Of a stretch of 64,000 nucleotides of DNA, positions 1-64,000 are shown in pieces. The notes below the pieces were generated by a model that saw only the letters and a list, made by a program, of their open reading frames with translations, did not search any database and was not told the DNA's origin. The stretch is taken from NCBI RefSeq assembly GCF_013409785.1, contig NZ_JACCBV010000001.1:3100001-3164000 (forward strand), in the 5' to 3' direction. The first letter of the stretch is position 1; every line of letters begins with the position of its first letter. The DNA is from Microbacterium immunditiarum. GTDB taxonomy: Bacteria > Actinomycetota > Actinomycetes > Actinomycetales > Microbacteriaceae. The translations under genes and the position numbers were made by a program.

Positions 1-774
1 CAGGCCGTACTTGAACGTCACACGCTTCGCCTTCGTCCACCGCGGCATGAGGAGGACCTCCTCGTGCTCGACGTTGACGCACTCGACGGGCCCGATGCCC
101 TCGGGGAACTCGAACACCTCGGGCCCGGAGAAAGGGGGTGTCGTGTACCAGCCGCGGTCCTCTTCGTAGATGACCGGCGGGTTGAGGCACTCCTCGATCG
201 TCGTCCAGATCGAGAACGACGGCGCGAAGTCGTACCCGGCGACGACGAGGTTCGCGCCGTCGCGCACCGCCAGTTCGTCGATCTCGCTGAACAGCTCGTC
301 CTCGGCGTAGCGCGCGAAGACGTCGGACAGGCCCGGCTCGACGCCGATGCCGACGAGGGCGAGACGTCCGGCGTCCTTCCACTCCTGATCCTTGGCGAAT
401 TGCTCGTCGCCGAGTTTGACGCCCGGAAGCTCGTGCGGCTTGTCGGGGTGCGGATGCGACAGGCTCATCGCCATGTCGAGGTAGGTCGCGCCCGCGGCGA
501 AGCATCCGTCGAAGATCGGCATGACGAAACGAGGGTCGACGGCGTTGAGCACATGCGTCGCGCCGGTCTCGCGCACGAGCGTCGCGACCGCGTCCGCGCT
601 CGAGGCGTCGACCTGCGCGGCCGAGAGCCGCGGGTCGCCGAGCTCGGCAACCAGGGCCTCGGGACGGGCGGGGTCGTAGTCGGCGATCACGAGCGACTCG
701 AAGAAGTCGCGACGGACGGCGATGCGCGTCGCCGCCGAGCCGACGCCTCCCGCACCGACGATGAGGATCCGCAT
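1..774 (-). CDS. saccharopine dehydrogenase family protein (3' end outside window)
   Basis: Only the first 258 codons are present; the gene runs off the left edge. The N-terminus MRILIVGAGGVGSAA is a Rossmann GxGxxG nucleotide-binding motif, followed by an NAD(P)-dependent oxidoreductase fold typical of saccharopine dehydrogenase/homospermidine-synthase-like enzymes (the family acts on lysine-derived or polyamine imines). The start at 774 has a strong AAGGGAG ribosome site just upstream. It lies 24 bases behind the APC permease gene on the same strand, so the pair probably forms an amino-acid uptake and metabolism operon. The true substrate cannot be told from the sequence. Confidence 0.75.
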   Translation of the reverse strand, partial: MRILIVGAGGVGSAATRIAVRRDFFESLVIADYDPARPEALVAELGDPRLSAAQVDASSADAVATLVRETGATHVLNAVDPRFVMPIFDGCFAAGATYLDMAMSLSHPHPDKPHELPGVKLGDEQFAKDQEWKDAGRLALVGIGVEPGLSDVFARYAEDELFSEIDELAVRDGANLVVAGYDFAPSFSIWTTIEECLNPPVIYEEDRGWYTTPPFSGPEVFEFPEGIGPVECVNVEHEEVLLMPRWTKAKRVTFKYGL

Positions 775-798
775 CACCACTCCCTTCTGCCGTGCGAT

Positions 799-2364
799 CT
801 AGACCAGGCCCCCGTCGACCGAGCGCAGGTAGTCCGCCGGCTCCTCCGGCACGAGCACCGGTGTGTCGCGGTTCAGGCTCTCGCCCCGGAAGAACGGCTT
901 GGACCGCGGGAAGGCGAACCAGATGAACATGAGCACGACGCCGAGGGCGAGCGCACCCACGCCCACGACGAAGGTGCCGCCGATGCCCAGCAGGACGGTG
1001 TATCCGTAGTCGACGTCGTACATGTCGATCGCCGACTGGATGAACGCGTACGTGAGCATGAGCGCCCCGGCGAGAGGAAGCAGGAACCGGAAGAAGAAGT
1101 TGCGCGTCGAGTTGAACAACTCCCGCCGGAAGTACCACACGCAGGCGTACCCGGTGATCGCGTAGTAGAACGCGATCGCGAGGCCGAGCGAGAGGATCGA
1201 GTCCTGCAGGATGTTGTCGCTGATGAGCGTCATGCCGATGTAGTACAGCGACGCGACGACGCCCATCACGATCGTCGAGAACGACGGCGTGCGGTACTTC
1301 GGGTGGACCTCCTTGAACTTCGCCGGCAGCGCGCGGTACACGGCCATCGAGAGGGTTCCGCGCGCGGTCGGCAGGATCGTCGTCTGCGTCGACGAGACGG
1401 CCGAGATGAGCACAGCGACCACGAGCACCCACCCGACGGGACCGAGCAGCCCGTCCTTGATGGCGAGGAAGACGTCATCGGCGTTGGCTTCGTTGCCCAG
1501 GCCCGTGCCGGTCTCGCCCAGCCCCGCGTACATCATCGCGGCGAGGGTGACCGAGACGTAGGTCACGAGCAGCAGGACGCACGTCAGCAGCGCCGCGAGC
1601 CCGGGGATGCGCTTGGGGTCCTTCGTCTCCTCGTTGAGGGCGAGGCACGTGTCCCAGCCCCAGTAGATGAACAGCGCCAGCAGGACCGCTTCGGTGAAGC
1701 CCTGCCACTCGGTGAAGCCGAGCGGGTTGAACCACGCCCAGTCGAACGGCGTCGGGTTGGGCGCGGTGCCTGCGAAGAACTGCCAGAGGGCCGCGACGAC
1801 GAAGATCACGAGCGCGAGGTACTGGATGCCCAGCAGCACGTTCTGCAGGCGCTCGCCGATCTCGATGCCGCGCCAGCTGACCCAGGTCATGAGCGCGATG
1901 AAGACGACGCCGGTCGCGGTCACCAGGAACACGTTGTCGGAGAGGAGGGCGTCCTCCGTGCTGCCGACGATGCCGTCGATGAGCGCCCAGAAGTAGATGC
2001 CGCCGATCTGGGCGAGGTTCGCGAGCACGACCATGCCCGCGACGGCGACGCCCCAGCCGCCCATCCAGCCGACCCACGGACCGAACGCCTTCGTCCCCCA
2101 GGTGAACGTCGTGCCGCAGTCGGGCACGTCGTTGTTGAGCTCGCGGTACGCGTACGCGATGAAGAGCATCGGGACGAACGCCACGATGAAGGCGATCGGA
2201 GCCTGAGCGCCGACCGCCAGCACGACGAACCCGAGCGTCGCGACGAGAGAGTACACCGGTGCCGTCGAGGCGAGACCGATGACGGTCGAGCCCCAGAGCC
2301 CGAGCGTGCCGGCTGCGAGTCCCTTGCCGTCGGGTCGGTCAAGGTGTACGGGCGACGTTGCCAT
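799..2364 (-). CDS. APC family amino acid permease
   Basis: 521-residue integral membrane protein with about 12 hydrophobic segments. An APC-superfamily core starts near residue 15 (GTLGLWGSTVIGLASTAP), with the unwound TM1 region and a conserved GWDTCLALNEETKDPKR loop before TM8. The family imports amino acids or polyamines by cation symport or exchange. It precedes the saccharopine-dehydrogenase-like gene and follows the EccC-like gene by 9 bases. There is no Shine-Dalgarno sequence; TAACGT sits 6 bases before the ATG, so the message may be leaderless even though the upstream gene ends there. Substrate unknown. Confidence 0.85.
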   Translation of the reverse strand: MATSPVHLDRPDGKGLAAGTLGLWGSTVIGLASTAPVYSLVATLGFVVLAVGAQAPIAFIVAFVPMLFIAYAYRELNNDVPDCGTTFTWGTKAFGPWVGWMGGWGVAVAGMVVLANLAQIGGIYFWALIDGIVGSTEDALLSDNVFLVTATGVVFIALMTWVSWRGIEIGERLQNVLLGIQYLALVIFVVAALWQFFAGTAPNPTPFDWAWFNPLGFTEWQGFTEAVLLALFIYWGWDTCLALNEETKDPKRIPGLAALLTCVLLLVTYVSVTLAAMMYAGLGETGTGLGNEANADDVFLAIKDGLLGPVGWVLVVAVLISAVSSTQTTILPTARGTLSMAVYRALPAKFKEVHPKYRTPSFSTIVMGVVASLYYIGMTLISDNILQDSILSLGLAIAFYYAITGYACVWYFRRELFNSTRNFFFRFLLPLAGALMLTYAFIQSAIDMYDVDYGYTVLLGIGGTFVVGVGALALGVVLMFIWFAFPRSKPFFRGESLNRDTPVLVPEEPADYLRSVDGGLV

Positions 2365-2370
2365 AGAGCG

Positions 2371-2376
2371 ACGTTA
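2371..2376 (-). promoter_or_regulatory. -10-like hexamer TAACGT, leaderless arrangement
   Basis: TAACGT on the minus strand ends 6 bases before the ATG of the APC permease gene and overlaps the stop codon of the upstream ATPase gene. With initiation about 7 bases downstream, transcription would start at or next to the start codon. No ribosome site precedes the ATG. Confidence 0.4.
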
Positions 2377-5271
2377 GGGGTCGCGACGATCGGCGGTCAA
2401 CAACGAATCCGCCGTGTCGTCGGCGGGCAGCGCGACGCGCGTGACGGCGCCCGTCCGGAACAGCCACGCACGCGGCCTGCCTGGTGCGCAGTACGGCGGA
2501 AGGGACCGGTCGCCCGTGAGCAGGCGGTACTCGGCGGAGCACGCCATGTCGACGACGAGGTCGTGATCAGAACGGACGTCGGAGAGGGTTCGCCAGTGGC
2601 GCTGCCATTGGTCGGGGTCGCCGGTCACGACGACGGGCTCACCGGATGCGCCGCCCGAGCCGTCGCCCGCGGCGAAGTCGTCGAGGCGCACGACTCGAAC
2701 ACCCCGCCTCGCCCACGCGGCGACCGCTGCGCGCGCATCCGCCGTCGGGCGTGCGACGAAGCCGGTGAGCGGGGCTTGCGGAGCGAATACGCGAGCACCG
2801 GATGCCGCGAGCCCACGCCCGTCGCCGGCCGCCGCAGCCGTCGCGACCGCCACCTGCACCGCCCGCCCGTCGAGTCGTCCACGCCCGGGCGGGGCCCCTG
2901 TCGTGTGATGTGCGGACTCGCCTCCCGCCGCGAGGTACTCCTGACGCGACAGCATCGGAAGCAGCAGCCGCCTCGAAAGCAGGTCACCCACACGAGCGGC
3001 GGCACCGGTGAGCCGTTGCGCCGCGACGACGAAGAGCACGCCGTCGTCGCCCGCGCGGCGCATGGCGAGGTCGAGCCGTTCGACCACCTCGCGCCCGTAG
3101 TCGGCCGGGAAATGCGCGGCGACGGTGTCGAGGTCGTCGATCAGCACGATCGACCCCGCCTCGGGCGGCGCGCAGGCGAAGCGCTGCACCGCGTCCCACG
3201 TGCCCTCGGGATCTGAGGGAACTCGCACGACGGGCCCACGCGCCTGCGCGGCGATCGTCGCGAGGACCGTCGACTTGCCCGAGCCGGGGCCGCCGACGAC
3301 GAGCAGCCCGCGATCGCCGGTGCGCACGCCGATCGGGCGCTGCCTCTGCCGCTCGGGCTCGTCGGCGAGGCCCACGAGGAGGACTCCCCCGCCCTTGGGG
3401 GCGTCCTCGTGGCGCACGAGGTCGTCGAGTTCGATGCGGCCGGGGAGGTCCGGAAGCCACGGGCGCCTCGGGATGGGGCCTCGCGCCGTCGACGCGATAC
3501 GGCGGATGTCATCGGACGACGACAGTGCGATCCGCGCCGGCTGCGGCGCCGGGTCCGCCGCCCGACGCACGACGGCCGCGCCACGCCCGTCGACGCCGCC
3601 GGGCAGGAGCGCGGCGTCGTCGGTGCCGACGACGGCTCGGCTGTCGGCGGCATCCGTCACTCGCAGGCTGATGCGCAGCGGACAGTTCGCGAGCAGCGCG
3701 TCGCGCACGACCCCGGCCACGCGCTGCGTCCCGAGGATCAGGTGGATGCCGAGCGCTCTGCCCCGAGCCGCGACGTCGGCGAACACCGCGTGCAGCTCGG
3801 GGTGGTCGGCGAGCAGCGCCGCGAACTCGTCGACGACCACGACGAGGCGCGGAAGACGTACGCGCGGATCGTCGATGTCGCGGGCCGAGTGCCCTCCCAG
3901 CTCGCCCTCGCGCCACCTGATCTCGGCCCGCAGGCTCTCGATCGCGCGCCGCGCTCCCGTCCCGTCGAGGTCTGTGATGACCCCCGTGACGTGGGGCATT
4001 GTCTCGAGCGCGTCGAACGCGGTTCCGCCCTTGAAATCGGCGAGCAGGAAGCTCACCTCCTCGGTCGAGTGCGTCGCGCACAGGGCGAGGATCCACGTGA
4101 TGAGCAGCTCGCTCTTGCCGGATCCGGTAACGCCCGCCACAACGGCGTGCGGTCCGTCCCCGACGAGGTCGACGACCACCGTCCGACCCGCGTTCGAGCC
4201 GATCGGCGCCGCGAGCGCGCCGCGCCGCGCCGGGGGTGCGTCGTCGAGCACCTCACGCAGCGGCACGACCGCGGCGGGCCCGTCGGAGAGCCCGGGGACC
4301 GCCGCGTGCGACGCGCGGTCCGTGAGAGCGTGCGCGATGGTGTGGAGCTGGTCGCGGGACAGCGCCTCTGCCGCGATCTCCTGGACCGAGCCCGCGCGGT
4401 CGAGGTGAGCGACGCCGGGAGCGTCGATGACGAGCGTCGCGCCGCATCGTGGCGGGATCGGATGCCCCGGCTCCACGCGCGCGATCACGATCTCCGCGGC
4501 CGGGGGAACCTGCTGTCCGGGTTCGACGACGGCAGCCGCGATCCCCGTCGCCGCTCGTCGGTGCGGCAGGCCGTCGGCCCATCCCGGGGCAGCGATGAGG
4601 CGCAGCTTCCCGGGCGGGAGCGACAGGCACAGCTGTGCGACGAGCGCGCGCAGGGCAGCATCCGCGATCACCGGCGGACCGATCACGGCGACCCCTTCGC
4701 CCGCGCGCACGGTGATCGGGGCGTCTTCGAGCACCGTCGCCCTCGCACGGAGGCGGTCGGATGCCGGGTCGCCCTCGCCCCCGGACACACGCACCGCCGA
4801 CGGCGCTTCGCCCGCGCCCACGACGAGGGTGTCAGCACGTTCCGCGACGGGCCGCCACACGGCGGTGTCGTACGCGAGGAACCGCGCGACGTCCGGATGG
4901 GCCGCCCAGCGCCGCGCGCGCTCCTCGCGGTGGCGCACACCGACGGCGGACGCGACGCGCTCGCGCGCCGCCTCCGCCTCCGCGTCCGCCCGCCGGCGAT
5001 CCCGTCGCGTGGTGCGCATGCGGTCAACGACCGTCGCCGCGGCGACGACCGGGACCAGGCAGGCGAGCCACAGCGAGAGCATCGATCCCGTGACGAGCCA
5101 GATCCCCACGGCGCCGACGATCGGCACGACGGACGCCAGGACGGGAAGGCCGGTGCGCGGAGGCGGCGCCCACGGCGCCGGCAGGGTCAGCGCGGTGTCG
5201 ACGAGATCGTGCGGGCCGACTTCGGGTTCGGTTCGCGGACGCGGCGCGGCGGGTGCGGGAGCGAAGCGCAT
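2374..5271 (-). CDS. FtsK/SpoIIIE-type double ATPase, EccC-like
   Basis: About 965 residues. Two transmembrane helices near residues 35-85 are followed by a basic linker, a degenerate ATPase-like region, a first P-loop (GVTGSGKSE, near residue 380, Walker B LVVVVDEFAAL near 475) and a second P-loop (GGPGSGKST near 660, Walker B IVLIDDLD near 707). This order resembles the membrane motor EccC/EssC of type VII secretion, which normally has three ATPase domains; FtsK DNA translocases have one. No WXG100 substrate or other ESX gene is in the window. The neighbouring PP2C gene is divided from it by 66 bases on the same strand. I chose 5271 (GAGG about 12 bases upstream); a GTG at 5295 is possible. 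Role: probable protein-secretion or DNA-moving motor. Confidence 0.75.
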   Translation of the reverse strand: MRFAPAPAAPRPRTEPEVGPHDLVDTALTLPAPWAPPPRTGLPVLASVVPIVGAVGIWLVTGSMLSLWLACLVPVVAAATVVDRMRTTRRDRRRADAEAEAARERVASAVGVRHREERARRWAAHPDVARFLAYDTAVWRPVAERADTLVVGAGEAPSAVRVSGGEGDPASDRLRARATVLEDAPITVRAGEGVAVIGPPVIADAALRALVAQLCLSLPPGKLRLIAAPGWADGLPHRRAATGIAAAVVEPGQQVPPAAEIVIARVEPGHPIPPRCGATLVIDAPGVAHLDRAGSVQEIAAEALSRDQLHTIAHALTDRASHAAVPGLSDGPAAVVPLREVLDDAPPARRGALAAPIGSNAGRTVVVDLVGDGPHAVVAGVTGSGKSELLITWILALCATHSTEEVSFLLADFKGGTAFDALETMPHVTGVITDLDGTGARRAIESLRAEIRWREGELGGHSARDIDDPRVRLPRLVVVVDEFAALLADHPELHAVFADVAARGRALGIHLILGTQRVAGVVRDALLANCPLRISLRVTDAADSRAVVGTDDAALLPGGVDGRGAAVVRRAADPAPQPARIALSSSDDIRRIASTARGPIPRRPWLPDLPGRIELDDLVRHEDAPKGGGVLLVGLADEPERQRQRPIGVRTGDRGLLVVGGPGSGKSTVLATIAAQARGPVVRVPSDPEGTWDAVQRFACAPPEAGSIVLIDDLDTVAAHFPADYGREVVERLDLAMRRAGDDGVLFVVAAQRLTGAAARVGDLLSRRLLLPMLSRQEYLAAGGESAHHTTGAPPGRGRLDGRAVQVAVATAAAAGDGRGLAASGARVFAPQAPLTGFVARPTADARAAVAAWARRGVRVVRLDDFAAGDGSGGASGEPVVVTGDPDQWQRHWRTLSDVRSDHDLVVDMACSAEYRLLTGDRSLPPYCAPGRPRAWLFRTGAVTRVALPADDTADSLLTADRRDP

Positions 5272-5337
5272 GCACCCAGTCCACCTCGCGTGCACGCACG
5301 GGCGGCGCCCGCCGGGACGATGTGTGAGAGCGAAGCC

Positions 5338-6252
5338 CTACCGGGGAGCTGTGGAGGAGTCGTCGCCGTCGGACTGCTGCTGCGCCGCAGGCTCGGCCGC
5401 CGCATCCGACTCTTCGTCCTCGTCGTCGACGGTCTCCCACTCCGCGGTGTCGGTCGCGTCCTCGTCCGTCTCGTCGTCGATCTCCGGCGCGCTGCCGACG
5501 TTGAGCACCACGATCGTGATGTTGTCGCGACCGCCGTTCTCCAGTGCCGCCTCGAGCATCGCCCGCACGGCGTCGGCGGGGTCGGGGTTCTCGTCGAGGA
5601 AGTGCCGGATGCCGTAGTCCGTCAGCTCTTTCGTGAGCCCATCCGAGCAGATGACGAACCGGTCGCCCGGGACGATCTCGACGCGCACGTAGTCCGGCGT
5701 GACGCTCTCGCTCGGTCCGACCGCGCGCGTGATGACGTTGCCGTACGGGTGATTCTCGGCCTCTTCGGGGCTCAGGCGGCCGGCGGCGACGAGCTCCTGC
5801 ACGACCGAGTGGTCCGTCGTGAGCTGCGCGATCATGCCCTCGCGCACGAGATAGACGCGCGAGTCTCCGATGTTGAGCGTGACCCAGTGCGGCTCGTCGC
5901 GGCTCGTGTCGAGGAACACGCCCGTCACGGTGGTTCCGGTGGCCTCGTCCGTGGCATCCGGATGCGACGCGATGTCTTTCACCGCACGGGCCAGCGACTT
6001 CTCGAGAGCCTTCGCCGTGATCGTGCCCGACTCGGCGAGCTCGCGCATGCGCGCGACCGTGCTCGTGCTGGCGATCTCACCGCCGACGTGCCCGCCCATG
6101 CCGTCGGCGACGACGAAGAGCGGGAACTGGGCGAGGACCGCGTCCTGGTTGACGTCGCGCCGGCGACCGCGATGGGTCACCGCTGCCCACGTGAGCTCGA
6201 GCTCACCGTCGGGCAGGGTGATCGTCGTGGAGTCGGCGGTGACCTTCGGCAC
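5338..6252 (-). CDS. PP2C-family serine/threonine protein phosphatase
   Basis: 304 residues with the PPM/PP2C signature: N-terminal RxxNQDA (near 30), metal-binding DGMGGH (near 50), GDSRVYL, and SDGLTKEL with the late DN pair (GGRDNITIVVL). These aspartates bind the Mn/Mg pair that hydrolyses phosphoserine/threonine. The C-terminal 40 residues are acidic and low complexity. The start is a GTG at 6252 preceded by GGGAGGACGGGGGA. Actinobacterial PP2C proteins of this kind (PstP type) counter Pkn kinases, but no kinase, FHA or rodA/pbpA gene lies beside it here, so it is not called pstP. It may share a transcript with the EccC-like ATPase gene downstream. Confidence 0.85.
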   Translation of the reverse strand: MPKVTADSTTITLPDGELELTWAAVTHRGRRRDVNQDAVLAQFPLFVVADGMGGHVGGEIASTSTVARMRELAESGTITAKALEKSLARAVKDIASHPDATDEATGTTVTGVFLDTSRDEPHWVTLNIGDSRVYLVREGMIAQLTTDHSVVQELVAAGRLSPEEAENHPYGNVITRAVGPSESVTPDYVRVEIVPGDRFVICSDGLTKELTDYGIRHFLDENPDPADAVRAMLEAALENGGRDNITIVVLNVGSAPEIDDETDEDATDTAEWETVDDEDEESDAAAEPAAQQQSDGDDSSTAPR

Positions 6253-6310
6253 TCCCCCGTCCTCCCGTCGCCGTAACAGGTTCGCCGCGCCTTGCGGGCG
6301 GCGTGGTCAC

Positions 6311-6316
6311 ATCCTA
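6311..6316 (-). promoter_or_regulatory. candidate -10 hexamer (TAGGAT) of the PP2C gene
   Basis: TAGGAT on the minus strand lies about 58 bases upstream of the phosphatase start in the gap behind the aldo/keto reductase gene. No convincing -35 is visible. Confidence 0.3.
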
Positions 6317-6357
6317 GTGGAACGGCCCTTCGCGACCCCTTGCGCGACGCCCTGAGA

Positions 6358-7341
6358 CTATGCCGCGCGCCCCGGCCCGGGGAAGAACCCGTCGATCGCC
6401 TCCAGGTCCTCCGCCGTCGGGGACCACGCCGTCGCGGCCGCGGCGTTCGCCCGCACCTGCTCGGGCGTGGTCGCTCCGGCGATCACACTGGACAGCGACG
6501 GCTGCGCGAGGAGCCACCCGAACGTCGCCTCCAGCATCGTGATGCCCCGGTCGTCGCAGAACTGCTGGTACGCCTCGAGCGCCTCCCACGGCGCGTTCTC
6601 GTAGATGTACGGCCGCTGGCGCATGATGCGCGTGTCGGAGGGCGCCGACTCGCGCGTGAACTTGCCCGTGAGCAGCCCGTTGTGCAGCGGGAAGTAGGGG
6701 AAGAAACCGAGCCCGTACCGGCGCACCGCAGGCAGGACCTCCTTCTCGGCGTCGCGCGCGAGCAGGCTCAGCTGGTTCTGCGCCGACACGAACGGCACCG
6801 CGTTGCGCAGCTGTGCAGTGAAATGCGCCTCTGCGACCTGCCATCCCGCGAAGTTCGAGTGGCCGATGTAGCGGACCTTGCCCTCGCGCACGAGGTCGCC
6901 CAGAGCGTCGAGCGTCTCCTCGATCGGGGTCGCCTCGTCGGGGGTGTGCACCTGGTAGAGATCGATCCAGTCGGTCTGCAGGCGCCTCAGCGACGCCTCG
7001 ACTGCGCGACGGATGTAGGACCGGGACCCCTTCGATCCCGTGAAGCCCTCCGGATTGGGCAGCGCGCTGTGGCCGAACTTCGTCGCGAGGACGACGTCGT
7101 CGCGACGACCCTTCAGAGCCTCGCCCATCAGCGACTCGCTCATACCGGGCTTCCCGCCGTACATGTCGGCGGTGTCGAGGAACGTCACGCCCGCGTCGAT
7201 CGCCGCGTCGATGACCTCGCGCGTGCCCTCGAGCGTCTCGGTGCGGGTTCCAGGACGCCCGAAGTTGTTGCATCCGAGACCGACGGCAGACACGAGAAGA
7301 CCGGATGCGCCGACACGACGAAGAGGAACGTGGGAAGTCAT
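6358..7341 (-). CDS. aldo/keto reductase
   Basis: 327 residues, the usual length of the AKR superfamily. The (beta/alpha)8 NADPH-dependent carbonyl reductase motifs are present: LGLGCNN-type start, catalytic tetrad Asp (FLDTAD), Tyr (DMYGG, near 59), Lys (LATKFGH, near 84) and His (IGHSNF, near 157), plus the cofactor-binding late region (SVIAGATTPEQV). The DMYGG and GHSNF wording suggests the AKR11/12-like bacterial general aldehyde reductases. The substrate is not predictable. A -10-like TAGCGT sits 6 bases before the ATG and a terminator hairpin lies just upstream, so it is probably a monocistronic leaderless gene. Confidence 0.88.
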   Translation of the reverse strand: MTSHVPLRRVGASGLLVSAVGLGCNNFGRPGTRTETLEGTREVIDAAIDAGVTFLDTADMYGGKPGMSESLMGEALKGRRDDVVLATKFGHSALPNPEGFTGSKGSRSYIRRAVEASLRRLQTDWIDLYQVHTPDEATPIEETLDALGDLVREGKVRYIGHSNFAGWQVAEAHFTAQLRNAVPFVSAQNQLSLLARDAEKEVLPAVRRYGLGFFPYFPLHNGLLTGKFTRESAPSDTRIMRQRPYIYENAPWEALEAYQQFCDDRGITMLEATFGWLLAQPSLSSVIAGATTPEQVRANAAAATAWSPTAEDLEAIDGFFPGPGRAA

Positions 7342-7347
7342 CCCTCA

Positions 7348-7353
7348 ACGCTA
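7348..7353 (-). promoter_or_regulatory. -10-like hexamer TAGCGT, leaderless arrangement
   Basis: TAGCGT on the minus strand is 6 bases from the ATG of the aldo/keto reductase gene. This is the same spacing as at several other genes in this window. Confidence 0.45.
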
Positions 7354-7371
7354 GTGCTCTCCGCGAACGCG

Positions 7372-7397
7372 GAAGGCCCCCGCGAACGGGGGCCTTC
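7372..7397 (-). terminator. intrinsic terminator hairpin behind the DUF5684-like gene
   Basis: Perfect 11-bp stem GAAGGCCCCCG / CGGGGGCCTTC with a CGAA tetraloop (coding strand GTTCGC side), 11 bases after the stop at 7409. It separates the DUF5684-like gene from the aldo/keto reductase gene. Confidence 0.8.
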
Positions 7398-7408
7398 TGA
7401 TCGAGCGA

Positions 7409-8212
7409 TCAGACGCGGGGCGGCTCGCCCGACGGCGGCTCCGTGGAGGGCGGCTCCGTCGAGGGCGGCTCGGTCGCGGCCGGAGGCGCGGCGGCCGGCG
7501 GCTCGGTGGCCGGCGGCTGAGCCGTGGGTGCAGACGCCGGCGGGGCCGGAGGCGCGGCGGGGGGAGGCACAGGGGTGCCCGCACCGGGCGCGGGCGGCTG
7601 GTAGCCGGCAGGCGGAGCCGGAGGCTGCTGGTAACCCGGAGGCGGGTAGGCGCCTGCCGCCCCAGGAGCCGCGTACCCCGCTGCGGGACCGGCGACGGGT
7701 GCGCCCGGCTGCACGGGGACGCCCTGCCACACCGTCGTGTCCTTGAGGAACGAGTTGCGCCACGGGGCCGGTGCGATGTTCGGGTTCCACGGCGTCTTGT
7801 CGAACGCGAGGATGCCCAGCCAGATCAGCGTGCCCACACCCGGGATGAGCCAGAGCAGGAGATACGGCCAGTCCTTGTTGAGCTTGAGGCCGATCCGCCA
7901 GCCGGACAGGATCCACGCCGCGATGCCGACGAGCGAGAAGATCCACCCGATGGCCGGGATGGAGCCGAGCAGTGCGGACACCAGGATGGCGCCGAGCATC
8001 ACCCACGGCGACAGATCGCCGAGCTTCGCGGCCACCATGGAGTTGTAGACGGGAACCCAGGCGCGCCATCGCCCCTGCACGCCCGCTTTGTCGAAGACCT
8101 TCATCAAGAAGAACGATCCAACGACGTACGCCGCGATCGCGAGGAGGAAGAGAATCGGAGCGACCGCGAGCCAGAACGCGATCATCCCCCAGCCGTTGTC
8201 GTTGTAGTCCAT
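7409..8212 (-). CDS. DUF5684-like membrane protein with Pro-rich tail
   Basis: 267 residues if started at the ATG at 8212 (GGAG 10 bases upstream); the open frame extends further but its Arg-rich start is unlikely. Four to five hydrophobic helices between residues 8 and 120 contain the phrase WRAWVPVYNSM and WLIPGVGTLIW, typical of DUF5684/signal-peptidase-neighbour membrane proteins of actinobacteria. The last 110 residues are a Pro/Ala/Gly-rich cytoplasmic or outer tail ending in repeated TEPPS units encoded by 15-base DNA repeats (about 7419-7480). Function unknown. It is divergent from the DUF4282 gene. Confidence 0.7.
   Translation of the reverse strand: MDYNDNGWGMIAFWLAVAPILFLLAIAAYVVGSFFLMKVFDKAGVQGRWRAWVPVYNSMVAAKLGDLSPWVMLGAILVSALLGSIPAIGWIFSLVGIAAWILSGWRIGLKLNKDWPYLLLWLIPGVGTLIWLGILAFDKTPWNPNIAPAPWRNSFLKDTTVWQGVPVQPGAPVAGPAAGYAAPGAAGAYPPPGYQQPPAPPAGYQPPAPGAGTPVPPPAAPPAPPASAPTAQPPATEPPAAAPPAATEPPSTEPPSTEPPSGEPPRV
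7419..7480. repeat. 15-base coding repeat (TEPPS units)
   Basis: CGGCTCCGTGGAGGG, CGGCTCCGTCGAGGG and CGGCTCGGTCGCGGC follow each other and encode the TEPPS repeats in the tail of the membrane protein. Such repeats can change copy number by slippage. Confidence 0.6.
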
Positions 8213-8351
8213 CGAGAAGGAGCTCCCAGACGTCGATGCGGGGCGCGAGCGCGCCCGACGGAGCCGTTGCTCCGCTGGCCACATGCTAGTGGCGGCGTGT
8301 CGCGGTGGCCACCGCTTCGCGGCGTGTCTCGGCACGCCACGCGTGCGCCTC

Positions 8352-8382
8352 TTGCCGTCACGGGTGACCCCGTCGGTAGGGT
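8352..8382 (+). promoter_or_regulatory. possible promoter of the DUF4282 gene
   Basis: TTGCCG and TAGGGT are 19 bases apart, 65 bases upstream of the start at 8448. TAGGGT fits the actinobacterial -10 pattern TANNNT; the -35 match is moderate and the spacing long. Confidence 0.35.
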
Positions 8383-8447
8383 GAGCGCAACGGGTATCCC
8401 GCCCCAGCCCCAGTCCCAGCCACTACCCCAGACGAAAGGGATCGCCG

Positions 8448-8936
8448 ATGAGCGACGCCACGCCCCCGACTCCCCCTCCCCTCCCTCCCCAGCCCGCGGG
8501 TGAGGCGGCCGCCGCGGCGGCGGCGCCGAATCGACCGGCGTACGACCCGGCGACCGACCCCGACGACACCGGTGTCTCGCAATCGGCGCTCAGCGGAGAC
8601 GTCGCCGATGTCGGCCGAGGCTTCTTCCGCGCGCTGTTCGACTTCTCGTTCCGCACGTTCATCACGCGGCGCCTCGCGAGCGTCTTCTATCTCGCGGGCC
8701 TCATCGTGATCGTCATCGGCGCGGTGCTCTACCTCGTGAGCGGCATCCTCAACGGCGTCGCCGCGCTGTGGTTCAACCCCGGGGCCGGCGTCACCCTCAT
8801 CATCGCGACGGTCATCCTCGTCCCGCTCATCGCGTTCCTCGCGATCGTCGCGCTGCGTCTCGTGATCGAGGCCGTCGTCGCGCTGATCGCGATCGCCGAG
8901 AACACCGAGCGCACCGCCGAGCACACGCGACGCTGA
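8448..8936 (+). CDS. DUF4282 domain membrane protein
   Basis: 162 residues. A Pro/Ala-rich N-terminal tail (1-55) precedes a DUF4282 region: amphipathic GFFRALFDFSFRTFITRRL, then two long membrane helices near 85-105 and 115-145, ending in a short basic tail. The family is of unknown function and common in Micrococcales. Start at the ATG with AAAGGGAT upstream. It converges with yaaA, 15 bases away, with no obvious terminator in between. Confidence 0.75.
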   Translation: MSDATPPTPPPLPPQPAGEAAAAAAAPNRPAYDPATDPDDTGVSQSALSGDVADVGRGFFRALFDFSFRTFITRRLASVFYLAGLIVIVIGAVLYLVSGILNGVAALWFNPGAGVTLIIATVILVPLIAFLAIVALRLVIEAVVALIAIAENTERTAEHTRR

Positions 8937-8951
8937 GGCATCCGGCCGGAG

Positions 8952-9701
8952 TCACGCGAACAGGTCGAGCTCGCCCTCGCCTCGATCGACGACCCGGATG
9001 CCGGCTCCCGCCGCCCACCGCAGGAGCCCCGCCCGCGACCCGATGCGGGGACGCTCGTCGGCCAGACGCCGCACGAGCGCGCCCTTGGCGTGCTTGTTGA
9101 AGTGGTTGAGGGCGCGCACTGCGCCGTCGTCGGACTCGGTCACGACCCGGACGTACGCCGACGGAACCTCGGTCGCGACGGGCCCGAGCGCGACGTACGC
9201 CTCGGATCGCAGGTCGAGCACGAACGACGGCGCGGCATCGGCGATCGCCGCGGTCACGGCATCCGCCCACACCCTGCGCAGCGCGGCCAGCCCCGGCAGC
9301 GAGACGGACGCACCGAGCCGGTACGCCGGGATCGGGTCGAGCGCGCCGACCGGACCGAACGGCGCCGAGTGGATCATGACGTGCCGACCCAGCCAGCGAC
9401 GACCGGCGGAATCGACGGATGCCGCGCCCAGCGCGTCGTACAGGACGCCGGTGTATCGGTCGACGGCGGCCATCGTCGGCGCTTCGCGCAGCGCCGCGTT
9501 GACCGCGACCTCGCCGAGCTGCGTGCGACCGAGCTTGAGCACGCGCGCCGCCTCCTGCGCGTCCGCCGACAGCGCGACGAGTGCGTCGACGACCGCCTCG
9601 CGCACGGGCGCGAGCGTCGGCAGCGCGAGCGACGTCGCGTCGAACGGGACGCCGGCGCCTCCGGGACGCTTGGTCTCGGAGGGCGGAAGCAGGATCAGCA
9701 T
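8952..9701 (-). CDS. yaaA: YaaA family peroxide-stress/DNA-binding protein
   Basis: 249 residues, full family length. It opens with MLILLPPSETKRPGG, the hallmark of the YaaA/DUF328 family, and has the conserved RYTGVLYDALG and HFNKHAKGALVRR stretches. In E. coli YaaA lowers free iron and protects DNA during hydrogen peroxide stress; the fold has a DNA-binding cavity. It stands alone between the ATP synthase terminator and the DUF4282 gene. No ribosome site is clear before 9701. Confidence 0.82.
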   Translation of the reverse strand: MLILLPPSETKRPGGAGVPFDATSLALPTLAPVREAVVDALVALSADAQEAARVLKLGRTQLGEVAVNAALREAPTMAAVDRYTGVLYDALGAASVDSAGRRWLGRHVMIHSAPFGPVGALDPIPAYRLGASVSLPGLAALRRVWADAVTAAIADAAPSFVLDLRSEAYVALGPVATEVPSAYVRVVTESDDGAVRALNHFNKHAKGALVRRLADERPRIGSRAGLLRWAAGAGIRVVDRGEGELDLFA

Positions 9702-9733
9702 GAGGTGCGCGTGGCTCCGATGCGGAGTGAGGA

Positions 9734-9763
9734 ACGCCCCAGCACTCCGAAGAGGCTGGGGCG
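9734..9763 (-). terminator. terminator of the ATP synthase operon
   Basis: 9-bp stem ACGCCCCAG / CTGGGGCGT with a 12-base loop, 16 bases after the atpC stop and before yaaA. Confidence 0.7.
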
Positions 9764-9778
9764 TCCCGATGAGGCTTG

Positions 9779-10039
9779 TCAGGCGACGAGGGCTGCGTTC
9801 CCCGCGACGATCGTCACGACGTCGCTCTCGATCGACAGGAACCCGTCCTGCGCGTTCGCGATGACCTTCGTGCCGTCGGTCTGCGTGATGCGCACCTGGC
9901 CTTCGGCGAGGATCGCGAGCACCGGCTCGTGACCTGTCATGAAGCCGATCTCGCCCAGCACGGTCTTGGCGACGACCAGCGACGCCTCCCCCGACCAGAC
10001 CTCGGCGTCCGCCGACACCAGGCTCACATTGAGAGCCAT
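9779..10039 (-). CDS. atpC: F0F1 ATP synthase subunit epsilon
   Basis: 86 residues. Only the N-terminal beta-sandwich domain is present (LNVSLVSADAEVWSGEA, GEIGFMTGHEPVL, GFLSIESDVVTIVAG); the C-terminal helical hairpin that inhibits ATP hydrolysis in E. coli is absent, as in many actinobacteria. It sits on the central stalk with gamma. The ATG at 10039 follows the atpD stop by one base, so it is translationally coupled. Last gene of the operon, followed by a terminator. Confidence 0.93.
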   Translation of the reverse strand: MALNVSLVSADAEVWSGEASLVVAKTVLGEIGFMTGHEPVLAILAEGQVRITQTDGTKVIANAQDGFLSIESDVVTIVAGNAALVA

Positions 10040-10040
10040 G

Positions 10041-12421
<2,381 letters not shown>

Positions 12422-12441
12422 GGTCCTTTACCGCTGCCGGC

Positions 12442-14079
12442 TCAGTGGCGGCCCTTGACGATCTTCTCCTGGTTCACGTCTTCGGCGGCCGCCGCGGCGA
12501 CCTCCTCGTGACCGGGACGACTGATCGCCTGACCCTTGCCCGCGCGGAACTCGAGGATGAAATCGTCCGTGCGCTTCTCGAGCTCTGCGACGGTGTCGTC
12601 GTCGAGGACGTTCGTCTGTCGCAGGCGGTCGAGGATCTCGGTGTTGCGACGCAGGTAGTCCAGCAGCTCGCGCTCGAACGACAGCACGTCCTCGACCTCG
12701 ATCGTGTCGAGCTTGCCGTTGGTGCCGGCCCAGATCGAGACGACCTGCTCCTCGACCGGGTACGGCGAGTACTGCGGCTGCTTGAGCAGCTCGGTCAGGC
12801 GTGCACCGCGGGCGAGCTGACGACGGGACGCCGCGTCCAGGTCGCTCGCGAACATCGCGAACGCCTCGAGCGAGCGGTACTGTGCGAGCTCGAGCTTCAG
12901 CGTGCCGGAGACCTTCTTGATCGACTTCACCTGGGCGTCACCGCCGACGCGCGACACCGAGATGCCGACGTCGACCGCGGGACGCTGGTTCGCGTTGAAG
13001 AGGTCGGACTGCAGGAAGATCTGGCCGTCCGTGATCGAGATGACGTTCGTCGGGATGTAGGCCGAGACGTCGTTCGCCTTCGTCTCGATGATCGGCAGGC
13101 CCGTCATCGAGCCCGCGCCCATCTCGTCCGACAGCTTCGCGCAGCGCTCGAGCAGACGCGAGTGCAGGTAGAAGACGTCACCTGGGTAGGCCTCGCGCCC
13201 CGGCGGACGGCGGAGAAGCAGCGACACGGCACGGTAGGCCTCGGCCTGCTTCGACAGGTCGTCGAAGATGATCAGGACGTGCTTGCCGCCGTACATCCAG
13301 TGCTGGCCGATGGCCGAGCCGGTGTAGGGGGCGAGGTACTTGAAGCCGGCGGGGTCCGATGCCGGGGCCGCGACGATCGTCGTGTACTCCATGGCGCCCG
13401 CGTCCTCGAGCGCGCCCTTCACGGCCGCGATCGTCGACCCCTTCTGGCCGATCGCGACGTAGACGCAGCGGACCTGCTTCTCGACGTCGCCCGACTCCCA
13501 GTTGGCCTTCTGGTTGATGATCGTGTCGATCGCGATCGCGGTCTTGCCGGTCTGGCGGTCGCCGATGATGAGCTGACGCTGGCCGCGGCCGATCGGGATC
13601 ATGGCGTCGATGGCCTTGATGCCGGTCTGGAGGGGCTCGTGCACGCTCTTGCGCTGCATGACGCCGGGAGCCTGGAGCTCGAGGGCGCGCCGGCCCTCGC
13701 TCTTGATCTCGCCGAGGCCGTCGATCGGGTTGCCGAGCGGGTCGACCACGCGACCCAGGTAGCCGTCGCCGACCGCCACCGAGAGGACTTCGCCAGTCCG
13801 GGTGACGCTCTGCCCCGCCTCGATGCCGGAGAACTCACCGAGCACGACGACGCCGATCTCGTGCTCGTCGAGGTTGAGCGCGAGGCCTTCGGTGCCGTCC
13901 TCGAAGCGGACGAGCTCGTTCGCCATGACCCCGGGCAGGCCCTCGACGTGGGCGATGCCGTCGGCGGCGTCGATGACGGTGCCGACCTCGGTCGCGACGG
14001 CCCCGGTGGGCTCGTAAGCGGCGACGAAGTCCTTCAGCGCGTCACGGATGACGTCGGGGCTGATAGAGAGATCTGCCAT
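12442..14079 (-). CDS. atpA: F0F1 ATP synthase subunit alpha
   Basis: 545 residues. Non-catalytic nucleotide subunit with GDRQTGKT P-loop near residue 172, the [13 protein letters not shown] region, and the alpha signature [14 protein letters not shown]. The last 25 residues are an actinobacteria-type extension rich in Ala/Glu. I set the start at 14079 ([10 protein letters not shown]), which has GAAGGAAAAC upstream; the longer frame from 14121 has no ribosome site. Confidence 0.97.
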
Positions 14080-14142
14080 TGTTTTCCTTCGTTCATGGGG
14101 CCGCGGCCCCGAAATCTCCACCCGGGAAGGGCGGGAAGTCTG

Positions 14143-14934
14143 CTAACCGGCCAGCCTCTGGCGCAGGTCGGCGAGGCGGGACGACACGCTCGCGTCGATC
14201 ACGTCGTCCGCGATCTCCACGCGCAGCCCGCCGACGACCGACGGGTCGACGACGGTGTTGACCGACACCTTCTTTCCGTAGCGCCTCGACAGCGCGGCGG
14301 CGAGCCGGTCGGCCTGGGCGGCGCCGAGGGGTGCTGCCGCGTAGACGGTCGCGACGGTGCGGTCGCGCTCGTCGGCCACGATCTTCATCGCGCGGGTGAG
14401 CACCTGGCGCACGCGGCGCTCGCGCGGGCGCTGGATGACGGATGACGCGATGAGCGTCGCAGCCGCGCTCGCGCGCCCTCCGAGCAGCCGCTCCACGAGC
14501 GCGCCCTTGGCCTCGGCGTCGCCGAGACGGCTGCCGAGCGCCAGCTCGAGCTCCGCGTTCTCGGCGACCGTGCGCGAGAAGCGGAACAACTCGCCCTCGA
14601 CGTCGGCGCCGGGGTCGGACTTCGCCGCCGAGCGGATCGCGAGCTCATCGATGCCGTCGACGAGGTCGCTCGCCGACGACCAGCGCTGCTCGACCGCGGC
14701 CTTCAGCACCGAGACCGTCGCGGGCGAGAGGCGCGAGCCGAAGACGTCCTGGACGACCTTCGTGCGCGCGGCGGGTTCGGCGGCGGAGTCGGCGAGCGCG
14801 CCGCTCAGCTGCGGCGTGTCGCCCACGGCGCGCGCCGCGGCGAAGAGCTCGCGGGCCACGTCGAGGTCGACACCCGACACGGCGTCGAGCGCCGCGGTCG
14901 TCGCCGCGAGGGCCTGAGTGGTCGCGCTGCCCAT
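14143..14934 (-). CDS. atpH: F0F1 ATP synthase subunit delta
   Basis: 263 residues, longer than the ~180 residues of E. coli delta, which is normal for actinobacteria. The C-terminal half has the OSCP signature (YAAAPLGAAQADRL, VDPSVVGGLRVEI, SVSSRLADLRQRL). It joins the peripheral stalk to the top of the alpha-beta hexamer. The ATG overlaps the atpF stop (TAATG), so translation is coupled. Confidence 0.94.
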   Translation of the reverse strand: MGSATTQALAATTAALDAVSGVDLDVARELFAAARAVGDTPQLSGALADSAAEPAARTKVVQDVFGSRLSPATVSVLKAAVEQRWSSASDLVDGIDELAIRSAAKSDPGADVEGELFRFSRTVAENAELELALGSRLGDAEAKGALVERLLGGRASAAATLIASSVIQRPRERRVRQVLTRAMKIVADERDRTVATVYAAAPLGAAQADRLAAALSRRYGKKVSVNTVVDPSVVGGLRVEIADDVIDASVSSRLADLRQRLAG

Positions 14935-15509
14935 TACGCCCTCTGTCCCTGCGCCGCCGCGGCGGACTCGGACGCCTCGAGCTCGGCGAGGAAGCGGTCG
15001 ACGACCGCCTTGGCCTTCGCGTCGTCGGACAGCGTCTCGCCGATCACGCCGCCGGCGAGGTCGAGCGCGAGCGAACCGACGTCGCTGCGCAGTGACACGA
15101 GCGCGGTCTGGCGCTCCGCCTCGATCTGCGCGTGAGCCGACGCCGTCAGACGCGCCGCCTCTGCGGACGCGTTCTCCTTCGCCTCGGCGACGATCTTGCG
15201 GCCGTCCTCACGGGCGGCGTCGCGGATCTCGCCGGCTTCCTTGCGGGCCTCGGCCAGCTGCGCGGTGTACTCCTCGAGCGCGGCCTCGGCACGGCGCTGG
15301 GCCTCGTCGGCCTTCGCGATGTTGCCCTCGATCGCGGCGCTGCGCTCGTCGAGCAGCTTCTTCATCCGCGGAAGGGCGACCTTCCAGAAGAGGAAGAGGA
15401 TGACGACGAAGCACACCAGCGACCAGATGATGTCGTACCACGCGGGGATCAGAGGGTTGTGCTCGGTGGCACCCTCTTCCGCGGCGTACGCGACAAGAGC
15501 GTTCAGCAT
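14934..15509 (-). CDS. atpF: F0F1 ATP synthase subunit b
   Basis: 191 residues. One membrane helix near residues 28-48 (WYDIIWSLVCFVVILFLFW), then a long charged coiled coil (ERSAAIEGNIAKADEAQ onward) forming the peripheral stalk. The N-terminal 25 residues resemble a periplasm-facing leader. Stop overlaps atpH start. Confidence 0.94.
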   Translation of the reverse strand: MLNALVAYAAEEGATEHNPLIPAWYDIIWSLVCFVVILFLFWKVALPRMKKLLDERSAAIEGNIAKADEAQRRAEAALEEYTAQLAEARKEAGEIRDAAREDGRKIVAEAKENASAEAARLTASAHAQIEAERQTALVSLRSDVGSLALDLAGGVIGETLSDDAKAKAVVDRFLAELEASESAAAAQGQRA

Positions 15510-15534
15510 CCTGTCTCCTTAGGTCGAGTCGCGA

Positions 15535-15789
<255 letters not shown>

Positions 15790-15816
15790 TTATGGGCGGC
15801 TTTTGGGCCGACCCGC

Positions 15817-16653
15817 TCAGTGCTCTTCCGCGACCGCGAGCTGGATGTAGACCGCGGTGAGGAGAGCGAAGACGTACGCCTGGAGGACGGCCACCAGGAT
15901 TTCGAACAGTGTGAAGACGAGGCCGAACGCGAGGCTGCCGGCGGCGAGCGCCGACCACCAGCCGCCGAGGTCGAACAGGAAGAACTGCGTCGCGGCGAAG
16001 AACAGGACGAGCAGCAGGTGGCCGACCATCATGTTCATGAGGAGTCGCAGTGTCAGCGTCACGGGCCGGACGATGAACGTCGAGATGAGCTCGATCGGCG
16101 TGACGATGAAGTAGATCGGCCACGGCACGCCCGACGGGAACAGCGAGTTCTTGAAGAAGTTCTTGGGGCTCTTCTTGATGCCGGCGTAGATGAACGTCAC
16201 GTAGCTGATGACCGCGAGCGTGAGCGGCACCGCGATGATCGCCGTTCCGGCGATGTTCAGGAACGGGATGATGCCCGTGATGTTCATGAACAGGATCATG
16301 AAGAAGATCGTCGTCAGCAGAGGCAGGAACCGGTCCCCGTCCTTGCGGCCGAGGAGGTCGTGCGCGATGTTGATCCGCACGAAGTCCAGACCCATCTCGA
16401 CGACGCTCTGGAAGCGCCCCGGAACGACCTTCATGCGGCGGGTTCCGAGCCAGAACACCAGCACCAGCGCGATCGTCGCGATGAACTGGATGAGGTGGAT
16501 GCGGTTGATCGTCAGCGGCGCCCCGAAGAGGATGATGCCGGGGAACGTGATCAGCGCGTCGGGGAAGAACTCGTCGATCGAGGGACCGTGGAACCCGCCC
16601 CCGTCCTCAGCGGCGGTGTGGGCGATGAGAGTCGCAATGTGAGTAGACAGCAC
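15817..16653 (-). CDS. atpB: F0F1 ATP synthase subunit a
   Basis: 278 residues with five to six membrane helices. The essential arginine lies in VRPVTLTLRLLMNMMVGH (LRLLMN motif), facing the c-ring glutamate; the C-terminal helix ends in LTAVYIQLAVAEEH. Forms the proton half-channels. It is separated from the upstream AtpI-like gene by 128 bases. That gap holds TAGGCT-like and other AT-richer bases but no promoter I can define with confidence. Confidence 0.95.
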   Translation of the reverse strand: MLSTHIATLIAHTAAEDGGGFHGPSIDEFFPDALITFPGIILFGAPLTINRIHLIQFIATIALVLVFWLGTRRMKVVPGRFQSVVEMGLDFVRINIAHDLLGRKDGDRFLPLLTTIFFMILFMNITGIIPFLNIAGTAIIAVPLTLAVISYVTFIYAGIKKSPKNFFKNSLFPSGVPWPIYFIVTPIELISTFIVRPVTLTLRLLMNMMVGHLLLVLFFAATQFFLFDLGGWWSALAAGSLAFGLVFTLFEILVAVLQAYVFALLTAVYIQLAVAEEH

Positions 16654-16781
16654 TGGCTCCAGCTTCGGGGCACCGGAGAAGATCCGATGCGACGATTGGG
16701 TTGGTGAGCGTCACTCCGCAGGCGCTCAGAAGGCGAGCAAGCGGGCGCCAGATCAGCCTATCAAACTCACAGGCACGCTGA

Positions 16782-17312
16782 TTACGCGCCCCGCCCCTCC
16801 GCGTCGGCGTCGGATTCCGATGAACGGGATGAGCCGGATGCACCGGGCGCCGCATCCGGTTCTTCGACGCTCGTCGGCAGCGTCGCGTCGCTCACGTGCG
16901 GGATGCGCATGCGCGTGAGCACGACCACGTCCACCACGAGCGAGGCGAGCACGCTGACGACGACCGCGACGAAGAACACCATCGGCTCGATCCACGGCTG
17001 ACCGCGCAGCACGATGAGCGCGACGATGAACAAGACGAGCTTGAGGATCCAGCCGCCCAGGACGATCCCGAAGAAGATCGGCACGTAGAGCGGATCGCCG
17101 TACCAGCGGTTGGCGATGAGGATGCTGGCGGCGGTGATGCCGAGGAAGAGCGCCGCGAGGAAGACTCCGGCAAGGGCGCTCCACATGCCCGTGGTCCCCG
17201 CGACGAGGAAGCCGACGATGCCGGCGACGACCAGCAGCGCGCCGGTGACGACGGCCGACCAGCTGAGGACCGTCCGCAGGACTGGTGTGCTCGAGACGGG
17301 GCTGGGACTCAT
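16782..17312 (-). CDS. AtpI-like small membrane protein
   Basis: 176 residues with four hydrophobic helices (near 12-35, 40-65, 75-98, 105-128) and an acidic, Ser-rich tail. Position directly before atpB and helix number match the poorly conserved AtpI/uncI protein, which helps assemble the c-ring or transports Mg2+ in other bacteria. Sequence similarity cannot be judged by eye. Start ATGA overlaps the stop of the wecA-like gene, so the two are coupled. Confidence 0.65.
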   Translation of the reverse strand: MSPSPVSSTPVLRTVLSWSAVVTGALLVVAGIVGFLVAGTTGMWSALAGVFLAALFLGITAASILIANRWYGDPLYVPIFFGIVLGGWILKLVLFIVALIVLRGQPWIEPMVFFVAVVVSVLASLVVDVVVLTRMRIPHVSDATLPTSVEEPDAAPGASGSSRSSESDADAEGRGA

Positions 17313-18469
17313 CGGGCGTCCTCCAGGACGGGTCGGGGCGCCGGCACGCGGCGGCGCGAGGGAAGGAAGGTGATCACGAGGCACGCCGCGACGCCGACGA
17401 CGCCGAACGCGACGCCGAACAGGTAGCCGCCCGCCCAGTCGTCCTGCGTGCCGATGTACATGAGCAGCACCGCGAGTCCGACGATCGCGGTCCACGCGTA
17501 GAAGATGAGCGTCGCATCGCGGTCGGAGTGGCCCATGTCGAGCATGCGGTGGTGCAGGTGCTTGCGGTCCGGTGAGAACGGCGACTTGCCCTTGCTCATG
17601 CGGCGCACGACGGCGAGCCCGAAGTCGAGCAGCGGGAGCAGCACGACGACGACCGGCAGCAGGATCGGGATGAACGCACCGAGCAGCTGCGAGCGGCCGA
17701 ACTCGTCGGGGTTGAGCAGCGACGGCTCGAGCTGCCCCGTGATCGCGATCGCGGAGCACGCCATGAGCAGGCCGAGCATGAGCGCGCCGGAATCTCCCAT
17801 GAACAGCCTCGCCGGGCTCCAGTTCAGCGGCAGGAACCCGATGCACGCGCCGATGAGCACGGCGGCGATGAACGACGCGAGGTTGAAGTACGTGCTCGCG
17901 CCGGTGTCGCGCACGAGCATGTACGAGTACGCGAAGAAGACGCCGTTCGCGATGAGGCACACGCCGGCGACGAGCCCATCGAGCCCGTCGATGAAGTTCA
18001 CCGCGTTCATGACCACGACGATCGACAGCACCGTGAGGATGAAGCTCTGCCACGGCGACACGATCACGAGCCCGCCGATCGGGATCGACAGGATCTGCAG
18101 CTTGCCGAACCACGCGATGATGCCCGCGGCGAGGAACTGGACGCCGAGCTTGATCATCCAGTCGAGGTCCCACAGGTCGTCGGCGACGCCGATCACGACG
18201 ATGAGGAACGTCGCGACGAGGATCGCGTAGACGGGCTCGGGGCGCTCCCAGAAGATCGCGAAGTACGGATGCTGCGACGACACCGCGAACGCCGCGACGA
18301 CGCCGATGAACATCGCGACTCCCCCGAGCCGCGGCGTCGGCGTCTTGTGCACGTCGCGCTCGCGGATGCCCGGGTAGAGCTTGTACTTGAGGCTGAGCCG
18401 CCACACGGTCCACGCCATCGCCAGCGTGACGGCGGCGGTGAAGATGACGATGAAGACGTACTGCTTCAC
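17309..18469 (-). CDS. WecA/MraY-family undecaprenyl-phosphate sugar-1-phosphate transferase
   Basis: 386 residues, about 11 membrane helices. Diagnostic motifs: HKTPTPRLGGVAM near residue 40, NFIDGLDGL near 156 (catalytic Asp pair), DSGALMLG, and the sugar-selecting HLHHRMLDMGHSDR loop that marks the WecA subgroup (UDP-GlcNAc) rather than MraY. It makes the lipid carrier for teichoic-acid-like or arabinogalactan-type wall polymers. Start is a GTG overlapping the tsaC stop (GTGA). Confidence 0.88.
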   Translation of the reverse strand: MKQYVFIVIFTAAVTLAMAWTVWRLSLKYKLYPGIRERDVHKTPTPRLGGVAMFIGVVAAFAVSSQHPYFAIFWERPEPVYAILVATFLIVVIGVADDLWDLDWMIKLGVQFLAAGIIAWFGKLQILSIPIGGLVIVSPWQSFILTVLSIVVVMNAVNFIDGLDGLVAGVCLIANGVFFAYSYMLVRDTGASTYFNLASFIAAVLIGACIGFLPLNWSPARLFMGDSGALMLGLLMACSAIAITGQLEPSLLNPDEFGRSQLLGAFIPILLPVVVVLLPLLDFGLAVVRRMSKGKSPFSPDRKHLHHRMLDMGHSDRDATLIFYAWTAIVGLAVLLMYIGTQDDWAGGYLFGVAFGVVGVAACLVITFLPSRRRVPAPRPVLEDAR

Positions 18470-19191
18470 TCGGTGCCGCCGATGGGCTGTCCGGTGGGCG
18501 GGACGTCGGCCCCCGAATCGGTCGAATCGTCCTCGAGCAGGTCGCCGAGCACCGCGCGGAGGTCGTCGCGGGTGATCGCGCCCTCGCGCAGGACGCGCAC
18601 GAGAGGCTCGCCCTCGCCGACGAGGGTCGTCGCGTCGATGATGGTCGACGCGATGCCGGTCGTCGACGCGCCGTCGTCGAGGTACGCGGCGACGCTGTCG
18701 CCCAGCATCCGCTCCGCATCGTCCGCCGAGATCGCAGCGGCCATGCCCGTGCGGTTGGCGCTCGACACCGCGAGCGGACCGGTCTCTTCGAGGAGCTCGA
18801 GCGCGATGCGGTTCGCCGGCATGCGCACCGCGACCGTTCCGTGCGTGTCGCCCAGGTCCCACGAGAGGGACGGCTGCGAGCGCAGCACGATCGTCAGCCC
18901 GCCCGGCCAGAACGCGTCGACGAGACGCTCGACCGGCTCGGGGACCTCGGCCGCGAGCGCCCGCAGCGTGCGGATGCCGGGCACGAGCACGGGCGGCGGC
19001 GACTGGCGGCCGCGGCCCTTCGCCTCGAGCAGGCGCTGCACGGCGGTCGCGTTGAAGGCGTCGGCGGCGACGCCGTACACCGTGTCGGTGGGCATCACGA
19101 TGAGCTCGCCGTGGCTGATCGCCTGACGCGCGTGGCGCATCCCGGCGAGCAGCTGCGCGTCATCGCGGCAGTCGTAGAGGGGGGAGGACAT
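18466..19191 (-). CDS. tsaC: threonylcarbamoyl-AMP synthase
   Basis: 241 residues, Sua5/YciO/YrdC domain. Motifs: KxxR-like AKGRGR, PTDTVYGVAADA near residue 34, TVAVRMPAN and SANRTG. Makes threonylcarbamoyl-AMP from Thr, bicarbonate and ATP, the first step of t6A37 tRNA modification. The 40-residue tail after the domain is low complexity. TAGACT lies 9 bases before the ATG with no ribosome site. Followed by the coupled wecA-like gene. Confidence 0.92.
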   Translation of the reverse strand: MSSPLYDCRDDAQLLAGMRHARQAISHGELIVMPTDTVYGVAADAFNATAVQRLLEAKGRGRQSPPPVLVPGIRTLRALAAEVPEPVERLVDAFWPGGLTIVLRSQPSLSWDLGDTHGTVAVRMPANRIALELLEETGPLAVSSANRTGMAAAISADDAERMLGDSVAAYLDDGASTTGIASTIIDATTLVGEGEPLVRVLREGAITRDDLRAVLGDLLEDDSTDSGADVPPTGQPIGGTE

Positions 19192-19200
19192 GTCCAGCCC

Positions 19201-19206
19201 AGTCTA
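19201..19206 (-). promoter_or_regulatory. -10-like hexamer TAGACT of tsaC, leaderless arrangement
   Basis: TAGACT-N9-ATG, identical in hexamer and spacing to that of argS in this window. Confidence 0.5.
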
Positions 19207-19224
19207 GATTCCCCGCGGCGGCGC

Positions 19225-20106
19225 TCACGGGCGGACCGCGGTCGTCGCACGGTCGCGCATCGTGAGGTCCTGGTGCGTCGCGGTCGCGCGCCAGCCCGCC
19301 GCCGCGAGGAGCTCGCGGATCTGCTCGCCCTGCCACTCGCCGTGCTCGATCACGAGGGAACCGCCCGGATGCAGCAGCCGCATGCCCACCCCGCTCAGCA
19401 CGCGCACGACGTCGAGCCCGTCCGCTCCCCCGTACAGGGCCGCCGGCGGGTCGAAGAAGCGCACCTCGGGGTCGCGCGGGATCGCGTCGTCGGGCACGTA
19501 CGGCGGGTTGGACACGAGCACCGACACCGTGGCGTCCAGCTCGGGGAACGCATGCTCGAGGTCGATGAACGCGAGCCGCGCGTTCTTGGCGCCGATGAGG
19601 GCGAAGTTCTCCTTCGCCCACACGAACGCGTCGACCGAGTTCTCGGCCGCGTACACGCGCGCGTGCGGAACCTCGGTCGCGAGCGCGAGGGCGATGGCGC
19701 CGCTTCCGGTTCCGAGATCGACCGCGACGGGCTCGGCGGATGCCACGGCCCGCAGCGCGTCGATCGCGAGCTGCGCGACGACCTCCGTCTCGGGCCGGGG
19801 GACGAAGACTCCGGGACCGACCCGCAGCTCGAGGTGACGGAACGGCGCGACGCCCGTGAGGTGCTGGAGCGGCTCCCGCGTCGCCCGGCGACGGACGAGC
19901 TCGGCCACGGCATCCGCCTGCTCCCGTCTCACCGAGTCGCCGCGGACGCGGGCCGCGTCGGTCTCGCCCCGCCCGACGCCGAGGACGTGCGCGGCGAGCA
20001 GCACCGCGTCGACGTCGGGGTCGGGAACGCCGGCGCGCGAAAGAACCTCGACGGCGTCGCGCAGCACGGCCGCGAGCGGGAGGTCGGCAACTGGTTCCTG
20101 GGGCAT
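19225..20106 (-). CDS. prmC: peptide chain release factor N5-glutamine methyltransferase
   Basis: 293 residues. N-terminal helical release-factor-binding part, then a class I SAM methyltransferase: DLGTGSGAIALALA and the glutamine-holding SNPPYVP near residue 197. It methylates the Gln of the GGQ motif in RF1/RF2 (prfA is encoded 2.2 kb away). The start at 20106 has GGAGG-type spacing (CTGGAGGGCGCTC). The neighbourhood matches the common prfA-prmC-tsaC order except for the cys genes in between. Confidence 0.92.
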   Translation of the reverse strand: MPQEPVADLPLAAVLRDAVEVLSRAGVPDPDVDAVLLAAHVLGVGRGETDAARVRGDSVRREQADAVAELVRRRATREPLQHLTGVAPFRHLELRVGPGVFVPRPETEVVAQLAIDALRAVASAEPVAVDLGTGSGAIALALATEVPHARVYAAENSVDAFVWAKENFALIGAKNARLAFIDLEHAFPELDATVSVLVSNPPYVPDDAIPRDPEVRFFDPPAALYGGADGLDVVRVLSGVGMRLLHPGGSLVIEHGEWQGEQIRELLAAAGWRATATHQDLTMRDRATTAVRP

Positions 20107-20168
20107 GAGCGCCCTCCAGCCTATGCGGTGCCGTTCGTCACAAATCACCGGGTGAGGCAGTGCTCCCC

Positions 20169-20174
20169 TAGAGT
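20169..20174 (+). promoter_or_regulatory. candidate -10 hexamer of cysK (TAGAGT)
   Basis: TAGAGT lies 36 bases before the cysK start, in the divergent gap with prmC. The gap also has a small palindrome TCACCGGGTGA at 20145-20155. No clear -35. Confidence 0.4.
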
Positions 20175-20210
20175 TGTTCGGCAGTCGATTTCCGTCCCGA
20201 AAGGCGCCAC

Positions 20211-21149
20211 ATGCCCGGCATCCACTCCGACATCACCACGGCGTTCGGCAACACCCCCCTCGTCCGCCTCAACCACGTCACCGAGGGCGTCGGCGCCGAG
20301 GTGTACGCGAAGCTCGAGTACTTCAACCCCGCCTCCAGCGTCAAGGACCGCCTCGGGATCGCGCTCGTGAACGCAGCCGAGGAGGCGGGCGCCCTCAGCA
20401 AGGGCGGCACGATCGTCGAGGCGACCAGCGGCAACACCGGCATCGCGCTCGCGATGGTCGGGGCCGCGCGCGGCTACAAGGTCATCCTCACGATGCCCGC
20501 CTCGATGTCGAAGGAGCGTCGTCTCCTGCTCAAGGCGCTCGGAGCGGAGCTCGTGCTCACCGACCCGACGAAGGGCATGTCCGAGTCCATCCGCGTCGCG
20601 AACGAGATCGTCGATGAGACGCCCGGCGCGATCCTCGCGAAGCAGTTCGAGAACGAGGCCAACCCCGCGATCCACCGCAAGACCACCGCCGAGGAGATCT
20701 GGCGCGACACCGACGGCGACGTCGACATCTTCGTGGCCGGCATCGGCACGGGCGGCACGATCACGGGCGTCGGCCAGGTGCTCAAGGAGCGCAAGCCCGA
20801 CGTCAGGATCGTCGCGGTCGAGCCGAAGGACTCCCCCATGCTCACCGAGGGCCACCCCGGCCCCCACAAGATCCAGGGCATCGGACCCAACTTCGTGCCG
20901 CCGATCCTCGACCGCAGCGTCATCGATGAGGTCGTCGACGTCGAGTTCGAGCCGTCCCTCGCGGTGGCGCGCGACCTCGCGGTCAAGGAGGGCCTCCTCG
21001 TCGGCATGTCCAGCGGCGCGGCCGTGTGGGCCGCCCTCGAGATCGCGAAGCGGCCGGAGAACGCCGGTAAGAAGATCGTCGTGATCGTCCCCGACACCGG
21101 GGAGCGCTACCTCACCACGGCGCTGTTCGAAGACCTGCGCGAGGACTGA
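20211..21149 (+). CDS. cysK: cysteine synthase A (O-acetylserine sulfhydrylase)
   Basis: 312 residues, PLP fold type II. PLP lysine is Lys45 in [11 protein letters not shown]; substrate loop [10 protein letters not shown], phosphate-binding GTGGTITG and cofactor Ser in [10 protein letters not shown] are intact. Turns O-acetylserine plus sulfide into cysteine. The next gene, cysE, starts one base after the stop, so substrate-making and substrate-using enzymes are coupled (they form the cysteine synthase complex). Confidence 0.95.
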
Positions 21150-21150
21150 C

Positions 21151-21720
21151 ATGGGTGCGTGGCAGCGGGTGCGCGAGGATCTCGCGGCGGCGAAGCTTCG
21201 CGACCCCGCCGCGCGCACATCGATCGAGATAGCGCTGCTCTACCCCGGCCTCCACGCCCTCTGGGCGCACCGCGTGTGGCACGCGCTGTGGCGGCGGCGC
21301 ATCCGGTTCATCGCGCGGGCCGGCTCGCAGATCACGCGCTGGCTGACGGGCATCGAGATCCACCCGGGCGCGCAGATCGGCCGTCGGTTCTTCATCGATC
21401 ACGGCATGGGCGTCGTGATCGGCGAGACCGCCGAGATCGGCGACGACGTCATGCTCTATCACGGCGTGACACTCGGCGGTCGTACGCGGGACGGCGGCAA
21501 GCGGCATCCGACCCTCGAAGACGGCGTCGCCGTCGGCGCCGGCGCAAAGGTGCTCGGTCCGATCACGATCGGCGCCGGATCGGTCATCGGCGCCAACGCG
21601 GTGGTGACCCGTGACGCACCGCCCGACAGCGTCCTCGTCGGAGTACCCGCCAAGCCGCGCCGGCGGCGCGCGGGCGAAGACACTCGAGCGATCCTGACGG
21701 CGCCCGAGTACGTGATCTGA
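21151..21720 (+). CDS. cysE: serine O-acetyltransferase
   Basis: 189 residues, the short bacterial form. Left-handed beta-helix hexapeptide repeats from about residue 65, with [22 protein letters not shown] and the active-site His of LYHGVTLGG. The tail ends in EYVI, fitting the requirement for a C-terminal Ile that docks in the CysK active site. Makes O-acetylserine from serine and acetyl-CoA. Confidence 0.94.
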
Positions 21721-21726
21721 CCCGCG

Positions 21727-22125
21727 TCACTCCCGGCGCTGCTGCACCTGCTTCTTGAGGAACAGGGGCGGCAGCAGCCACGACGCCAGCGCCGTCACGA
21801 GCCATACGACGAGCGTTCCGACGATCCACGCCACCGGACCGTCGATGCCTATTCCGGCGGCCGGGATCAGCACCGCGATGAGGAGCGCCACGAAGGTCGA
21901 CAGCAGTCCGATACCGCCGATGAACGCGTTCGCGTGGCGGCGCGCGACCGTGAGCAGCCACGGTGCGAGCACGCTCTGGAGCACCGCGAAGATCACGACG
22001 GCGAGCACGATGCCCCACCAGTCGTTCCAGTGCAGCGTGAAGCCGGGCAGGATCAGGTCGGCCACGATGAGACCGAGGGCAGCCGAGACGACGAAGATCA
22101 CTGCGCGGATGAGAAAGGCGAGCAC
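21727..22125 (-). CDS. holin-4-superfamily-like membrane protein (not phage)
   Basis: 132 residues with four membrane helices. Pattern LIRAVIFVVSAALGLIVADLILPGF and a second hydrophobic pair match the chromosomal 'phage holin family' proteins (PF04020-like) seen across actinobacteria; these are ordinary membrane proteins of unknown function. GTG start preceded by TAGCCT-N6. It converges with cysE with only 6 bases between stops. Confidence 0.7.
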   Translation of the reverse strand: MLAFLIRAVIFVVSAALGLIVADLILPGFTLHWNDWWGIVLAVVIFAVLQSVLAPWLLTVARRHANAFIGGIGLLSTFVALLIAVLIPAAGIGIDGPVAWIVGTLVVWLVTALASWLLPPLFLKKQVQQRRE

Positions 22126-22131
22126 GCGCCC

Positions 22132-22137
22132 AGGCTA
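22132..22137 (-). promoter_or_regulatory. -10-like hexamer TAGCCT, leaderless arrangement
   Basis: TAGCCT-N6-GTG before the holin-like gene; the same hexamer and spacing occur before trmB. Confidence 0.45.
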
Positions 22138-22240
22138 GCGCCCGCGCTCTCTCAGTCGCCCCGCCGACACCCGCCGAGATTGCCCGAATCACCGGGTACG
22201 ACCCGGCGCGGCCGCCTTTCGTGCGATCTCGGCGAGGTCG

Positions 22241-22330
22241 GAGCGGGCGACGCGGGCGGCGCGAGCGGAGCGGGCGACGCGGGCGACGCGAGCGGAGCGG
22301 GCGGAGCGGGCGACGCGGGCGGAGCGAGCG
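22241..22330. repeat. degenerate 9-base/27-base tandem repeat
   Basis: Ten 9-base units of the type GAGCGGGCG or ACGCGGGCG, arranged as three near-identical 27-base copies plus one unit. It ends 4 bases from the prfA stop codon. Extremely GC-rich and purine-biased on the plus strand. Function unknown; not a terminator hairpin. Confidence 0.75.
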
Positions 22331-22334
22331 GCGC

Positions 22335-23414
22335 TCAGGCCTCCGAGCTGAGGGCCGCCAGACGCGCCTCCTCGTCGGCGCGGATCGCCGATTCGATGAT
22401 CGGGTCGAGCGCCCCGTTCATCACCTGATCGAGGTTGTACGCCTTGTAGCCGGTGCGGTGGTCGGCGATGCGGTTCTCGGGGAAGTTGTATGTGCGGATG
22501 CGCTCGGAGCGGTCCATGCTCCGCACCTGAGAGCGACGGGCATCGGATGCCGCGGCCTCACGCTCCTCCTGCTGCTTCGCGAGCAGCCGGGCGCGCAGCA
22601 CGCGCAGGGCCGCCTCGCGGTTCTGCAGCTGCGACTTCTCGTTCTGCATCGACACGACGATCCCCGTCGGCAGGTGCGTGATGCGCACGGCGGAGTCGGT
22701 CGTGTTGACGGACTGACCGCCGGGCCCCGACGAGCGGAAGACGTCGATCTTCAGGTCGTTCGGGTCGATGTGGATCTCTTCGGGCTCGTCCACCTCGGGG
22801 AACACCAGCACGCCCGTCGTCGACGTATGGATGCGCCCCTGCGACTCGGTCGCCGGCACGCGCTGCACGCGGTGCACGCCGCCCTCGTACTTCAGGTGCG
22901 CCCACACGCCCTGCGCCGGGTCGGACGAGCTTGCCTTGATGGCGATCTGCACGTCCTTGTAGCCGCCCAGATCGGACTCGTTCCGCTCGAGCAGCTCGGT
23001 CTTCCAGCCCCTGGACGCGGCGTACTGCAGGTACATGCGCAGCAGGTCGGCGGCGAACAGGGCCGACTCGGCCCCGCCCTCGCCCTGCTTGATCTCCATG
23101 ATCACGTCGCGCGCGTCGTCGGGGTCGCGCGGGATGAGCAGTCGCCGCAGGCGCTCCTGCGCGTCGGCGAGCTGCTCTTCGAGGTGCGGGATCTCGGCCG
23201 CGAACGCGGTGTCCTCTTTCGCGAGTTCCCGCGCGGCTTCGAGGTCACCGGATGCCGCGACCCAGGTCTCGTACGCGGCGACGATCCTCGACAGCTCGGC
23301 GTACCGCCGATTGACACGCTTCGCGCGCGCGGCATCGGCGTGTACCGCCGGATCGGACAGCTCGGCCTGGACGGCCTTGTGCTCTTCGATCAGGCTCTTC
23401 ACCGAATCGAACAC
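22335..23414 (-). CDS. prfA: peptide chain release factor 1
   Basis: 359 residues, normal RF1 length. Stop-codon reading PAT motif in [12 protein letters not shown], and [10 protein letters not shown] near residue 233 carrying the catalytic GGQ for peptidyl-tRNA hydrolysis. The PxT tripeptide assigns it to RF1 (UAA/UAG). GTG start with GGGGGAG upstream. Fourteen bases behind rho, so probably co-transcribed with it. Confidence 0.96.
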
Positions 23415-23428
23415 GGACTCCCCCGGGC

Positions 23429-25423
23429 TCAGCGGATGCTGTTGTCGTGCGCGTGGCTGTGCCCGCCGCCGTGGCCGTCACGGGCCGGCGTCGGAATCGA
23501 CTTCTGCATCTGCACGAGGAACTCGACGTTCGACTGAGTCTCCTTGAGCTTGCCGAGCACGACCTCGAGCGCCTGCTGCGGGTCGAGCCCGGCCAGCGCG
23601 CGGCGAAGCTTCCACGTGATCTTGACCTCGTCGGGCGACAGGAGCATCTCCTCGCGACGCGTCGAGGACGCGTTGATGTCGACCGCGGGGAAGATCCGCT
23701 TGTCGGCGAGCTGGCGCGACAGGCGCAGCTCGCTGTTGCCGGTGCCCTTGAACTCCTCGAAGATGACCTCGTCCATCTTGGAGCCGGTCTCCACGAGAGC
23801 CGTCGCGAGGATCGTGAGCGATCCGCCGTTCTCGATGTTGCGCGCGGCGCCGAAGAAGCGCTTCGGCGGGTAGAGCGCCGACGCGTCGACACCGCCGGTC
23901 AGGACGCGGCCCGACGTCGGAGCCGTGATGTTGTAGGCACGGCTGAGGCGCGTGATCGAGTCGAGCAGCACGACGACGTCGCGGCCCAGTTCGACGAGGC
24001 GCTTGGCGCGCTCGATCGCGAGCTCGGCGACCGTCGTGTGGTCCTCGGCGGGACGGTCGAACGTCGAGGCGATGACCTCGCCCTTCACCGTGCGCTGCAT
24101 GTCGGTGACCTCTTCGGGGCGCTCGTCGACGAGCACGACCATGAGGTGCACCTCAGGGTTGTTGATCGCGATCGCGTTCGCGATCTGCTGCAGCACGATC
24201 GTCTTGCCGGCCTTCGGGGGCGCGACGATGAGGCCGCGCTGGCCCTTGCCGATCGGCGCGACGAGGTCGATGATGCGCTGCGTCAGCTTCTCGGGCGCGG
24301 TCTCGAGGCGCAGGCGCTCCTGCGGGTACAGCGGCGTCAGCTTCGAGAACTCGACGCGGTCGGCGGCGTCGTCGACCGACAGGCCGTTGACCGCGTCGAC
24401 CTTGACGAGCGCGTTGTACTTCTGGCGGCTCGACTGCTCGCCCTCGCGAGGCTGCTTGATGGCGCCGACCACGGCATCGCCCTTGCGGAGGTTGTACTTC
24501 TTGACCTGGCCGAGCGACACGTAGACGTCGCTCTGGCCGGGGAGATAGCCGGTCGTGCGGACGAAGGCGTAGTTGTCGAGCACGTCGAGGATGCCCGCGA
24601 TCGGGATCAGGACATCGTCCTCGCCGATCTCGGTCTCGAACTCGTCGGCACCGCTCTGACCGCGGCGCTTGTTGCGCTGACGGTTACGGCCGCCCTGGGT
24701 CTTGTCGTCGTCGTCGGACTCGGCCGGGGTCTTCTTCTCTTCCGGCTGCCCGCCCTGCTGTCCGCCTGCCTGGCCGTTCTGGCCGCCGCGGCTGCGGCTG
24801 CGGCTGCGGCTACGGCTGCGGCTGCGCGACGGGGTCTCGTCGCCCTGGCTTTCGGCCTGCTGCTCACCGGATGCCTCTGCCGCCTGCTCTTCGGCGGGCG
24901 CCTCGGCACTCTCGGCGGGTGTCTCGGCCTCCGCCTCGGCAGGGGTCTCGGCGTCGGTCGCCTGCGCTTCGGCGGGAGCCTCGACCGGGGTCTCGGCGGG
25001 CGCCTGCTGGCCGACCTCGGCGGGCTCGGCCTTCGCATCGCCAGCGGGCGCCTCCGTCTTCGCGTCGGTGCTCTTCGCGCGGCGCGGAGCGCGCTTGCGG
25101 GGCGCCTTCGCGGGCGCGGCGGGCGCCTCGGCCTCGGCGGGCTCGGCCTCAACGGAGGCAGCGTCGGCCGGGGCCTCGGCGGGCGCGGCCTCCTCGGCGG
25201 CCGGAGCAGCCTCTGCCTCGGCGGGCGCGGCGTCGGCGGCCGCCTCGGCCGAGGCATCCGCCACAGCCTCGGCAGCCGGCTCGGCTGCGGGCGATTCCGC
25301 CTCTGTGGTCTCGGCGGCGGCCTCTGCGGCCGCGGTGTCAGCCGCCTCCGCGGCGACCTCAGGCGCGTCTGTGCGCTCCTCGGTCGAAGCGTCGGCGGCG
25401 TGGATCTCGGAGATGGACTCCAC
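23429..25423 (-). CDS. rho: transcription termination factor Rho
   Basis: 664 residues. The C-terminal 400 are a complete Rho: cold-shock-like RNA-binding domain ([21 protein letters not shown]), P-loop PPKAGKT near residue 400, [14 protein letters not shown], and the Q/R-loop region. The first ~260 residues are Ala/Glu/Pro-rich low complexity, then a run of alternating Arg/Ser near 205-218 and an Asn/Gln/Arg-rich basic patch, as in high-GC actinobacterial Rho. The start is the GTG at 25423 with AAGGGAG 7 bases upstream; the longer frame is untranslated leader. Hexameric helicase ending transcripts. Confidence 0.95.
24785..24830. repeat. 6-base (GGCTGC) coding repeat, Arg-Ser run in Rho
   Basis: Repeated GGCTGC/GGCTAC on the plus strand encodes an alternating Arg-Ser tract in the Rho N-terminal extension. 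Confidence 0.6.
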
Positions 25424-25582
25424 GAGTTCTCCCTTGTGAAAACGGATGATGTACGCGACCGCACGGACACGTGGCGCGACGAGTCGCATCCCGGCGCGTG
25501 GTCGAGCGGTCAGAGTCCGTCGACGGCGGCGACGGCCGTGCGGGGGGTTTCGCAGATTTGCGACGGAGGCCAGATTCACGGG

Positions 25583-26539
25583 CTACGTGGAACCCTCCGT
25601 GTACTCCCTCACTGTACCACCCTTGAAGTCGACGGCGAGCATCAGGGCCTCCCACGGGGTGTCGGCGACGGACTTGGCGACCTCGGCCGCCTCGAGGCGC
25701 CGACCGGGTCCGTCGGCGAGGACGAGCACGCTCGGGCCGGCGCCCGAGACCACCGCCGCGAAGCCCGCGTCGCGGAGCGCCCGCACGAGCCGGTCGGTCT
25801 CGGGCATCGCCTGAGCGCGATAGCTCTGGTGGAGCTTGTCCTCCGTCGCGGCGAGCAGCAGCTCGGGACTCTGCGTCAGCGCAGCGATGAGCAGTGCCGA
25901 GCGTGAGACGTTGAACACGGCGTCCTCGCGCGGCACGTGCAGCGGCTGCAGGCTGCGCGCGACGCTCGTCGACATCGTGAACTCCGGCACGAACACCAGC
26001 GGCGACACACCGCGGTGCACGAGCAGCTTCTTGTGCTGCGGCCCGTCCTCGTCGACCCATGCGATCGTGAGGCCGCCGAACAGGGCGGGAGCGACGTTGT
26101 CCGGATGCCCCTCGAGCTCGGTCGCGAGCCGCAGCAGCGTCTCGGGGCCGAGCGCCACGTCTCCCTCGAGGAGTCCCTTCGCGGCGAGGAGGCCCGACAC
26201 GACGGCGGCACCCGACGAGCCCATACCGCGCCCGTGCGGGATGACGTTCTTCGCCTCGAGCCGGAGGCCGGGCATCCGTCGGCCCACCGCCTCGTACGCG
26301 TACGCGATCGCGCGCACGACGAGATTCGACGCGTCGCGCGGCACGCCGTCGGCGCCCTCGCCGCTCACCGTGATCTCGAGTTCGCCTTCGGGCAGTCGCG
26401 TCGCCACGAGCTCGTCGTACACGCTGAGTGCGAGCCCGAGCGTGTCGAACCCCGGTCCGAGGTTCGCGCTCGTCGCCGGCACGCGCACGATCACGCTCCG
26501 CTCCTCGGCGGGGCGACTCGCGGCGGCCGGCGTGCTCAC
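25583..26539 (-). CDS. thrB: homoserine kinase
   Basis: 318 residues, GHMP kinase fold. N-terminal substrate motif [19 protein letters not shown] and ATP-binding [17 protein letters not shown] near residue 98, plus the late [10 protein letters not shown] motif. Phosphorylates homoserine to O-phosphohomoserine, the substrate of ThrC. The GTG start overlaps the thrC stop (GTGA). The open frame upstream of it is spurious. Confidence 0.95.
25611..25616 (-). promoter_or_regulatory. possible -10 of rho (TACAGT), long leader
   Basis: TACAGT on the minus strand inside the 3' end of thrB, 187 bases before the rho GTG. If used it gives a ~180-base leader, room for Rho autoregulation. No good -35. Confidence 0.25.
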
Positions 26540-27645
26540 GCCTTCGCCTCGGCGGGAGCTCCGTGGGCGGGGTCGGCGGTGAGGCCGAGAACGGATGCCA
26601 CCTCCGACGTCGCGGCGTCGACGACGGTCGGCTGGACATCGGAGCCGTCCGCGTTGCGCAGCGCCCACTGCGGGTCCTTGAGGCCGTGGCCGGTGACCGT
26701 CAGCACGACGCGCGATCCAGCGGGGATGACTCCCGCCTCGGCGCGGTCCAGCAGGCCCGCGACGCTGATCGCGGATGCCGGCTCGACGAAGACGCCGACC
26801 TCGGCGGCGAGGATCTTCTGCGCCGCGAGGATGCGGTCGTCGTCGATCGCGCCGAAGTAGCCGTCGGTCGCGTCGCGCGCCTCGAGGGCGAGCTCCCACG
26901 ACGCCGGGTTTCCGATGCGGATCGCGGTCGCGATCGTCTCCGGGTTCTTCACGACCTCGCCTCGCACGAGCGGTGCCGAACCCTCGGCCTGGAACCCGAA
27001 CATGCGCGGCACGCGCGTCGAGACGCCGCGCTCGGCCTCTTCGCGGTAGCCGCGCGAGTACGCGGTGTAGTTGCCCGCGTTGCCGACCGGGATGAAGTGG
27101 AAGTCGGGCGCGTCGCCGAGTACCTCGACGATCTCGTACGCCGCGGTCTTCTGTCCCTCGATGCGGTCGGGGTTGACCGAGTTGACGAGGTGCACCGGGT
27201 AGTTGTCGGCGAGCTCGCGCGCGATCTCGAGGCAGTCATCGAAGTTGCCGCGGACCTGGATGAGACGGCCGTTGTGTGCGACCGCCTGGCTGAGCTTGCC
27301 CATCGCGATCTTGCCCTCGGGCACGAGCACGGCGGCGGTGATGCCGGCGCGCGCCGCGTAAGCCGCGGCCGAGGCCGAGGTGTTGCCCGTCGAGGCGCAG
27401 ATGACGGCCTTCGCGCCGTGGTCGATCGCGCGCGAGACCGCGACCGTCATGCCGCGGTCCTTGAAGGAGCCCGTCGGGTTCATGCCCTCGAACTTGACCC
27501 ACACGTCGGCGCCGGTGCGGCGCGACAGGGCGGCGGCGGGCAGCAGGGGCGTGCCGCCCTCGCCGAGGGTGACGACGGTCGAGGCATCCGTCACTCCGAG
27601 CCGGTCGGCGTACTCGCGGAGGACTCCGCGCCAGAGGTGTGCCAT
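26536..27645 (-). CDS. thrC: threonine synthase
   Basis: 369 residues, short actinobacterial type. PLP lysine in [16 protein letters not shown] near residue 60, [19 protein letters not shown], and phosphate loop IPVGNAGN. Turns phosphohomoserine into threonine. Starts one base after the hom stop and overlaps thrB at its end, so hom-thrC-thrB are translated together. Confidence 0.95.
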
Positions 27646-27646
27646 G

Positions 27647-28996
27647 TCAGTCTCCTTCCACGCGCAGGACCGAGACGACGCGCTCCACGACGCCGCTCGC
27701 GGCGAGACGTCCGACCGTCTCGCTCAGGTTCTGCTCCAGGGCCTTGTGGGTGCCGATCACCAGGCGCGCGACGCTGTCGCTCGCGGGCTCGCTCGCCGGG
27801 CTGCCGTTGCCGGGCACGGGCTCGCTGCGGACCGTCTGCTCGACGGTCGCGATCGAGACATCGCCCTCGCTCAGGATGCCCGCGACCGTCGCGAGCACGC
27901 CGGGCTGGTCGTCGACCTCGAGGGTGATCTGGTATCGGGTCGTGACGTTCGCGATCGGGAGGATCGGGAGGTTCGCGCGGTTGGACTCCCCCACGCCGAC
28001 GCCGCCCGCGAGGTGGCGGCGAGCGGCCGAGACGACATCGCCGAGCACGGCGGACGCGGTCTGCACGCCCCCGGCGCCCGCGCCGTAGAACATCAGGTTG
28101 CCCGCGGCCTCGGCCTGCACGAACACCGCGTTGTTGGCGCCGTGGACGCTCGCGAGCGGGTGGTCGCGGCGGACGAGCGCGGGATACACGCGCACCGAGA
28201 TCGACTCGGGCCGGTCGCCCCTGCCGGGCAGGCGCTCGCACACCGCGAGCAGCTTGATGACGTATCCCGCGTGGCGCGCGGCGTCCATCATCGCCTTGTC
28301 GATGCCCGTGATGCCCTCGCGGTGCACGGCTTCGAGCGGAACCGACGTGTGGAAGGCGAGGCTCGCCAGGATCGCGGCCTTCTGCGCCGCGTCGTAGCCC
28401 TCCACGTCGGCGGTCGGGTCGGCTTCGGCGTAGCCGAGCCGCTGAGCGTCGGCGAGCACGTCGGCGAACTCGGCGCCCTCCGAGTCCATGCGGTCGAGGA
28501 TGTAGTTCGTCGTGCCGTTGACGATGCCCATGATCCGCTGCACGCGGTCGCCCGCGAGGGAGTCGCGCAGCGGGCGGATGATCGGGATGGCGCCCGCGGC
28601 CGCCGCCTCGTAGTACACCTGCGCCCCGACCTGGTCGGCGGCCTCGAAGATCTCGGGGCCGTGCGTCGCGAGGAGCGCCTTGTTGGCGGTCACGACGTCG
28701 GCGCCGGAGTTGATCGCCTGCAGCAGGTACGTGCGCGCCGGCTCGATGCCGCCCATGAGCTCGATCACGATGTCGGCGCCCACGATGAGCGGCTCGGGGG
28801 CGGTGGTGAGAAGCTCGCGCGGCAGGTCGGCGTCGCGCGGCGCATCCGGATCGCGCACGGCGATGCCGATGAGCTCGAGGTGGGCCCCCGCGCGGTCGGC
28901 GAGCTCGTCGCCGTGCTTGCGCAGCAGCGACGCCACCTGCGATCCCACGGCCCCCGCCCCGAGCAGTGCCACCCTCAATCGGCGATAGTCGGTCAC
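27647..28996 (-). CDS. hom: homoserine dehydrogenase with ACT domain
   Basis: 449 residues. Rossmann [14 protein letters not shown] at 9-22, catalytic region ([33 protein letters not shown]), and a C-terminal ACT domain ([15 protein letters not shown]) for threonine feedback. An insertion in the ACT domain is Gly/Ser/Pro-rich ([16 protein letters not shown]). Reduces aspartate semialdehyde to homoserine. GTG start overlaps the lysA stop (GTGA). Confidence 0.95.
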
Positions 28997-30456
28997 TTCG
29001 TCTCGCTCCGCTCGCTCAGCACAGGCATGCTCTCCCCTTCCCCCACGGGCTCGTCGCCCGCATCCGCCGCGACGTCGCGCGCCAGCAGATCGTCGATCGT
29101 CTCGCCCCGCACGATGACGCGTGCGCGTCCTGCGCGCACCGCCACCACGGGCGGGCGCGGCACGTAGTTGTAGTTGCTCGCGAGCGAGAAGCAGTACGCA
29201 CCGGTCGTGGGCACCGCGAGCAGGTCGCCCGGCGCGATGTCGGCCGGCAGGAACTCGGCGTCGACGACGATGTCGCCCGACTCGCAGTGCTTGCCGACCA
29301 CGCGCGAGAGCTGAGGCGCGGCGTCGCTCGTGCGCGACGCGACGCGGGCGGAGTACTGCGCGCCGTACAGCGCGGGGCGCGGGTTGTCGCTCATGCCGCC
29401 GTCGACGCTCACGTACAGGCGCGTCACGTCGTGGCCGATGTCGACCGGCTTCGTCGTGCCGACCTCGTAGAGCGTGACGCCGGCTCGGCCGATGATCGCG
29501 CGCCCGGGCTCGAACGCGAGGTTCGGCACAGGGATGCCGCGCACCTCGCACTCGCGCGCGACCGCCTCGGCGATGCCGGTCGCGAGGTGCTCGATGGGCG
29601 TCGGGTCGTCGGCCACCGTGTAGGCGATGCCGAATCCGCCGCCGAGGTTCAGGACCGGGATCTCGCCGCCGGCGAGCAGCTCGGCGTGCAGCTCGACGAC
29701 GCGCGCCGCCGACTCCTGGAACCCCGCGGAGCCGAAGATCTGCGAGCCGATGTGGCAGTGCAGCCCGACGAACTGCAGACCGGGCACTTCGCGGATGCGG
29801 GCGACGGCGCCCGGGGCATCCGTGAGGGTGAATCCGAACTTCTGATCCTCGTGGGCCGTCGCGAGGAAGTCGTGCGTCTCGGCGTGCACGCCGCTGTTCA
29901 CGCGCACGAGCACCGACTGCGTCGCACCGGTGCGCTCGACGATGGCGGCGAGCCGCTCGATCTCGATGAAGCTGTCGACGATGATCGAGCCCACGCCGAC
30001 CTCTACCGCCCGCTCGAGCTCGGCCTGGCTCTTGTTGTTGCCGTGGAAGCCGATGCGCGCGGGGTCGGCGCCTCCGGCGAGCGCCACCGCGAGCTCTCCG
30101 CCGGTGCACACGTCGACCGCGAGCCCCTCCTCGGTGACCCACCGCACGACCTCGGTCGACAGGAACGCCTTGCCGGCGTAGTACACGCGCGCCTGCACCC
30201 CGTGCAGGGCGGCGGCCGCGCGGAACGCGTCGAGCGTGCGGCGAGCCGCCGTGCGCACAGCCTCTTCGTCGAGGACGTAGAGGGGCGTGCCGAACCGGTC
30301 GCGCAGCTCGGTGGCGGAGACGCCCGAGATGGAGAGGACGCCGTGCCGGTCGCGCTCGGCGGACTCGGGCCACACGGCCGCGACGAGATCGTTGACGTCG
30401 TCGGGGACCGCCGGCCAGGCGGGCACCGACTGCGATGAAGACGAGACGGCGGACAC
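28993..30456 (-). CDS. lysA: diaminopimelate decarboxylase
   Basis: About 487 residues. Alanine-racemase-like barrel with PLP lysine in VYYAGKAFLS near residue 90, HGNNKSQAEL, CHIGSQIF, GGGFGIAY, EPGRAIIG and the C-terminal CESGD loop. Makes lysine from meso-diaminopimelate. No ribosome site decides the start: GTG 30456 and TTG 30465 are both possible. First gene of lysA-hom-thrC-thrB, which couples lysine and threonine/methionine branches. Confidence 0.94.
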   Translation of the reverse strand: MSAVSSSSQSVPAWPAVPDDVNDLVAAVWPESAERDRHGVLSISGVSATELRDRFGTPLYVLDEEAVRTAARRTLDAFRAAAALHGVQARVYYAGKAFLSTEVVRWVTEEGLAVDVCTGGELAVALAGGADPARIGFHGNNKSQAELERAVEVGVGSIIVDSFIEIERLAAIVERTGATQSVLVRVNSGVHAETHDFLATAHEDQKFGFTLTDAPGAVARIREVPGLQFVGLHCHIGSQIFGSAGFQESAARVVELHAELLAGGEIPVLNLGGGFGIAYTVADDPTPIEHLATGIAEAVARECEVRGIPVPNLAFEPGRAIIGRAGVTLYEVGTTKPVDIGHDVTRLYVSVDGGMSDNPRPALYGAQYSARVASRTSDAAPQLSRVVGKHCESGDIVVDAEFLPADIAPGDLLAVPTTGAYCFSLASNYNYVPRPPVVAVRAGRARVIVRGETIDDLLARDVAADAGDEPVGEGESMPVLSERSETK

Positions 30457-30550
30457 GGTGACCAATCAGGGTGAAGCGGTTCGGCGGAAGCCGATCGGCG
30501 GATGAGACGTGCGCTGCGGGGGGATCACGCGAGCGCCGCGCGATGCTTGA

Positions 30551-30556
30551 AGTCTA
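30551..30556 (-). promoter_or_regulatory. candidate -10 (TAGACT) of the lysA-hom-thrCB operon
   Basis: TAGACT on the minus strand, 94 bases upstream of lysA. The hexamer is identical to those before argS and tsaC. Confidence 0.4.
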
Positions 30557-30616
30557 GTCTCACCCGTATGCCGCTCCCCGCCTGCGCCCCTCGCGTGTGA
30601 CGGCGGATGACTCGCA

Positions 30617-31429
30617 TCACGAGCACGTGCCCGGAGACTGGAGAGCCGTGTCGCGCACGATCCCTGGGGCGATGTCGAACCCCGCGACGAGCGTCGCGCC
30701 GTCGACTCCGACCTCGCTCAGGGTGACCCCCGCCGGGAGGCGGTCGGCGACGCACACGTGCCAGTCCCGCAGCAGGACGTCCGCGAGCACGCCGAACTGG
30801 TCGCGCAGCCGGTCGGCCGAGACCGCCGATCCTGCGATCTCGAACTCCGCCGGGCTTAGCACGAGCTGCGCCTGCTCCGCCGACGGGGTGAGCGCGACGC
30901 CGACCGGGAACGTGCCCCCGAACAGCGACAGCTCGGTCGCGACCGTGACGTTCGGCGCCGCGAGGCCGATCGAGTCGGCCGGGAACCCCTGCACGCCGCT
31001 CATGAGCGTCTGCAGCTGCTGTTCGTCGAGGGTGACGGTGGCCGTGGCATCCGTCAGATCTCCGTCGCCGCGCACGGGCACGCCGTGCGCCTCGACGAGG
31101 ATGTCGCCCGAGAACGACCGGAACACGACGTCCTCCCCCGAGATCGTGAGGCTGTCGAAGGTCCCGGACGCGAGCTGCGGCAGCATGAGCCCCGGCACCT
31201 CGACCTCGGCGTTCGAGGCGTCGATGCCGGTGCGCGTCGTGATCTGGTCGCGGATCGTCTTGGCGACGAGGTCGCGGACGATCGCCTCGGCGACGAAGAA
31301 CGCGGCGACAGCAAGGCCGATGACCACGAGGATCGTGACGATCCACGGCCACACGCGCCGCTTCCGCCGCAGGTCGTGCACGGGCGAGCCGGGCAGGGGA
31401 AGCGTCGGATGCTCGTCCGGCGTCGTCAC
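30617..31429 (-). CDS. DUF2993/LmeA-family lipid-binding protein
   Basis: 270 residues. A short basic cytoplasmic start (DLRRKRRVW), one membrane anchor near residues 22-46, then an extracytoplasmic beta-rich DUF2993 domain. LmeA in mycobacteria is a phospholipid-binding envelope protein needed for lipomannan elongation; a related lipid-handling role is likely but not shown. GTG start at 31429 with GAGGGG five bases upstream. Lies 29 bases after argS. Confidence 0.75.
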   Translation of the reverse strand: MTTPDEHPTLPLPGSPVHDLRRKRRVWPWIVTILVVIGLAVAAFFVAEAIVRDLVAKTIRDQITTRTGIDASNAEVEVPGLMLPQLASGTFDSLTISGEDVVFRSFSGDILVEAHGVPVRGDGDLTDATATVTLDEQQLQTLMSGVQGFPADSIGLAAPNVTVATELSLFGGTFPVGVALTPSAEQAQLVLSPAEFEIAGSAVSADRLRDQFGVLADVLLRDWHVCVADRLPAGVTLSEVGVDGATLVAGFDIAPGIVRDTALQSPGTCS

Positions 31430-31458
31430 GATGCCCCTCTCTCTGCGGCGGAGGCCGC

Positions 31459-33123
31459 TTACATCCGCTCGGGCGCGCTCACGCCGAGGAGGTCGAGGCC
31501 GTTGCGCAGCACCTGCCCGGTCGCGTCGTTGAGCCACAGGCGCGTGCGGTGGACGTCCGCCACGGGCTCGTCGCCGAGCGGGATCACGCGGCAGTTGTCA
31601 TACCAGCGGTGGTAGAGGCCGGCGAGCTCCTCGAGGTAGCGCGCGACGCGGTGCGGCTCCCGCACCTCCGCCGCGAACGCGACGACGCGCGGGAACTCCT
31701 GGAGGGCGCCGAGGAGCGCCGACTCCGTCTCGTGCTGGAGGAGCTCGGGCGCGAACGACGAGCGATCGACACCGGATGCCGCGGCGTTGCGCGCCACGTT
31801 GTGGGTGCGCGCATGCGCGTACTGCACGTAGAACACGGGGTTGTCGTTCGTGCGCTTCTGGAGCAGGTCGAGGTCGATGTCGAGGTTCGAGTCGGCCGAG
31901 CTGCGCGTGAGGGCGTAGCGCGCGGCGTCCACGCCCACGATCTCGACGAGGTCTTCGAGCGTGACGATCGTGCCCGCCCGCTTGGACATGCGGACCGGCT
32001 GGCCGTCCTTCACCAGGTTGACGAGCTGGCCGATGAGGATCTGGAGGTTGACGTTCGGCTCGTCTCCGAACGCGGCGCACATCGCCATCATGCGGCGCAC
32101 GTAGCCATGGTGGTCGGCGCCCAGCATGATGATGCAGCGGTTGAAGCCGCGCTCGCGCTTGTCGAGGTAGTAGGCGAGATCGCCCGAGAAGTAGGCGGGC
32201 ACGCCGTTCGAGCGGATGATCACGCGGTCGCGGTCGTCGCCGAACTCGGTGCTGCGCAACCAGAGCGCGCCGTCCTCTTCGAAGATGTGGCCGAGCTCGC
32301 GCAGTCGGTCGACCGCGTGCTGAACCGCGCCCGACGTGTGCAGGTCGTTCTCGTGGAAGTACACGTCGAAGTCGACGCCGAACTCGTGCAGGCTCTTCTT
32401 GATCTCGGTGAACATGAAGCCGACGCCGAGTTCGCGGAAGGCCTCCTGCTTCGCGTCGGGGTCGAGCGCGTCGAGGTCTCCCTCGTAGGCGAGCGCGACG
32501 CGGCGCGCGATGTCGCCGATGTAGCCCCCGCCGTAGCCGTCCTCCGGAGTCGGGCGACCCTCGTGAGCTGCGACGAGGCTCTTCGCGAACCGGTCGATCT
32601 GAGCGCCGTGGTCGTTGAAGTAGTACTCGCGCGTGACGCTCGCGCCCTGCGATGCGAGGATGCGCGCGAGCGAGTCGCCCACGGCCGCCCAGCGCGTCCC
32701 GCCCAGGTGGATCGGACCCGTGGGGTTCGCCGACACGAACTCGAGGTTGATGACCTGATCGGCCAGCACGGCCGAGGTGCCGTACGCCCCGCCGGCGTCG
32801 ACGATCGTCTTCGCGAGCGCGCCGGCAGCCGCCGCCTCGAGCCGGATGTTGATGAAGCCGGGACCGGCGACCTCGACGGATGCCACGCCCGGCACGCTCT
32901 CGAGGGCGACGGCGATCTCGGACGCGAACTCGCGCGGGTTCGCTCCGACCGTCTTCGCGAGCTTGAGGGCCGCGTTGGAGGCCCAGTCGCCGTGGTCGCG
33001 GTTCTTCGGACGCTCGAGGGGAAGATCGGATGCCGTCAGCCCTTCTGCCGATCCCGGACGTCGCGCCTCGGCGGCGGGGCGGATGACGTCGAGCAGGGCG
33101 GCGGAGAGGGCTGCGGGATCCAT
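31459..33123 (-). CDS. argS: arginyl-tRNA synthetase
   Basis: 554 residues, class I. The HIGH motif is the actinobacterial form [12 protein letters not shown] near residue 136, KMSKS is VRMSKRAG near 377, and the C-terminal anticodon-binding helices end in [13 protein letters not shown]-terminal Add1 domain present. Charges tRNA-Arg. TAGACT-N9-ATG upstream without ribosome site suggests a leaderless message. Confidence 0.96.
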
Positions 33124-33132
33124 AGCCCGTCA

Positions 33133-33138
33133 AGTCTA
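33133..33138 (-). promoter_or_regulatory. -10-like hexamer TAGACT of argS, leaderless arrangement
   Basis: TAGACT ends 9 bases from the ATG at 33123. It lies just past the end of the decayed SRPBCC gene. Confidence 0.5.
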
Positions 33139-33142
33139 GTTC

Positions 33143-33369
33143 GCGGGCGGTGTACGCCCTGTCCGGGCGCTGTGAGCCGCGTTCCCTCGTCGACGCCCTC
33201 GAACGTCACGTCCACCGCTTCGTCGCGACTCGTGCCGTCTGCGTCGGGATCGGTCAGCGCGCCACAGATCGTCGATCGGCGTCTCGTACCGCCGGACCAG
33301 CGTCACGGACTGCTGCTCGTCGTCGCCCGTCAGAGCACGGATGAAGGGATCGGCGAGGACTGATGTCAG
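33143..33369 (-). pseudogene. remnant of an SRPBCC/AHSA1-domain gene
   Basis: Reading on the minus strand gives TSVLADPFIRALTGDDEQ then VTLVRRYETPIDDLWRA, the standard N-terminus of AHSA1/SRPBCC (Bet v1-like) proteins; after one frame change it continues ALTDPDADG and VDVTFEGVDEGTRLT, which resembles the last strand before the C-terminal helix. The whole middle of the ~150-residue domain is missing and no start codon is left: CTG stands where an ATGA overlap with the upstream transglutaminase stop would be. So it looks like a coupled gene killed by deletion and frameshift. Confidence 0.6.
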
Positions 33370-34199
33370 GAGATCTGGACCAGCTCCAGATGGTCGTCGG
33401 CCGCGGGGTCCTCCTCGGGCAGGGAGAGCGGCTCGAATCCGTCGAGCGGCGGCTCGTCGGGCACGACCCACGCGTTCACGCGCAGGCGCTTCAGGCCGAC
33501 GTAGCCTCCGTGGTAACTGAGGAACGCGCTGTCGGCCGCGTCACGCCCCGTCGCGATGCGCACGAGCGACCGGCGGTTCGCGAGCCGCGTCGCGTCGATC
33601 ACGTACCACGCGCCGTCGTGGTACGCCTCGGCGACCGCGTGGAAGTCCATCGGCCGAAGCCCCGGCGCGTAGCACGCGGAGTAGCGCGCGGGCATGTCCA
33701 TCGCGCGCAGCAGCGCGATCACGACGTGCGCGTAGTCGCGGCAGACGCCCTGCCCCGTCATCAGCGTCGTCACGGCGCTGTCGGTGCCCTTGCTGAGGCC
33801 GGGCGTGTAGGTCGTGCTGCTGGAGACGAACTCAGACACGGCGGCGATGAGGTCGTGACCGTGCAGGCCCTTGAACTGGCGGCGCGCCTGCTGGAACACC
33901 TCGTCGGACTGGCAGTAGCGGCTCGGGCGCAGGTAGGTGATGGCCTCGAGGTCGCTCGTGCGGCTCGTCGCGGCCTGCCCTTCGACGGTCGCCTCGTACC
34001 GCACCTCGATGCGCCCGGCCTCGCCCGTGAGGCGGTGCAGGCGACTGCCCGACTGGTCGACGATCTCGGTCGGCGTATAGACGCGATCGCCCTGCGTGAA
34101 CGTCAGAGACTCGCTCACCATCGGCACCTGCTGGGCGGCGGTGATCTGGAAGATGAGGTCGACGGACGACCCCAGTTCGAGGTCGAGTTCGGCGGTCAC
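33366..34199 (-). CDS. transglutaminase-like cysteine protease family protein
   Basis: 277 residues. N-terminal beta-domain (Bact_transglu_N-like, 1-90) then a transglutaminase core with Cys in GQGVCRDYAHV near residue 148, His in DFHAVAEAY and Asp in WYVIDATR, the papain-like triad. Cytoplasmic; no signal peptide. Such proteins often sit with ATP-grasp/alpha-E genes, absent here. GTG start at 34199 lacks a clear ribosome site. Divergent from the SGNH hydrolase. Confidence 0.82.
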   Translation of the reverse strand: MTAELDLELGSSVDLIFQITAAQQVPMVSESLTFTQGDRVYTPTEIVDQSGSRLHRLTGEAGRIEVRYEATVEGQAATSRTSDLEAITYLRPSRYCQSDEVFQQARRQFKGLHGHDLIAAVSEFVSSSTTYTPGLSKGTDSAVTTLMTGQGVCRDYAHVVIALLRAMDMPARYSACYAPGLRPMDFHAVAEAYHDGAWYVIDATRLANRRSLVRIATGRDAADSAFLSYHGGYVGLKRLRVNAWVVPDEPPLDGFEPLSLPEEDPAADDHLELVQIS

Positions 34200-34302
34200 G
34201 AGGCGTTGCACCGGAGTATCCTCGCACGCCCCGCCGAGCCTCTCGTGCGGGTGTGCACAACGTATCCGAAGAGGCGATTCCGGGGCATCCGCGATCGTGA
34301 CG

Positions 34303-34308
34303 TACCCT
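34303..34308 (+). promoter_or_regulatory. -10-like hexamer TACCCT, leaderless arrangement
   Basis: TACCCT-N6-ATG before the SGNH hydrolase gene. Confidence 0.4.
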
Positions 34309-34314
34309 CGCTTC

Positions 34315-35190
34315 ATGACGTCGCCGATGCCGACCCGAGCGCGGACGCCGCTGTGGGCCCTCGTGGCTCTCGCGGTCGCGCTCGCGCTCGTCATCGCGGT
34401 CGCCGCATGGCGACCGTGGGCGGCTCCGGCGACACCCGTCGCCGAGGGCGATGCCGCGGCTCCCCCGGCGATGCTCGCACCCGCGCCGCTCGCTCTGCCG
34501 GAGCATCCGAGGGTCCTCGTGTTCGGCGACTCGTGGGTGTACGGCTCGGCCGCTTCCGTGCCGGCGCTCGGGTTCGCGTACGCGATCGGCGAGCGCCTCG
34601 GCTGGGATGTCGTCGTCGACGGCGTGCGCGGCAGCGGGTATTTGAAGCCGGGCATCGACGGTCCGTCGTATCCGGATCGCATCGCCGCGCTCGATCCGGG
34701 CCTCGACCCCGACCTCGTGATCATCGAGGGCTCGATCAACGACCGCAAGAAGCCCGCCGCCGGGTATCGCGGCGCCGTGACCGGGGCATGGGACGCTCTC
34801 GCCGCCCTCTACCCCGAGGCCGCGTTCGTCGTGCTGGGGCCCGCGCCGCAGGTGCTGCCCGTCGAGAAGGCGACCGCGCGGATCGACAAAGACCTCGCCG
34901 AGCTCGCCGGCGCGCGCGGCTGGTGGTACATCTCCCCGCTGCAGGAAGCGTGGATCGCCCCCGACAACTACCTCGATGTGATCGACACGAGCCCGGTGGG
35001 CAACAACCACCCGTCCGACGCGGGCCACGGGTACCTCGCCGAGCGGCTCGAGCAGGCGATCGCGTCGATGACGGGCGTGACGGATGCCGCGGCCGACGTC
35101 CCTGCGGAGGAGCTCGACGTCACGCAGACCGTCGAGGGCGACCAGGTCGTCGAGAACATCGACGGCATCGCGCCCGACGAAGAACGCTAG
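34315..35190 (+). CDS. secreted or membrane-anchored SGNH/GDSL hydrolase
   Basis: 291 residues. N-terminal hydrophobic segment (residues 12-32) acts as signal anchor, followed by a Pro/Ala linker. SGNH blocks: nucleophile Ser73 in FGDSWVYG, Gly in VRGSGY, Asn in EGSINDRK, and Asp/His in HPSDAGH. Serine esterase fold; target may be an acetylated or acylated wall polymer. The tail is acidic. Start 34315 fits the signal anchor. Confidence 0.8.
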   Translation: MTSPMPTRARTPLWALVALAVALALVIAVAAWRPWAAPATPVAEGDAAAPPAMLAPAPLALPEHPRVLVFGDSWVYGSAASVPALGFAYAIGERLGWDVVVDGVRGSGYLKPGIDGPSYPDRIAALDPGLDPDLVIIEGSINDRKKPAAGYRGAVTGAWDALAALYPEAAFVVLGPAPQVLPVEKATARIDKDLAELAGARGWWYISPLQEAWIAPDNYLDVIDTSPVGNNHPSDAGHGYLAERLEQAIASMTGVTDAAADVPAEELDVTQTVEGDQVVENIDGIAPDEER

Positions 35191-35202
35191 CCACGCCACG
35201 TC

Positions 35203-35247
35203 TCACCCGAATCGGGTGAACGTCTCGCGCGTCTCGACGGCGAGAAT
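35203..35247 (+). promoter_or_regulatory. palindromic activator site A plus -10 (TCACCC-N5-GGGTGA-N22-GAGAAT)
   Basis: Perfect palindrome TCACCCGA-A-TCGGGTGA at 35203-35219; GAGAAT at 35242-35247, 22 bases on. It is 81 bases before the DUF1269 gene and 12 bases after the SGNH gene stop. Part of the seven-site set described in the findings. Confidence 0.6.
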
Positions 35248-35300
35248 GAGCCCGACGGGGACCGGGCGGCCGGTCGTCGCGTGGTTCGAAGGGGATCTCG

Positions 35301-35828
35301 ATGAGCACACACAACCTTGCGCTGGTCGTCGGCTCGTACGCCGACACCGACTCGGCGTCCGAGGACTACCGGTCGCTGCGAAGCGGCCAGGATGCCGGAG
35401 GCTACGAGATCATCGGCGCCGTGGTGCTGGTGCGCGGCCGCGATGGAAAGGTCCAGGTCAAGGAGCACGGCGACAAGTCGGTCGGTCATGGCGCGGCCTG
35501 GGGTGCGGGCGCCGGCGTCGTGGTCGGTCTGTTCGCACCGCCGCTGCTGGCTGCGACAGCGGTCGGCGCCGGCATTGGCGCGATCCTCGGGAAGATCAAG
35601 AAGAACAAGGAAGAGAAGCAGTTCGGCGTCGACGTGGACGAGTACCTCGCGCCGGGCACGTCTGCCGTGGTCGCCGTCGCGGACGAGAGATGGGCGGCCC
35701 GGGTCGAGGAGGCGCTGCTGCGATCCGACAAGCGAGTCAGCAAGCCGATCGACTCGGACGACTTCACGAGGCTGCGGAAGGCGATCGAGGAGTCGGCCGA
35801 CGACGTGGTGGAGCAGCTCAACGCCTGA
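35301..35828 (+). CDS. DUF1269 domain membrane protein
   Basis: 175 residues. N-terminal ferredoxin-like strand pattern (HNLALVVGSYADTDSA), a Gly/Ala-rich double-hydrophobic hairpin (GAAWGAGAGVVVGLFAPPLL), KIKKNKEEK, and a C-terminal regulatory-like half ending in a short helix. This is the DUF1269 architecture, unknown function, often next to SHOCT genes. Good AAGGGG ribosome site. First gene after site A. Confidence 0.8.
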   Translation: MSTHNLALVVGSYADTDSASEDYRSLRSGQDAGGYEIIGAVVLVRGRDGKVQVKEHGDKSVGHGAAWGAGAGVVVGLFAPPLLAATAVGAGIGAILGKIKKNKEEKQFGVDVDEYLAPGTSAVVAVADERWAARVEEALLRSDKRVSKPIDSDDFTRLRKAIEESADDVVEQLNA

Positions 35829-35839
35829 CGCGGACAGTC

Positions 35840-35884
35840 TCACCCGTGCGGGGTGACGCCGCGGCATCCGTCCTCTCTTAGCGT
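35840..35884 (+). promoter_or_regulatory. palindromic activator site B plus -10 (TCACCC-N5-GGGTGA-N22-TAGCGT)
   Basis: TCACCC-GTGCG-GGGTGA at 35840-35856 and TAGCGT at 35879-35884, the same hexamer and the same 22-base gap as site C. Lies 75 bases before the SHOCT/PLDc_N gene. Confidence 0.65.
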
Positions 35885-35930
35885 GCTTGCAGGACGGACG
35901 GCCGGTCCGTCATCGACGATTGGCGGGGAA

Positions 35931-36311
35931 ATGGATCTGTGGAGCTGGATCGCGTGGTTCTTCTGGGTGTTCGTGTTCGTCGCCTACCTCATGGTGCTGT
36001 TCTCGATCCTGACCGACATCTTCCGGGACCACACGCTCAACGGCTGGCTCAAGGCCGTGTGGATCATCTTCCTGGTCTTCGTGCCGTTCCTGACGGCGCT
36101 CGTCTACTTGATCGCTCGGGGATCGAGCATGCAGGAGCGGTCCATGGCGCAGGCGCGCCAGCTGCGGCAGCACCAGGACGAGTACATCCGAGAGACCGCC
36201 GGCGCGCCGAGCGCGGTCGATGACATCGCCAAGGCCAAGGCGCTCCTCGACCAAGGCACGATCTCGCAGGCCGAGTTCGACGCGCTCAAGGCGCGAGCGC
36301 TCGCGGTGTGA
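35931..36311 (+). CDS. PLDc_N plus SHOCT domain membrane protein
   Basis: 126 residues. Two membrane helices (near 5-27 and 37-59) in PLDc_N-like arrangement (WAWFFWVFVF, VPFLTALVYLIARG), a polar linker, and a C-terminal SHOCT helix pair (KAKALLDQGTISQAEFDALKAR). SHOCT peptides are thought to mediate oligomer contacts. ATG at 35931 has GCGGGGA upstream. Followed by the DUF6325 gene after 6 bases. Confidence 0.82.
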   Translation: MDLWSWIAWFFWVFVFVAYLMVLFSILTDIFRDHTLNGWLKAVWIIFLVFVPFLTALVYLIARGSSMQERSMAQARQLRQHQDEYIRETAGAPSAVDDIAKAKALLDQGTISQAEFDALKARALAV

Positions 36312-36317
36312 GACGCG

Positions 36318-36755
36318 GTGGTCGTCATGACGCGCTTCGACTACGGTCCGCTCGACTTCTACGCGATCGCCTTCGACGGTGACACCCCCGGGCCGGGAGT
36401 CCTGAAGGCGATCGATGACCTCGTGGCATCCGGAACCGTCAACCTTTGCGATCTGGTCTTCGCCAGGCGGACGGCGGACGGCGAGCTCACGGTGATGGAG
36501 CTCTCCGACACGGCGGATGCCGGAGGCGTGCCCGCCCTCGATCTCGCGGGTCTCGCGGGCATGGAGGACATCGAGCTGCTCACCGAGCAGATCCCGCCCG
36601 GCCGGTCCGCGGCGATCCTGGTCGTGGAGCTGCTGTGGGCCAAGGCCTTCGCGGCGGCGCTGTACGACGCCGGCGGCATGGTCATCGCCCGCCACGGGAT
36701 CCCGGCGCCGATCGTGAACGGATTCCTCGCCGAGCACGACACCGAGGAGGGATGA
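36318..36755 (+). CDS. DUF6325 family protein
   Basis: 145 residues, soluble. The order MTRFDYGPLDFYAIAF, VNLCDLVFARRTADGELTV, and the hydrophobic AAILVVELLWAKAFAAAL match DUF6325, a ferredoxin-like family of unknown function related in layout to DUF1269. The start may be GTG 36318 or ATG 36327. It lies between two SHOCT genes, 6 and 3 bases away. Confidence 0.75.
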   Translation: MVVMTRFDYGPLDFYAIAFDGDTPGPGVLKAIDDLVASGTVNLCDLVFARRTADGELTVMELSDTADAGGVPALDLAGLAGMEDIELLTEQIPPGRSAAILVVELLWAKAFAAALYDAGGMVIARHGIPAPIVNGFLAEHDTEEG

Positions 36756-36758
36756 CGC

Positions 36759-37118
36759 ATGCTTCGCAGAGTCGGACGACCGGGTCTCATCGGAATGGCT
36801 GCCCGCACTGCGGTCGTCGCCGGAACCGCGACCGCAGTGTCGGGCAGCGTCCAGCGCCATCAGCAGGAGAAGCAGTACCAGGCCTACGAGGCGCAGCAGG
36901 CTGCGGCCGCGCAGCAGCAGGCCGCGATGGATGCCGCCGCCGCCCAGGCGGTGGCTCGTGCGCAGCAGGCTGCACCACCGCCCCCTCCGGCTGCGGCTCC
37001 CGCGGGCGCGGGCGGCGTCGACCTCGTCGCGGAACTGCAGAAGCTCGCGCAGCTGCAGCAAGCGGGGGTGCTGACCGCCGACGAGTTCGCGGCGGCGAAG
37101 GCGCGACTGCTCTCCTGA
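36759..37118 (+). CDS. SHOCT domain protein
   Basis: 119 residues. N-terminal hydrophobic segment (MAARTAVVAGTATAVSG), a Gln/Ala-rich coiled linker, Pro-rich stretch, and a C-terminal SHOCT pair (LQQAGVLTADEFAAAKARLL). Function unknown; likely works with the other SHOCT protein two genes upstream. Converges with the AI-2E transporter gene, 6 bases away. Confidence 0.78.
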   Translation: MLRRVGRPGLIGMAARTAVVAGTATAVSGSVQRHQQEKQYQAYEAQQAAAAQQQAAMDAAAAQAVARAQQAAPPPPPAAAPAGAGGVDLVAELQKLAQLQQAGVLTADEFAAAKARLLS

Positions 37119-37124
37119 CGCCCG

Positions 37125-38294
37125 TCAGACTTTGAGGTCCTGCTTCGGCACGACGAGCTCGTGGATGATCAGCAGGAGCGACGCCATGACCGGCAGCGCG
37201 AGCAGCACGCCGAGCACGCCCATGAGCGTCCCCCCGACGAGCGCGCCGATGAGGACGAGCGCGGCAGGGATCGAGACGGCCCGGTTCATCACTCTCGGGC
37301 TGATGACGTACGACTCGAGCTGGATGTAGACGAGGTACGCCACCGCGAAGATGAGCGCCTGGAGCGGGCTCGAGAAGAGGGCGACGATCGAGCCGAGCAC
37401 GAGGAAGATCACCGATCCGAAGAGCGGCACGAGCGTGATGACGAACGCGACCGCGGCCATGAGCGCAGGGAACGGCAGCCCGATGAGCAGGTGGAGCACG
37501 AAGACGGTCGCGGCGTTGAACGCCGAAAGGGTGACGGAGCCGAGCAGTGCGCTTCCCACGGACGCCGTGATCCGCTCGGTCATGTCGCGCAGCGTCGGGC
37601 GGTTCCGCGCGGGCGCCAGCGAGTAGAGCGCGCCCTTCATCGCCCCGAGCGATGCGAGGAAGTACAGCGTGAGCGCCACGACGATGAAGCTGGCCGTGAC
37701 GAACCCCACGAGCCCGACGACGGCGGCGAGGACCCCTCCCCCGAGCATCGCGAGCGTCTGCGGCGCGGACACGATGGCTCGCAGCTGCTCGGCGGCGGTC
37801 AGGAGAGCGGCCTGCACGTCGGGAGCGAGTCCCGTGAACCACTCCGAGCCGCGGAGGTCGGCAAGCGCCTCGGGGATGTACGCGACGAACTCGCCGACCT
37901 GCGCGACGACCGGGGGAAGCACGAACACGAGGAGGGCGACGACGAGCAGGCAGAAGACGCCGAACACGATGCCGATGGCGGCGCCGCGCGGGATGCGACG
38001 GCGCTCCAGCATCCGCACGATCGGATCGAGTCCGAGGGCGAGGAACAGCGCCAGCGCGATGTAGGCGAGGATCGTCGAGATCGACCCGAGCGCGCTGCCC
38101 AGGACGAGCGCCCCGAGCACCCCGAGCGCAGCCGCGAACCCGATGATGACGGGCCGCTCCATCGCCGCCAGGACGGCCAGGCGGCGACGGAGCGGTGCGG
38201 CCGTGGATGGCGATACCCGGACGCCCGGCGCCTCCCCGACGGCGTCGGGCGGGTCCGGGGTCTCCGGTGCCTCGGCTCGAGGCGGGAGCGTCAT
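37125..38294 (-). CDS. AI-2E family transporter (TqsA/PerM-like)
   Basis: 389 residues, eight helices in the UPF0118 pattern, with the long cytoplasmic/periplasmic region between helices 3 and 4 and the late motif VPLFGSVIFLVLGSIVAL plus LESYVISPRVM. Family members export AI-2 or act as Na+/H+ antiporters; none can be assigned. Pro-rich N-terminal tail of 45 residues. ATGA overlaps the stop of the DUF7144 gene. Confidence 0.85.
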   Translation of the reverse strand: MTLPPRAEAPETPDPPDAVGEAPGVRVSPSTAAPLRRRLAVLAAMERPVIIGFAAALGVLGALVLGSALGSISTILAYIALALFLALGLDPIVRMLERRRIPRGAAIGIVFGVFCLLVVALLVFVLPPVVAQVGEFVAYIPEALADLRGSEWFTGLAPDVQAALLTAAEQLRAIVSAPQTLAMLGGGVLAAVVGLVGFVTASFIVVALTLYFLASLGAMKGALYSLAPARNRPTLRDMTERITASVGSALLGSVTLSAFNAATVFVLHLLIGLPFPALMAAVAFVITLVPLFGSVIFLVLGSIVALFSSPLQALIFAVAYLVYIQLESYVISPRVMNRAVSIPAALVLIGALVGGTLMGVLGVLLALPVMASLLLIIHELVVPKQDLKV

Positions 38295-38701
38295 ACGCTG
38301 TCCGCCACCCTCATCTCGCGTCCGTGGACGATGATCGCGTAGATCACGAGGATGTCGAGCGCGAGCACGATGAGCGACCACCACGGCTGAACCGGCAGGA
38401 GTGCGAGCTGCCCGAGCGCGTTGAGCGCGACGAGGATGACGCCGACGACCCGCGCCCACGTCGCACCCGTCATGAGGAAGATGCCCACGAGCACCAGGAG
38501 CACACCGGAGATGACGTGCCACCATCCCCATCCTGAGACGTCGAGCAGGAACAGGTCTCCGGTCGCCGCGAGGAAGTAGGCACTGTCGGGGCCTATGATC
38601 GCGATCAGTCCGTAGATGATGTCGAAGAAGCCGGCGACCAGCATGATGACGCCCGCGAACACCACCCATCCGGTCCAGCGCGTCAGCGTCGTATCCGTCA
38701 T
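38291..38701 (-). CDS. DUF7144 membrane protein
   Basis: 136 residues, four helices: TGWVVFAGVIMLVAGFFDIIYGL, then GWGWWHVISGVLLVLVGI, and two more. This is the DUF7144 pattern of actinobacteria, unknown function, often in stress-related clusters. GGAGGGAG ribosome site. Coupled to the AI-2E gene and transcribed from site C. Confidence 0.8.
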   Translation of the reverse strand: MTDTTLTRWTGWVVFAGVIMLVAGFFDIIYGLIAIIGPDSAYFLAATGDLFLLDVSGWGWWHVISGVLLVLVGIFLMTGATWARVVGVILVALNALGQLALLPVQPWWSLIVLALDILVIYAIIVHGREMRVADSV

Positions 38702-38749
38702 GACTGCTCCCTCCGTCGACGCGATCCGGGGCTCGGATCGTCGCGACAG

Positions 38750-38794
38750 ACGCTACGCAGGCGGGGCCCGCGGGGACTCACCCCCGCGGGGTGA
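38750..38794 (-). promoter_or_regulatory. palindromic activator site C plus -10 (TCACCC-N5-GGGTGA-N22-TAGCGT)
   Basis: TCACCCC-CGC-GGGGTGA at 38778-38794, TAGCGT on the minus strand at 38755-38750, spacer 22. Start of the DUF7144 gene is 49 bases below the -10. It lies between divergent genes, so it is not a terminator. Confidence 0.65.
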
Positions 38795-38836
38795 TTGTCG
38801 TCGCGTGCCGTCGGTGCCGGGCATCCGGAGTGCGAA

Positions 38837-38881
38837 TCATCCAGGCGGGGTGATGGAGTCCGCTTCGCGGGCGGACACGCT
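38837..38881 (+). promoter_or_regulatory. palindromic activator site E plus -10 (TCATCC-N5-GGGTGA-N22-CACGCT)
   Basis: One-mismatch copy at 38837-38853 with CACGCT at 38876-38881, 22 bases on; the 84-residue protein gene starts 34 bases later. Confidence 0.45.
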
Positions 38882-38915
38882 GGTACCAGCACACGCGCCG
38901 ACGGGAGATGCGAGC

Positions 38916-39170
38916 ATGCACGCTCAGGTGATGGAACTGATCGTCCGCGGCCGCCTGAGCCCTGAGCTGATACTCACGCTCGACGGCTTCGACGTCATGA
39001 CCGACGAGCGGGGGTTCACCCGGATCACCGGGCCGGTCGCGGACCAGTCCCGGCTGCTCGGCGTGCTCGAGCTCTTCGACGGACTCCACATCGAGGTGGT
39101 CTCCGTCAATCCCGTGGAGTCGGCTCCCGCCTCGGGCGACGACGGAGGGCCTCCCGACGCTCAGCCGTGA
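38916..39170 (+). CDS. 84-residue soluble protein, possible small regulator
   Basis: MHAQVMELIVRGRLSPEL, then DGFDVMTDERGFTRITGPV and a C-terminal FDGLHIEVVSVNP: alternating strands and one helix, like the short ACT/STAS-sized proteins common in actinobacteria that I know only as hypothetical. ATG at 38916 has GGGAG nine bases upstream; a longer frame from 38853 overlaps site E. Its end overlaps the K+ channel gene end by 10 bases (convergent). Confidence 0.6.
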   Translation: MHAQVMELIVRGRLSPELILTLDGFDVMTDERGFTRITGPVADQSRLLGVLELFDGLHIEVVSVNPVESAPASGDDGGPPDAQP

Positions 39171-39886
39171 GACGCACCCGGCCCCTGCGGGTCGCCCGGC
39201 CCGGCCAGGCCGTCGATCCGTGCCAGGATCGCCCGCGCCTGCCCGCGCGTCGCGGGCTCCTCGTCGTCATGGCCGCGCGACGCCCGCTCCAGGATCCACG
39301 ATGCCAGGGTCGCCGTGATTATGCCCGACAGGATGATGCCGCCGAACATCAGCCCGACGGCCACCGCACGGCCCGCCATCGTCACCGGCACGTAGTCACC
39401 GAAGCCGGTCGTCGTCACGGTGACGCACGACCACCACAGGGCGACGCCGAAGTCGACGATATTGGCGCCCGGAGCGTGCCGCTCGGCCTCGAGCACCGAG
39501 AGCGACGCGAGGTAGACGAGCACGACGACGACCCCGCCGCCGTACACGGCGATCCCCGTGCGCAGCGCCGCGCCGCGCGTGCGCCGAAGTCCCGGGAGCT
39601 GGGTCACGCGATCGAGCAGCAGCACGAGCCGCAGCACGGGCAGGAGAGCGAAGGCGAGTGCGCCCGGGTGTTTGCGGAACCACCGCCAGCGATCCTCGGC
39701 GAGCGTGAGCCGCACGACGTAGTCGACGATGAAGAAGATCCACGTGACCGCGACGAGGACCAGCGCGACGGTGCGCGGCGGCCCGACGAGGTCGGCGATC
39801 ACGAGCCACGAGTATGCCGCGAGGTACACGAGCGATGCGATGGACAGGGGCAGGGTCATCCGGCTCACCCAGGTCGGCTCGTCCAT
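39161..39886 (-). CDS. voltage-type potassium channel protein
   Basis: 241 residues. Six hydrophobic segments with a voltage-sensor-like first part (S4 region RWFRKHPGALAFALLPVLR) and a pore with the K+ selectivity filter in TTTGFGDYVPV near residue 157, then inner helix. The cytoplasmic tail is short and charged, without an RCK domain. Sits 22 bases after the MalT-type regulator gene, so probably in its operon. Passive K+ flow, possibly for membrane potential or osmotic control. Confidence 0.85.
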   Translation of the reverse strand: MDEPTWVSRMTLPLSIASLVYLAAYSWLVIADLVGPPRTVALVLVAVTWIFFIVDYVVRLTLAEDRWRWFRKHPGALAFALLPVLRLVLLLDRVTQLPGLRRTRGAALRTGIAVYGGGVVVVLVYLASLSVLEAERHAPGANIVDFGVALWWSCVTVTTTGFGDYVPVTMAGRAVAVGLMFGGIILSGIITATLASWILERASRGHDDEEPATRGQARAILARIDGLAGPGDPQGPGASHG

Positions 39887-39908
39887 GGTTCCCTCCGTCG
39901 CCGAGACG

Positions 39909-42500
39909 TCACATGACCGGGCCAGAGTCCCCCGCCGGGATGAGCCCGAGCTCCCGGGCCCGCTCCACGGCCGCGTCCCGGTTCTGTGCGCCGAGCTTGC
40001 GATAGATGTGCCCGAGATGCGTCTTGATCGTGTTCGTCGAGACGTAGCAGCGTGCGGCGATTCCCGGGATGGTCAGTCTGCTGGGGAGGTAGGCCAGCAG
40101 TTCGAGCTCGCGGGTCGTGAGGTGTTCGACGAGGTGCTGGCGGGGAGGCGCAGCAGCCGCCCGTGCCGCACTCACGACGGCGCTGCGGAAGCCGTTGCCC
40201 ACGCCGGGCAGCTCGTCGACGAGGTCCGCGACGGCTGCACCCGCTCTGACGAACGGCTGGACGAGCCATTCGGGCTCGGCCAGCCGGAGCGCCGTCGTGA
40301 GGTGCGCCCTCGACTCCGGGTTCCGCTTCTCGGCGGCGCACAGCCACCCTTCGAGGATCTCGTGCTCGACCTCGGGCAGCGGCGCGTCCGGCTCCGGCCT
40401 CGGTGCGAGCTCCGTCATGCGCGCGCGGGCATGGCTGACACGGCCGAGCGCCAGCAGCGCCGCGACCTCCTCGAACGCGATGTACGACCACGATGCCGGG
40501 TGGCTCGGCGGCGGCAGCGGTGCTCCTCGCGAGCGCGCCTGCCTCATCTCGAACGCGAGCAGCGCGTCGCGCACGAACGCAGGTCGAGGCCCCTCCGGCT
40601 CTTCGACGCCCGGCAGCCCGCCCTCCGGGTACGCCGCGTGCGCGATGAGCCACGCGATCCACAGCAGCTGCGTGCGCTGGTTCGAGAGAGCGCGCGCGGC
40701 GCCTTCGTGCAGCGCGAGCGCTCCGGTGGCGGGCTCGCCCCGCTGCACCGCGACGAGCGCACGGGCGAGGTAGGCCTCGGCGGGCGCCGGATGCACGAGA
40801 AGGTCGTCCTCGGTCGCGAGCGACAGCGCGTCTTCGGCGTGTCCGGACGCGGCCACGAGGCATCCGGACAGCGCCTCGGCCATCGCGAGCGAACCGAGAG
40901 TGTGCACGCGGTACGGCCGGTACGCGGTGCCCACAGCCCGCAGCGCGGCCTCGAAGATACGACGGGCTCCGTGGACGTCGCCGAGGAGAAGTCGCGCGCG
41001 ACCGAGCGAGACCTGACTCACGGTGAGCAGCACGGTGCGGGACGTGAGGCCGAGAAGGTTCGGACGAGGGGCATCCGGATGCCGCGTGATCTCGCTCACC
41101 GCGGCCTGCGCGACCGGCACGAAGAGCTCCGTCTCGGGGTGGAACTGCACGCACGCGGCCAGGTATGCGAGTGCGACCTGGCGCTGACCCGGCGTCAGCT
41201 CGCCATCGGCGAGGAGGGTGCGGAAGCGGTCGACCGCGTGCATCGCGCGACCGCTCATGCCCTCGGCCATCGCCAGGAGGATCGCGGCGTCGGGACGCTC
41301 GGCGAGGTTCCTGTCGGGGACTTCGCGGAGCCATCGCACGACGGTGCCCATGCGATGCGACTCGTAGTAGCACCTTCCGAGGTCCAGTACGAGGTCCAGC
41401 ACGCGATCCCAGTCGTGGGCGCGGATCGCGTACTCGATCGCGCTCTCCTCGTCGCCCGACTCCGACAGCCGACGCGATGCGACGCCGAGCAGTTCGGGTT
41501 CGGCATCGCGATCGTGGGCGCGCAACCGCAGCAGGAGGAGATCCCGGAAGAGACGGTGGAATCTGTGCCAGCCAACGCGTTCCGGCACGGGCACGACGAA
41601 CAGCGAGTCCCGTTCGAGCCCGGCGAGCAGCTTCTCGCCGTCGAGGCCCGTGACGACGCCGGCGAGGTTCGCGTCGAAGTCGTCGAGCACCGAGAGCTGG
41701 ACAATGGCCGTACGCCGTCGGGGCGAGAGCCCATCCAGCACCTCTTCGCCGAGATAGTCGGTGATGAGCCGATCGGTCTCGGACATCGTCTCGACGACAA
41801 GGTCGGGATCGGCCGCGAACCTCATCGACAGCGCGGTGAGCTGGACACCGACCGCCCAGCCTTCGGTGCGCGCGGTGATCTTCGCCGCGACCTCTTCCGA
41901 GACCGCTGTGCCGGTGATCGCCGAGATGACGCGCGAGGTGGTCGCGTCGTCGAACGCGAGCTCGCGCTGGCGGATCTCGACGAGATCGTGGTGCACGCGG
42001 TGACGGCTCCAGCCGAGCTGCAGATCGGTACGCGACGCGAAGATCACGTGCACGCCGTTCGGAAGCATGTCGACCAGTCGCCACAGGTCGGTCAGCACCG
42101 GAGTGCCGCCGATGCGGTCGAGGTCGTCGAAGATGAGCACGACGGGGTCGATCTCCTTCAAGCCGGCCGCGAGATCCTCCAGATACTGATCACCCAGTCT
42201 GCGTGCCGCGGTGGAGACGGCAGCGAGCGGCGGGCGGAACTCCGCCGACGCCTCCGCGAGCGCCGCGAGCACCTTCCGCGACAGCGCGAGGGGGTCCGCG
42301 TCGCCCGGGGCGATGTCCACCCACGCCACCGGCAGCCCCGGGTGCGACGCCACCCATTGCGCGAGGAGAACCGACTTTCCGGCGCCGGCGGGTGCGACGA
42401 TCAGCGACAGCGGCGAGCCCGCCCCCGCATCGAGCTGCGCTCGCAACACAGGACGATCCACGGCGTGCGCCGGTATACGGCGCGCCTCCCGCCCGATCAT
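39909..42500 (-). CDS. MalT-type (LAL-like) LuxR-family transcriptional activator
   Basis: About 863 residues. N-terminal P-loop APAGAGKSVLLAQW near residue 35 with Walker B VLIFDDLDRI, a NB-ARC/STAND ATPase, a long helical TPR-like sensor region (residues 330-780) and a C-terminal LuxR helix-turn-helix (LTTRELELLAYLPSRLTIPGIAARCYVSTNTIKTHL split at the recognition helix VSTNTIKTHLGHIYRKLGAQ). MalT-like proteins multimerise with ATP and inducer and bind direct or inverted repeats to activate promoters. ATG at 42500 has GGAG 8 bases up; a GTG at 42575 overlaps the DUF998 stop (GTGA). Likely controls the nearby palindromic sites. Confidence 0.87.
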   Translation of the reverse strand: MIGREARRIPAHAVDRPVLRAQLDAGAGSPLSLIVAPAGAGKSVLLAQWVASHPGLPVAWVDIAPGDADPLALSRKVLAALAEASAEFRPPLAAVSTAARRLGDQYLEDLAAGLKEIDPVVLIFDDLDRIGGTPVLTDLWRLVDMLPNGVHVIFASRTDLQLGWSRHRVHHDLVEIRQRELAFDDATTSRVISAITGTAVSEEVAAKITARTEGWAVGVQLTALSMRFAADPDLVVETMSETDRLITDYLGEEVLDGLSPRRRTAIVQLSVLDDFDANLAGVVTGLDGEKLLAGLERDSLFVVPVPERVGWHRFHRLFRDLLLLRLRAHDRDAEPELLGVASRRLSESGDEESAIEYAIRAHDWDRVLDLVLDLGRCYYESHRMGTVVRWLREVPDRNLAERPDAAILLAMAEGMSGRAMHAVDRFRTLLADGELTPGQRQVALAYLAACVQFHPETELFVPVAQAAVSEITRHPDAPRPNLLGLTSRTVLLTVSQVSLGRARLLLGDVHGARRIFEAALRAVGTAYRPYRVHTLGSLAMAEALSGCLVAASGHAEDALSLATEDDLLVHPAPAEAYLARALVAVQRGEPATGALALHEGAARALSNQRTQLLWIAWLIAHAAYPEGGLPGVEEPEGPRPAFVRDALLAFEMRQARSRGAPLPPPSHPASWSYIAFEEVAALLALGRVSHARARMTELAPRPEPDAPLPEVEHEILEGWLCAAEKRNPESRAHLTTALRLAEPEWLVQPFVRAGAAVADLVDELPGVGNGFRSAVVSAARAAAAPPRQHLVEHLTTRELELLAYLPSRLTIPGIAARCYVSTNTIKTHLGHIYRKLGAQNRDAAVERARELGLIPAGDSGPVM

Positions 42501-42571
42501 GCCGTGCTCCGCTCGGTCGGCTCCCCTCAGCGAATGGTCCCACACCGGAGGTCGAGCCGACACGACCAAGG

Positions 42572-43627
42572 TCACGGCGTGTCCGCTTCGAGAGCTGCCG
42601 TGTTGCGGATGAACAGGATCACCCACGTGAACACGAGAACCCCGCCGATGAGCTCGACGGCGGTGAGCGTGTAGTAGCCGATCCCGTAGAAGACCCCGAA
42701 GAGGATCATGAGGGCGAGGAAGAGCCAGCCGAGGACGATGAAAGGTCGTGGCAGCCCGGGCATCCAGCGCGGAAGCCGCGTGACGAGCACTCCGAATGCG
42801 ACGACCATCCCGATCGAGACGCCGACATGGATCACGAAGAAGACGTCCACGGGGAAGGCGCCGACGAGGGCGAGGAAGATCCCCAGCACGACCAGGCACG
42901 TCCGCACGCTCAGCAGACCCGGCGCATCCGTTCCCGTGGGCTTCGTGGCGGACCGCGCGAGCGACGTGACGAGGAAGCCCGACACGATGAGGGTCAGGTT
43001 GAACGCGCGCGCCGACACGTTCGTCGTGACCCCGAGCGCACTGAGGTTGTCCTTCCACCAGTCCGGGTCACTCGTGCTGAGCATTGCCGCGAGCACGCCC
43101 AGCACGAAGAACGCGGCGAACAGCAACGCGAGCCGCCGCGAGTCCATTGCGATCGCCGAGGAGAACGAGACGTACGCCGTGACCGCCGTCGCCACCCCGG
43201 CTAGGGCGATGACCGCCAGCGGGAAGACCACGGCCCCGAGGAACGCCTCGGCGAGGATCGCCGCGAGCAGCGTCCAGCCCAGCAGCGCGACGATCGCGTG
43301 GGCGATGGCGAGCGCCGCGATGTCGAGGTGGTCGAGGAGCCGGAGGCGCTCACCGGCGCGCGCGGACACGAGGTATCGGGCGGCTGCCACGCACGGGAGC
43401 GCGACGAGCGCGGACGCCAGGGCGGCGAACTGACCGATCGAGTCGGGTCCCGCGATCGGCGCCGAGGCGAACCGGAAGGCGATCAGCGCCGCAGTCGCTC
43501 CCACGACGAAAGCGACGGCACCTGCCAGGAGGGCGAGCGACTCCAGATCGCGGGCGCCCACGCGGTCGGTCCAGCGGATGCCGCGCCCGGCGTCGCGCGT
43601 GAGGGCGACGTCCGGCTGCCTGCTCAT
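42572..43627 (-). CDS. DUF998-like multi-pass membrane protein
   Basis: 351 residues with about nine membrane helices, including a long loop with TSDPDWWKDNLSALGV, typical of DUF998. Function unknown. ATG at 43627 (MSRQPDVALTRD) is preferred, though a GTG at 43726 would add 33 residues. Its end overlaps the regulator gene (GTGA if that start is used), so it is coupled to the LuxR gene. Confidence 0.7.
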   Translation of the reverse strand: MSRQPDVALTRDAGRGIRWTDRVGARDLESLALLAGAVAFVVGATAALIAFRFASAPIAGPDSIGQFAALASALVALPCVAAARYLVSARAGERLRLLDHLDIAALAIAHAIVALLGWTLLAAILAEAFLGAVVFPLAVIALAGVATAVTAYVSFSSAIAMDSRRLALLFAAFFVLGVLAAMLSTSDPDWWKDNLSALGVTTNVSARAFNLTLIVSGFLVTSLARSATKPTGTDAPGLLSVRTCLVVLGIFLALVGAFPVDVFFVIHVGVSIGMVVAFGVLVTRLPRWMPGLPRPFIVLGWLFLALMILFGVFYGIGYYTLTAVELIGGVLVFTWVILFIRNTAALEADTP

Positions 43628-43738
43628 CGCCGACGCCCCGTCGCCGCCGAGGAGACCTCTGCGAATCCCGCCATCCCGACTCCCTCGCGTACCTCGGTCG
43701 CTGGGCGCGGCCGACGCGGGGCCCACCCGGTGAAGGTC

Positions 43739-43783
43739 AGTCCACCCAGCCCGATCGGGTGCCGCATCATCCGACTCGGGTGA
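43739..43783 (-). promoter_or_regulatory. candidate palindromic site F for the DUF998-luxR operon (weak)
   Basis: TCATCC-GACTC-GGGTGA at 43767-43783 with TGGACT at the 22-base position. But its right half lies inside the terminator hairpin of the upstream MFS gene, so the match may be chance. Confidence 0.3.
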
Positions 43784-43810
43784 CTTCGCGCCCCGCCGAA
43801 GTCACCCGAG
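43775..43810 (-). terminator. terminator of the antiporter-M20-MFS operon
   Basis: Perfect 14-bp stem CTCGGGTGACTTCG / CGAAGTCACCCGAG with an 8-base loop; it includes the stop codon of the MFS gene at 43802. Confidence 0.75.
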
Positions 43811-45385
43811 AAGCATCCCCTCCGCTCCCTCCGAAGCGCGCGGGTCCGGCAGGCGCCGCATCCGCAATCCGTTCACGATGCCGATGCCCGCCGAGAGGAT
43901 CGGCACGAGGAGCGCGATCTGCAGCGCGAGGGGCCGCGCCTGGGTGTTGATGCGGATGATCTCCTCCGCAGCCTCGGGCGCCGCGTCCTCCAGCAGCTCG
44001 GTCAGAGCGGTGTTGGAGACGAGCTGCGCATCGTCTTCGAGCACGGCCGCGACACGCTGCTGCTCCTGTGCCGTGAGCACCTCCGACTGCGCGGCGAGGG
44101 ATGTGAACGACGCCGACAGCATCGCGAGCATGATCGCGCCCGCGAACGCGAGCCCGAACGACAGGCCGAACGACCCGGCCGCGGAGTTGACGCCCGCCGC
44201 CTCGCTCACGCGCTCGTCGGAGACGGGCGAGAGCGTGTAGTTGTTGAGCTGCGACACGAGCAGTCCGAGACCCGATCCCGCGATGACGAGCGGCACGGTG
44301 AGGAACCAGCCGGAGGTCGCGATGGGGATGATCGGCTCGAGGATCACGAGCCCGGCCGCCGCGAGCACGAAGCCGACGAGGATGAGGTTGGCAGGTCGGC
44401 CCTTCGCGCGACGCCCCGCCACGATGGCGACGGCGAACATGCTGAGCGACAAGGGCGCGATCGACAGGCCCGCGAGAAGGGCGTTGTACTCGAGGACCAT
44501 CTGCAGGTAGAGGGGAAGCACGATCATCGTGCCCCCGAGTGCGATCTGCTGCAGGAGCTGCCCGGTCACGCCCCTCCGGAAGAGCTTGGACCGGAACAGG
44601 TCGGGGTCCAGCAGCACGGGCTTGCCCGCGCGGTGGCGGCTCCGCAGCCACATGGCGAGGCCGCCGAGCGCGACGACGCCGAGCCCGATGATGAGCCCCA
44701 CGTAGCCTCCCCCCTCCTGCCACACGAGGACCCCGAGCACGACGCCGCCCATGCCGATGACCGAGAGCGCCGCCCCCACGAGGTCGATCGAGCGGTCACC
44801 CGTGTACGGCACATCGCGCACGAGCGGGAGTCCGATCAAGACGACCGCGATGATGACCGCCTCCAGCAGGAATCCGACGCGCCACGAGAGGAAGGTCGTG
44901 ATGACGCCTCCGAGCAGCGGTCCGACCGCGGCGGCGATCGCGGCCGCCGCGCCCACGAGCGCGTAGACACGCTTCTGGTGGTCGCCCGCGAAGTTCCCGT
45001 GGATGAGCGACTGCATCGCCGGCAGCAGCAGCGACGCGCCGATCCCGCCGATGAGCGCCCAGAACACGATGATCGCCGTGAGGCCCTGCGCGAGCGTCAT
45101 TGCGATGGCGCCGATCGCGTACCCGACCAGACCGAACGCGTACGCCCGCTTGCGGCCGATGAGGTCGCCGACCTTGCCGCCGATGAGGATGAACGCCGCC
45201 GACACGAGCGCCTCGAGCGCGATCGCGCCCTGTACACCGCTCGCGGTCGTGTCGAGGTCGCGGACGACCGCCGAGATCGACACATTCATGATCGACGTGT
45301 CCACCACGAGCACGAACATCGCCATGGCGAGCAGGATCGCCAGGCGACGGTTCAGCTTCGCCGGCGCGACGGCGTCACCGGTCAT
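43802..45385 (-). CDS. MFS transporter, 14-helix DHA2 family
   Basis: 527 residues, 14 helices. DHA2 signatures: VVDTSIMNVSISAVVRDL (motif D1 with Asp), GGKVGDLIGRKRAY (motif A) and the WRVGFLLEAVI motif C region. Drug/proton antiport or export of an organic anion. Its start overlaps the end of the M20 peptidase gene by 11 bases; last gene of the four-gene operon. Confidence 0.85.
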   Translation of the reverse strand: MTGDAVAPAKLNRRLAILLAMAMFVLVVDTSIMNVSISAVVRDLDTTASGVQGAIALEALVSAAFILIGGKVGDLIGRKRAYAFGLVGYAIGAIAMTLAQGLTAIIVFWALIGGIGASLLLPAMQSLIHGNFAGDHQKRVYALVGAAAAIAAAVGPLLGGVITTFLSWRVGFLLEAVIIAVVLIGLPLVRDVPYTGDRSIDLVGAALSVIGMGGVVLGVLVWQEGGGYVGLIIGLGVVALGGLAMWLRSRHRAGKPVLLDPDLFRSKLFRRGVTGQLLQQIALGGTMIVLPLYLQMVLEYNALLAGLSIAPLSLSMFAVAIVAGRRAKGRPANLILVGFVLAAAGLVILEPIIPIATSGWFLTVPLVIAGSGLGLLVSQLNNYTLSPVSDERVSEAAGVNSAAGSFGLSFGLAFAGAIMLAMLSASFTSLAAQSEVLTAQEQQRVAAVLEDDAQLVSNTALTELLEDAAPEAAEEIIRINTQARPLALQIALLVPILSAGIGIVNGLRMRRLPDPRASEGAEGMLLG

Positions 45386-46751
45386 CAGCGGGGCCCGTCA
45401 TGCCGCCGCCGCGTCCATACGCGCGCAGGAAGAGCGCCTCGGCCACCGCGAGGTTCTCGATCTCGCTCGGATCGACGCTCTCGTTCGGCGCGTGGATGAG
45501 CGCGAGCGGCTCTTCCACGCCCATGAGGATGATCTCGGCATCCGGATAGGCGTCGGCGAACACGTTGCACAGCGGAATCGACCCGCCCTGGCCGAGCATC
45601 GACGGCTGCACGCCGTACGCGGACCGCATCGCGTCCGCGAGGGCACGATAGGCGGGGCCGTCGGTGGGGGCTCGGAACGGCTCCCCCACGGCCTCCGTCT
45701 CGATCTCGACCCGCACGTGCCAAGGCGCATGGGCCTCGAGGTGCGCCCGCAGGGCGTTGAGGGCATCCGTCGCCCGCGTCCCGGGCGGCACCCGAAGGTT
45801 CAGCCTCGCCGCCGCCCGAGGCGTGATCGCCGCGGTCGATCCCACGACCGGCGGGCAGTCGATGCCGAGCACGGTGAGCGCCGGCCGCGCCCACAGCACG
45901 TCGGCCACGGCGGCGTCTCCCAGCAGGTCCACGCCATCGAGCACGCCCGCATCGCTGCGGAACTGCTCTGTGTCATACGGCTCGCCGGGCCAGGTCTGGG
46001 CACGCTCCAGCCCGTCGACTGTGGTATTCCCGCCGGCGTCGCGCAAGGACGCGAGAAGCGCGACGAGCGCGGCCAGCGCATCGGGCGCCGGGCCGCCGAA
46101 CATCCCGGAATGCACCTCGGACGCGAGCGTCTCGACCCGGACGACGACGTTGGCGAATCCGCGAAGCGACACTGTCGTCGCTGGACGCCCGACCGCCGCG
46201 TTACCGGTGTCGCACACGAGGATCGCGTCGGCACGCAGGACGTCGCGGTTCGCCTCGACGTAGCGCTCGAGACCCCCTGTCCCCTGCTCCTCGCTCCCCT
46301 CCACCACGAGCTTCAGGTTCACGGGAATGTCGTCGCCCAACGCGCGGAGCGCGAGGAGGTGCATGACGATGTTCCCCTTGCAGTCCGCCGCGCCGCGGCC
46401 GGCCCAGCGCCCGCCCATGTCCGTGAGCTCGAACGGGGGTGTGCGCCACGCGGACTCCTCGAGCGGTGGCTGCACGTCGTAGTGCGCATACAGCAGGACG
46501 GTCGGGGCATCCGGATGCGCCGCCGGGCGCTGCCCGATGACCGCGTCGCTCCCGTCCGGCGTCCGCTCGAGCCGTGCGTCTGCGAAGCCGAGCTCGGCGA
46601 ACCGGGAACGGACCCACTCTGCGGCTTTCGCGCACTCCTCGGGAGGGGACTGGCGAGGGTCGGCGACGGATCGCAGCGCGACGAGCTCGGCGAGCTCGCC
46701 ACGCGCCGCCGACATCATCGATCGGACGCGGTCGCGGATGTCTTCGCTCAC
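45375..46751 (-). CDS. M20 family metallopeptidase/dipeptidase
   Basis: 458 residues. Co-catalytic zinc motifs: first ligand LLYAHYDVQP, bridging GRGAADCKGN with Asp, and the catalytic Glu pair EGSEEQG; the last His lies in LIHAPNESV. Dimerisation domain in the middle. Family cleaves dipeptides or acyl-amino acids in the cytoplasm. GTG start overlaps the upstream small gene (GTGA). With the antiporter it suggests peptide or amino-acid use. Confidence 0.87.
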   Translation of the reverse strand: MSEDIRDRVRSMMSAARGELAELVALRSVADPRQSPPEECAKAAEWVRSRFAELGFADARLERTPDGSDAVIGQRPAAHPDAPTVLLYAHYDVQPPLEESAWRTPPFELTDMGGRWAGRGAADCKGNIVMHLLALRALGDDIPVNLKLVVEGSEEQGTGGLERYVEANRDVLRADAILVCDTGNAAVGRPATTVSLRGFANVVVRVETLASEVHSGMFGGPAPDALAALVALLASLRDAGGNTTVDGLERAQTWPGEPYDTEQFRSDAGVLDGVDLLGDAAVADVLWARPALTVLGIDCPPVVGSTAAITPRAAARLNLRVPPGTRATDALNALRAHLEAHAPWHVRVEIETEAVGEPFRAPTDGPAYRALADAMRSAYGVQPSMLGQGGSIPLCNVFADAYPDAEIILMGVEEPLALIHAPNESVDPSEIENLAVAEALFLRAYGRGGGMTGPADDR

Positions 46752-47197
46752 CGTCCCGTGCTCTCCACGGTGTTGAGGCTGTCGACGAAGTCCTGGAACT
46801 CTTCGGCCTCCTCGGGACAGTATGTCTGGATGATGAGGAGCTGCCCCTGCAGGAGCCGCGACTCGACGAGGATGGGGCGCTGACCCGGGCCACCGGCACC
46901 GTTGGACAGTCCGGCCAGCAGAGTCGCCCGCGAGAGTGCGGCATTGGGATCGGCGCACACAGCACCGCCGTCGTCGCCGAGCACTCGCGCGACCTGCTCC
47001 GCCGTGAACGGGGTGGAGATCCCGGCATCCGCGAACGAGTCGAGCAGCTCCTGCGCCTTGTCCACATCGCGCGCCTGCTGCCGCGCGCCGACGAATGTCA
47101 CTGTCGCGATCACGGCGAGCGCGACAAGCACGACGATCGCGACGATCGAGATGATCGATCGCTCTCGCGGATGCTGCGTCTCCTGGTGCGTGCTCAT
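46748..47197 (-). CDS. single-pass membrane protein, unknown
   Basis: 149 residues. N-terminal polar 15 residues, one membrane helix (SIISIVAIVVLVALAVIATV), then a soluble outer part with two cysteines (VCADP and QTYCPEE) that may form a disulfide. No family recognised. Both ends overlap neighbours (ATGA, GTGA), so it belongs to the operon. Confidence 0.7.
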   Translation of the reverse strand: MSTHQETQHPRERSIISIVAIVVLVALAVIATVTFVGARQQARDVDKAQELLDSFADAGISTPFTAEQVARVLGDDGGAVCADPNAALSRATLLAGLSNGAGGPGQRPILVESRLLQGQLLIIQTYCPEEAEEFQDFVDSLNTVESTGR

Positions 47198-48657
47198 GAT
47201 TCACTCACCTCTCCGTCCACGGGCTGCTTCCACGAGGGCCTGCGGAAGCGATAGAAGAGGAAGGGCACGAGCAGCCCGAGCCCGAGCGCGCCGCCTCCGA
47301 CGATCAGCAGGTAGACCCACGGGCTGCCCCCGCCGAACTGCGACGGCGGGATGAAGCCCACCAGCAGCGCCGCGAGCGACGCGGCGAAGCCGACGCCGCA
47401 CAGCGCGACGAGGATCGGGGCGCGGTAGCCACGAGGGTGGTCCGGATGCCGCCGCCGCAGCTGCACTGCGGCGATGAACATCAGGAGGTACATGATCAGG
47501 TAGACCTGCGTCGTGATCACCGAGAAGATCCAGTACGCGCTCGAGACGTTCGGGATGAGCGCGTAGCCGAGAGCGATGATCGACGTGACGATGCCCTGAG
47601 TGACGAGCAGGTTCTGCTGCACGCCGTTCTTGTTGAGCTTCTGCAGGAACGGCGGCAGGTAGCCCTCTTCGCGCGAGATGAGGAGAAGACCCTTCGACGG
47701 CCCCGCGAGCCACGTGAGCATGCCGCCGAGCGAGGCCGCGACGAGCATGATGCCGACGATCGGGGTCAGCCACGCGATGTCGAAGGTCGAGAACACCGCC
47801 TCGAAGGCCTGCATGATCCCCGCGGTCAGCGAGATCTGCTCAGCCGGGACGATCCAGCTGATCGCGAGCGCCGGCAGGATGAAGATCAGCAGCACAAGCC
47901 CCATGGCGAGGAAGATCGCCTTCGGGTAGTCCTTGCCGGGGTTCTTCAGCGACGACACGTGCACGGCGTTCATCTCCATGCCGCTGTAGGAGAGGAAGTT
48001 GTTCACGATGAGCACGAGGCTCGCGAGCCCTGCCCACTGGGGCAGGAGGTTCTCGGCCGTCATCGGCGCGGCCGACTCGTTCCCCTGCCCGAGGAAGAGC
48101 GCCCCGAGGAAGACCAGCACGGCACCCGGGATCAGCGTGCCGAGGATGAGACCCCAGCTCGCAAGACCCGCGACGCCTTTCGTGCCGCGCGACGACACGA
48201 AGACTCCGGCCCAGTAGCAGACCATGATCACGAGCGCCGTCCACACGCCGTTCGAAGCGAGTGCCGGGTTGATCACATAGGCGAGAGTCGATGCGACGAA
48301 CCCCAGCAGGGTCGGGTAATAGAAGATCGTCATCGCGAACTGGCACCAGATGGCGAGGAATCCCATCGGCTTCGAGATGCCCTCCGAGACCCACTTGTAG
48401 ACGCCGCCCTTCCATCCGGACGCGAGCTCGGCGGCTACCAGTGAGGTGGGCAGGAGGAAGACGACCGCCGGCACCAGATACAGGAACACCGCCGCGAGGC
48501 CGTAGACGGCCATCGTCGGGGCTGGTCGCAGGCTGGCGACGGAGCTCGTCGTCATGAGCGCGAGTGCGATCCACGAGATCCAGACGGGTTTGGGGACCGC
48601 CGCAGCACGCGAGCGGATCGATTCGGGCCGCGACCCCGCGGCGTCTGTGGCGCTCAT
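47194..48657 (-). CDS. GadC-like glutamate:GABA-type antiporter
   Basis: 487 residues, about 12 helices, APC superfamily. Characteristic phrases of GadC-type exchangers are present: LSYSGMEMNAVHVSSLKNPGKDYP, a LTAGIMQAF helix and the cytoplasmic KLNKNGVQQNLLVTQG segment. GadC exchanges glutamate for GABA in acid resistance, but no gadB-like decarboxylase is in the window, so the substrate pair is unknown. GGAAGG ribosome site. First gene of the operon below site D. Confidence 0.82.
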   Translation of the reverse strand: MSATDAAGSRPESIRSRAAAVPKPVWISWIALALMTTSSVASLRPAPTMAVYGLAAVFLYLVPAVVFLLPTSLVAAELASGWKGGVYKWVSEGISKPMGFLAIWCQFAMTIFYYPTLLGFVASTLAYVINPALASNGVWTALVIMVCYWAGVFVSSRGTKGVAGLASWGLILGTLIPGAVLVFLGALFLGQGNESAAPMTAENLLPQWAGLASLVLIVNNFLSYSGMEMNAVHVSSLKNPGKDYPKAIFLAMGLVLLIFILPALAISWIVPAEQISLTAGIMQAFEAVFSTFDIAWLTPIVGIMLVAASLGGMLTWLAGPSKGLLLISREEGYLPPFLQKLNKNGVQQNLLVTQGIVTSIIALGYALIPNVSSAYWIFSVITTQVYLIMYLLMFIAAVQLRRRHPDHPRGYRAPILVALCGVGFAASLAALLVGFIPPSQFGGGSPWVYLLIVGGGALGLGLLVPFLFYRFRRPSWKQPVDGEVSES

Positions 48658-48759
48658 GACCGGTGACCTTCCCCAGAGACGGATCGCATCATGGCCTTTC
48701 CCCTCTCGCCGGCGGCCCCCTTGTACGGGTCGCTGATCGATCACGGTCGATTCCTGGGA

Positions 48760-48804
48760 AAAGTACGTCCCGAGTGAGGCCCCGGCATCACCCGCGGCGG
48801 GTGA
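48760..48804 (-). promoter_or_regulatory. palindromic activator site D plus -10 (TCACCC-N5-GGGTGA-N22-TACTTT)
   Basis: Perfect TCACCCGC-G-GCGGGTGA at 48788-48804; TACTTT on the minus strand at 48765-48760, spacer 22. Lies between divergent genes and reads toward the GadC-like gene. Confidence 0.65.
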
Positions 48805-48827
48805 CTGCTCGCGCCTCATCCGTGGAA

Positions 48828-48872
48828 TCACCCGACTTGTATGACGCGCCGACGGATGCCCCAGCCCACGAT
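48828..48872 (+). promoter_or_regulatory. degenerate palindromic site D' plus weak -10
   Basis: TCACCC-GACTT-GTATGA at 48828-48844 with CACGAT at the 22-base position; the MFS gene starts 43 bases later. Two mismatches, so weak. Confidence 0.3.
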
Positions 48873-48914
48873 CGTCGCGTGGACACACGCCGCACGAAGG
48901 GGTGGTGACCGGCC

Positions 48915-50450
48915 ATGGCCTCAGCGCCCGAAGGCGGCGACGCGCGCGCGACCGCTGCGGGCCGGGGCTCTCGCGGAGCACTGGTGGCGACGTGCTTGTC
49001 GACGCTGGTGGTCAACGCCAACACCTCTGCCGTGAGCATCCTGCTCCCGGCCATCAGCGAGGACACCGGAACCTCTGTGGACACCCTTCAGTGGGCCGTC
49101 ACCGGCTACTCGCTCATGGGTGCCGCGGTCATCGTCACGTCCGGATCGCTGGGCGACGTGTTCGGGCGCAAGAAGGTGTTCCAGCTCGGCCTGCTCCTGT
49201 TCGTCGCCTCCTGCGTGTTCATCGCCCTCTCCACCACAGGGCTCGCGGTGATCGTCGGCCGGATCATCCAGGGCGCGGCGGGCGCCACGATCCTCGCGTG
49301 CGGGCTCAGCATCCTCACCGTCGCGAACGAGGGCCGCGAGCAGCTTCGCGCCGTGTCGCTGTGGGGCGCAGCCGCGGCCATCGGCGCGGCCGCCGGACCG
49401 CTTGTGGGTGGTGTCCTCGTGGACTTCACGGGCTGGCAGGGTCTCTTCTGGATCGACGCCGTGGTCGCCGTGGTCTGCATGGTGATCAGCTACTTCGCGA
49501 TTCAGGAGTCGCGCGACGAAGGACGGTCTCGCTCGATCGACTATCTGGGCACTGTGCTCGTGGCTCTGACGCTGAGCCCGATCGTCCTGGCGACCGCCCA
49601 GGGGCCGCAGTGGGGATGGGTCTCGATCCCCACGCTCGTCTGCGTCGTCGTCTCAGTCGCCAGCGGCTTCGCGTTCGTCTTCACCGAGAAGCGCGTCGCC
49701 GTGCCGCTCCTCGACCTCGCTCTGCTGCGCAACGTCGTGCTTGTCGCCTCGACCGCCGCCATCCTCATCGGCGCGGGAACGATCAACGGGCTCATGTATC
49801 TGCTGAGCCTGTACTTCCAGAACCCCGACGCGCTCGGCATGACCCCGTTCCAGGCCGGACTCGCGATGCTCCCCGCAACGGTGGGGCTCGTCGTCGTGGC
49901 ACCGCTCGTGCCGCGCTTCGCCGCGAAGATCGGCGGGCGGAAGGTCGTCGCGCTGGGCTTCCTGATCACTGCGATCGGATTCGCCGTCGTCGGATTCGTG
50001 CAGCCGTCGTGGCTCTACCTCTCGTTCGTCCTGCCGCTGATCGCGATCGCGGTCGGCATGGGATTGTCGAACGGCCCCGCGTCAGCGGCCGCCACGGCCT
50101 CCGTCTCGCAGGAACAGGTCGGCGCCGCATCCGGCGTCTCGAACATGGCGCGCTACGTGGGCGCCGCCGTCGCCACCGCACTGGCCGCCACGATCTACTC
50201 GTCGGTCATCACGGCGCGGACCGATGCGGGCGTCGACATGTCCGGAGCCCTCGCATCGGGACTCGCCGCCGCATCGTGGGTGATGGCCGGACTCAGCCTC
50301 GCGGGCGTGCTTATGGCCTTCCTGTTGAGGAAGCACCGGATGCCGCGCGGAACGCTCGCGGATGCCGCCGCGGCTGCCGCCGCCCACACCCACACTCTGC
50401 CGACCACGGCATCGGGCGCGGGCGAGGGCGCCGAGCTTCCGCGACGCTGA
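48915..50450 (+). CDS. MFS transporter, DHA2 (EmrB/QacA) family
   Basis: 511 residues, 14 helices. Motifs QWAVTGYSLMGAAVIVTSGSLGDVFGRKKVF (motif A, split here), GAAGATILACGLSIL (motif C region). Multidrug or metabolite exporter; substrate unknown. AAGGGG ribosome site. Divergent from the GadC-like operon and sharing its control region. Ends 100 bases before a strong terminator. Confidence 0.86.
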   Translation: MASAPEGGDARATAAGRGSRGALVATCLSTLVVNANTSAVSILLPAISEDTGTSVDTLQWAVTGYSLMGAAVIVTSGSLGDVFGRKKVFQLGLLLFVASCVFIALSTTGLAVIVGRIIQGAAGATILACGLSILTVANEGREQLRAVSLWGAAAAIGAAAGPLVGGVLVDFTGWQGLFWIDAVVAVVCMVISYFAIQESRDEGRSRSIDYLGTVLVALTLSPIVLATAQGPQWGWVSIPTLVCVVVSVASGFAFVFTEKRVAVPLLDLALLRNVVLVASTAAILIGAGTINGLMYLLSLYFQNPDALGMTPFQAGLAMLPATVGLVVVAPLVPRFAAKIGGRKVVALGFLITAIGFAVVGFVQPSWLYLSFVLPLIAIAVGMGLSNGPASAAATASVSQEQVGAASGVSNMARYVGAAVATALAATIYSSVITARTDAGVDMSGALASGLAAASWVMAGLSLAGVLMAFLLRKHRMPRGTLADAAAAAAAHTHTLPTTASGAGEGAELPRR

Positions 50451-50552
50451 CGGGTGGGTTCGCGCCGACGGACTCGCCTCCGACCGTCACGGTCGCGGAC
50501 CCCGGTGCGGACGCGACGGCGGCCCTCCCGAACGGCCCCACGCAGAAAGGCG

Positions 50553-50584
50553 CCGGCCCCGCGGTCCGAGGACCGCGGGGCCGG
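50553..50584. terminator. bidirectional terminator between MFS and acyl-CoA dehydrogenase genes
   Basis: 15-base arms CCGGCCCCGCGGTCC / GGACCGCGGGGCCGG with a 2-base centre, midway between two converging genes. Confidence 0.85.
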
Positions 50585-50600
50585 AGCCGTACCGTGCCGA

Positions 50601-51797
50601 TCAGCGGAAGGCCGACTCCCCCGTCAGCAGCTGACCGAGCACGAGCGTGTGCATCTCGACGGTGCCCTCGTACGTGAGCACGGACTCGAGGTTGTTCTGG
50701 TGACGGATCACCGGGTACTCGAGCGAGATGCCGTTCGCGCCGAGGATCGTGCGTGCGGTGCGGGTGATCTCGAGCGCCTCGCGCACGTTGTTGAGCTTGC
50801 CGATGCTCACCTGCTCCGGACGCAGCCGGCTGGCGTCCTTGCGGCGCCCGAGGTGCACCGCGAGGAGGTATCCCTTGATGTACTCGAGCGACATGTCGGC
50901 GAGCTTCTGCTGCGTGAGCTGGAACGCTGCGATCGGCCGACCGAACTGGATGCGGTCGATCGCGTAGCGGCGGGCGACCTCGAGGCTCGAGCGCGCGGCG
51001 CCGAGCGCGCCCCACACGATGCCGTAGCGGGCCTCGTTGAGGCACGCGAGCGGACCCTTGAGTCCACGCGCCTCGGGGAGCATCGCGGATGCGGGCAGCC
51101 GCACGCCGTCGAGCACGAGCTCGCCGGTCGCCGACGCGCGCAGAGACATCTTGTGCTTGATCTCGGGAGCCGAGAATCCGGGGGTGTCGGTCGGGACGAC
51201 GAATCCGCGGATGCCCTCCGCAGTGCCCGCCCACACGACGGCGATGTCGGCGTAGGGCGCGTTCGAGATCCACATCTTGCGCCCGTCGAGGACCCAGTCG
51301 TCGCCGTCGCGACGTGCGACGGTCTTCATGCTGCCGGGGTCGGAGCCGACGTCGGGCTCGGTGAGGCCGAAGCATCCGATCGCTACTCCTGCCGCCATGC
51401 GGGGCAGCCACTCCTGCTTCTGCTCCTCGGAGCCCCAGTGCCAGATCGCGAACATCGCGAGCGAGCCCTGGACCGACACGAGCGACCGCAGGCCCGAGTC
51501 GGTGGCCTCGAGCTCGAGACACGCCAAGCCGTATTCCGTGGCGGACATGCCGGCGCATCCGTAGCCTTCGAGGTGCATGCCGAGCACGCCGAGGTCGCCG
51601 AGCTCCTTCGTGAGCTCGCGGATGTTCGGGATCTCGCCCGCTTCGAACCACTCCGCGATGTAGGGCTCGGCGACGCGGTCGAGAGCCTGGCGGACCGCGT
51701 CGCGGACGGCCTTCTCGTCCGCGGTCAGCAGGCTGTCCAGGCCCGCCGGATCCGTCGGCTCCGGCGCCGGCAGACTCATCGGATCGATGTGGGTCAC
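50601..51797 (-). CDS. glutaryl-CoA-dehydrogenase-like acyl-CoA dehydrogenase
   Basis: 398 residues. FAD-binding FGLTEPDVGSDPGS and the catalytic base in LTYEGTVEMHT near residue 374, which is the place of the GCDH Glu. The LRSLVSVQGSLAM segment resembles the Arg-bearing GCDH carboxylate-binding loop. This points to glutaryl-CoA dehydrogenase (oxidation plus decarboxylation to crotonyl-CoA). GTG start overlaps the CoA-transferase stop (GTGA), so the two act in sequence. Confidence 0.8.
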   Translation of the reverse strand: MTHIDPMSLPAPEPTDPAGLDSLLTADEKAVRDAVRQALDRVAEPYIAEWFEAGEIPNIRELTKELGDLGVLGMHLEGYGCAGMSATEYGLACLELEATDSGLRSLVSVQGSLAMFAIWHWGSEEQKQEWLPRMAAGVAIGCFGLTEPDVGSDPGSMKTVARRDGDDWVLDGRKMWISNAPYADIAVVWAGTAEGIRGFVVPTDTPGFSAPEIKHKMSLRASATGELVLDGVRLPASAMLPEARGLKGPLACLNEARYGIVWGALGAARSSLEVARRYAIDRIQFGRPIAAFQLTQQKLADMSLEYIKGYLLAVHLGRRKDASRLRPEQVSIGKLNNVREALEITRTARTILGANGISLEYPVIRHQNNLESVLTYEGTVEMHTLVLGQLLTGESAFR

Positions 51798-52957
51798 GGT
51801 GTTTCCTCCTCTTGCAGCCAGCGACGGATCTCTTCGCTGTGTTGGCCCAGCCGGGGCGGGGCGACATATTCGGTGATCGGGGTGTCGGAGAACGAGATGG
51901 GGTTGCGCACCTGCGCGGGCCGCCCCTCCCCGACGTAGACGAGGGGTTCGAGCCCCAAGCGGTCGGCGAGGCGGAAGCCGTCCGCCACGGTGCCGACCTT
52001 GCCGACGGGCACGCCGACGGCAGACAGGCGTTCGACCCAGACATCCGCCGGTTCGCGCGTGAGCCGCGCCGACAGGGCGGCGATGAGCTCGGCGCGGCGG
52101 TGGACGCGTGCGGAGTTCGTCGCGAAGCGCTCGTCGTCGGCGAGCGTCTCGTCGCCGACGACCGCGGCGAGGCGGCGGAACTGACCGTCGTTGCCGCACG
52201 CGATCGCGATATCGCCGTCCGCGCTCGGGAGGAGCTCGTAAGGGGCGATCGACGGATGCGTGTTGCCGGCGCGCCCCGGAGCGACGCCGGTCGTGAGGTA
52301 CGACGACGCCTGGTTGACGAGCGATCCGAGCAGGCTCGAGAGCAGGTTGGCCTCGACCCGCTGCCCGCGGCCCGTCCCGCGCCGAGCGTGGAGGGCCGCG
52401 AGGATGCCGATCGTCGCGTCCTTCGCGGTCAGGACGTCGACCAGCGCGACGCCCACCTTCACGGGGCGTCCGCCGTCGGCATCCGAGTCTCCGGTGATCG
52501 ACATGAGCCCGCCGACCGCCTGGACGAGGAAGTCGTAGCCCGGAAGATCCGCGCCCGCTCCCCCGCCGAAGCCCGAGATCGAGCAGTACACGACTCCGGG
52601 GTTCTCCTCGCGCACCTGCTCGTAGCCGAGCCCTCGCTTCTCGAGCGCGCCCGAGCGAAAGTTCTCGAGCACGACGTCGGCGCGGCGGGCGAGCTCACGG
52701 GCGAGCTCGCGGTCGTCGGGGTCGTCGAGGTCGAGCGTGACCGACTGCTTGTTTCGGTTGGCGCTCTCGAAGTAGGAGGCGCTGTTGTCGGTCCACGGGG
52801 GGCCCCACGCGCGGGTGTCGTCGCCCGCCTCCGGGCGCTCGACCTTGATCACGCGCGCGCCGAGGTCGGCGAGCGTCGCGGCCGCGAGCGGACCGGCGAG
52901 CACGCGACTGAAATCGGCGACCAGGATGCCGGCGAGCGGTGCGTGGGGAGAGGCCAT
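51794..52957 (-). CDS. CaiB/BaiF family CoA-transferase
   Basis: 387 residues, class III CoA-transferase. N-terminal LVADFSRVLAGPLAAATLADLGARVIKVE and NRNKQSVTLDL; the catalytic Asp sits in PGYDFLVQAVGG near residue 140. Coupled to a glutaryl-CoA dehydrogenase-like gene, so probably moves CoA from succinyl-CoA to glutarate (SUGCT type). Starts 72 bases downstream of the LysR gene, which ends at 53030. Confidence 0.83.
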   Translation of the reverse strand: MASPHAPLAGILVADFSRVLAGPLAAATLADLGARVIKVERPEAGDDTRAWGPPWTDNSASYFESANRNKQSVTLDLDDPDDRELARELARRADVVLENFRSGALEKRGLGYEQVREENPGVVYCSISGFGGGAGADLPGYDFLVQAVGGLMSITGDSDADGGRPVKVGVALVDVLTAKDATIGILAALHARRGTGRGQRVEANLLSSLLGSLVNQASSYLTTGVAPGRAGNTHPSIAPYELLPSADGDIAIACGNDGQFRRLAAVVGDETLADDERFATNSARVHRRAELIAALSARLTREPADVWVERLSAVGVPVGKVGTVADGFRLADRLGLEPLVYVGEGRPAQVRNPISFSDTPITEYVAPPRLGQHSEEIRRWLQEEETP

Positions 52958-53014
52958 GCAATCCAGTGTCACGGCGCAGAGCCATGATCGGAAGTATCAA
53001 TAACGGCACCCGAC

Positions 53015-53031
53015 GATACCCTGCGGGTATC
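53015..53031. promoter_or_regulatory. inverted repeat GATACCC-N3-GGGTATC, possible LysR site
   Basis: Perfect 7-base arms at 53015-53031, partly inside the LysR stop. Another GTATC at 52994-52998 makes three related half-sites before the CoA-transferase gene. May be an operator or a weak hairpin. Confidence 0.4.
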
Positions 53032-53917
53032 ACTCGTTGAGCGAAGCCGCGAGCGCGATGAGTTTCGCCAGCGCGGGGTTCGGATCGGCCCTGCGCCACG
53101 CGAGCCGCACCTCGACCGGGCCGAGGCTCGGCCGCACGGGCCGGAACACGACGTCGTGCACCGGGATGCTCTCGCTCACGCCCGAGAAGGTGAGCGCGAG
53201 TCCCGCGCCCGCGTCGACCATGAGCAGCTGAGTCGCCGAGTCGACGGCCGTCTCGACGATCCGCGGCACGAACCCCCCGCGCGTGCCGAGCAGGTGCAGC
53301 CGGTTCGAGAGCGTCGCGCCCGTTCCGCCCGGGAGCACGACCCACGGCTCGTCGGCGAGGGGCTCGGGCGCCAGCTCGGCCGAGGTCGCGAGCGGATGCC
53401 CCGCCGGCAGCGCCACGAGCAGCTCCTCCTCCGCAAGGATGCACGACTCGACCTCCGGCGGGAGGCGGTCCCAGCGTCCGAGGATCGCATCCAGCCCCCC
53501 CGCCAGCAGCCGCTCGAGCCCCGGCTCGGACAGCTGTGAACCACGCAGGTCGAGCGTGAGCTCGGGAGCGTCGCGACGGACCTTGCCGACGAGCGCACCG
53601 ACGACGGCATTCACGGATGCCCCGGAGAACCCGAGGCTCACCCGGCCGGACTCGCCCCGCTGCATCCGTCGCACGATCTCGGTGATGCGCTCCGACTGCA
53701 TCACGAGGGATCGCGCAGGCTCGACGAGCGCCTCGCCCACCGGTGTGAGCGTGACCCGGCGGGGCCCGCGTTCGAACAGCGTCGCCCCGAGCTCCTGCTC
53801 GATCGAGCGGATCATGCGGCTGAGCGGCGGCTGCGCGATGTGCAGCCGCCGCGCGGCGCGCCCGAAGTGCAGCTCCTCCGCCACGGCGAGGAACGCCCGG
53901 GCCTTGTGCACGTCCAT
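53030..53917 (-). CDS. LysR family transcriptional regulator
   Basis: 295 residues. N-terminal winged helix-turn-helix (VAEELHFGRAARRLHIAQPPLSRMI) and a periplasmic-binding-protein-like effector domain. Placed just upstream of and in the same direction as the CoA-transferase and acyl-CoA dehydrogenase genes, so a likely activator of them, with glutarate or a derivative as inducer. TACGCT-N7-ATG upstream. Confidence 0.85.
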   Translation of the reverse strand: MDVHKARAFLAVAEELHFGRAARRLHIAQPPLSRMIRSIEQELGATLFERGPRRVTLTPVGEALVEPARSLVMQSERITEIVRRMQRGESGRVSLGFSGASVNAVVGALVGKVRRDAPELTLDLRGSQLSEPGLERLLAGGLDAILGRWDRLPPEVESCILAEEELLVALPAGHPLATSAELAPEPLADEPWVVLPGGTGATLSNRLHLLGTRGGFVPRIVETAVDSATQLLMVDAGAGLALTFSGVSESIPVHDVVFRPVRPSLGPVEVRLAWRRADPNPALAKLIALAASLNE

Positions 53918-53924
53918 CAGGGGA

Positions 53925-53930
53925 AGCGTA
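53925..53930 (-). promoter_or_regulatory. -10-like hexamer TACGCT, leaderless arrangement
   Basis: TACGCT-N7-ATG before the LysR gene, no ribosome site. Confidence 0.4.
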
Positions 53931-53954
53931 CGGTGCGACGGTCGCGGGAATGGC

Positions 53955-53983
53955 GAAGGCCGCCCGTCGGGGCGGCGGCCTTC
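53955..53983 (-). terminator. terminator of tRNA-Arg
   Basis: 10-bp stem GAAGGCCGCC / GGCGGCCTTC with a GC-rich loop, 13 bases past the tRNA 3' end. Confidence 0.7.
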
Positions 53984-53995
53984 ATCCGCTCTTCG

Positions 53996-54068
53996 CGCCC
54001 CCGACAGGAATCGAACCTGCGACCTTTGGTACCGGAAACCAACGCTCTATCCCCTGAGCTACGGAGGC
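53996..54068 (-). tRNA. tRNA-Arg (anticodon CCG)
   Basis: 73 bases without an encoded CCA. The 7-bp acceptor stem (GCCTCCG with CGGGGGC), D arm, anticodon stem TTGGT/ACCAA with loop TTCCGGT, and T arm GCAGG-TTCGAAT-CCTGT all fold. The anticodon CCG reads CGG. Confidence 0.95.
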
Positions 54069-54078
54069 GTACCGATCG

Positions 54079-54084
54079 AGGTTA
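54079..54084 (-). promoter_or_regulatory. candidate -10 (TAACCT) of tRNA-Arg
   Basis: TAACCT on the minus strand, 10 bases before the tRNA 5' end; spacing suits a primary transcript that begins close to the mature end. Confidence 0.4.
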
Positions 54085-54140
54085 TCACCGCCCGCTGGGC
54101 ACGCCGTGCAGGCGGCGCCGCGCTCCCCCCGCACAACGAT

Positions 54141-54187
54141 GATCGCCCCCGGGAAACGCGGTCCGAAGACCACGCCCGGGGGCGATC
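54141..54187 (-). terminator. terminator behind the M28 peptidase gene
   Basis: Perfect 13-bp arms GATCGCCCCCGGG / CCCGGGGGCGATC around a 21-base loop with its own GGTC-CGAA-GACC stem, 160 bases after the gene. The rest of the 54069-54346 gap shows nothing else clear. Confidence 0.7.
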
Positions 54188-54346
54188 GTCAATGCGATGT
54201 GCGGTCTCTGTATCCGGTTCCCTTTCGGGTTCCTCGTTCCTGTTTTCTCTTCGCAGAACCGAAGATACTCACCTCACGACGGCCGTCAAGAGTTCACTCG
54301 GAAGTCACTTCGACGTCATGTTGAAGGTGAGATCCACGCGCCGATC

Positions 54347-55957
54347 TCAGCCCGCGAATCGGTTCTTGAAGGCGTCCATGCTCTTGCCCGCGCCGTGCGA
54401 CTTCCCGGGCGCGCTGACGCCGTTCACGGTCGACGTGTCGAACGCGAAGGTGATGACCGCGGTGGCGACCGCGTCGGAGTTCACGTCGAGCGCGTGCAGG
54501 TTCACGTTGCCTTCCAGGTCGTACTCGGCACGAAGCAGGTCGTACAGCGTGACGTCCTGCCCGGCACCGGTCAGGTTGTCGCACGGCTGGTGGTAGCACG
54601 GGTCGTACGCCGCGTCGATCACGCCGCCGTACAGCGCCGCCTCGTCAACGGTCTTCTTGTCCTCCGCACCGGTGAACAGACCGCCCGCGGGGATGTCCAC
54701 CGCGATGAACGGCCCGTAGTCGCTGCGGCCCGAGAAGTCCGTGTCCTGGTAGGGCTCTCCGACGCTGTCGTAGTAGGCCTCGAAGACGTCCTCGATCTGA
54801 GCCGACCCCTCGGGGATGAATCCCGGAGCGGCGGTCCCGCCCGAGTTGTCACCGTCGTAGATGCCGAACATGTAGTTCGGCGAGCCGATCATGTCGAAGT
54901 TGAGGTACAGCGCGATGTCTCCACGCTCCTGCTCGCTCAGGTTCTCGACGTAGTACTCCGAGCCGAGCAGACCCTCCTCCTCGGCACCCCACCACGCGAA
55001 GCGCACCGTGTTGTTCGGCTTGACCTTCTGCATCTGGATCGCCGTCTCCAGCAGCGCGGCGCTGCCCGAGCCGTTGTCGTTGATGCCGGCGCCGTCCTGG
55101 ACGCCGTCGAGGTGCGCGCCGGCCATCACGACGTTGTCATCGTTGCCGGCCTGGGTCTCGGCGAACACGTTCCACGCGGTGCGGATCTCCTCGTCGTAGT
55201 CGACGGTGACCGTGACGATCGCCCCCGGCGTCGAGTTCAGGTCCTCACCGGCATCGGCCGTGACGAAGACCGTCGGGATCGTGAGCCCCGTGGCGTCGCC
55301 GATCATGTTGAGGAGGCCCTCGCGGTCAGTCGGGATGCTCTGGCCCTCGTTCATGATGATCGCACCCGCCGCGCCCGCCGCCTCGGCGTTGAGCGCCTTG
55401 ACCGCGAAGCCGCAGGTTCCGCGCTGCATGAGCGCGATCGAGCCCACCGGGAAGCCGGCGAAGTCGGCGGCCTCGCAGCCGCTGGAGTTGCTGTTCGGCG
55501 GGTCGTCCTCGTCGACGAGCACGATGCCCACCGGCACGAGGGGTGCGGTCGCGGTGCCCTCGGGGCTGCCCGAGTCGAACCGGTTCCGCAGGAAGTCGGT
55601 GCCGTCGATGAACGTGCGGGGGTTCGGCGAGACCCGGACGAGCGCGTTGTTCTCATCGAAGTAGGGGAACTCGAAGTCCTGGACGACCGGCGAGTACCCC
55701 GCGTCCGTCAGCTGGTCCACGACGTAATCGACGGATGCCTCATACCCGGGGCGTCCCGCCGCACGGTCGCCGTGCTCGTCGGCGATTGCCTGGAAAGCCT
55801 GGAGGTGGTCCATCACACCCTCGAGCGTGACCGCCTTCGTGAGCTTCTTGGCGGAGTTGTTGTTCGGTACCGCGAGTGCGGGTGACGCGATCGCCAGGCT
55901 GGCGGCGACCGCGCCGACGGCGACGAAGGCCGCCGTCCGCGTCTTCCTCTTCAGCAT
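54347..55957 (-). CDS. secreted M28 family zinc aminopeptidase with PA domain
   Basis: 536 residues. Signal peptide (basic MLKRKTR, hydrophobic AAFVAVGAVAASLAIA, cleavage near ASPALA). A PA inserted domain lies near residues 120-250 (GTCGFAVKALNAEAAGAAGAII). Zinc ligands of M28: GAHLDGV near 278, NDNGSG, the Glu pair in WGAEEEGLLG, NFDMIG, and His in CYHQPCDN. Releases N-terminal amino acids from peptides outside the cell. No anchor or LPXTG, so probably free. Confidence 0.88.
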   Translation of the reverse strand: MLKRKTRTAAFVAVGAVAASLAIASPALAVPNNNSAKKLTKAVTLEGVMDHLQAFQAIADEHGDRAAGRPGYEASVDYVVDQLTDAGYSPVVQDFEFPYFDENNALVRVSPNPRTFIDGTDFLRNRFDSGSPEGTATAPLVPVGIVLVDEDDPPNSNSSGCEAADFAGFPVGSIALMQRGTCGFAVKALNAEAAGAAGAIIMNEGQSIPTDREGLLNMIGDATGLTIPTVFVTADAGEDLNSTPGAIVTVTVDYDEEIRTAWNVFAETQAGNDDNVVMAGAHLDGVQDGAGINDNGSGSAALLETAIQMQKVKPNNTVRFAWWGAEEEGLLGSEYYVENLSEQERGDIALYLNFDMIGSPNYMFGIYDGDNSGGTAAPGFIPEGSAQIEDVFEAYYDSVGEPYQDTDFSGRSDYGPFIAVDIPAGGLFTGAEDKKTVDEAALYGGVIDAAYDPCYHQPCDNLTGAGQDVTLYDLLRAEYDLEGNVNLHALDVNSDAVATAVITFAFDTSTVNGVSAPGKSHGAGKSMDAFKNRFAG

Positions 55958-56098
55958 TGTGTGCCCTTTCCGCCGGCGACCCCGATGTCACCGGCCCTGC
56001 GCGGGAGACTTTCACACGATGCGCGACGCGTCTAGGCCCAGTTCCCGCTTGCTCACGAAGACCTCATGTCCGGCGGGCCGCGGTCGGGGCATCCGTCT

Positions 56099-56419
56099 CT
56101 ATTCGTGGCCGACGAGCTTGAGCCCGACCACGCAGCCCACGAGTCCGAGGATCAGCAGCAGACGCACGATCGAGAACGACTCGGCGCCGGTGATCATCGC
56201 GTACGCGACGGTCAGCGCCGCTCCGATGCCGACCCACACGGCGTATGCGGTGCCGGTCGGGATGTCGCGCATGGCCCACGCGAGCCCGCCCATGCTGGCG
56301 ACGAGCGCGATTCCGAAGACCACGCTCGACCAGAACTTGGTGAAGCCCTCGGACTTGCCGAGCGCGGTGGCCCACACGGCCTCGAGCACACCGGAGATGA
56401 TGAGGATGACCCACGACAT
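56099..56419 (-). CDS. SMR exporter, SugE/Gdx (guanidinium) type
   Basis: 106 residues, four helices. Glu13 in ISGVLEAVWA is the SMR proton/substrate site, and LAWAMRDIPTGTAYAVWVGIGA is the SugE/Gdx-type signature rather than the EmrE drug type. Gdx proteins export guanidinium by two-proton antiport. AGGAG lies 9 bases before the ATG. A -10-like TAGGCT sits in the upstream gap. Confidence 0.82.
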   Translation of the reverse strand: MSWVILIISGVLEAVWATALGKSEGFTKFWSSVVFGIALVASMGGLAWAMRDIPTGTAYAVWVGIGAALTVAYAMITGAESFSIVRLLLILGLVGCVVGLKLVGHE

Positions 56420-56557
56420 GACAGCGTCTCCTGGCCAGTCTTGTCGCACACCGGGTACTGAACCCTCGTCCGGGGACCCTGTCGGGATCCGCGGGCCAGC
56501 CTAGCGAGTCGCCCTGGGCAGGCCCCGGGCGGCTCGCCGCGAGCGGAGCAGGCGGCG

Positions 56558-57724
56558 TCAGGGCGACAGAGACTCGCGCCGCGGAGCCAGCAACATCGCA
56601 AGCCATTCGGCGCCGCGCGGCACTGTTCCCTCGCGCGACGCAACCCACGCGCGGACCTCGTCGAGAAACGCCTCGCGATGCTCGTCGTCGTCGAACTCTT
56701 CGGGGTCGTCGAGAGCCGCCCGGACCTCGTCCATCGTCATGCCGCGAAAGAGGTCCTCGCGCCCCGGCCGGCGCTCGTCGATCGCGTGCGCGACCGCCTC
56801 GATCACCGCGCGATCGCGGAACGGGTAGGGCGCCCGGAGGCTGGAACGAGTCGGGAGGAACGAGATGCCAAGCCACCCGAGAAGCTCGTCGCCCTCGCGC
56901 AGGCGCAGGTCGATGTGGATGCCGAGGCGCAGCGAGTCCCCCGCGCCGGTGTCGACCTCGACGTAATCGGATGTCACTTCGCCGATGCTCGACCACGGCA
57001 CCGTGTACTGCGCATGCGGCCTACGCCCGCCCCGCCAGACCGCGATCCCCGCGTGGTCGACCACCAGCGTGGAAAGCATTGGCACGCGTGCACGCCACCT
57101 GCCGCATTCCGCACCGCACACGTCCCGCAGCACGAGGCCCGCGGAGATCGTGTCGAAAAATCCGAAGTAGGCGGACAGCACGAGAGCTTGCGGATGCTCC
57201 GCCGCGAGTCGCGCGTTGCGAGCGAGAAGCGGGCGCGTCCATACGAACTGGTTGGCGAAGACGAGCCACGCGATCCCGCCCGCGCCGGCGGCGATGAGCA
57301 CGGCGACCGCAACCGCGGGATCGGCGCGCTCCGCATTCACGACCAGCCACCACACCGTTGCGGAGAGCACGACGCCCGCTCCGATGAGCACGGCCCATCC
57401 CATGAGCGACCGTCCCCGTCTGCGCTCGAGATCATCCGGCGTCGTGACGGCGGCCGGCGGCAGCGCCGAGGTCGATGCCCGGCCGTTACGCGGCGGAACG
57501 TACTCCGCCGCGGCCATCCGACGCCGGAAGGCGACGAGGGCAGCGACCGCCGTCACGATCGTGACCAGCGCGGTCCCGCCGACGATCATTCGGACGTCGC
57601 CGTCGAAACGGAGGAAGCCGACGAGGACTGCGGCCGGCACCGCCCATGCGAAGCCGGCACGCACGTAGTACGCGAGGAACTGCCGGATGACGCCGCGTCG
57701 GCGAGAGGGGTCGGCGGCACTCAT
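56558..57724 (-). CDS. four-helix membrane protein, unknown
   Basis: 388 residues. Helices near 18-38, 42-66, 105-128 and 138-158, then a soluble 230-residue part with a strand-rich PH-like middle (VPMLSTLVVDHAGIAVWRGG, VPWSSIGEVTSDYVEVDTG) and a charged helical end. The layout resembles PH-like membrane proteins of actinobacteria. AAGGAG ribosome site before ATG 57724. The N-terminal frame beyond it is unlikely. Confidence 0.6.
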   Translation of the reverse strand: MSAADPSRRRGVIRQFLAYYVRAGFAWAVPAAVLVGFLRFDGDVRMIVGGTALVTIVTAVAALVAFRRRMAAAEYVPPRNGRASTSALPPAAVTTPDDLERRRGRSLMGWAVLIGAGVVLSATVWWLVVNAERADPAVAVAVLIAAGAGGIAWLVFANQFVWTRPLLARNARLAAEHPQALVLSAYFGFFDTISAGLVLRDVCGAECGRWRARVPMLSTLVVDHAGIAVWRGGRRPHAQYTVPWSSIGEVTSDYVEVDTGAGDSLRLGIHIDLRLREGDELLGWLGISFLPTRSSLRAPYPFRDRAVIEAVAHAIDERRPGREDLFRGMTMDEVRAALDDPEEFDDDEHREAFLDEVRAWVASREGTVPRGAEWLAMLLAPRRESLSP

Positions 57725-57848
57725 GGCGGCGCTGCTCCTTGTCGTTCGTCGAAACCACGGGTGAGGCACCTGTGGGGTCACCCAGCCCCATGGAATCGCG
57801 CACATACCGCCCGAGCCGGCTGAAGTCTACCTCCCGGCCGTCCGCGCG

Positions 57849-58751
57849 TCAGACGAAGAACAGCCAGTCGAGTGCACCCGGATTGTGGGCGTGCACGAGC
57901 ACGAGGAACACGACCGCGTCGAACAGCAGGTGCACCGTCACGACGTACGCGAGTGAGCGCGTCTTCATGAAGATGAACCCCTGCAGAAGCGCGAAGGGGA
58001 TCGTCAGCAGCGGCCCCCACGCCTGGTAGCCGAGCTCCCACAGGAACGACACGAAGACGACCGCCTGCAGAACGTTCGCCTGCCAGTCCGCGAAGTGCCG
58101 GCGCAGCAGCGCGAAGCACGTGCAGATGAAGAACAGCTCGTCCCAGATCCCCACCGCGCCGACGCCGACGAACAGCCGCGCGATGAGGTCGGGAGTGTCG
58201 ACGACGGGCCAGTTCGCGTAGACGCCCGACGTGATGAAGTAGAACGGCAGGATGAGCCACCCGAGCGCGAGCACGGCGACGAGCCACAGCCACTGGAACC
58301 TCGTCCAGCGCCCTCCCCCGCGCCACGGGAACCGGATCGCGTGATCCCGGTACACCCACCGCGACACGACGTACGGCACGACGACCGCGCCGCCGAGGGC
58401 CACCGCGAACCGCAGGATCGCGAGGTTGTCGAGCTCCGCCTTCAGCGGGATCGAGCTCACGATGAGAAGGCCGAGGGCGATGAGCGACAGGTCCCGCACG
58501 ATGCTCGGGGGTCGACGGATGCCACCACCCGCGTCGCCGGACGGCTCGGCGCCGTACGCGGCGGGCGCGGCATCCGTCCTCCGGTTTATCGCGATCGCGA
58601 GCGCGAGCGCGGCCGCCAGCAGCACCCACCCGAGCCACGGGATGCGCGCGACGAAGAACGCGGGCGCCGCGAGGCACGCGAGGAGGGCGGGCGCGAGCCG
58701 CCACGACCACGCCGGTCGCACGCCGAGCTCGACGGCGGGATGCGCGGGCAC
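57849..58751 (-). CDS. CPBP-like intramembrane protease family protein, atypical motif
   Basis: 300 residues, about eight helices. The C-terminal half has the Abi/CPBP layout, but motif 1 is DELFF rather than EExxxR, with no Arg at the usual place; motif 3 (HLLFDAV) is present. So it may be inactive or use another arrangement. GTG start, 21 bases after trmB. Confidence 0.6.
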   Translation of the reverse strand: MPAHPAVELGVRPAWSWRLAPALLACLAAPAFFVARIPWLGWVLLAAALALAIAINRRTDAAPAAYGAEPSGDAGGGIRRPPSIVRDLSLIALGLLIVSSIPLKAELDNLAILRFAVALGGAVVVPYVVSRWVYRDHAIRFPWRGGGRWTRFQWLWLVAVLALGWLILPFYFITSGVYANWPVVDTPDLIARLFVGVGAVGIWDELFFICTCFALLRRHFADWQANVLQAVVFVSFLWELGYQAWGPLLTIPFALLQGFIFMKTRSLAYVVTVHLLFDAVVFLVLVHAHNPGALDWLFFV

Positions 58752-58772
58752 GTCAGGCCGCCCGAGCGGCCG

Positions 58773-59507
58773 TCATCGGGCAAGCCTGCGATACGCGAGG
58801 TCGCGGATCCCGCGACCGGCCCGGGCGCCCTTGCGCTCGAACGCGGTCAGCGCGCGCCCCTCGTAGCGGTCGGCCCATTCGCCCTCGAAGTCCTTCTCGA
58901 ACGCCTCGGCCTCGTCCAGCACGTCGCGCATCTGGAGGGCGTAGTCCTCCCAGTCGGTCGCCAGCCGGAGTGTGCCGCCGTCGCGCAGCGCCCGCGCAGC
59001 GAGCTCCGCGAACTCGGGCGTGACGAGCCGGCGCTTCGTGTGCTTCTTCTTGTGCCACGGGTCGGGGAAGAACACCCAGAGCTCCGAGACGGATGCCTCG
59101 GGCAGCAGCTTCTCGAGCACCTCGGGCGCGTTCGCCTCGACGAGCCTGAGGTTGCGGGCGCCGGCGCGCTCGGCGTCGAGCATCGTGCGCGCGAGCCCCG
59201 CCTTGAAGACCTCGATCGCGAGGAAGTCCCACTCAGGGCGCGACGTCGCCGCGTGGACGATCGCGTGACCCTGGCCCGATCCGATCTCGACCACGAGCGG
59301 AGCTTCGCGCCCCCACACCGCCGCGGGGTCGATCGCCGCGCCGGCCGCGACGCTCGTCGCCGCCGCGTCGCGCGGCACCTCGATGACGTAGCGCGGGGCG
59401 AGCTCGCTCCACGCGCGCTCCTGGGCGTCGGACATACGGCCGCTGCGGCGCACGAACGACACCGGTCTGTCGCGGAACACGCGCGGCGGGGATGGAGTCT
59501 CCGTCAC
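58773..59507 (-). CDS. trmB: tRNA (guanine-N7)-methyltransferase
   Basis: 244 residues. Class I SAM fold with VEIGSGQGHAI near residue 76, and the TrmB motif VFFPDPWHKKKH, TDWEDYA. Methylates G46 in the tRNA variable loop. TAGCCT-N6-GTG suggests a leaderless message. Followed by the CPBP-like gene. Confidence 0.94.
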   Translation of the reverse strand: MTETPSPPRVFRDRPVSFVRRSGRMSDAQERAWSELAPRYVIEVPRDAAATSVAAGAAIDPAAVWGREAPLVVEIGSGQGHAIVHAATSRPEWDFLAIEVFKAGLARTMLDAERAGARNLRLVEANAPEVLEKLLPEASVSELWVFFPDPWHKKKHTKRRLVTPEFAELAARALRDGGTLRLATDWEDYALQMRDVLDEAEAFEKDFEGEWADRYEGRALTAFERKGARAGRGIRDLAYRRLAR

Positions 59508-59513
59508 CCCTCC

Positions 59514-59519
59514 AGGCTA
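59514..59519 (-). promoter_or_regulatory. -10-like hexamer TAGCCT of trmB, leaderless arrangement
   Basis: TAGCCT-N6-GTG, the same hexamer and spacing as before the holin-like gene at 22125. Confidence 0.5.
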
Positions 59520-59529
59520 AGGGACCCGA

Positions 59530-60363
59530 TCATGCGGTCACGAAGTCGATGAGCTCCTCGACGCGGCCGAGCAGCGCCGGCTCGAGGTCGCGGTACGACC
59601 GCACCGAACCGAGGATGCGCTGCCATGCTCGCGCGAGGTCGGCCTGCGTCTGCGCGGGCCAGCCGAGCGCGCGGCACACGCCCGTCTTGTAGTCGACGCC
59701 CCGCGGCACCTCCGGCCACGCCGCGATGCCGACGGCATCCGGCTTCACGCATTGCCACACGTCGACGTACGGATGCCCCACGATCCTCACGTGCGCGCCG
59801 TGGCGGCCCCGCAGCACGGCGTCGGCGATGCGCGCCTCCTTCGAGCCGGGCACGAGGTGGTCGACGAGGACGCCGTAGCGGCGCTCCGCCGACGGGGGCT
59901 CGTCGTCGAGCATCGCCGCGAGCAGGTCGACGCCCCGCAGGTACTCGACCACGACGCCCTCGACGCGCAGGTCGTCGCCCCAGATGCGCTCGACGAGCTC
60001 GGCGTCGTGGCGCCCCTCGACGAGGATGCGGCTCGCGCGCGCGACGCGAGCCCGCTCGGTCTCGACCGCGAACGATCCCGACGCGGTGCGCGACGGGACG
60101 GTGCTCGCCTTCGCCTCGGGACGCACGAGCACGACGTCCCCGCCGTCGATGAGGAACCCCGCACCGAGCGGGAAGAGCCGGCGCCGGCCGTGCCGGTCCT
60201 CGAGCTCGACGTTCCCGCCCGACAGCCCCACGACCGCGCCGCACCAGCCGTCGTCGGCGACCTCCACGACGAGGTCGCGCTCGGCCTCCACGCGAGGCAC
60301 GAGGCGGCGTGCACGCTCGCGCCAGCCGGCGGCGAGAACATCGGTTCCGTAGCGGTCGTCCAT
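59530..60363 (-). CDS. DUF3097 domain protein
   Basis: 277 residues, soluble. Starts MDDRYGTDVLAAGWRE and has the conserved VEGRHDAELVERIWGDDLR (a TOPRIM-like segment) and HVRIVGHPYVDVWQCVKP. DUF3097 is actinobacteria-restricted, function unknown, with nucleotide- or nucleic-acid-handling hints from the TOPRIM-like part. ATG at 60363 with GGAGG upstream; a TAGCCT lies 18 bases before it. Confidence 0.8.
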   Translation of the reverse strand: MDDRYGTDVLAAGWRERARRLVPRVEAERDLVVEVADDGWCGAVVGLSGGNVELEDRHGRRRLFPLGAGFLIDGGDVVLVRPEAKASTVPSRTASGSFAVETERARVARASRILVEGRHDAELVERIWGDDLRVEGVVVEYLRGVDLLAAMLDDEPPSAERRYGVLVDHLVPGSKEARIADAVLRGRHGAHVRIVGHPYVDVWQCVKPDAVGIAAWPEVPRGVDYKTGVCRALGWPAQTQADLARAWQRILGSVRSYRDLEPALLGRVEELIDFVTA

Positions 60364-60536
60364 GGGTCCTCCGAGTCGCACAGGCTACCGGCCGGCGGGG
60401 GGAAGACACGGATGCCGCGCGGGCACGCCGCTGCGCGGCATCCGGTCCGTTCCTTCCCAGCCCCCTGGCTATCGCCCGTCCGTCGCGGCTGAATAGACTC
60501 GCGGTGGCGATGTTCGATCGTGCCGAAGGGGGTTCG

Positions 60537-62570
60537 ATGCGTGCTCGATGGGTCGCGGCGCTCGGGGCGGCGTGGGGGCTGGTGCTCGCGGGTGCCGGCG
60601 GGGTCGCGTGGGCGACCGACCCGGTGCCGCTCGGCGCGGGACGTGTCGTCGACCAGGTCGACGCGCTCGGCGGTCAGCTGAACGCCGTCGAGGATCGCCT
60701 CGAGGAGCTGTTCGACGACACCGGCATCGACCTGTACGTCGTGTACGTCGACGAGTTCACGAACCCGTCCGATCGCCAGGAATGGGCCGACCAGGTCGCC
60801 CTCGACAACGGGCTGGGCGCGACCCAGTACCTGCTGGCCGTCGCGACCGAGGGGCGCCAGTACTACATCTCCGCCGATACCGAGGGTCCGATCAGCGGCG
60901 ACCAGCTCGACGCCATCGAGCAGTCGATCCGGCCGCAGCTGAGCGACGGCGACTACGCGGCCGCCGCGATCGCGGCGGCCGACGGATTCGAGACAGCGGC
61001 CGGCGGCGGGCAGCCCGGCGAGTCGGGCGGCGGCGGGTTCCTCGGCGGACTGCTGATCTTCCTCGTCATCGCGGCCGCGATCGCGGTGGTCGTGTGGCTC
61101 GTCGTGCGCACCCGTCGCAAGAAGCAGGGCGCTGCCGGGTCGGGCACGGCGCAGCCCCCGGTCGAGACGCTCGACACCAAGGAGCTCGCGCGTCGCGCGT
61201 CGTCGGCTCTCGTCGAGATGGACGACGCCGTGCGCACGAGCGAGCAGGAGCTCGGGTTCGCGCGCGCGCAGTTCGGCGACGCGGCGACCCAGGAGTTCGC
61301 GCAGGCGCTCGAGACCGCGAAGGCGAACCTGAACGAGGCGTTCACCCTCAAGCAGAAGCTCGACGACGGCGTCGAAGACACCGAGGAGGAGACCCGCGCG
61401 TGGAACGCGCAGATCCTCCAGCTCTGCGGGCAGGCGAGCGACGAGCTCGACGAGAAGGCCGCCGCGTTCGACGAGTTGCGCAAGCTCGAGCAGAACGCCC
61501 CCGAGGCGCTCGCCCGGGTGCAGGAGGCACGGGCGAAGGCGGCGGCCTCCATCGAGGCCTCCGCCGCCGAGCTCGCGCGGCTCTCCACGACGTACGCGCC
61601 CGAGGCGCTCTCGACGGTCGCCGACAACCCGGAGCAGGCGCGCGACCGCATCGCGTTCGCCGACGAGCAGCTCGCCGAGGCGCAGACCGCGATCGGCGCG
61701 GGCGACGGCGGGCGGGCGGCCGTCAGCATCCGCGCCGCCGAGGAGTCCGTGTCGCAGGCCGTCCTGCTGCAGGAGGCGATCACCAAGGTCGGGACCGACC
61801 TGGCGGATGCCGAGAAGAACGCCGCCGCGCTCATCGCCGAGCTCGAGCAGGACATGGCCACGGCGGCCGCGCTCCCCGATGCCGACGGGCGCGTGGCGGG
61901 AGTCGTCGCGTCGACGCGTCAGCAGGTCGACGCCGCGCGGCAGGGCCTGTCGGGCAACGCCAAGAGGCCCATCGCGACGCTGCAGACCCTCGAGGCGGCC
62001 AACACCGCGATCGACGGCGTCGTGCAGGGCGTCCGCGACGCGGCGGCACAGGAGCAGCGCAACCGGCAGATGCTCGGCCAGCTCATGATGCAGGCACAGG
62101 CGCAGGTCTCCGCGGCCGAGGACTACATCACCGCGCGACGAGGCGCGGTCGGCGCCGAGGCCCGCACGCGGCTCGCCGAGGCGGGTGCGTCGCTCGTGCG
62201 CGCCCAGCAGCTTCAGGCCAGCGACGCCGCCCAGGCGCTGCAGTTCGCGCAGCGGGCCGATCAGCTCGCGGGCCAGGCCATCCGGTCCGCGCAGAACGAC
62301 GTGGGCGCGTTCTCGGGCGGCGGCATGCTCGGCGCACCCTCCGCCGGGTCGGGCGGGGGCGGCGGCGGCATGCTCGGCGCGGTCCTCGGCGGCATCGTCA
62401 TCAACTCCCTGCTCAGCGGAGGAGGCGGTCGATCGTCCGGCGGCCTCTCCGGCGGATTGGGCGGAATGCTCGGCGGAGGCGGCGGACGCGGCCGCAGCGG
62501 CGGCGGCTTCCGACCCGGAAGCTTCGGCGGCGGCGGCACACGCGGCCGCCGAGGGGGTGGTCGCTTCTAG
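60537..62570 (+). CDS. TPM-domain protein with coiled-coil and Gly-rich tail
   Basis: 677 residues. Signal peptide (1-27), an extracellular TPM/Psb32-like domain (near 40-150; VVYVDEFTNP, YISADTEG), one membrane helix near 165-190, a cytoplasmic ~380-residue alpha-helical coiled-coil part, and a Gly/Ser/Arg-rich tail. Start 60537 has AAGGGGG; an in-frame ATG at 60510 lies 10 bases after TAGACT and could also be used. It precedes the pspA-like gene by 73 bases, a common pairing. Confidence 0.82.
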   Translation: MRARWVAALGAAWGLVLAGAGGVAWATDPVPLGAGRVVDQVDALGGQLNAVEDRLEELFDDTGIDLYVVYVDEFTNPSDRQEWADQVALDNGLGATQYLLAVATEGRQYYISADTEGPISGDQLDAIEQSIRPQLSDGDYAAAAIAAADGFETAAGGGQPGESGGGGFLGGLLIFLVIAAAIAVVVWLVVRTRRKKQGAAGSGTAQPPVETLDTKELARRASSALVEMDDAVRTSEQELGFARAQFGDAATQEFAQALETAKANLNEAFTLKQKLDDGVEDTEEETRAWNAQILQLCGQASDELDEKAAAFDELRKLEQNAPEALARVQEARAKAAASIEASAAELARLSTTYAPEALSTVADNPEQARDRIAFADEQLAEAQTAIGAGDGGRAAVSIRAAEESVSQAVLLQEAITKVGTDLADAEKNAAALIAELEQDMATAAALPDADGRVAGVVASTRQQVDAARQGLSGNAKRPIATLQTLEAANTAIDGVVQGVRDAAAQEQRNRQMLGQLMMQAQAQVSAAEDYITARRGAVGAEARTRLAEAGASLVRAQQLQASDAAQALQFAQRADQLAGQAIRSAQNDVGAFSGGGMLGAPSAGSGGGGGGMLGAVLGGIVINSLLSGGGGRSSGGLSGGLGGMLGGGGGRGRSGGGFRPGSFGGGGTRGRRGGGRF

Positions 62571-62643
62571 GCCGCACAACGTCAGGCCCACCGACCGGGC
62601 CGCCAAGCCCTAACGTGACTACCGAGTGAAAGGAACCACTGTG

Positions 62644-63411
62644 ATGGCAAAGCAGTCCATCTTCGGCCGCATCTCCACCCTGGTGCGCGCGAACATCAAC
62701 GCGCTCCTCGACCAGGCCGAAGACCCCGAGAAGATGCTCGATCAGCTCGTTCGCGACTACACGAACAGCATCGCCGACGCCGAGTCGGCGATCGCCGAGA
62801 CGATCGGCAACCTGCGCCTGCTCGAGCGTGACCACCAGGAGGACGTTCAGGCGGCCGCCGAATGGGGCAACAAGGCGCTCGCCGCCAGCCGCAAGGCTGA
62901 CGAGCTCCGCTCCCAGGGCAGCGCGGCCGACGCCGACAAGTTCGACAACCTGGCCAAGATCGCCCTCCAGCGGCAGATCAGCGCCGAGAGCGAGGCCAAG
63001 CAGGCCGAGCCCACGATCGCGTCGCAGACGGAGGTGGTCAACAAGCTCAAGGACGGCCTCAACGGCATGAAGCAGAAGCTCGACCAGCTCAAGAACAAGC
63101 GGTCCGAGCTGCTCGCCCGCTCCAAGACCGCCGAGGCCCAGACCAAGGTGCACGACGCGGTCAAGTCCATCGACGTGCTCGACCCGACCAGCGAGCTGGG
63201 CCGGTTCGAAGACAAGGTGCGTCGCCAGGAGGCCCTCGCGGCCGGCAAGCAGGAGCTCGCGGCGTCGAGCCTCGACGCGCAGTTCAACCAGCTCGACGAC
63301 ATGGGTGAGCTGACCGAGGTCGAGGCGCGCCTCGCCGCGCTGAAGGCGGGCAACGGCCCCGCCAAGAACCAGCAGGCGATCGACGCGTCGTCGGCGCCCT
63401 ACACGCCGTAA
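62644..63411 (+). CDS. PspA/IM30 family envelope-stress protein
   Basis: 255 residues, nearly all helical with heptads. FGRISTLVRANINALLDQAEDPEKMLDQLVRDY is the PspA/Vipp1 start (amphipathic membrane-binding helix, split here), and the rest is a long coiled coil. ESCRT-III-like proteins that assemble on membranes under stress. ATG 62644 follows GAAAGGA. Followed by a strong terminator. Confidence 0.88.
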   Translation: MAKQSIFGRISTLVRANINALLDQAEDPEKMLDQLVRDYTNSIADAESAIAETIGNLRLLERDHQEDVQAAAEWGNKALAASRKADELRSQGSAADADKFDNLAKIALQRQISAESEAKQAEPTIASQTEVVNKLKDGLNGMKQKLDQLKNKRSELLARSKTAEAQTKVHDAVKSIDVLDPTSELGRFEDKVRRQEALAAGKQELAASSLDAQFNQLDDMGELTEVEARLAALKAGNGPAKNQQAIDASSAPYTP

Positions 63412-63425
63412 CGCACGACCGTGAA

Positions 63426-63463
63426 GGCGCCGCGCCCGGGGACGCGTTCCCGGGCGCGGCGCC
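63426..63463 (+). terminator. terminator behind the PspA-like gene
   Basis: 15-bp perfect stem GGCGCCGCGCCCGGG / CCCGGGCGCGGCGCC with an 8-base loop, 14 bases after the stop. Confidence 0.85.
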
Positions 63464-63514
63464 ATTCGCGATCCGTCCGGCGTCGCGCACGCGCGCATGC
63501 GGAATGATGTGAGG

Positions 63515-64000
63515 ATGACCCGCTATCTCGTCGTGCCCCAGTGGCAGGGAAGCCCCTCCACCCGCGCGATGCAGCTCATCGACGGAGCCCGCGCGATCGC
63601 GGGCGACCTCCCCCGCTCCGCCACGACGATCCTCGATGTGCCGATCGAAGCCGGGGAATCGCTGGGCACCGGCATCCGGCGCCTGAGCACCCTCCAGCGC
63701 GTGCGCGCGCAGGTCGAAGAGGCGCTGTCGTCGCACGAGGAGCCCGTGCTCACGATCGGCGGCGACTGCGGCGTCGCACTCGGCCCGATCGCGCACGCGG
63801 TGGCTCGGCATCCGGACCTCGCCATCGTGTGGATCGACGCCCACCCCGACTTCAACACTCCCGAGACCTCACCGTCGGGAGCGTTCGCGGGCATGGTGCT
63901 GCGCGCGGTCGTGGGCGACGGCGACCCCGCGCTCGTGCTGAACGAAGGCGCCGTCGCGCCGAGCCGCGTCGTGCTCGTGGCGACGCGCTCGTACGACGAC
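63515..64000 (+). CDS. arginase/agmatinase-family protein (3' end outside window)
   Basis: 162 codons before the right edge. Ureohydrolase metal motifs: GGDCG near residue 82 (most arginases have GGDHS, so a His ligand is replaced by Cys) and DAHPDFNTP near 108. The GGDCG form is known to me in actinobacterial relatives of unclear activity. GAGG directly before the ATG. Partial. Confidence 0.75.
   Translation, partial: MTRYLVVPQWQGSPSTRAMQLIDGARAIAGDLPRSATTILDVPIEAGESLGTGIRRLSTLQRVRAQVEEALSSHEEPVLTIGGDCGVALGPIAHAVARHPDLAIVWIDAHPDFNTPETSPSGAFAGMVLRAVVGDGDPALVLNEGAVAPSRVVLVATRSYDD

Follow-up and report, generated by a model that had tools for sequence, protein, structure and literature searches.

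A 17-bp palindrome, TCACCC-N5-GGGTGA, is very probably the operator of the MalT-like LuxR (LAL) activator encoded at 39909..42500 in Microbacterium immunditiarum, which would drive the surrounding set of genes and at least one unlinked gene. The window analyzed here is a stretch of 64,000 nt, and its site-bearing region spans 13.6 kb. The sites, their spacing to a −10-like hexamer, their co-occurrence with the LAL, and the targets they have in common were observed directly. LALs that bear such operators constitute a widespread actinobacterial group, first shown in Actinoplanes.

Probable Operator Sites and Gene Organization in the Window

The motif scan recovered all seven palindromes listed in the preliminary description, and the gene map placed each of them between genes, as had been claimed. 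Four copies are exact (35203, 35840, 38778, and 48788), those at 38837 and 43767 carry one mismatch each, and the weak copy at 48828 carries two, or one when scored against the broader form TCAYCC-N5-GGRTGA. With up to two mismatches allowed, the whole window contained 9 matches versus 2.94 expected, a number reached in 0 of 100 shuffles. The half-sites are mostly GGGTGA, with a single GGATGA half at 38837 and at 43767. Re-reading the bases 22 nt downstream reproduced the NANNNT hexamers reported for six of the seven palindromes, as well as the deviating seventh, TGGACT.

The first operator, TCACCCGAATCGGGTGA, followed after 22 nt by the −10-like GAGAAT (35203..35247, plus strand), is situated between the end of a GDSL hydrolase gene at 35190 and a gene encoding a DUF1269 protein with a glycine zipper (35301..35828, plus). 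The second, TCACCCGTGCGGGGTGA, with TAGCGT after N22 (35840..35884, plus), lies upstream of genes encoding a PLDc_N and SHOCT protein (35931..36311, plus), a DUF6325 protein (36327..36755, plus), and a SHOCT protein (36759..37118, plus). On the minus strand, TCACCCCGCGGGGGTGA, N22, and TAGCGT (38750..38794) precede the genes for a DUF7144 protein (38291..38701) and an AI-2E family transporter (37125..38294), while the adjacent TCATCCAGGCGGGGTGA, N22, and CACGCT (38837..38881, plus) precede the gene for an 84-aa protein without a Pfam match (P84; 38916..39170, plus), whose predicted fold is ferredoxin/ACT-like. These families were assigned by profile search, complemented for P84 by fold prediction; the same searches identified an ion channel gene (Ion_trans_2; 39161..39886, minus), the LAL gene, and, upstream of the latter, a DUF998 gene (42572..43627, minus). 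The DUF998-LAL genes are preceded by TCACCCGAGTCGGATGA, N22, and TGGACT, which lacks the A of NANNNT (43739..43783, minus). Autoregulation through this site is possible; the lack of a good −10 ahead of the LAL operon counts against the model.

The operator TCACCCGCCGCGGGTGA, with TACTTT after N22 (48760..48804, minus), is located upstream of four minus-strand genes encoding the glutamate/GABA antiporter GadC (47194..48657; NF053662, 702.6 bits, cut-off 640), a 149-aa protein without a Pfam match (P149; 46748..47197) situated between GadC and M20, an M20 dipeptidase-like protein (45375..46751), and an MFS transporter (43802..45385). Finally, the weak operator TCACCCGACTTGTATGA, N22, and CACGAT (48828..48872, plus) precede a DHA2-like MFS transporter gene (48915..50450, plus; 199.6 bits, under the TIGR00711 cut-off of 230.2).

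Distribution in the Genome and the Genus

The genome was scanned as one contig of 3,906,867 bp. Its four exact palindromes all fall inside the 13.6 kb region, as do 6 of the 16 with up to one mismatch. The composite palindrome-N22-TANNNT occurred with up to one mismatch at five places, four at the locus and one unlinked, and with two mismatches at seven more, of which three were outside the locus and four within it (two of the four are the reverse reading of exact palindromes). The 22-spaced motif is thus not common in the rest of the genome, a point on which the preliminary description had made its proposal depend. At the unlinked site, TACTGT stands at +22, and the gene that follows is GH15/trehalase-like and adjoins a gene for a cation P-type ATPase; relatives carry unlinked sites upstream of SHOCT, DUF7144, and sulfatase genes. 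Because these unlinked sites are well spaced, the regulon probably extends beyond the locus; the proposal of a local regulon around a MalT-type LuxR protein was supported as regards the regulator, and its strict locality was rejected as unlikely.

When 35 Microbacterium genomes were compared, the composite motif was present in all 10 genomes with a LAL ortholog (41 matches) versus 2 of the 25 without one (2 matches; Fisher p = 3.6e-7), so that the motif is conserved with the regulator, as had been anticipated. Some genomes count against the model: in two (G022 and G029) the palindromes mostly lacked a matching −10, and in a third (G038) the sites were dispersed, with none in the 20 kb stretch around its LAL.

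The Motif at LAL Loci across Actinobacteria

A survey of the DNA around 80 LAL genes (52 actinobacterial loci and 28 others or unplaced) yielded 69 TCAYCC-N5-GGRTGA sites versus 1.22 expected from 119 permuted half-sites. Sites were present at 33 of the 52 actinobacterial loci, that is, at 12/12 from Microbacteriaceae and 21/40 from other actinobacteria, and at 0 of the 28 non-actinobacterial or unplaced loci. Both half-sites were GGGTGA in 29 sites, both were GGATGA in 8, and 32 were mixed; because of this split, the two half-sites look like variants of one motif. The strict GGGTGA half-site of the preliminary description hence holds mostly in the window and gives way to GGRTGA elsewhere in actinobacteria. 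Likewise, the strict 22-nt spacing stood in the window and had to be widened to 22 or 23 nt elsewhere: NANNNT followed 60 of the 69 sites at one of these two distances, versus 1–10 at other spacing pairs. A −10 hexamer lies about 6–7 nt from the transcription start, and the −10 position predicts starts 34–36 nt beyond the 3′ end of the motif.

That the motif is a terminator, a repeat element, or an alternative sigma factor promoter, with no activator involved, is scarcely credible. Inverted repeats can end transcripts, and near-identical copies in one genome (G130) do resemble a repeat; against this, four of the seven window sites lie between divergent genes (38778/38837 and 48788/48828), the sequences of the spacers vary among the aligned sites while their length is almost only 5 (0–5 occurrences of inverted half-sites for any other spacer at the 80 loci), and the −10 stands at a fixed distance. 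The divergent positions, variable spacers, and fixed-distance −10 rule out the terminator and the repeat element.

It is very unlikely that the LAL binds the palindrome and represses transcription by blocking the −35. The site does cover the −35 position, where repressors bind too, but a −35 consensus, sought 17 nt from the −10 in the aligned promoters, did not appear, leaving nothing of the kind to block; moreover, the spacing from site to −10 is rigid (22/23), and in Actinoplanes a site so placed serves MalT as an activator (PMC7567727).

The families recurring downstream of the sites are SHOCT/PLDc_N, the commonest at LAL-linked sites elsewhere (families listed: 25 of 39), DUF7144, DUF6325, DUF1269, and the 84-aa ACT-like protein, as well as sulfatase, GadC, and glutamate decarboxylase. 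No maltose-transport or maltodextrin family was among the target families listed (25 of 25, 39, 27, and 26), the nearest to maltose functions being the GH15/trehalase-like genes. When genes were picked for these tallies, L067 and L070, which duplicate L093 and L097, were omitted; A4 had 7 picks swapped for the evident gene and 2 of 93 rows left out, A5 used 46 of 48 distinct picks (one LAL and one long false start were left out), and A7 used 45 of 46, one being a duplicate.

The Regulator and Its Relatives

The 863-aa LAL, encoded on the minus strand, comprises an N-terminal NTPase, a TPR_MalT-like region (below the Pfam cut-off), and a C-terminal GerE HTH, according to profile searches. Its NTPase resembles that of E. 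coli MalT (8bob_C, E 2.4e-28). An E. coli-type MalT of maltose genes was rejected, given a score of 234.8 bits for the MalT equivalog NF003420, under the cut-off of 537, and the lack of mal genes among the target families listed. An AHL-type quorum-sensing LuxR was also ruled out, as the domain search detected no autoinducer-binding domain at E 0.001.

In the LAL tree, all 42 site-positive rows fell in one group of 50 on one side of a single branch, versus 0/38 in the remainder. LALs of Actinoplanes and Paractinoplanes share this group with the window LAL, ACSP50_3915 itself not being among the rows. Within the group, 8 of the 41 LALs from surveyed loci had no site of the class up to 10 kb on each side. 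An HTH signature tracked the sites (30/34 versus 2/16), although it was picked post hoc, after inspection of the sequences.

A different regulator might bind the palindrome, the LAL being a mere neighbor or itself a target. The unlinked, well-spaced genomic site and the 7 of 18 site-rich stretches without a clear LAL (up to 20 kb examined each) would fit such an arrangement. We consider it quite unlikely, since the sites follow the LAL ortholog through the genus and one LAL group through the actinobacteria, track the LAL's own HTH (with the post hoc signature), and have half-sites matching the MalT core, and since deletion of malT in Actinoplanes demonstrates dependence on the regulator (PMC7567727).

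Comparison with Known Systems

The preliminary description knew of no account of the regulon; an experimentally studied system close to it is that of Actinoplanes SE50/110, where MalT switches on a region of 51 genes bearing the motif TCATCC-N5-GGATGA (Droste et al. 2020, PMC7567727). There, malT deletion lowered the expression of 42 of the 51 genes, the 3′ end of the motif lies 34.4 ± 1.0 nt before the start sites, and the authors, who compared five strains, all Micromonosporaceae, found no common pathway (PMC7567727). Both systems have a MalT-like LAL among its own targets (here predicted), inverted 6-mers with a spacer of 5 over the −35, and many membrane or unknown-function proteins without maltose genes; the Actinoplanes region also encodes amino acid permeases and a dipeptidase (PMC7567727). 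They differ in the half-site, GGATGA being the Actinoplanes consensus and GGGTGA predominating in the window, and in the arginine deiminase operon found only in the former. Maltose dependence and mutant effects are established in Actinoplanes. At two Paractinoplanes LAL loci, a one-mismatch site with GATGAT at 23 precedes a GadC 80–82% identical to that of the window, followed by P149.

The window half-sites match the E. coli MalT core GGA(T/G)GA (as cited in PMC7567727), but they are inverted, whereas E. coli MalT sites form a repeat arrangement, and E. coli MalT controls the mal regulon, whose genes are missing from the window-type target families listed. Streptomyces SCO6993, SCO0877, and SCO7173 are, like the window LAL, large ATP-binding LuxR proteins. 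In the available part of PMC9628970, SCO6993 binds palindromes, its printed sites are without the window motif, and the authors could predict no consensus; the available part of PMC3282765 gave no site sequence for SCO0877 or SCO7173. A literature search on the motif, the DUF families, and acid-related LuxR proteins, covering few subscription papers, returned PMC7567727 as the sole precedent among the matches listed. The window regulon belongs to the Actinoplanes-type LAL/inverted-box kind, with GGGTGA half-sites; the spread beyond Micromonosporaceae, the operator–regulator co-occurrence, the unlinked targets, and the glutamate/GABA link are new.

Proposed Mechanism

We infer binding and activation by the LAL in response to a signal. 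By analogy with E. coli MalT, ATP and an inducer presumably license the LAL, which as a dimer or oligomer would contact a pair of inverted GGRTGA half-sites whose centers are separated by 11 bp. The bound protein would be placed near −43, over the −35 position; such a class II site had been proposed, and the spacing to the −10 conserved at actinobacterial LAL loci agrees with it. From there, the LAL would recruit RNA polymerase to promoters with a −10 and no recognizable −35. The predicted regulon includes DUF1269, SHOCT/PLDc_N, DUF6325, DUF7144-AI-2E, P84, GadC-P149-M20-MFS, and perhaps its own DUF998-LAL operon, together with at least one unlinked gene, the GH15/trehalase-like gene next to the cation P-type ATPase.

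Glutamate/GABA Genes and Biological Significance

That GadC and glutamate decarboxylase recur among the targets raises the tentative possibility of an acid or glutamate/GABA stress role. In four of four relatives checked, the GadC-P149 operon had a site with at most one mismatch, followed by NANNNT at 23. Complete operators precede glutamate decarboxylase genes in four f36 genomes as well as in G064 and G106, and the products of L312 and L188 passed TIGR01788. Of the nine glutamate decarboxylase genes found in seven Microbacterium genomes, one had an exact palindrome but lacked a −10 at 22/23, another had a palindrome with one mismatch and TAGCGT at 23, and the remaining seven had no match closer than two mismatches. 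No glutamate decarboxylase was found in the M. immunditiarum genome at E 1e-20, which weakens the acid reading. It is conceivable, though doubtful, that one ancestral LAL–operator pair governs a hitherto unnoticed, actinobacteria-wide stress regulon, in effect an acid-fitness system, in which glutamate decarboxylase, GadC, HdeD-like (DUF308), ClC, SulP, P-type cation pumps, and the Actinoplanes arginine deiminase would be co-induced with SHOCT/PLDc_N, DUF6325, DUF7144, DUF1269, and the ACT-like P84, the last of which may itself sense a ligand in partnership with the LAL.

Sequence alone suffices to recognize the 17-bp operator and its fixed-distance −10 in many actinobacteria, which ties a broad, little-studied group of MalT-like LALs to a definite candidate binding site. 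DUF6325, DUF7144, DUF1269, SHOCT/PLDc_N, and P84 can thereby be grouped with genes of glutamate/GABA and ion transport as a single set of candidates for co-regulation, and the function of these families can be tested by one deletion and one RNA-seq experiment. Our results also suggest that the puzzling Actinoplanes region may be a stress rather than a sugar regulon.

Regulator and putative operator sites in the genome

The gene at 39909-42500 on the reverse strand of the window encodes a MalT-like LuxR regulator (LAL) of 863 aa, composed of an N-terminal NTPase, a TPR_MalT-like region that falls below the Pfam cut-off, and a C-terminal LuxR HTH. Its residues 12-413 match the solved MalT chain 8bob_C (E 2.4e-28), and its score against the E. 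coli MalT model was 234.8 bits, under the equivalog cut-off of 537; judged by these matches, the product is a LAL regulator and not a MalT equivalog.

The putative operator of this regulator, the palindrome TCACCC-N5-GGGTGA, occurs in four exact copies in the 3.9 Mb genome, all within 35.2-48.8 kb of the window, and the chance of all four falling in one 13.6 kb stretch is approximately 4e-8 by hand calculation. Re-checking the window sequence located all seven palindromic sites of the preliminary description where it had placed them. At up to one mismatch, 16 palindromes were counted genome-wide, including six in the 35.2-48.8 kb region. When a -10-like TANNNT hexamer was required 22 nt downstream, three places in the whole genome matched without mismatch, all in the window; one mismatch gave two places (one in the window, one unlinked), and two mismatches gave seven, four in the window (two being reverse reads of exact palindromes) and three elsewhere. 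The unlinked site (G000:C1:2219202-2219277 of this genome; loci L008 and L084) reads TCACCCGCGCGGGGCGA, with TACTGT at +22, and lies upstream of a GH15/trehalase-like gene. Another palindrome, 31 bp from the first, deviates at one position and has no -10 at 22; it precedes a gene for a cation P-type ATPase. Members of both families are also targets in other genomes, and the operator found before GH15/trehalase-like genes elsewhere (L183, L325) supports the unlinked site.

Distribution of the putative operator and the regulator

Orthologs of the LAL were identified in 10 of 35 Microbacterium genomes (own genome counted; E 8e-189 or better), with genome G023, which has only a partial match (6.5e-39), scored as lacking one. 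The wider palindrome TCAYCC-N5-GGRTGA with NANNNT 22 or 23 nt downstream was present in 10/10 genomes with the ortholog versus 2/25 without it (Fisher p = 3.6e-7), bearing out the preliminary expectation that the motif would be kept with the regulator in related genomes. The ortholog genomes, own genome counted, held 41 of these composite matches (29 at 22 nt, 12 at 23 nt), and genomes G004 and G022, without the ortholog, one each; the reversed pattern, used as a control, matched once per strand of G016 at 22 nt and nowhere at 23 nt. The ortholog loci share site-preceded genes, namely SHOCT/PLDc_N, P84, DUF7144, AI-2E, DUF6325, and GadC. In one of these ten loci (L074), the strict palindrome was not found in 20 kb at up to one mismatch; there, TCATCC-N5-GGATGA with AAGTAT is located upstream of P84.

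Additionally, a TCGCCC-N5-GGGTGA sequence occurs at the LAL 3′ end in four loci (L072:11479, L073:11140, L075:11550, L068:11325); in the first three it lies upstream of AI-2E with NANNNT 22 nt downstream, and L068 has no hexamer at 22. Its sequence suggests a third half-site variant. In two further loci of the genus (L076 of G029, L077 of G022), the LAL is a different one and is accompanied by DUF6325/SHOCT genes and exact palindromes, most of which lack NANNNT at 22; this arrangement could represent another geometry or a decaying system.

Among 23 order-level relatives, composite matches were found in G038, G047, G051, G052, and G054. A distant LAL was detected at E 1e-30 or better in G038, G047, and G052 and not in G051 or G054, although the stretch around the G051 site does contain a LAL. 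Genome G038 has dispersed sites (four matches at N22, eight at N23; loci L173, L245, L256, L259, L271, L278, L281, L283, and L285-L287), preceding genes that include SHOCT, DUF6325, DUF7144, SulP, ClC, and sulfatase, and no site was found in the 20 kb around its distant LAL.

Beyond the genus, an alignment scan of named genomes returned at least 564 LAL relatives. In the best 80 of these loci, taken with up to 10 kb per side, TCAYCC-N5-GGRTGA occurred 69 times, versus a mean of 1.22 for 119 half-site permutations; excluding two Microbacterium loci already covered by the genus comparison (L093, L097) leaves 78 loci, of which 31 bear a total of 65 sites. For each other spacer length between 0 and 11, the inverted half-sites occurred 0-5 times in the same 80 loci. 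Sorted by hand from record titles, 12/12 Microbacteriaceae loci (28 sites), 21/40 other actinobacterial loci (41 sites), and none of 28 other or unplaced loci bore the palindrome. Of the 69 sites, 60 were flanked on one or both sides by NANNNT at a distance of 22 or 23 nt, versus 1-10 for the other spacing pairs tested (6 to 41), and TANNNT was counted 14 times at 22, 8 times at 23, and at most once at every other offset. The aligned promoters, partly built from composite-pattern loci and thus biased towards having a -10, showed GC preferred at bases two and three past the palindrome and nothing else there; a -35 consensus 17 nt from the -10 was not found in them.

The DNA pattern alone (TCAYCC-N5-GGRTGA-N22-NANNNT) gave 145 matches, as a row count, in 37 of 158 genomes of the class, own genome counted, versus three for the reversed control. 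In hand-picked stretches of up to 20 kb around pattern sites, a LAL (at least 90 bits) was present in 11/18 and absent from 7/18. Three matches in a 7 Mb genome (G130:C1:2953776, 2956857, and 5571193) are nearly identical in palindrome and flank, and are probably copies of a repeat element and false positives of the pattern.

In a rapid, midpoint-rooted phylogeny of 88 LALs, all 42 site-positive rows fell within one group of 50 (SH-aLRT 99), whose status as a clade depends on the root, with some long branches uncertain; the 38 rows outside included none, and L168 (no site, too short) was left out. The site character required 7 changes versus approximately 29 in shuffles. Since eight site-positive rows came from loci picked for having sites and one was the window, these nine were removed, leaving sites in 33/41 rows inside the group and 0/38 outside. 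Among 50 actinobacterial LALs with readable HTH (two were unreadable), sites accompanied 30/34 with the signature SxNT[VILM][KR][TSA]Hx5RK, picked post hoc, versus 2/16 without it (p = 3e-7).

Candidate target genes

Pfam analysis of 91 predicted downstream proteins from LAL loci gave SHOCT (18), PLDc_N (17), DUF7144 (9), sulfatase (6), DUF6325 (6), amino acid permease (4), DUF2252 (2), and DUF308 (2). The 31 proteins from the class pattern search included SHOCT (4), DUF7144 (3), PLDc_N (3), pyridoxal decarboxylase, sulfatase, DUF6325, and DUF1254/DUF1214 (2 each), and SulP, AI-2E, and a trehalase N-terminus (1 each). A set of 46 proteins from relatives, partly overlapping the 91, yielded PLDc_N (7), DUF6325 (5), SHOCT (5), sulfatase (4), DUF7144 (4), and ClC (1), and 45 proteins from 40 further hand-picked stretches yielded DUF7144 (8), SHOCT (4), DUF1269 (3), HAD (3), P-type ATPase (2), sulfatase (2), glutamate decarboxylase (1), and GH15/trehalase (1). 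The remaining predicted proteins, which include false reading frames, had no match or belonged to other, mostly one-off families.

P84, the 84-aa protein encoded at 38916-39170 on the forward strand, had no Pfam match, and its relatives (26-59% identity) are found under the operator, mostly adjoining LALs. Its predicted fold, beta-alpha-beta-beta-alpha-beta (pLDDT 84), had no solved-structure match at E 0.001; the best matches (E 5.5e-3, TM about 0.5) were acetohydroxyacid synthase regulatory subunits, which are ACT domains. The predicted fold is ACT/ferredoxin-like, and we speculate that P84 could be a ligand-sensing partner of the LAL.

Regarding glutamate and GABA, the window antiporter exceeded the cut-off of the NCBI GadC model (702.6 vs. 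640). GadC paired with P149, a 149-aa protein encoded between the GadC and M20 genes, recurs at LAL loci of four relatives: two Paractinoplanes, whose GadC is 80-82% identical to that of the window, one Nocardioides (81%, M20 present), and Microbacterium G013 (85%, M20 present). In 4/4 of these relatives a site followed by NANNNT at 23 lies less than 400 bp upstream of GadC; the Nocardioides copy is exact, and each of the remaining three has one mismatch. Operator-preceded glutamate decarboxylases were found in four f36 genomes and in G064; those at loci L312 (636.5) and L188 (576.3) passed TIGR01788 (cut-off 380.4), and the other three f36 copies are 90-94% identical to L188. A further decarboxylase under the operator, in G106, was assigned by Pfam. 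In our genome, no glutamate decarboxylase was found at E 1e-20. Of the decarboxylase genes of Microbacterium, nine in number, seven have a best upstream palindrome with at least two mismatches. The other two are preceded by closer copies: an exact palindrome in one case, which lacks a -10 at 22/23, and in the other a palindrome with a single mismatch and TAGCGT at 23. The likeness to HdeD was weak (28.3, cut-off 189), and the ClC protein passed the Pfam cut-off and reached no NCBIfam cut-off. For these reasons, we regard a role of the regulon in acid or GABA stress as a lead and not as an established finding.

Comparison with the MalT region of Actinoplanes

A transcription start site usually lies approximately 6-7 nt beyond the end of the -10. 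Droste et al. 2020 (PMC7567727) described a region of 51 genes in Actinoplanes sp. SE50/110 in which TCATCC-N5-GGATGA precedes 17 start sites, with 34.4 ± 1.0 nt between the 3′ end of the motif and the start. According to the same report, malT deletion lowers 42 genes and overexpression raises 39, none of the maltose genes responds to malT changes, and four further strains of Micromonosporaceae also have the motif; the main text of that report contains none of the terms acid stress, decarboxylase, antiporter, and sulfatase. The window resembles this region in the type of regulator, in predicted geometry (22 + 6 + about 6-7 nt), and in part of the genes, but differs in its half-sites, mostly GGGTGA instead of GGATGA. 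We conclude that the window regulon is of the same kind as the Actinoplanes MalT region and a further member with GGGTGA half-sites.
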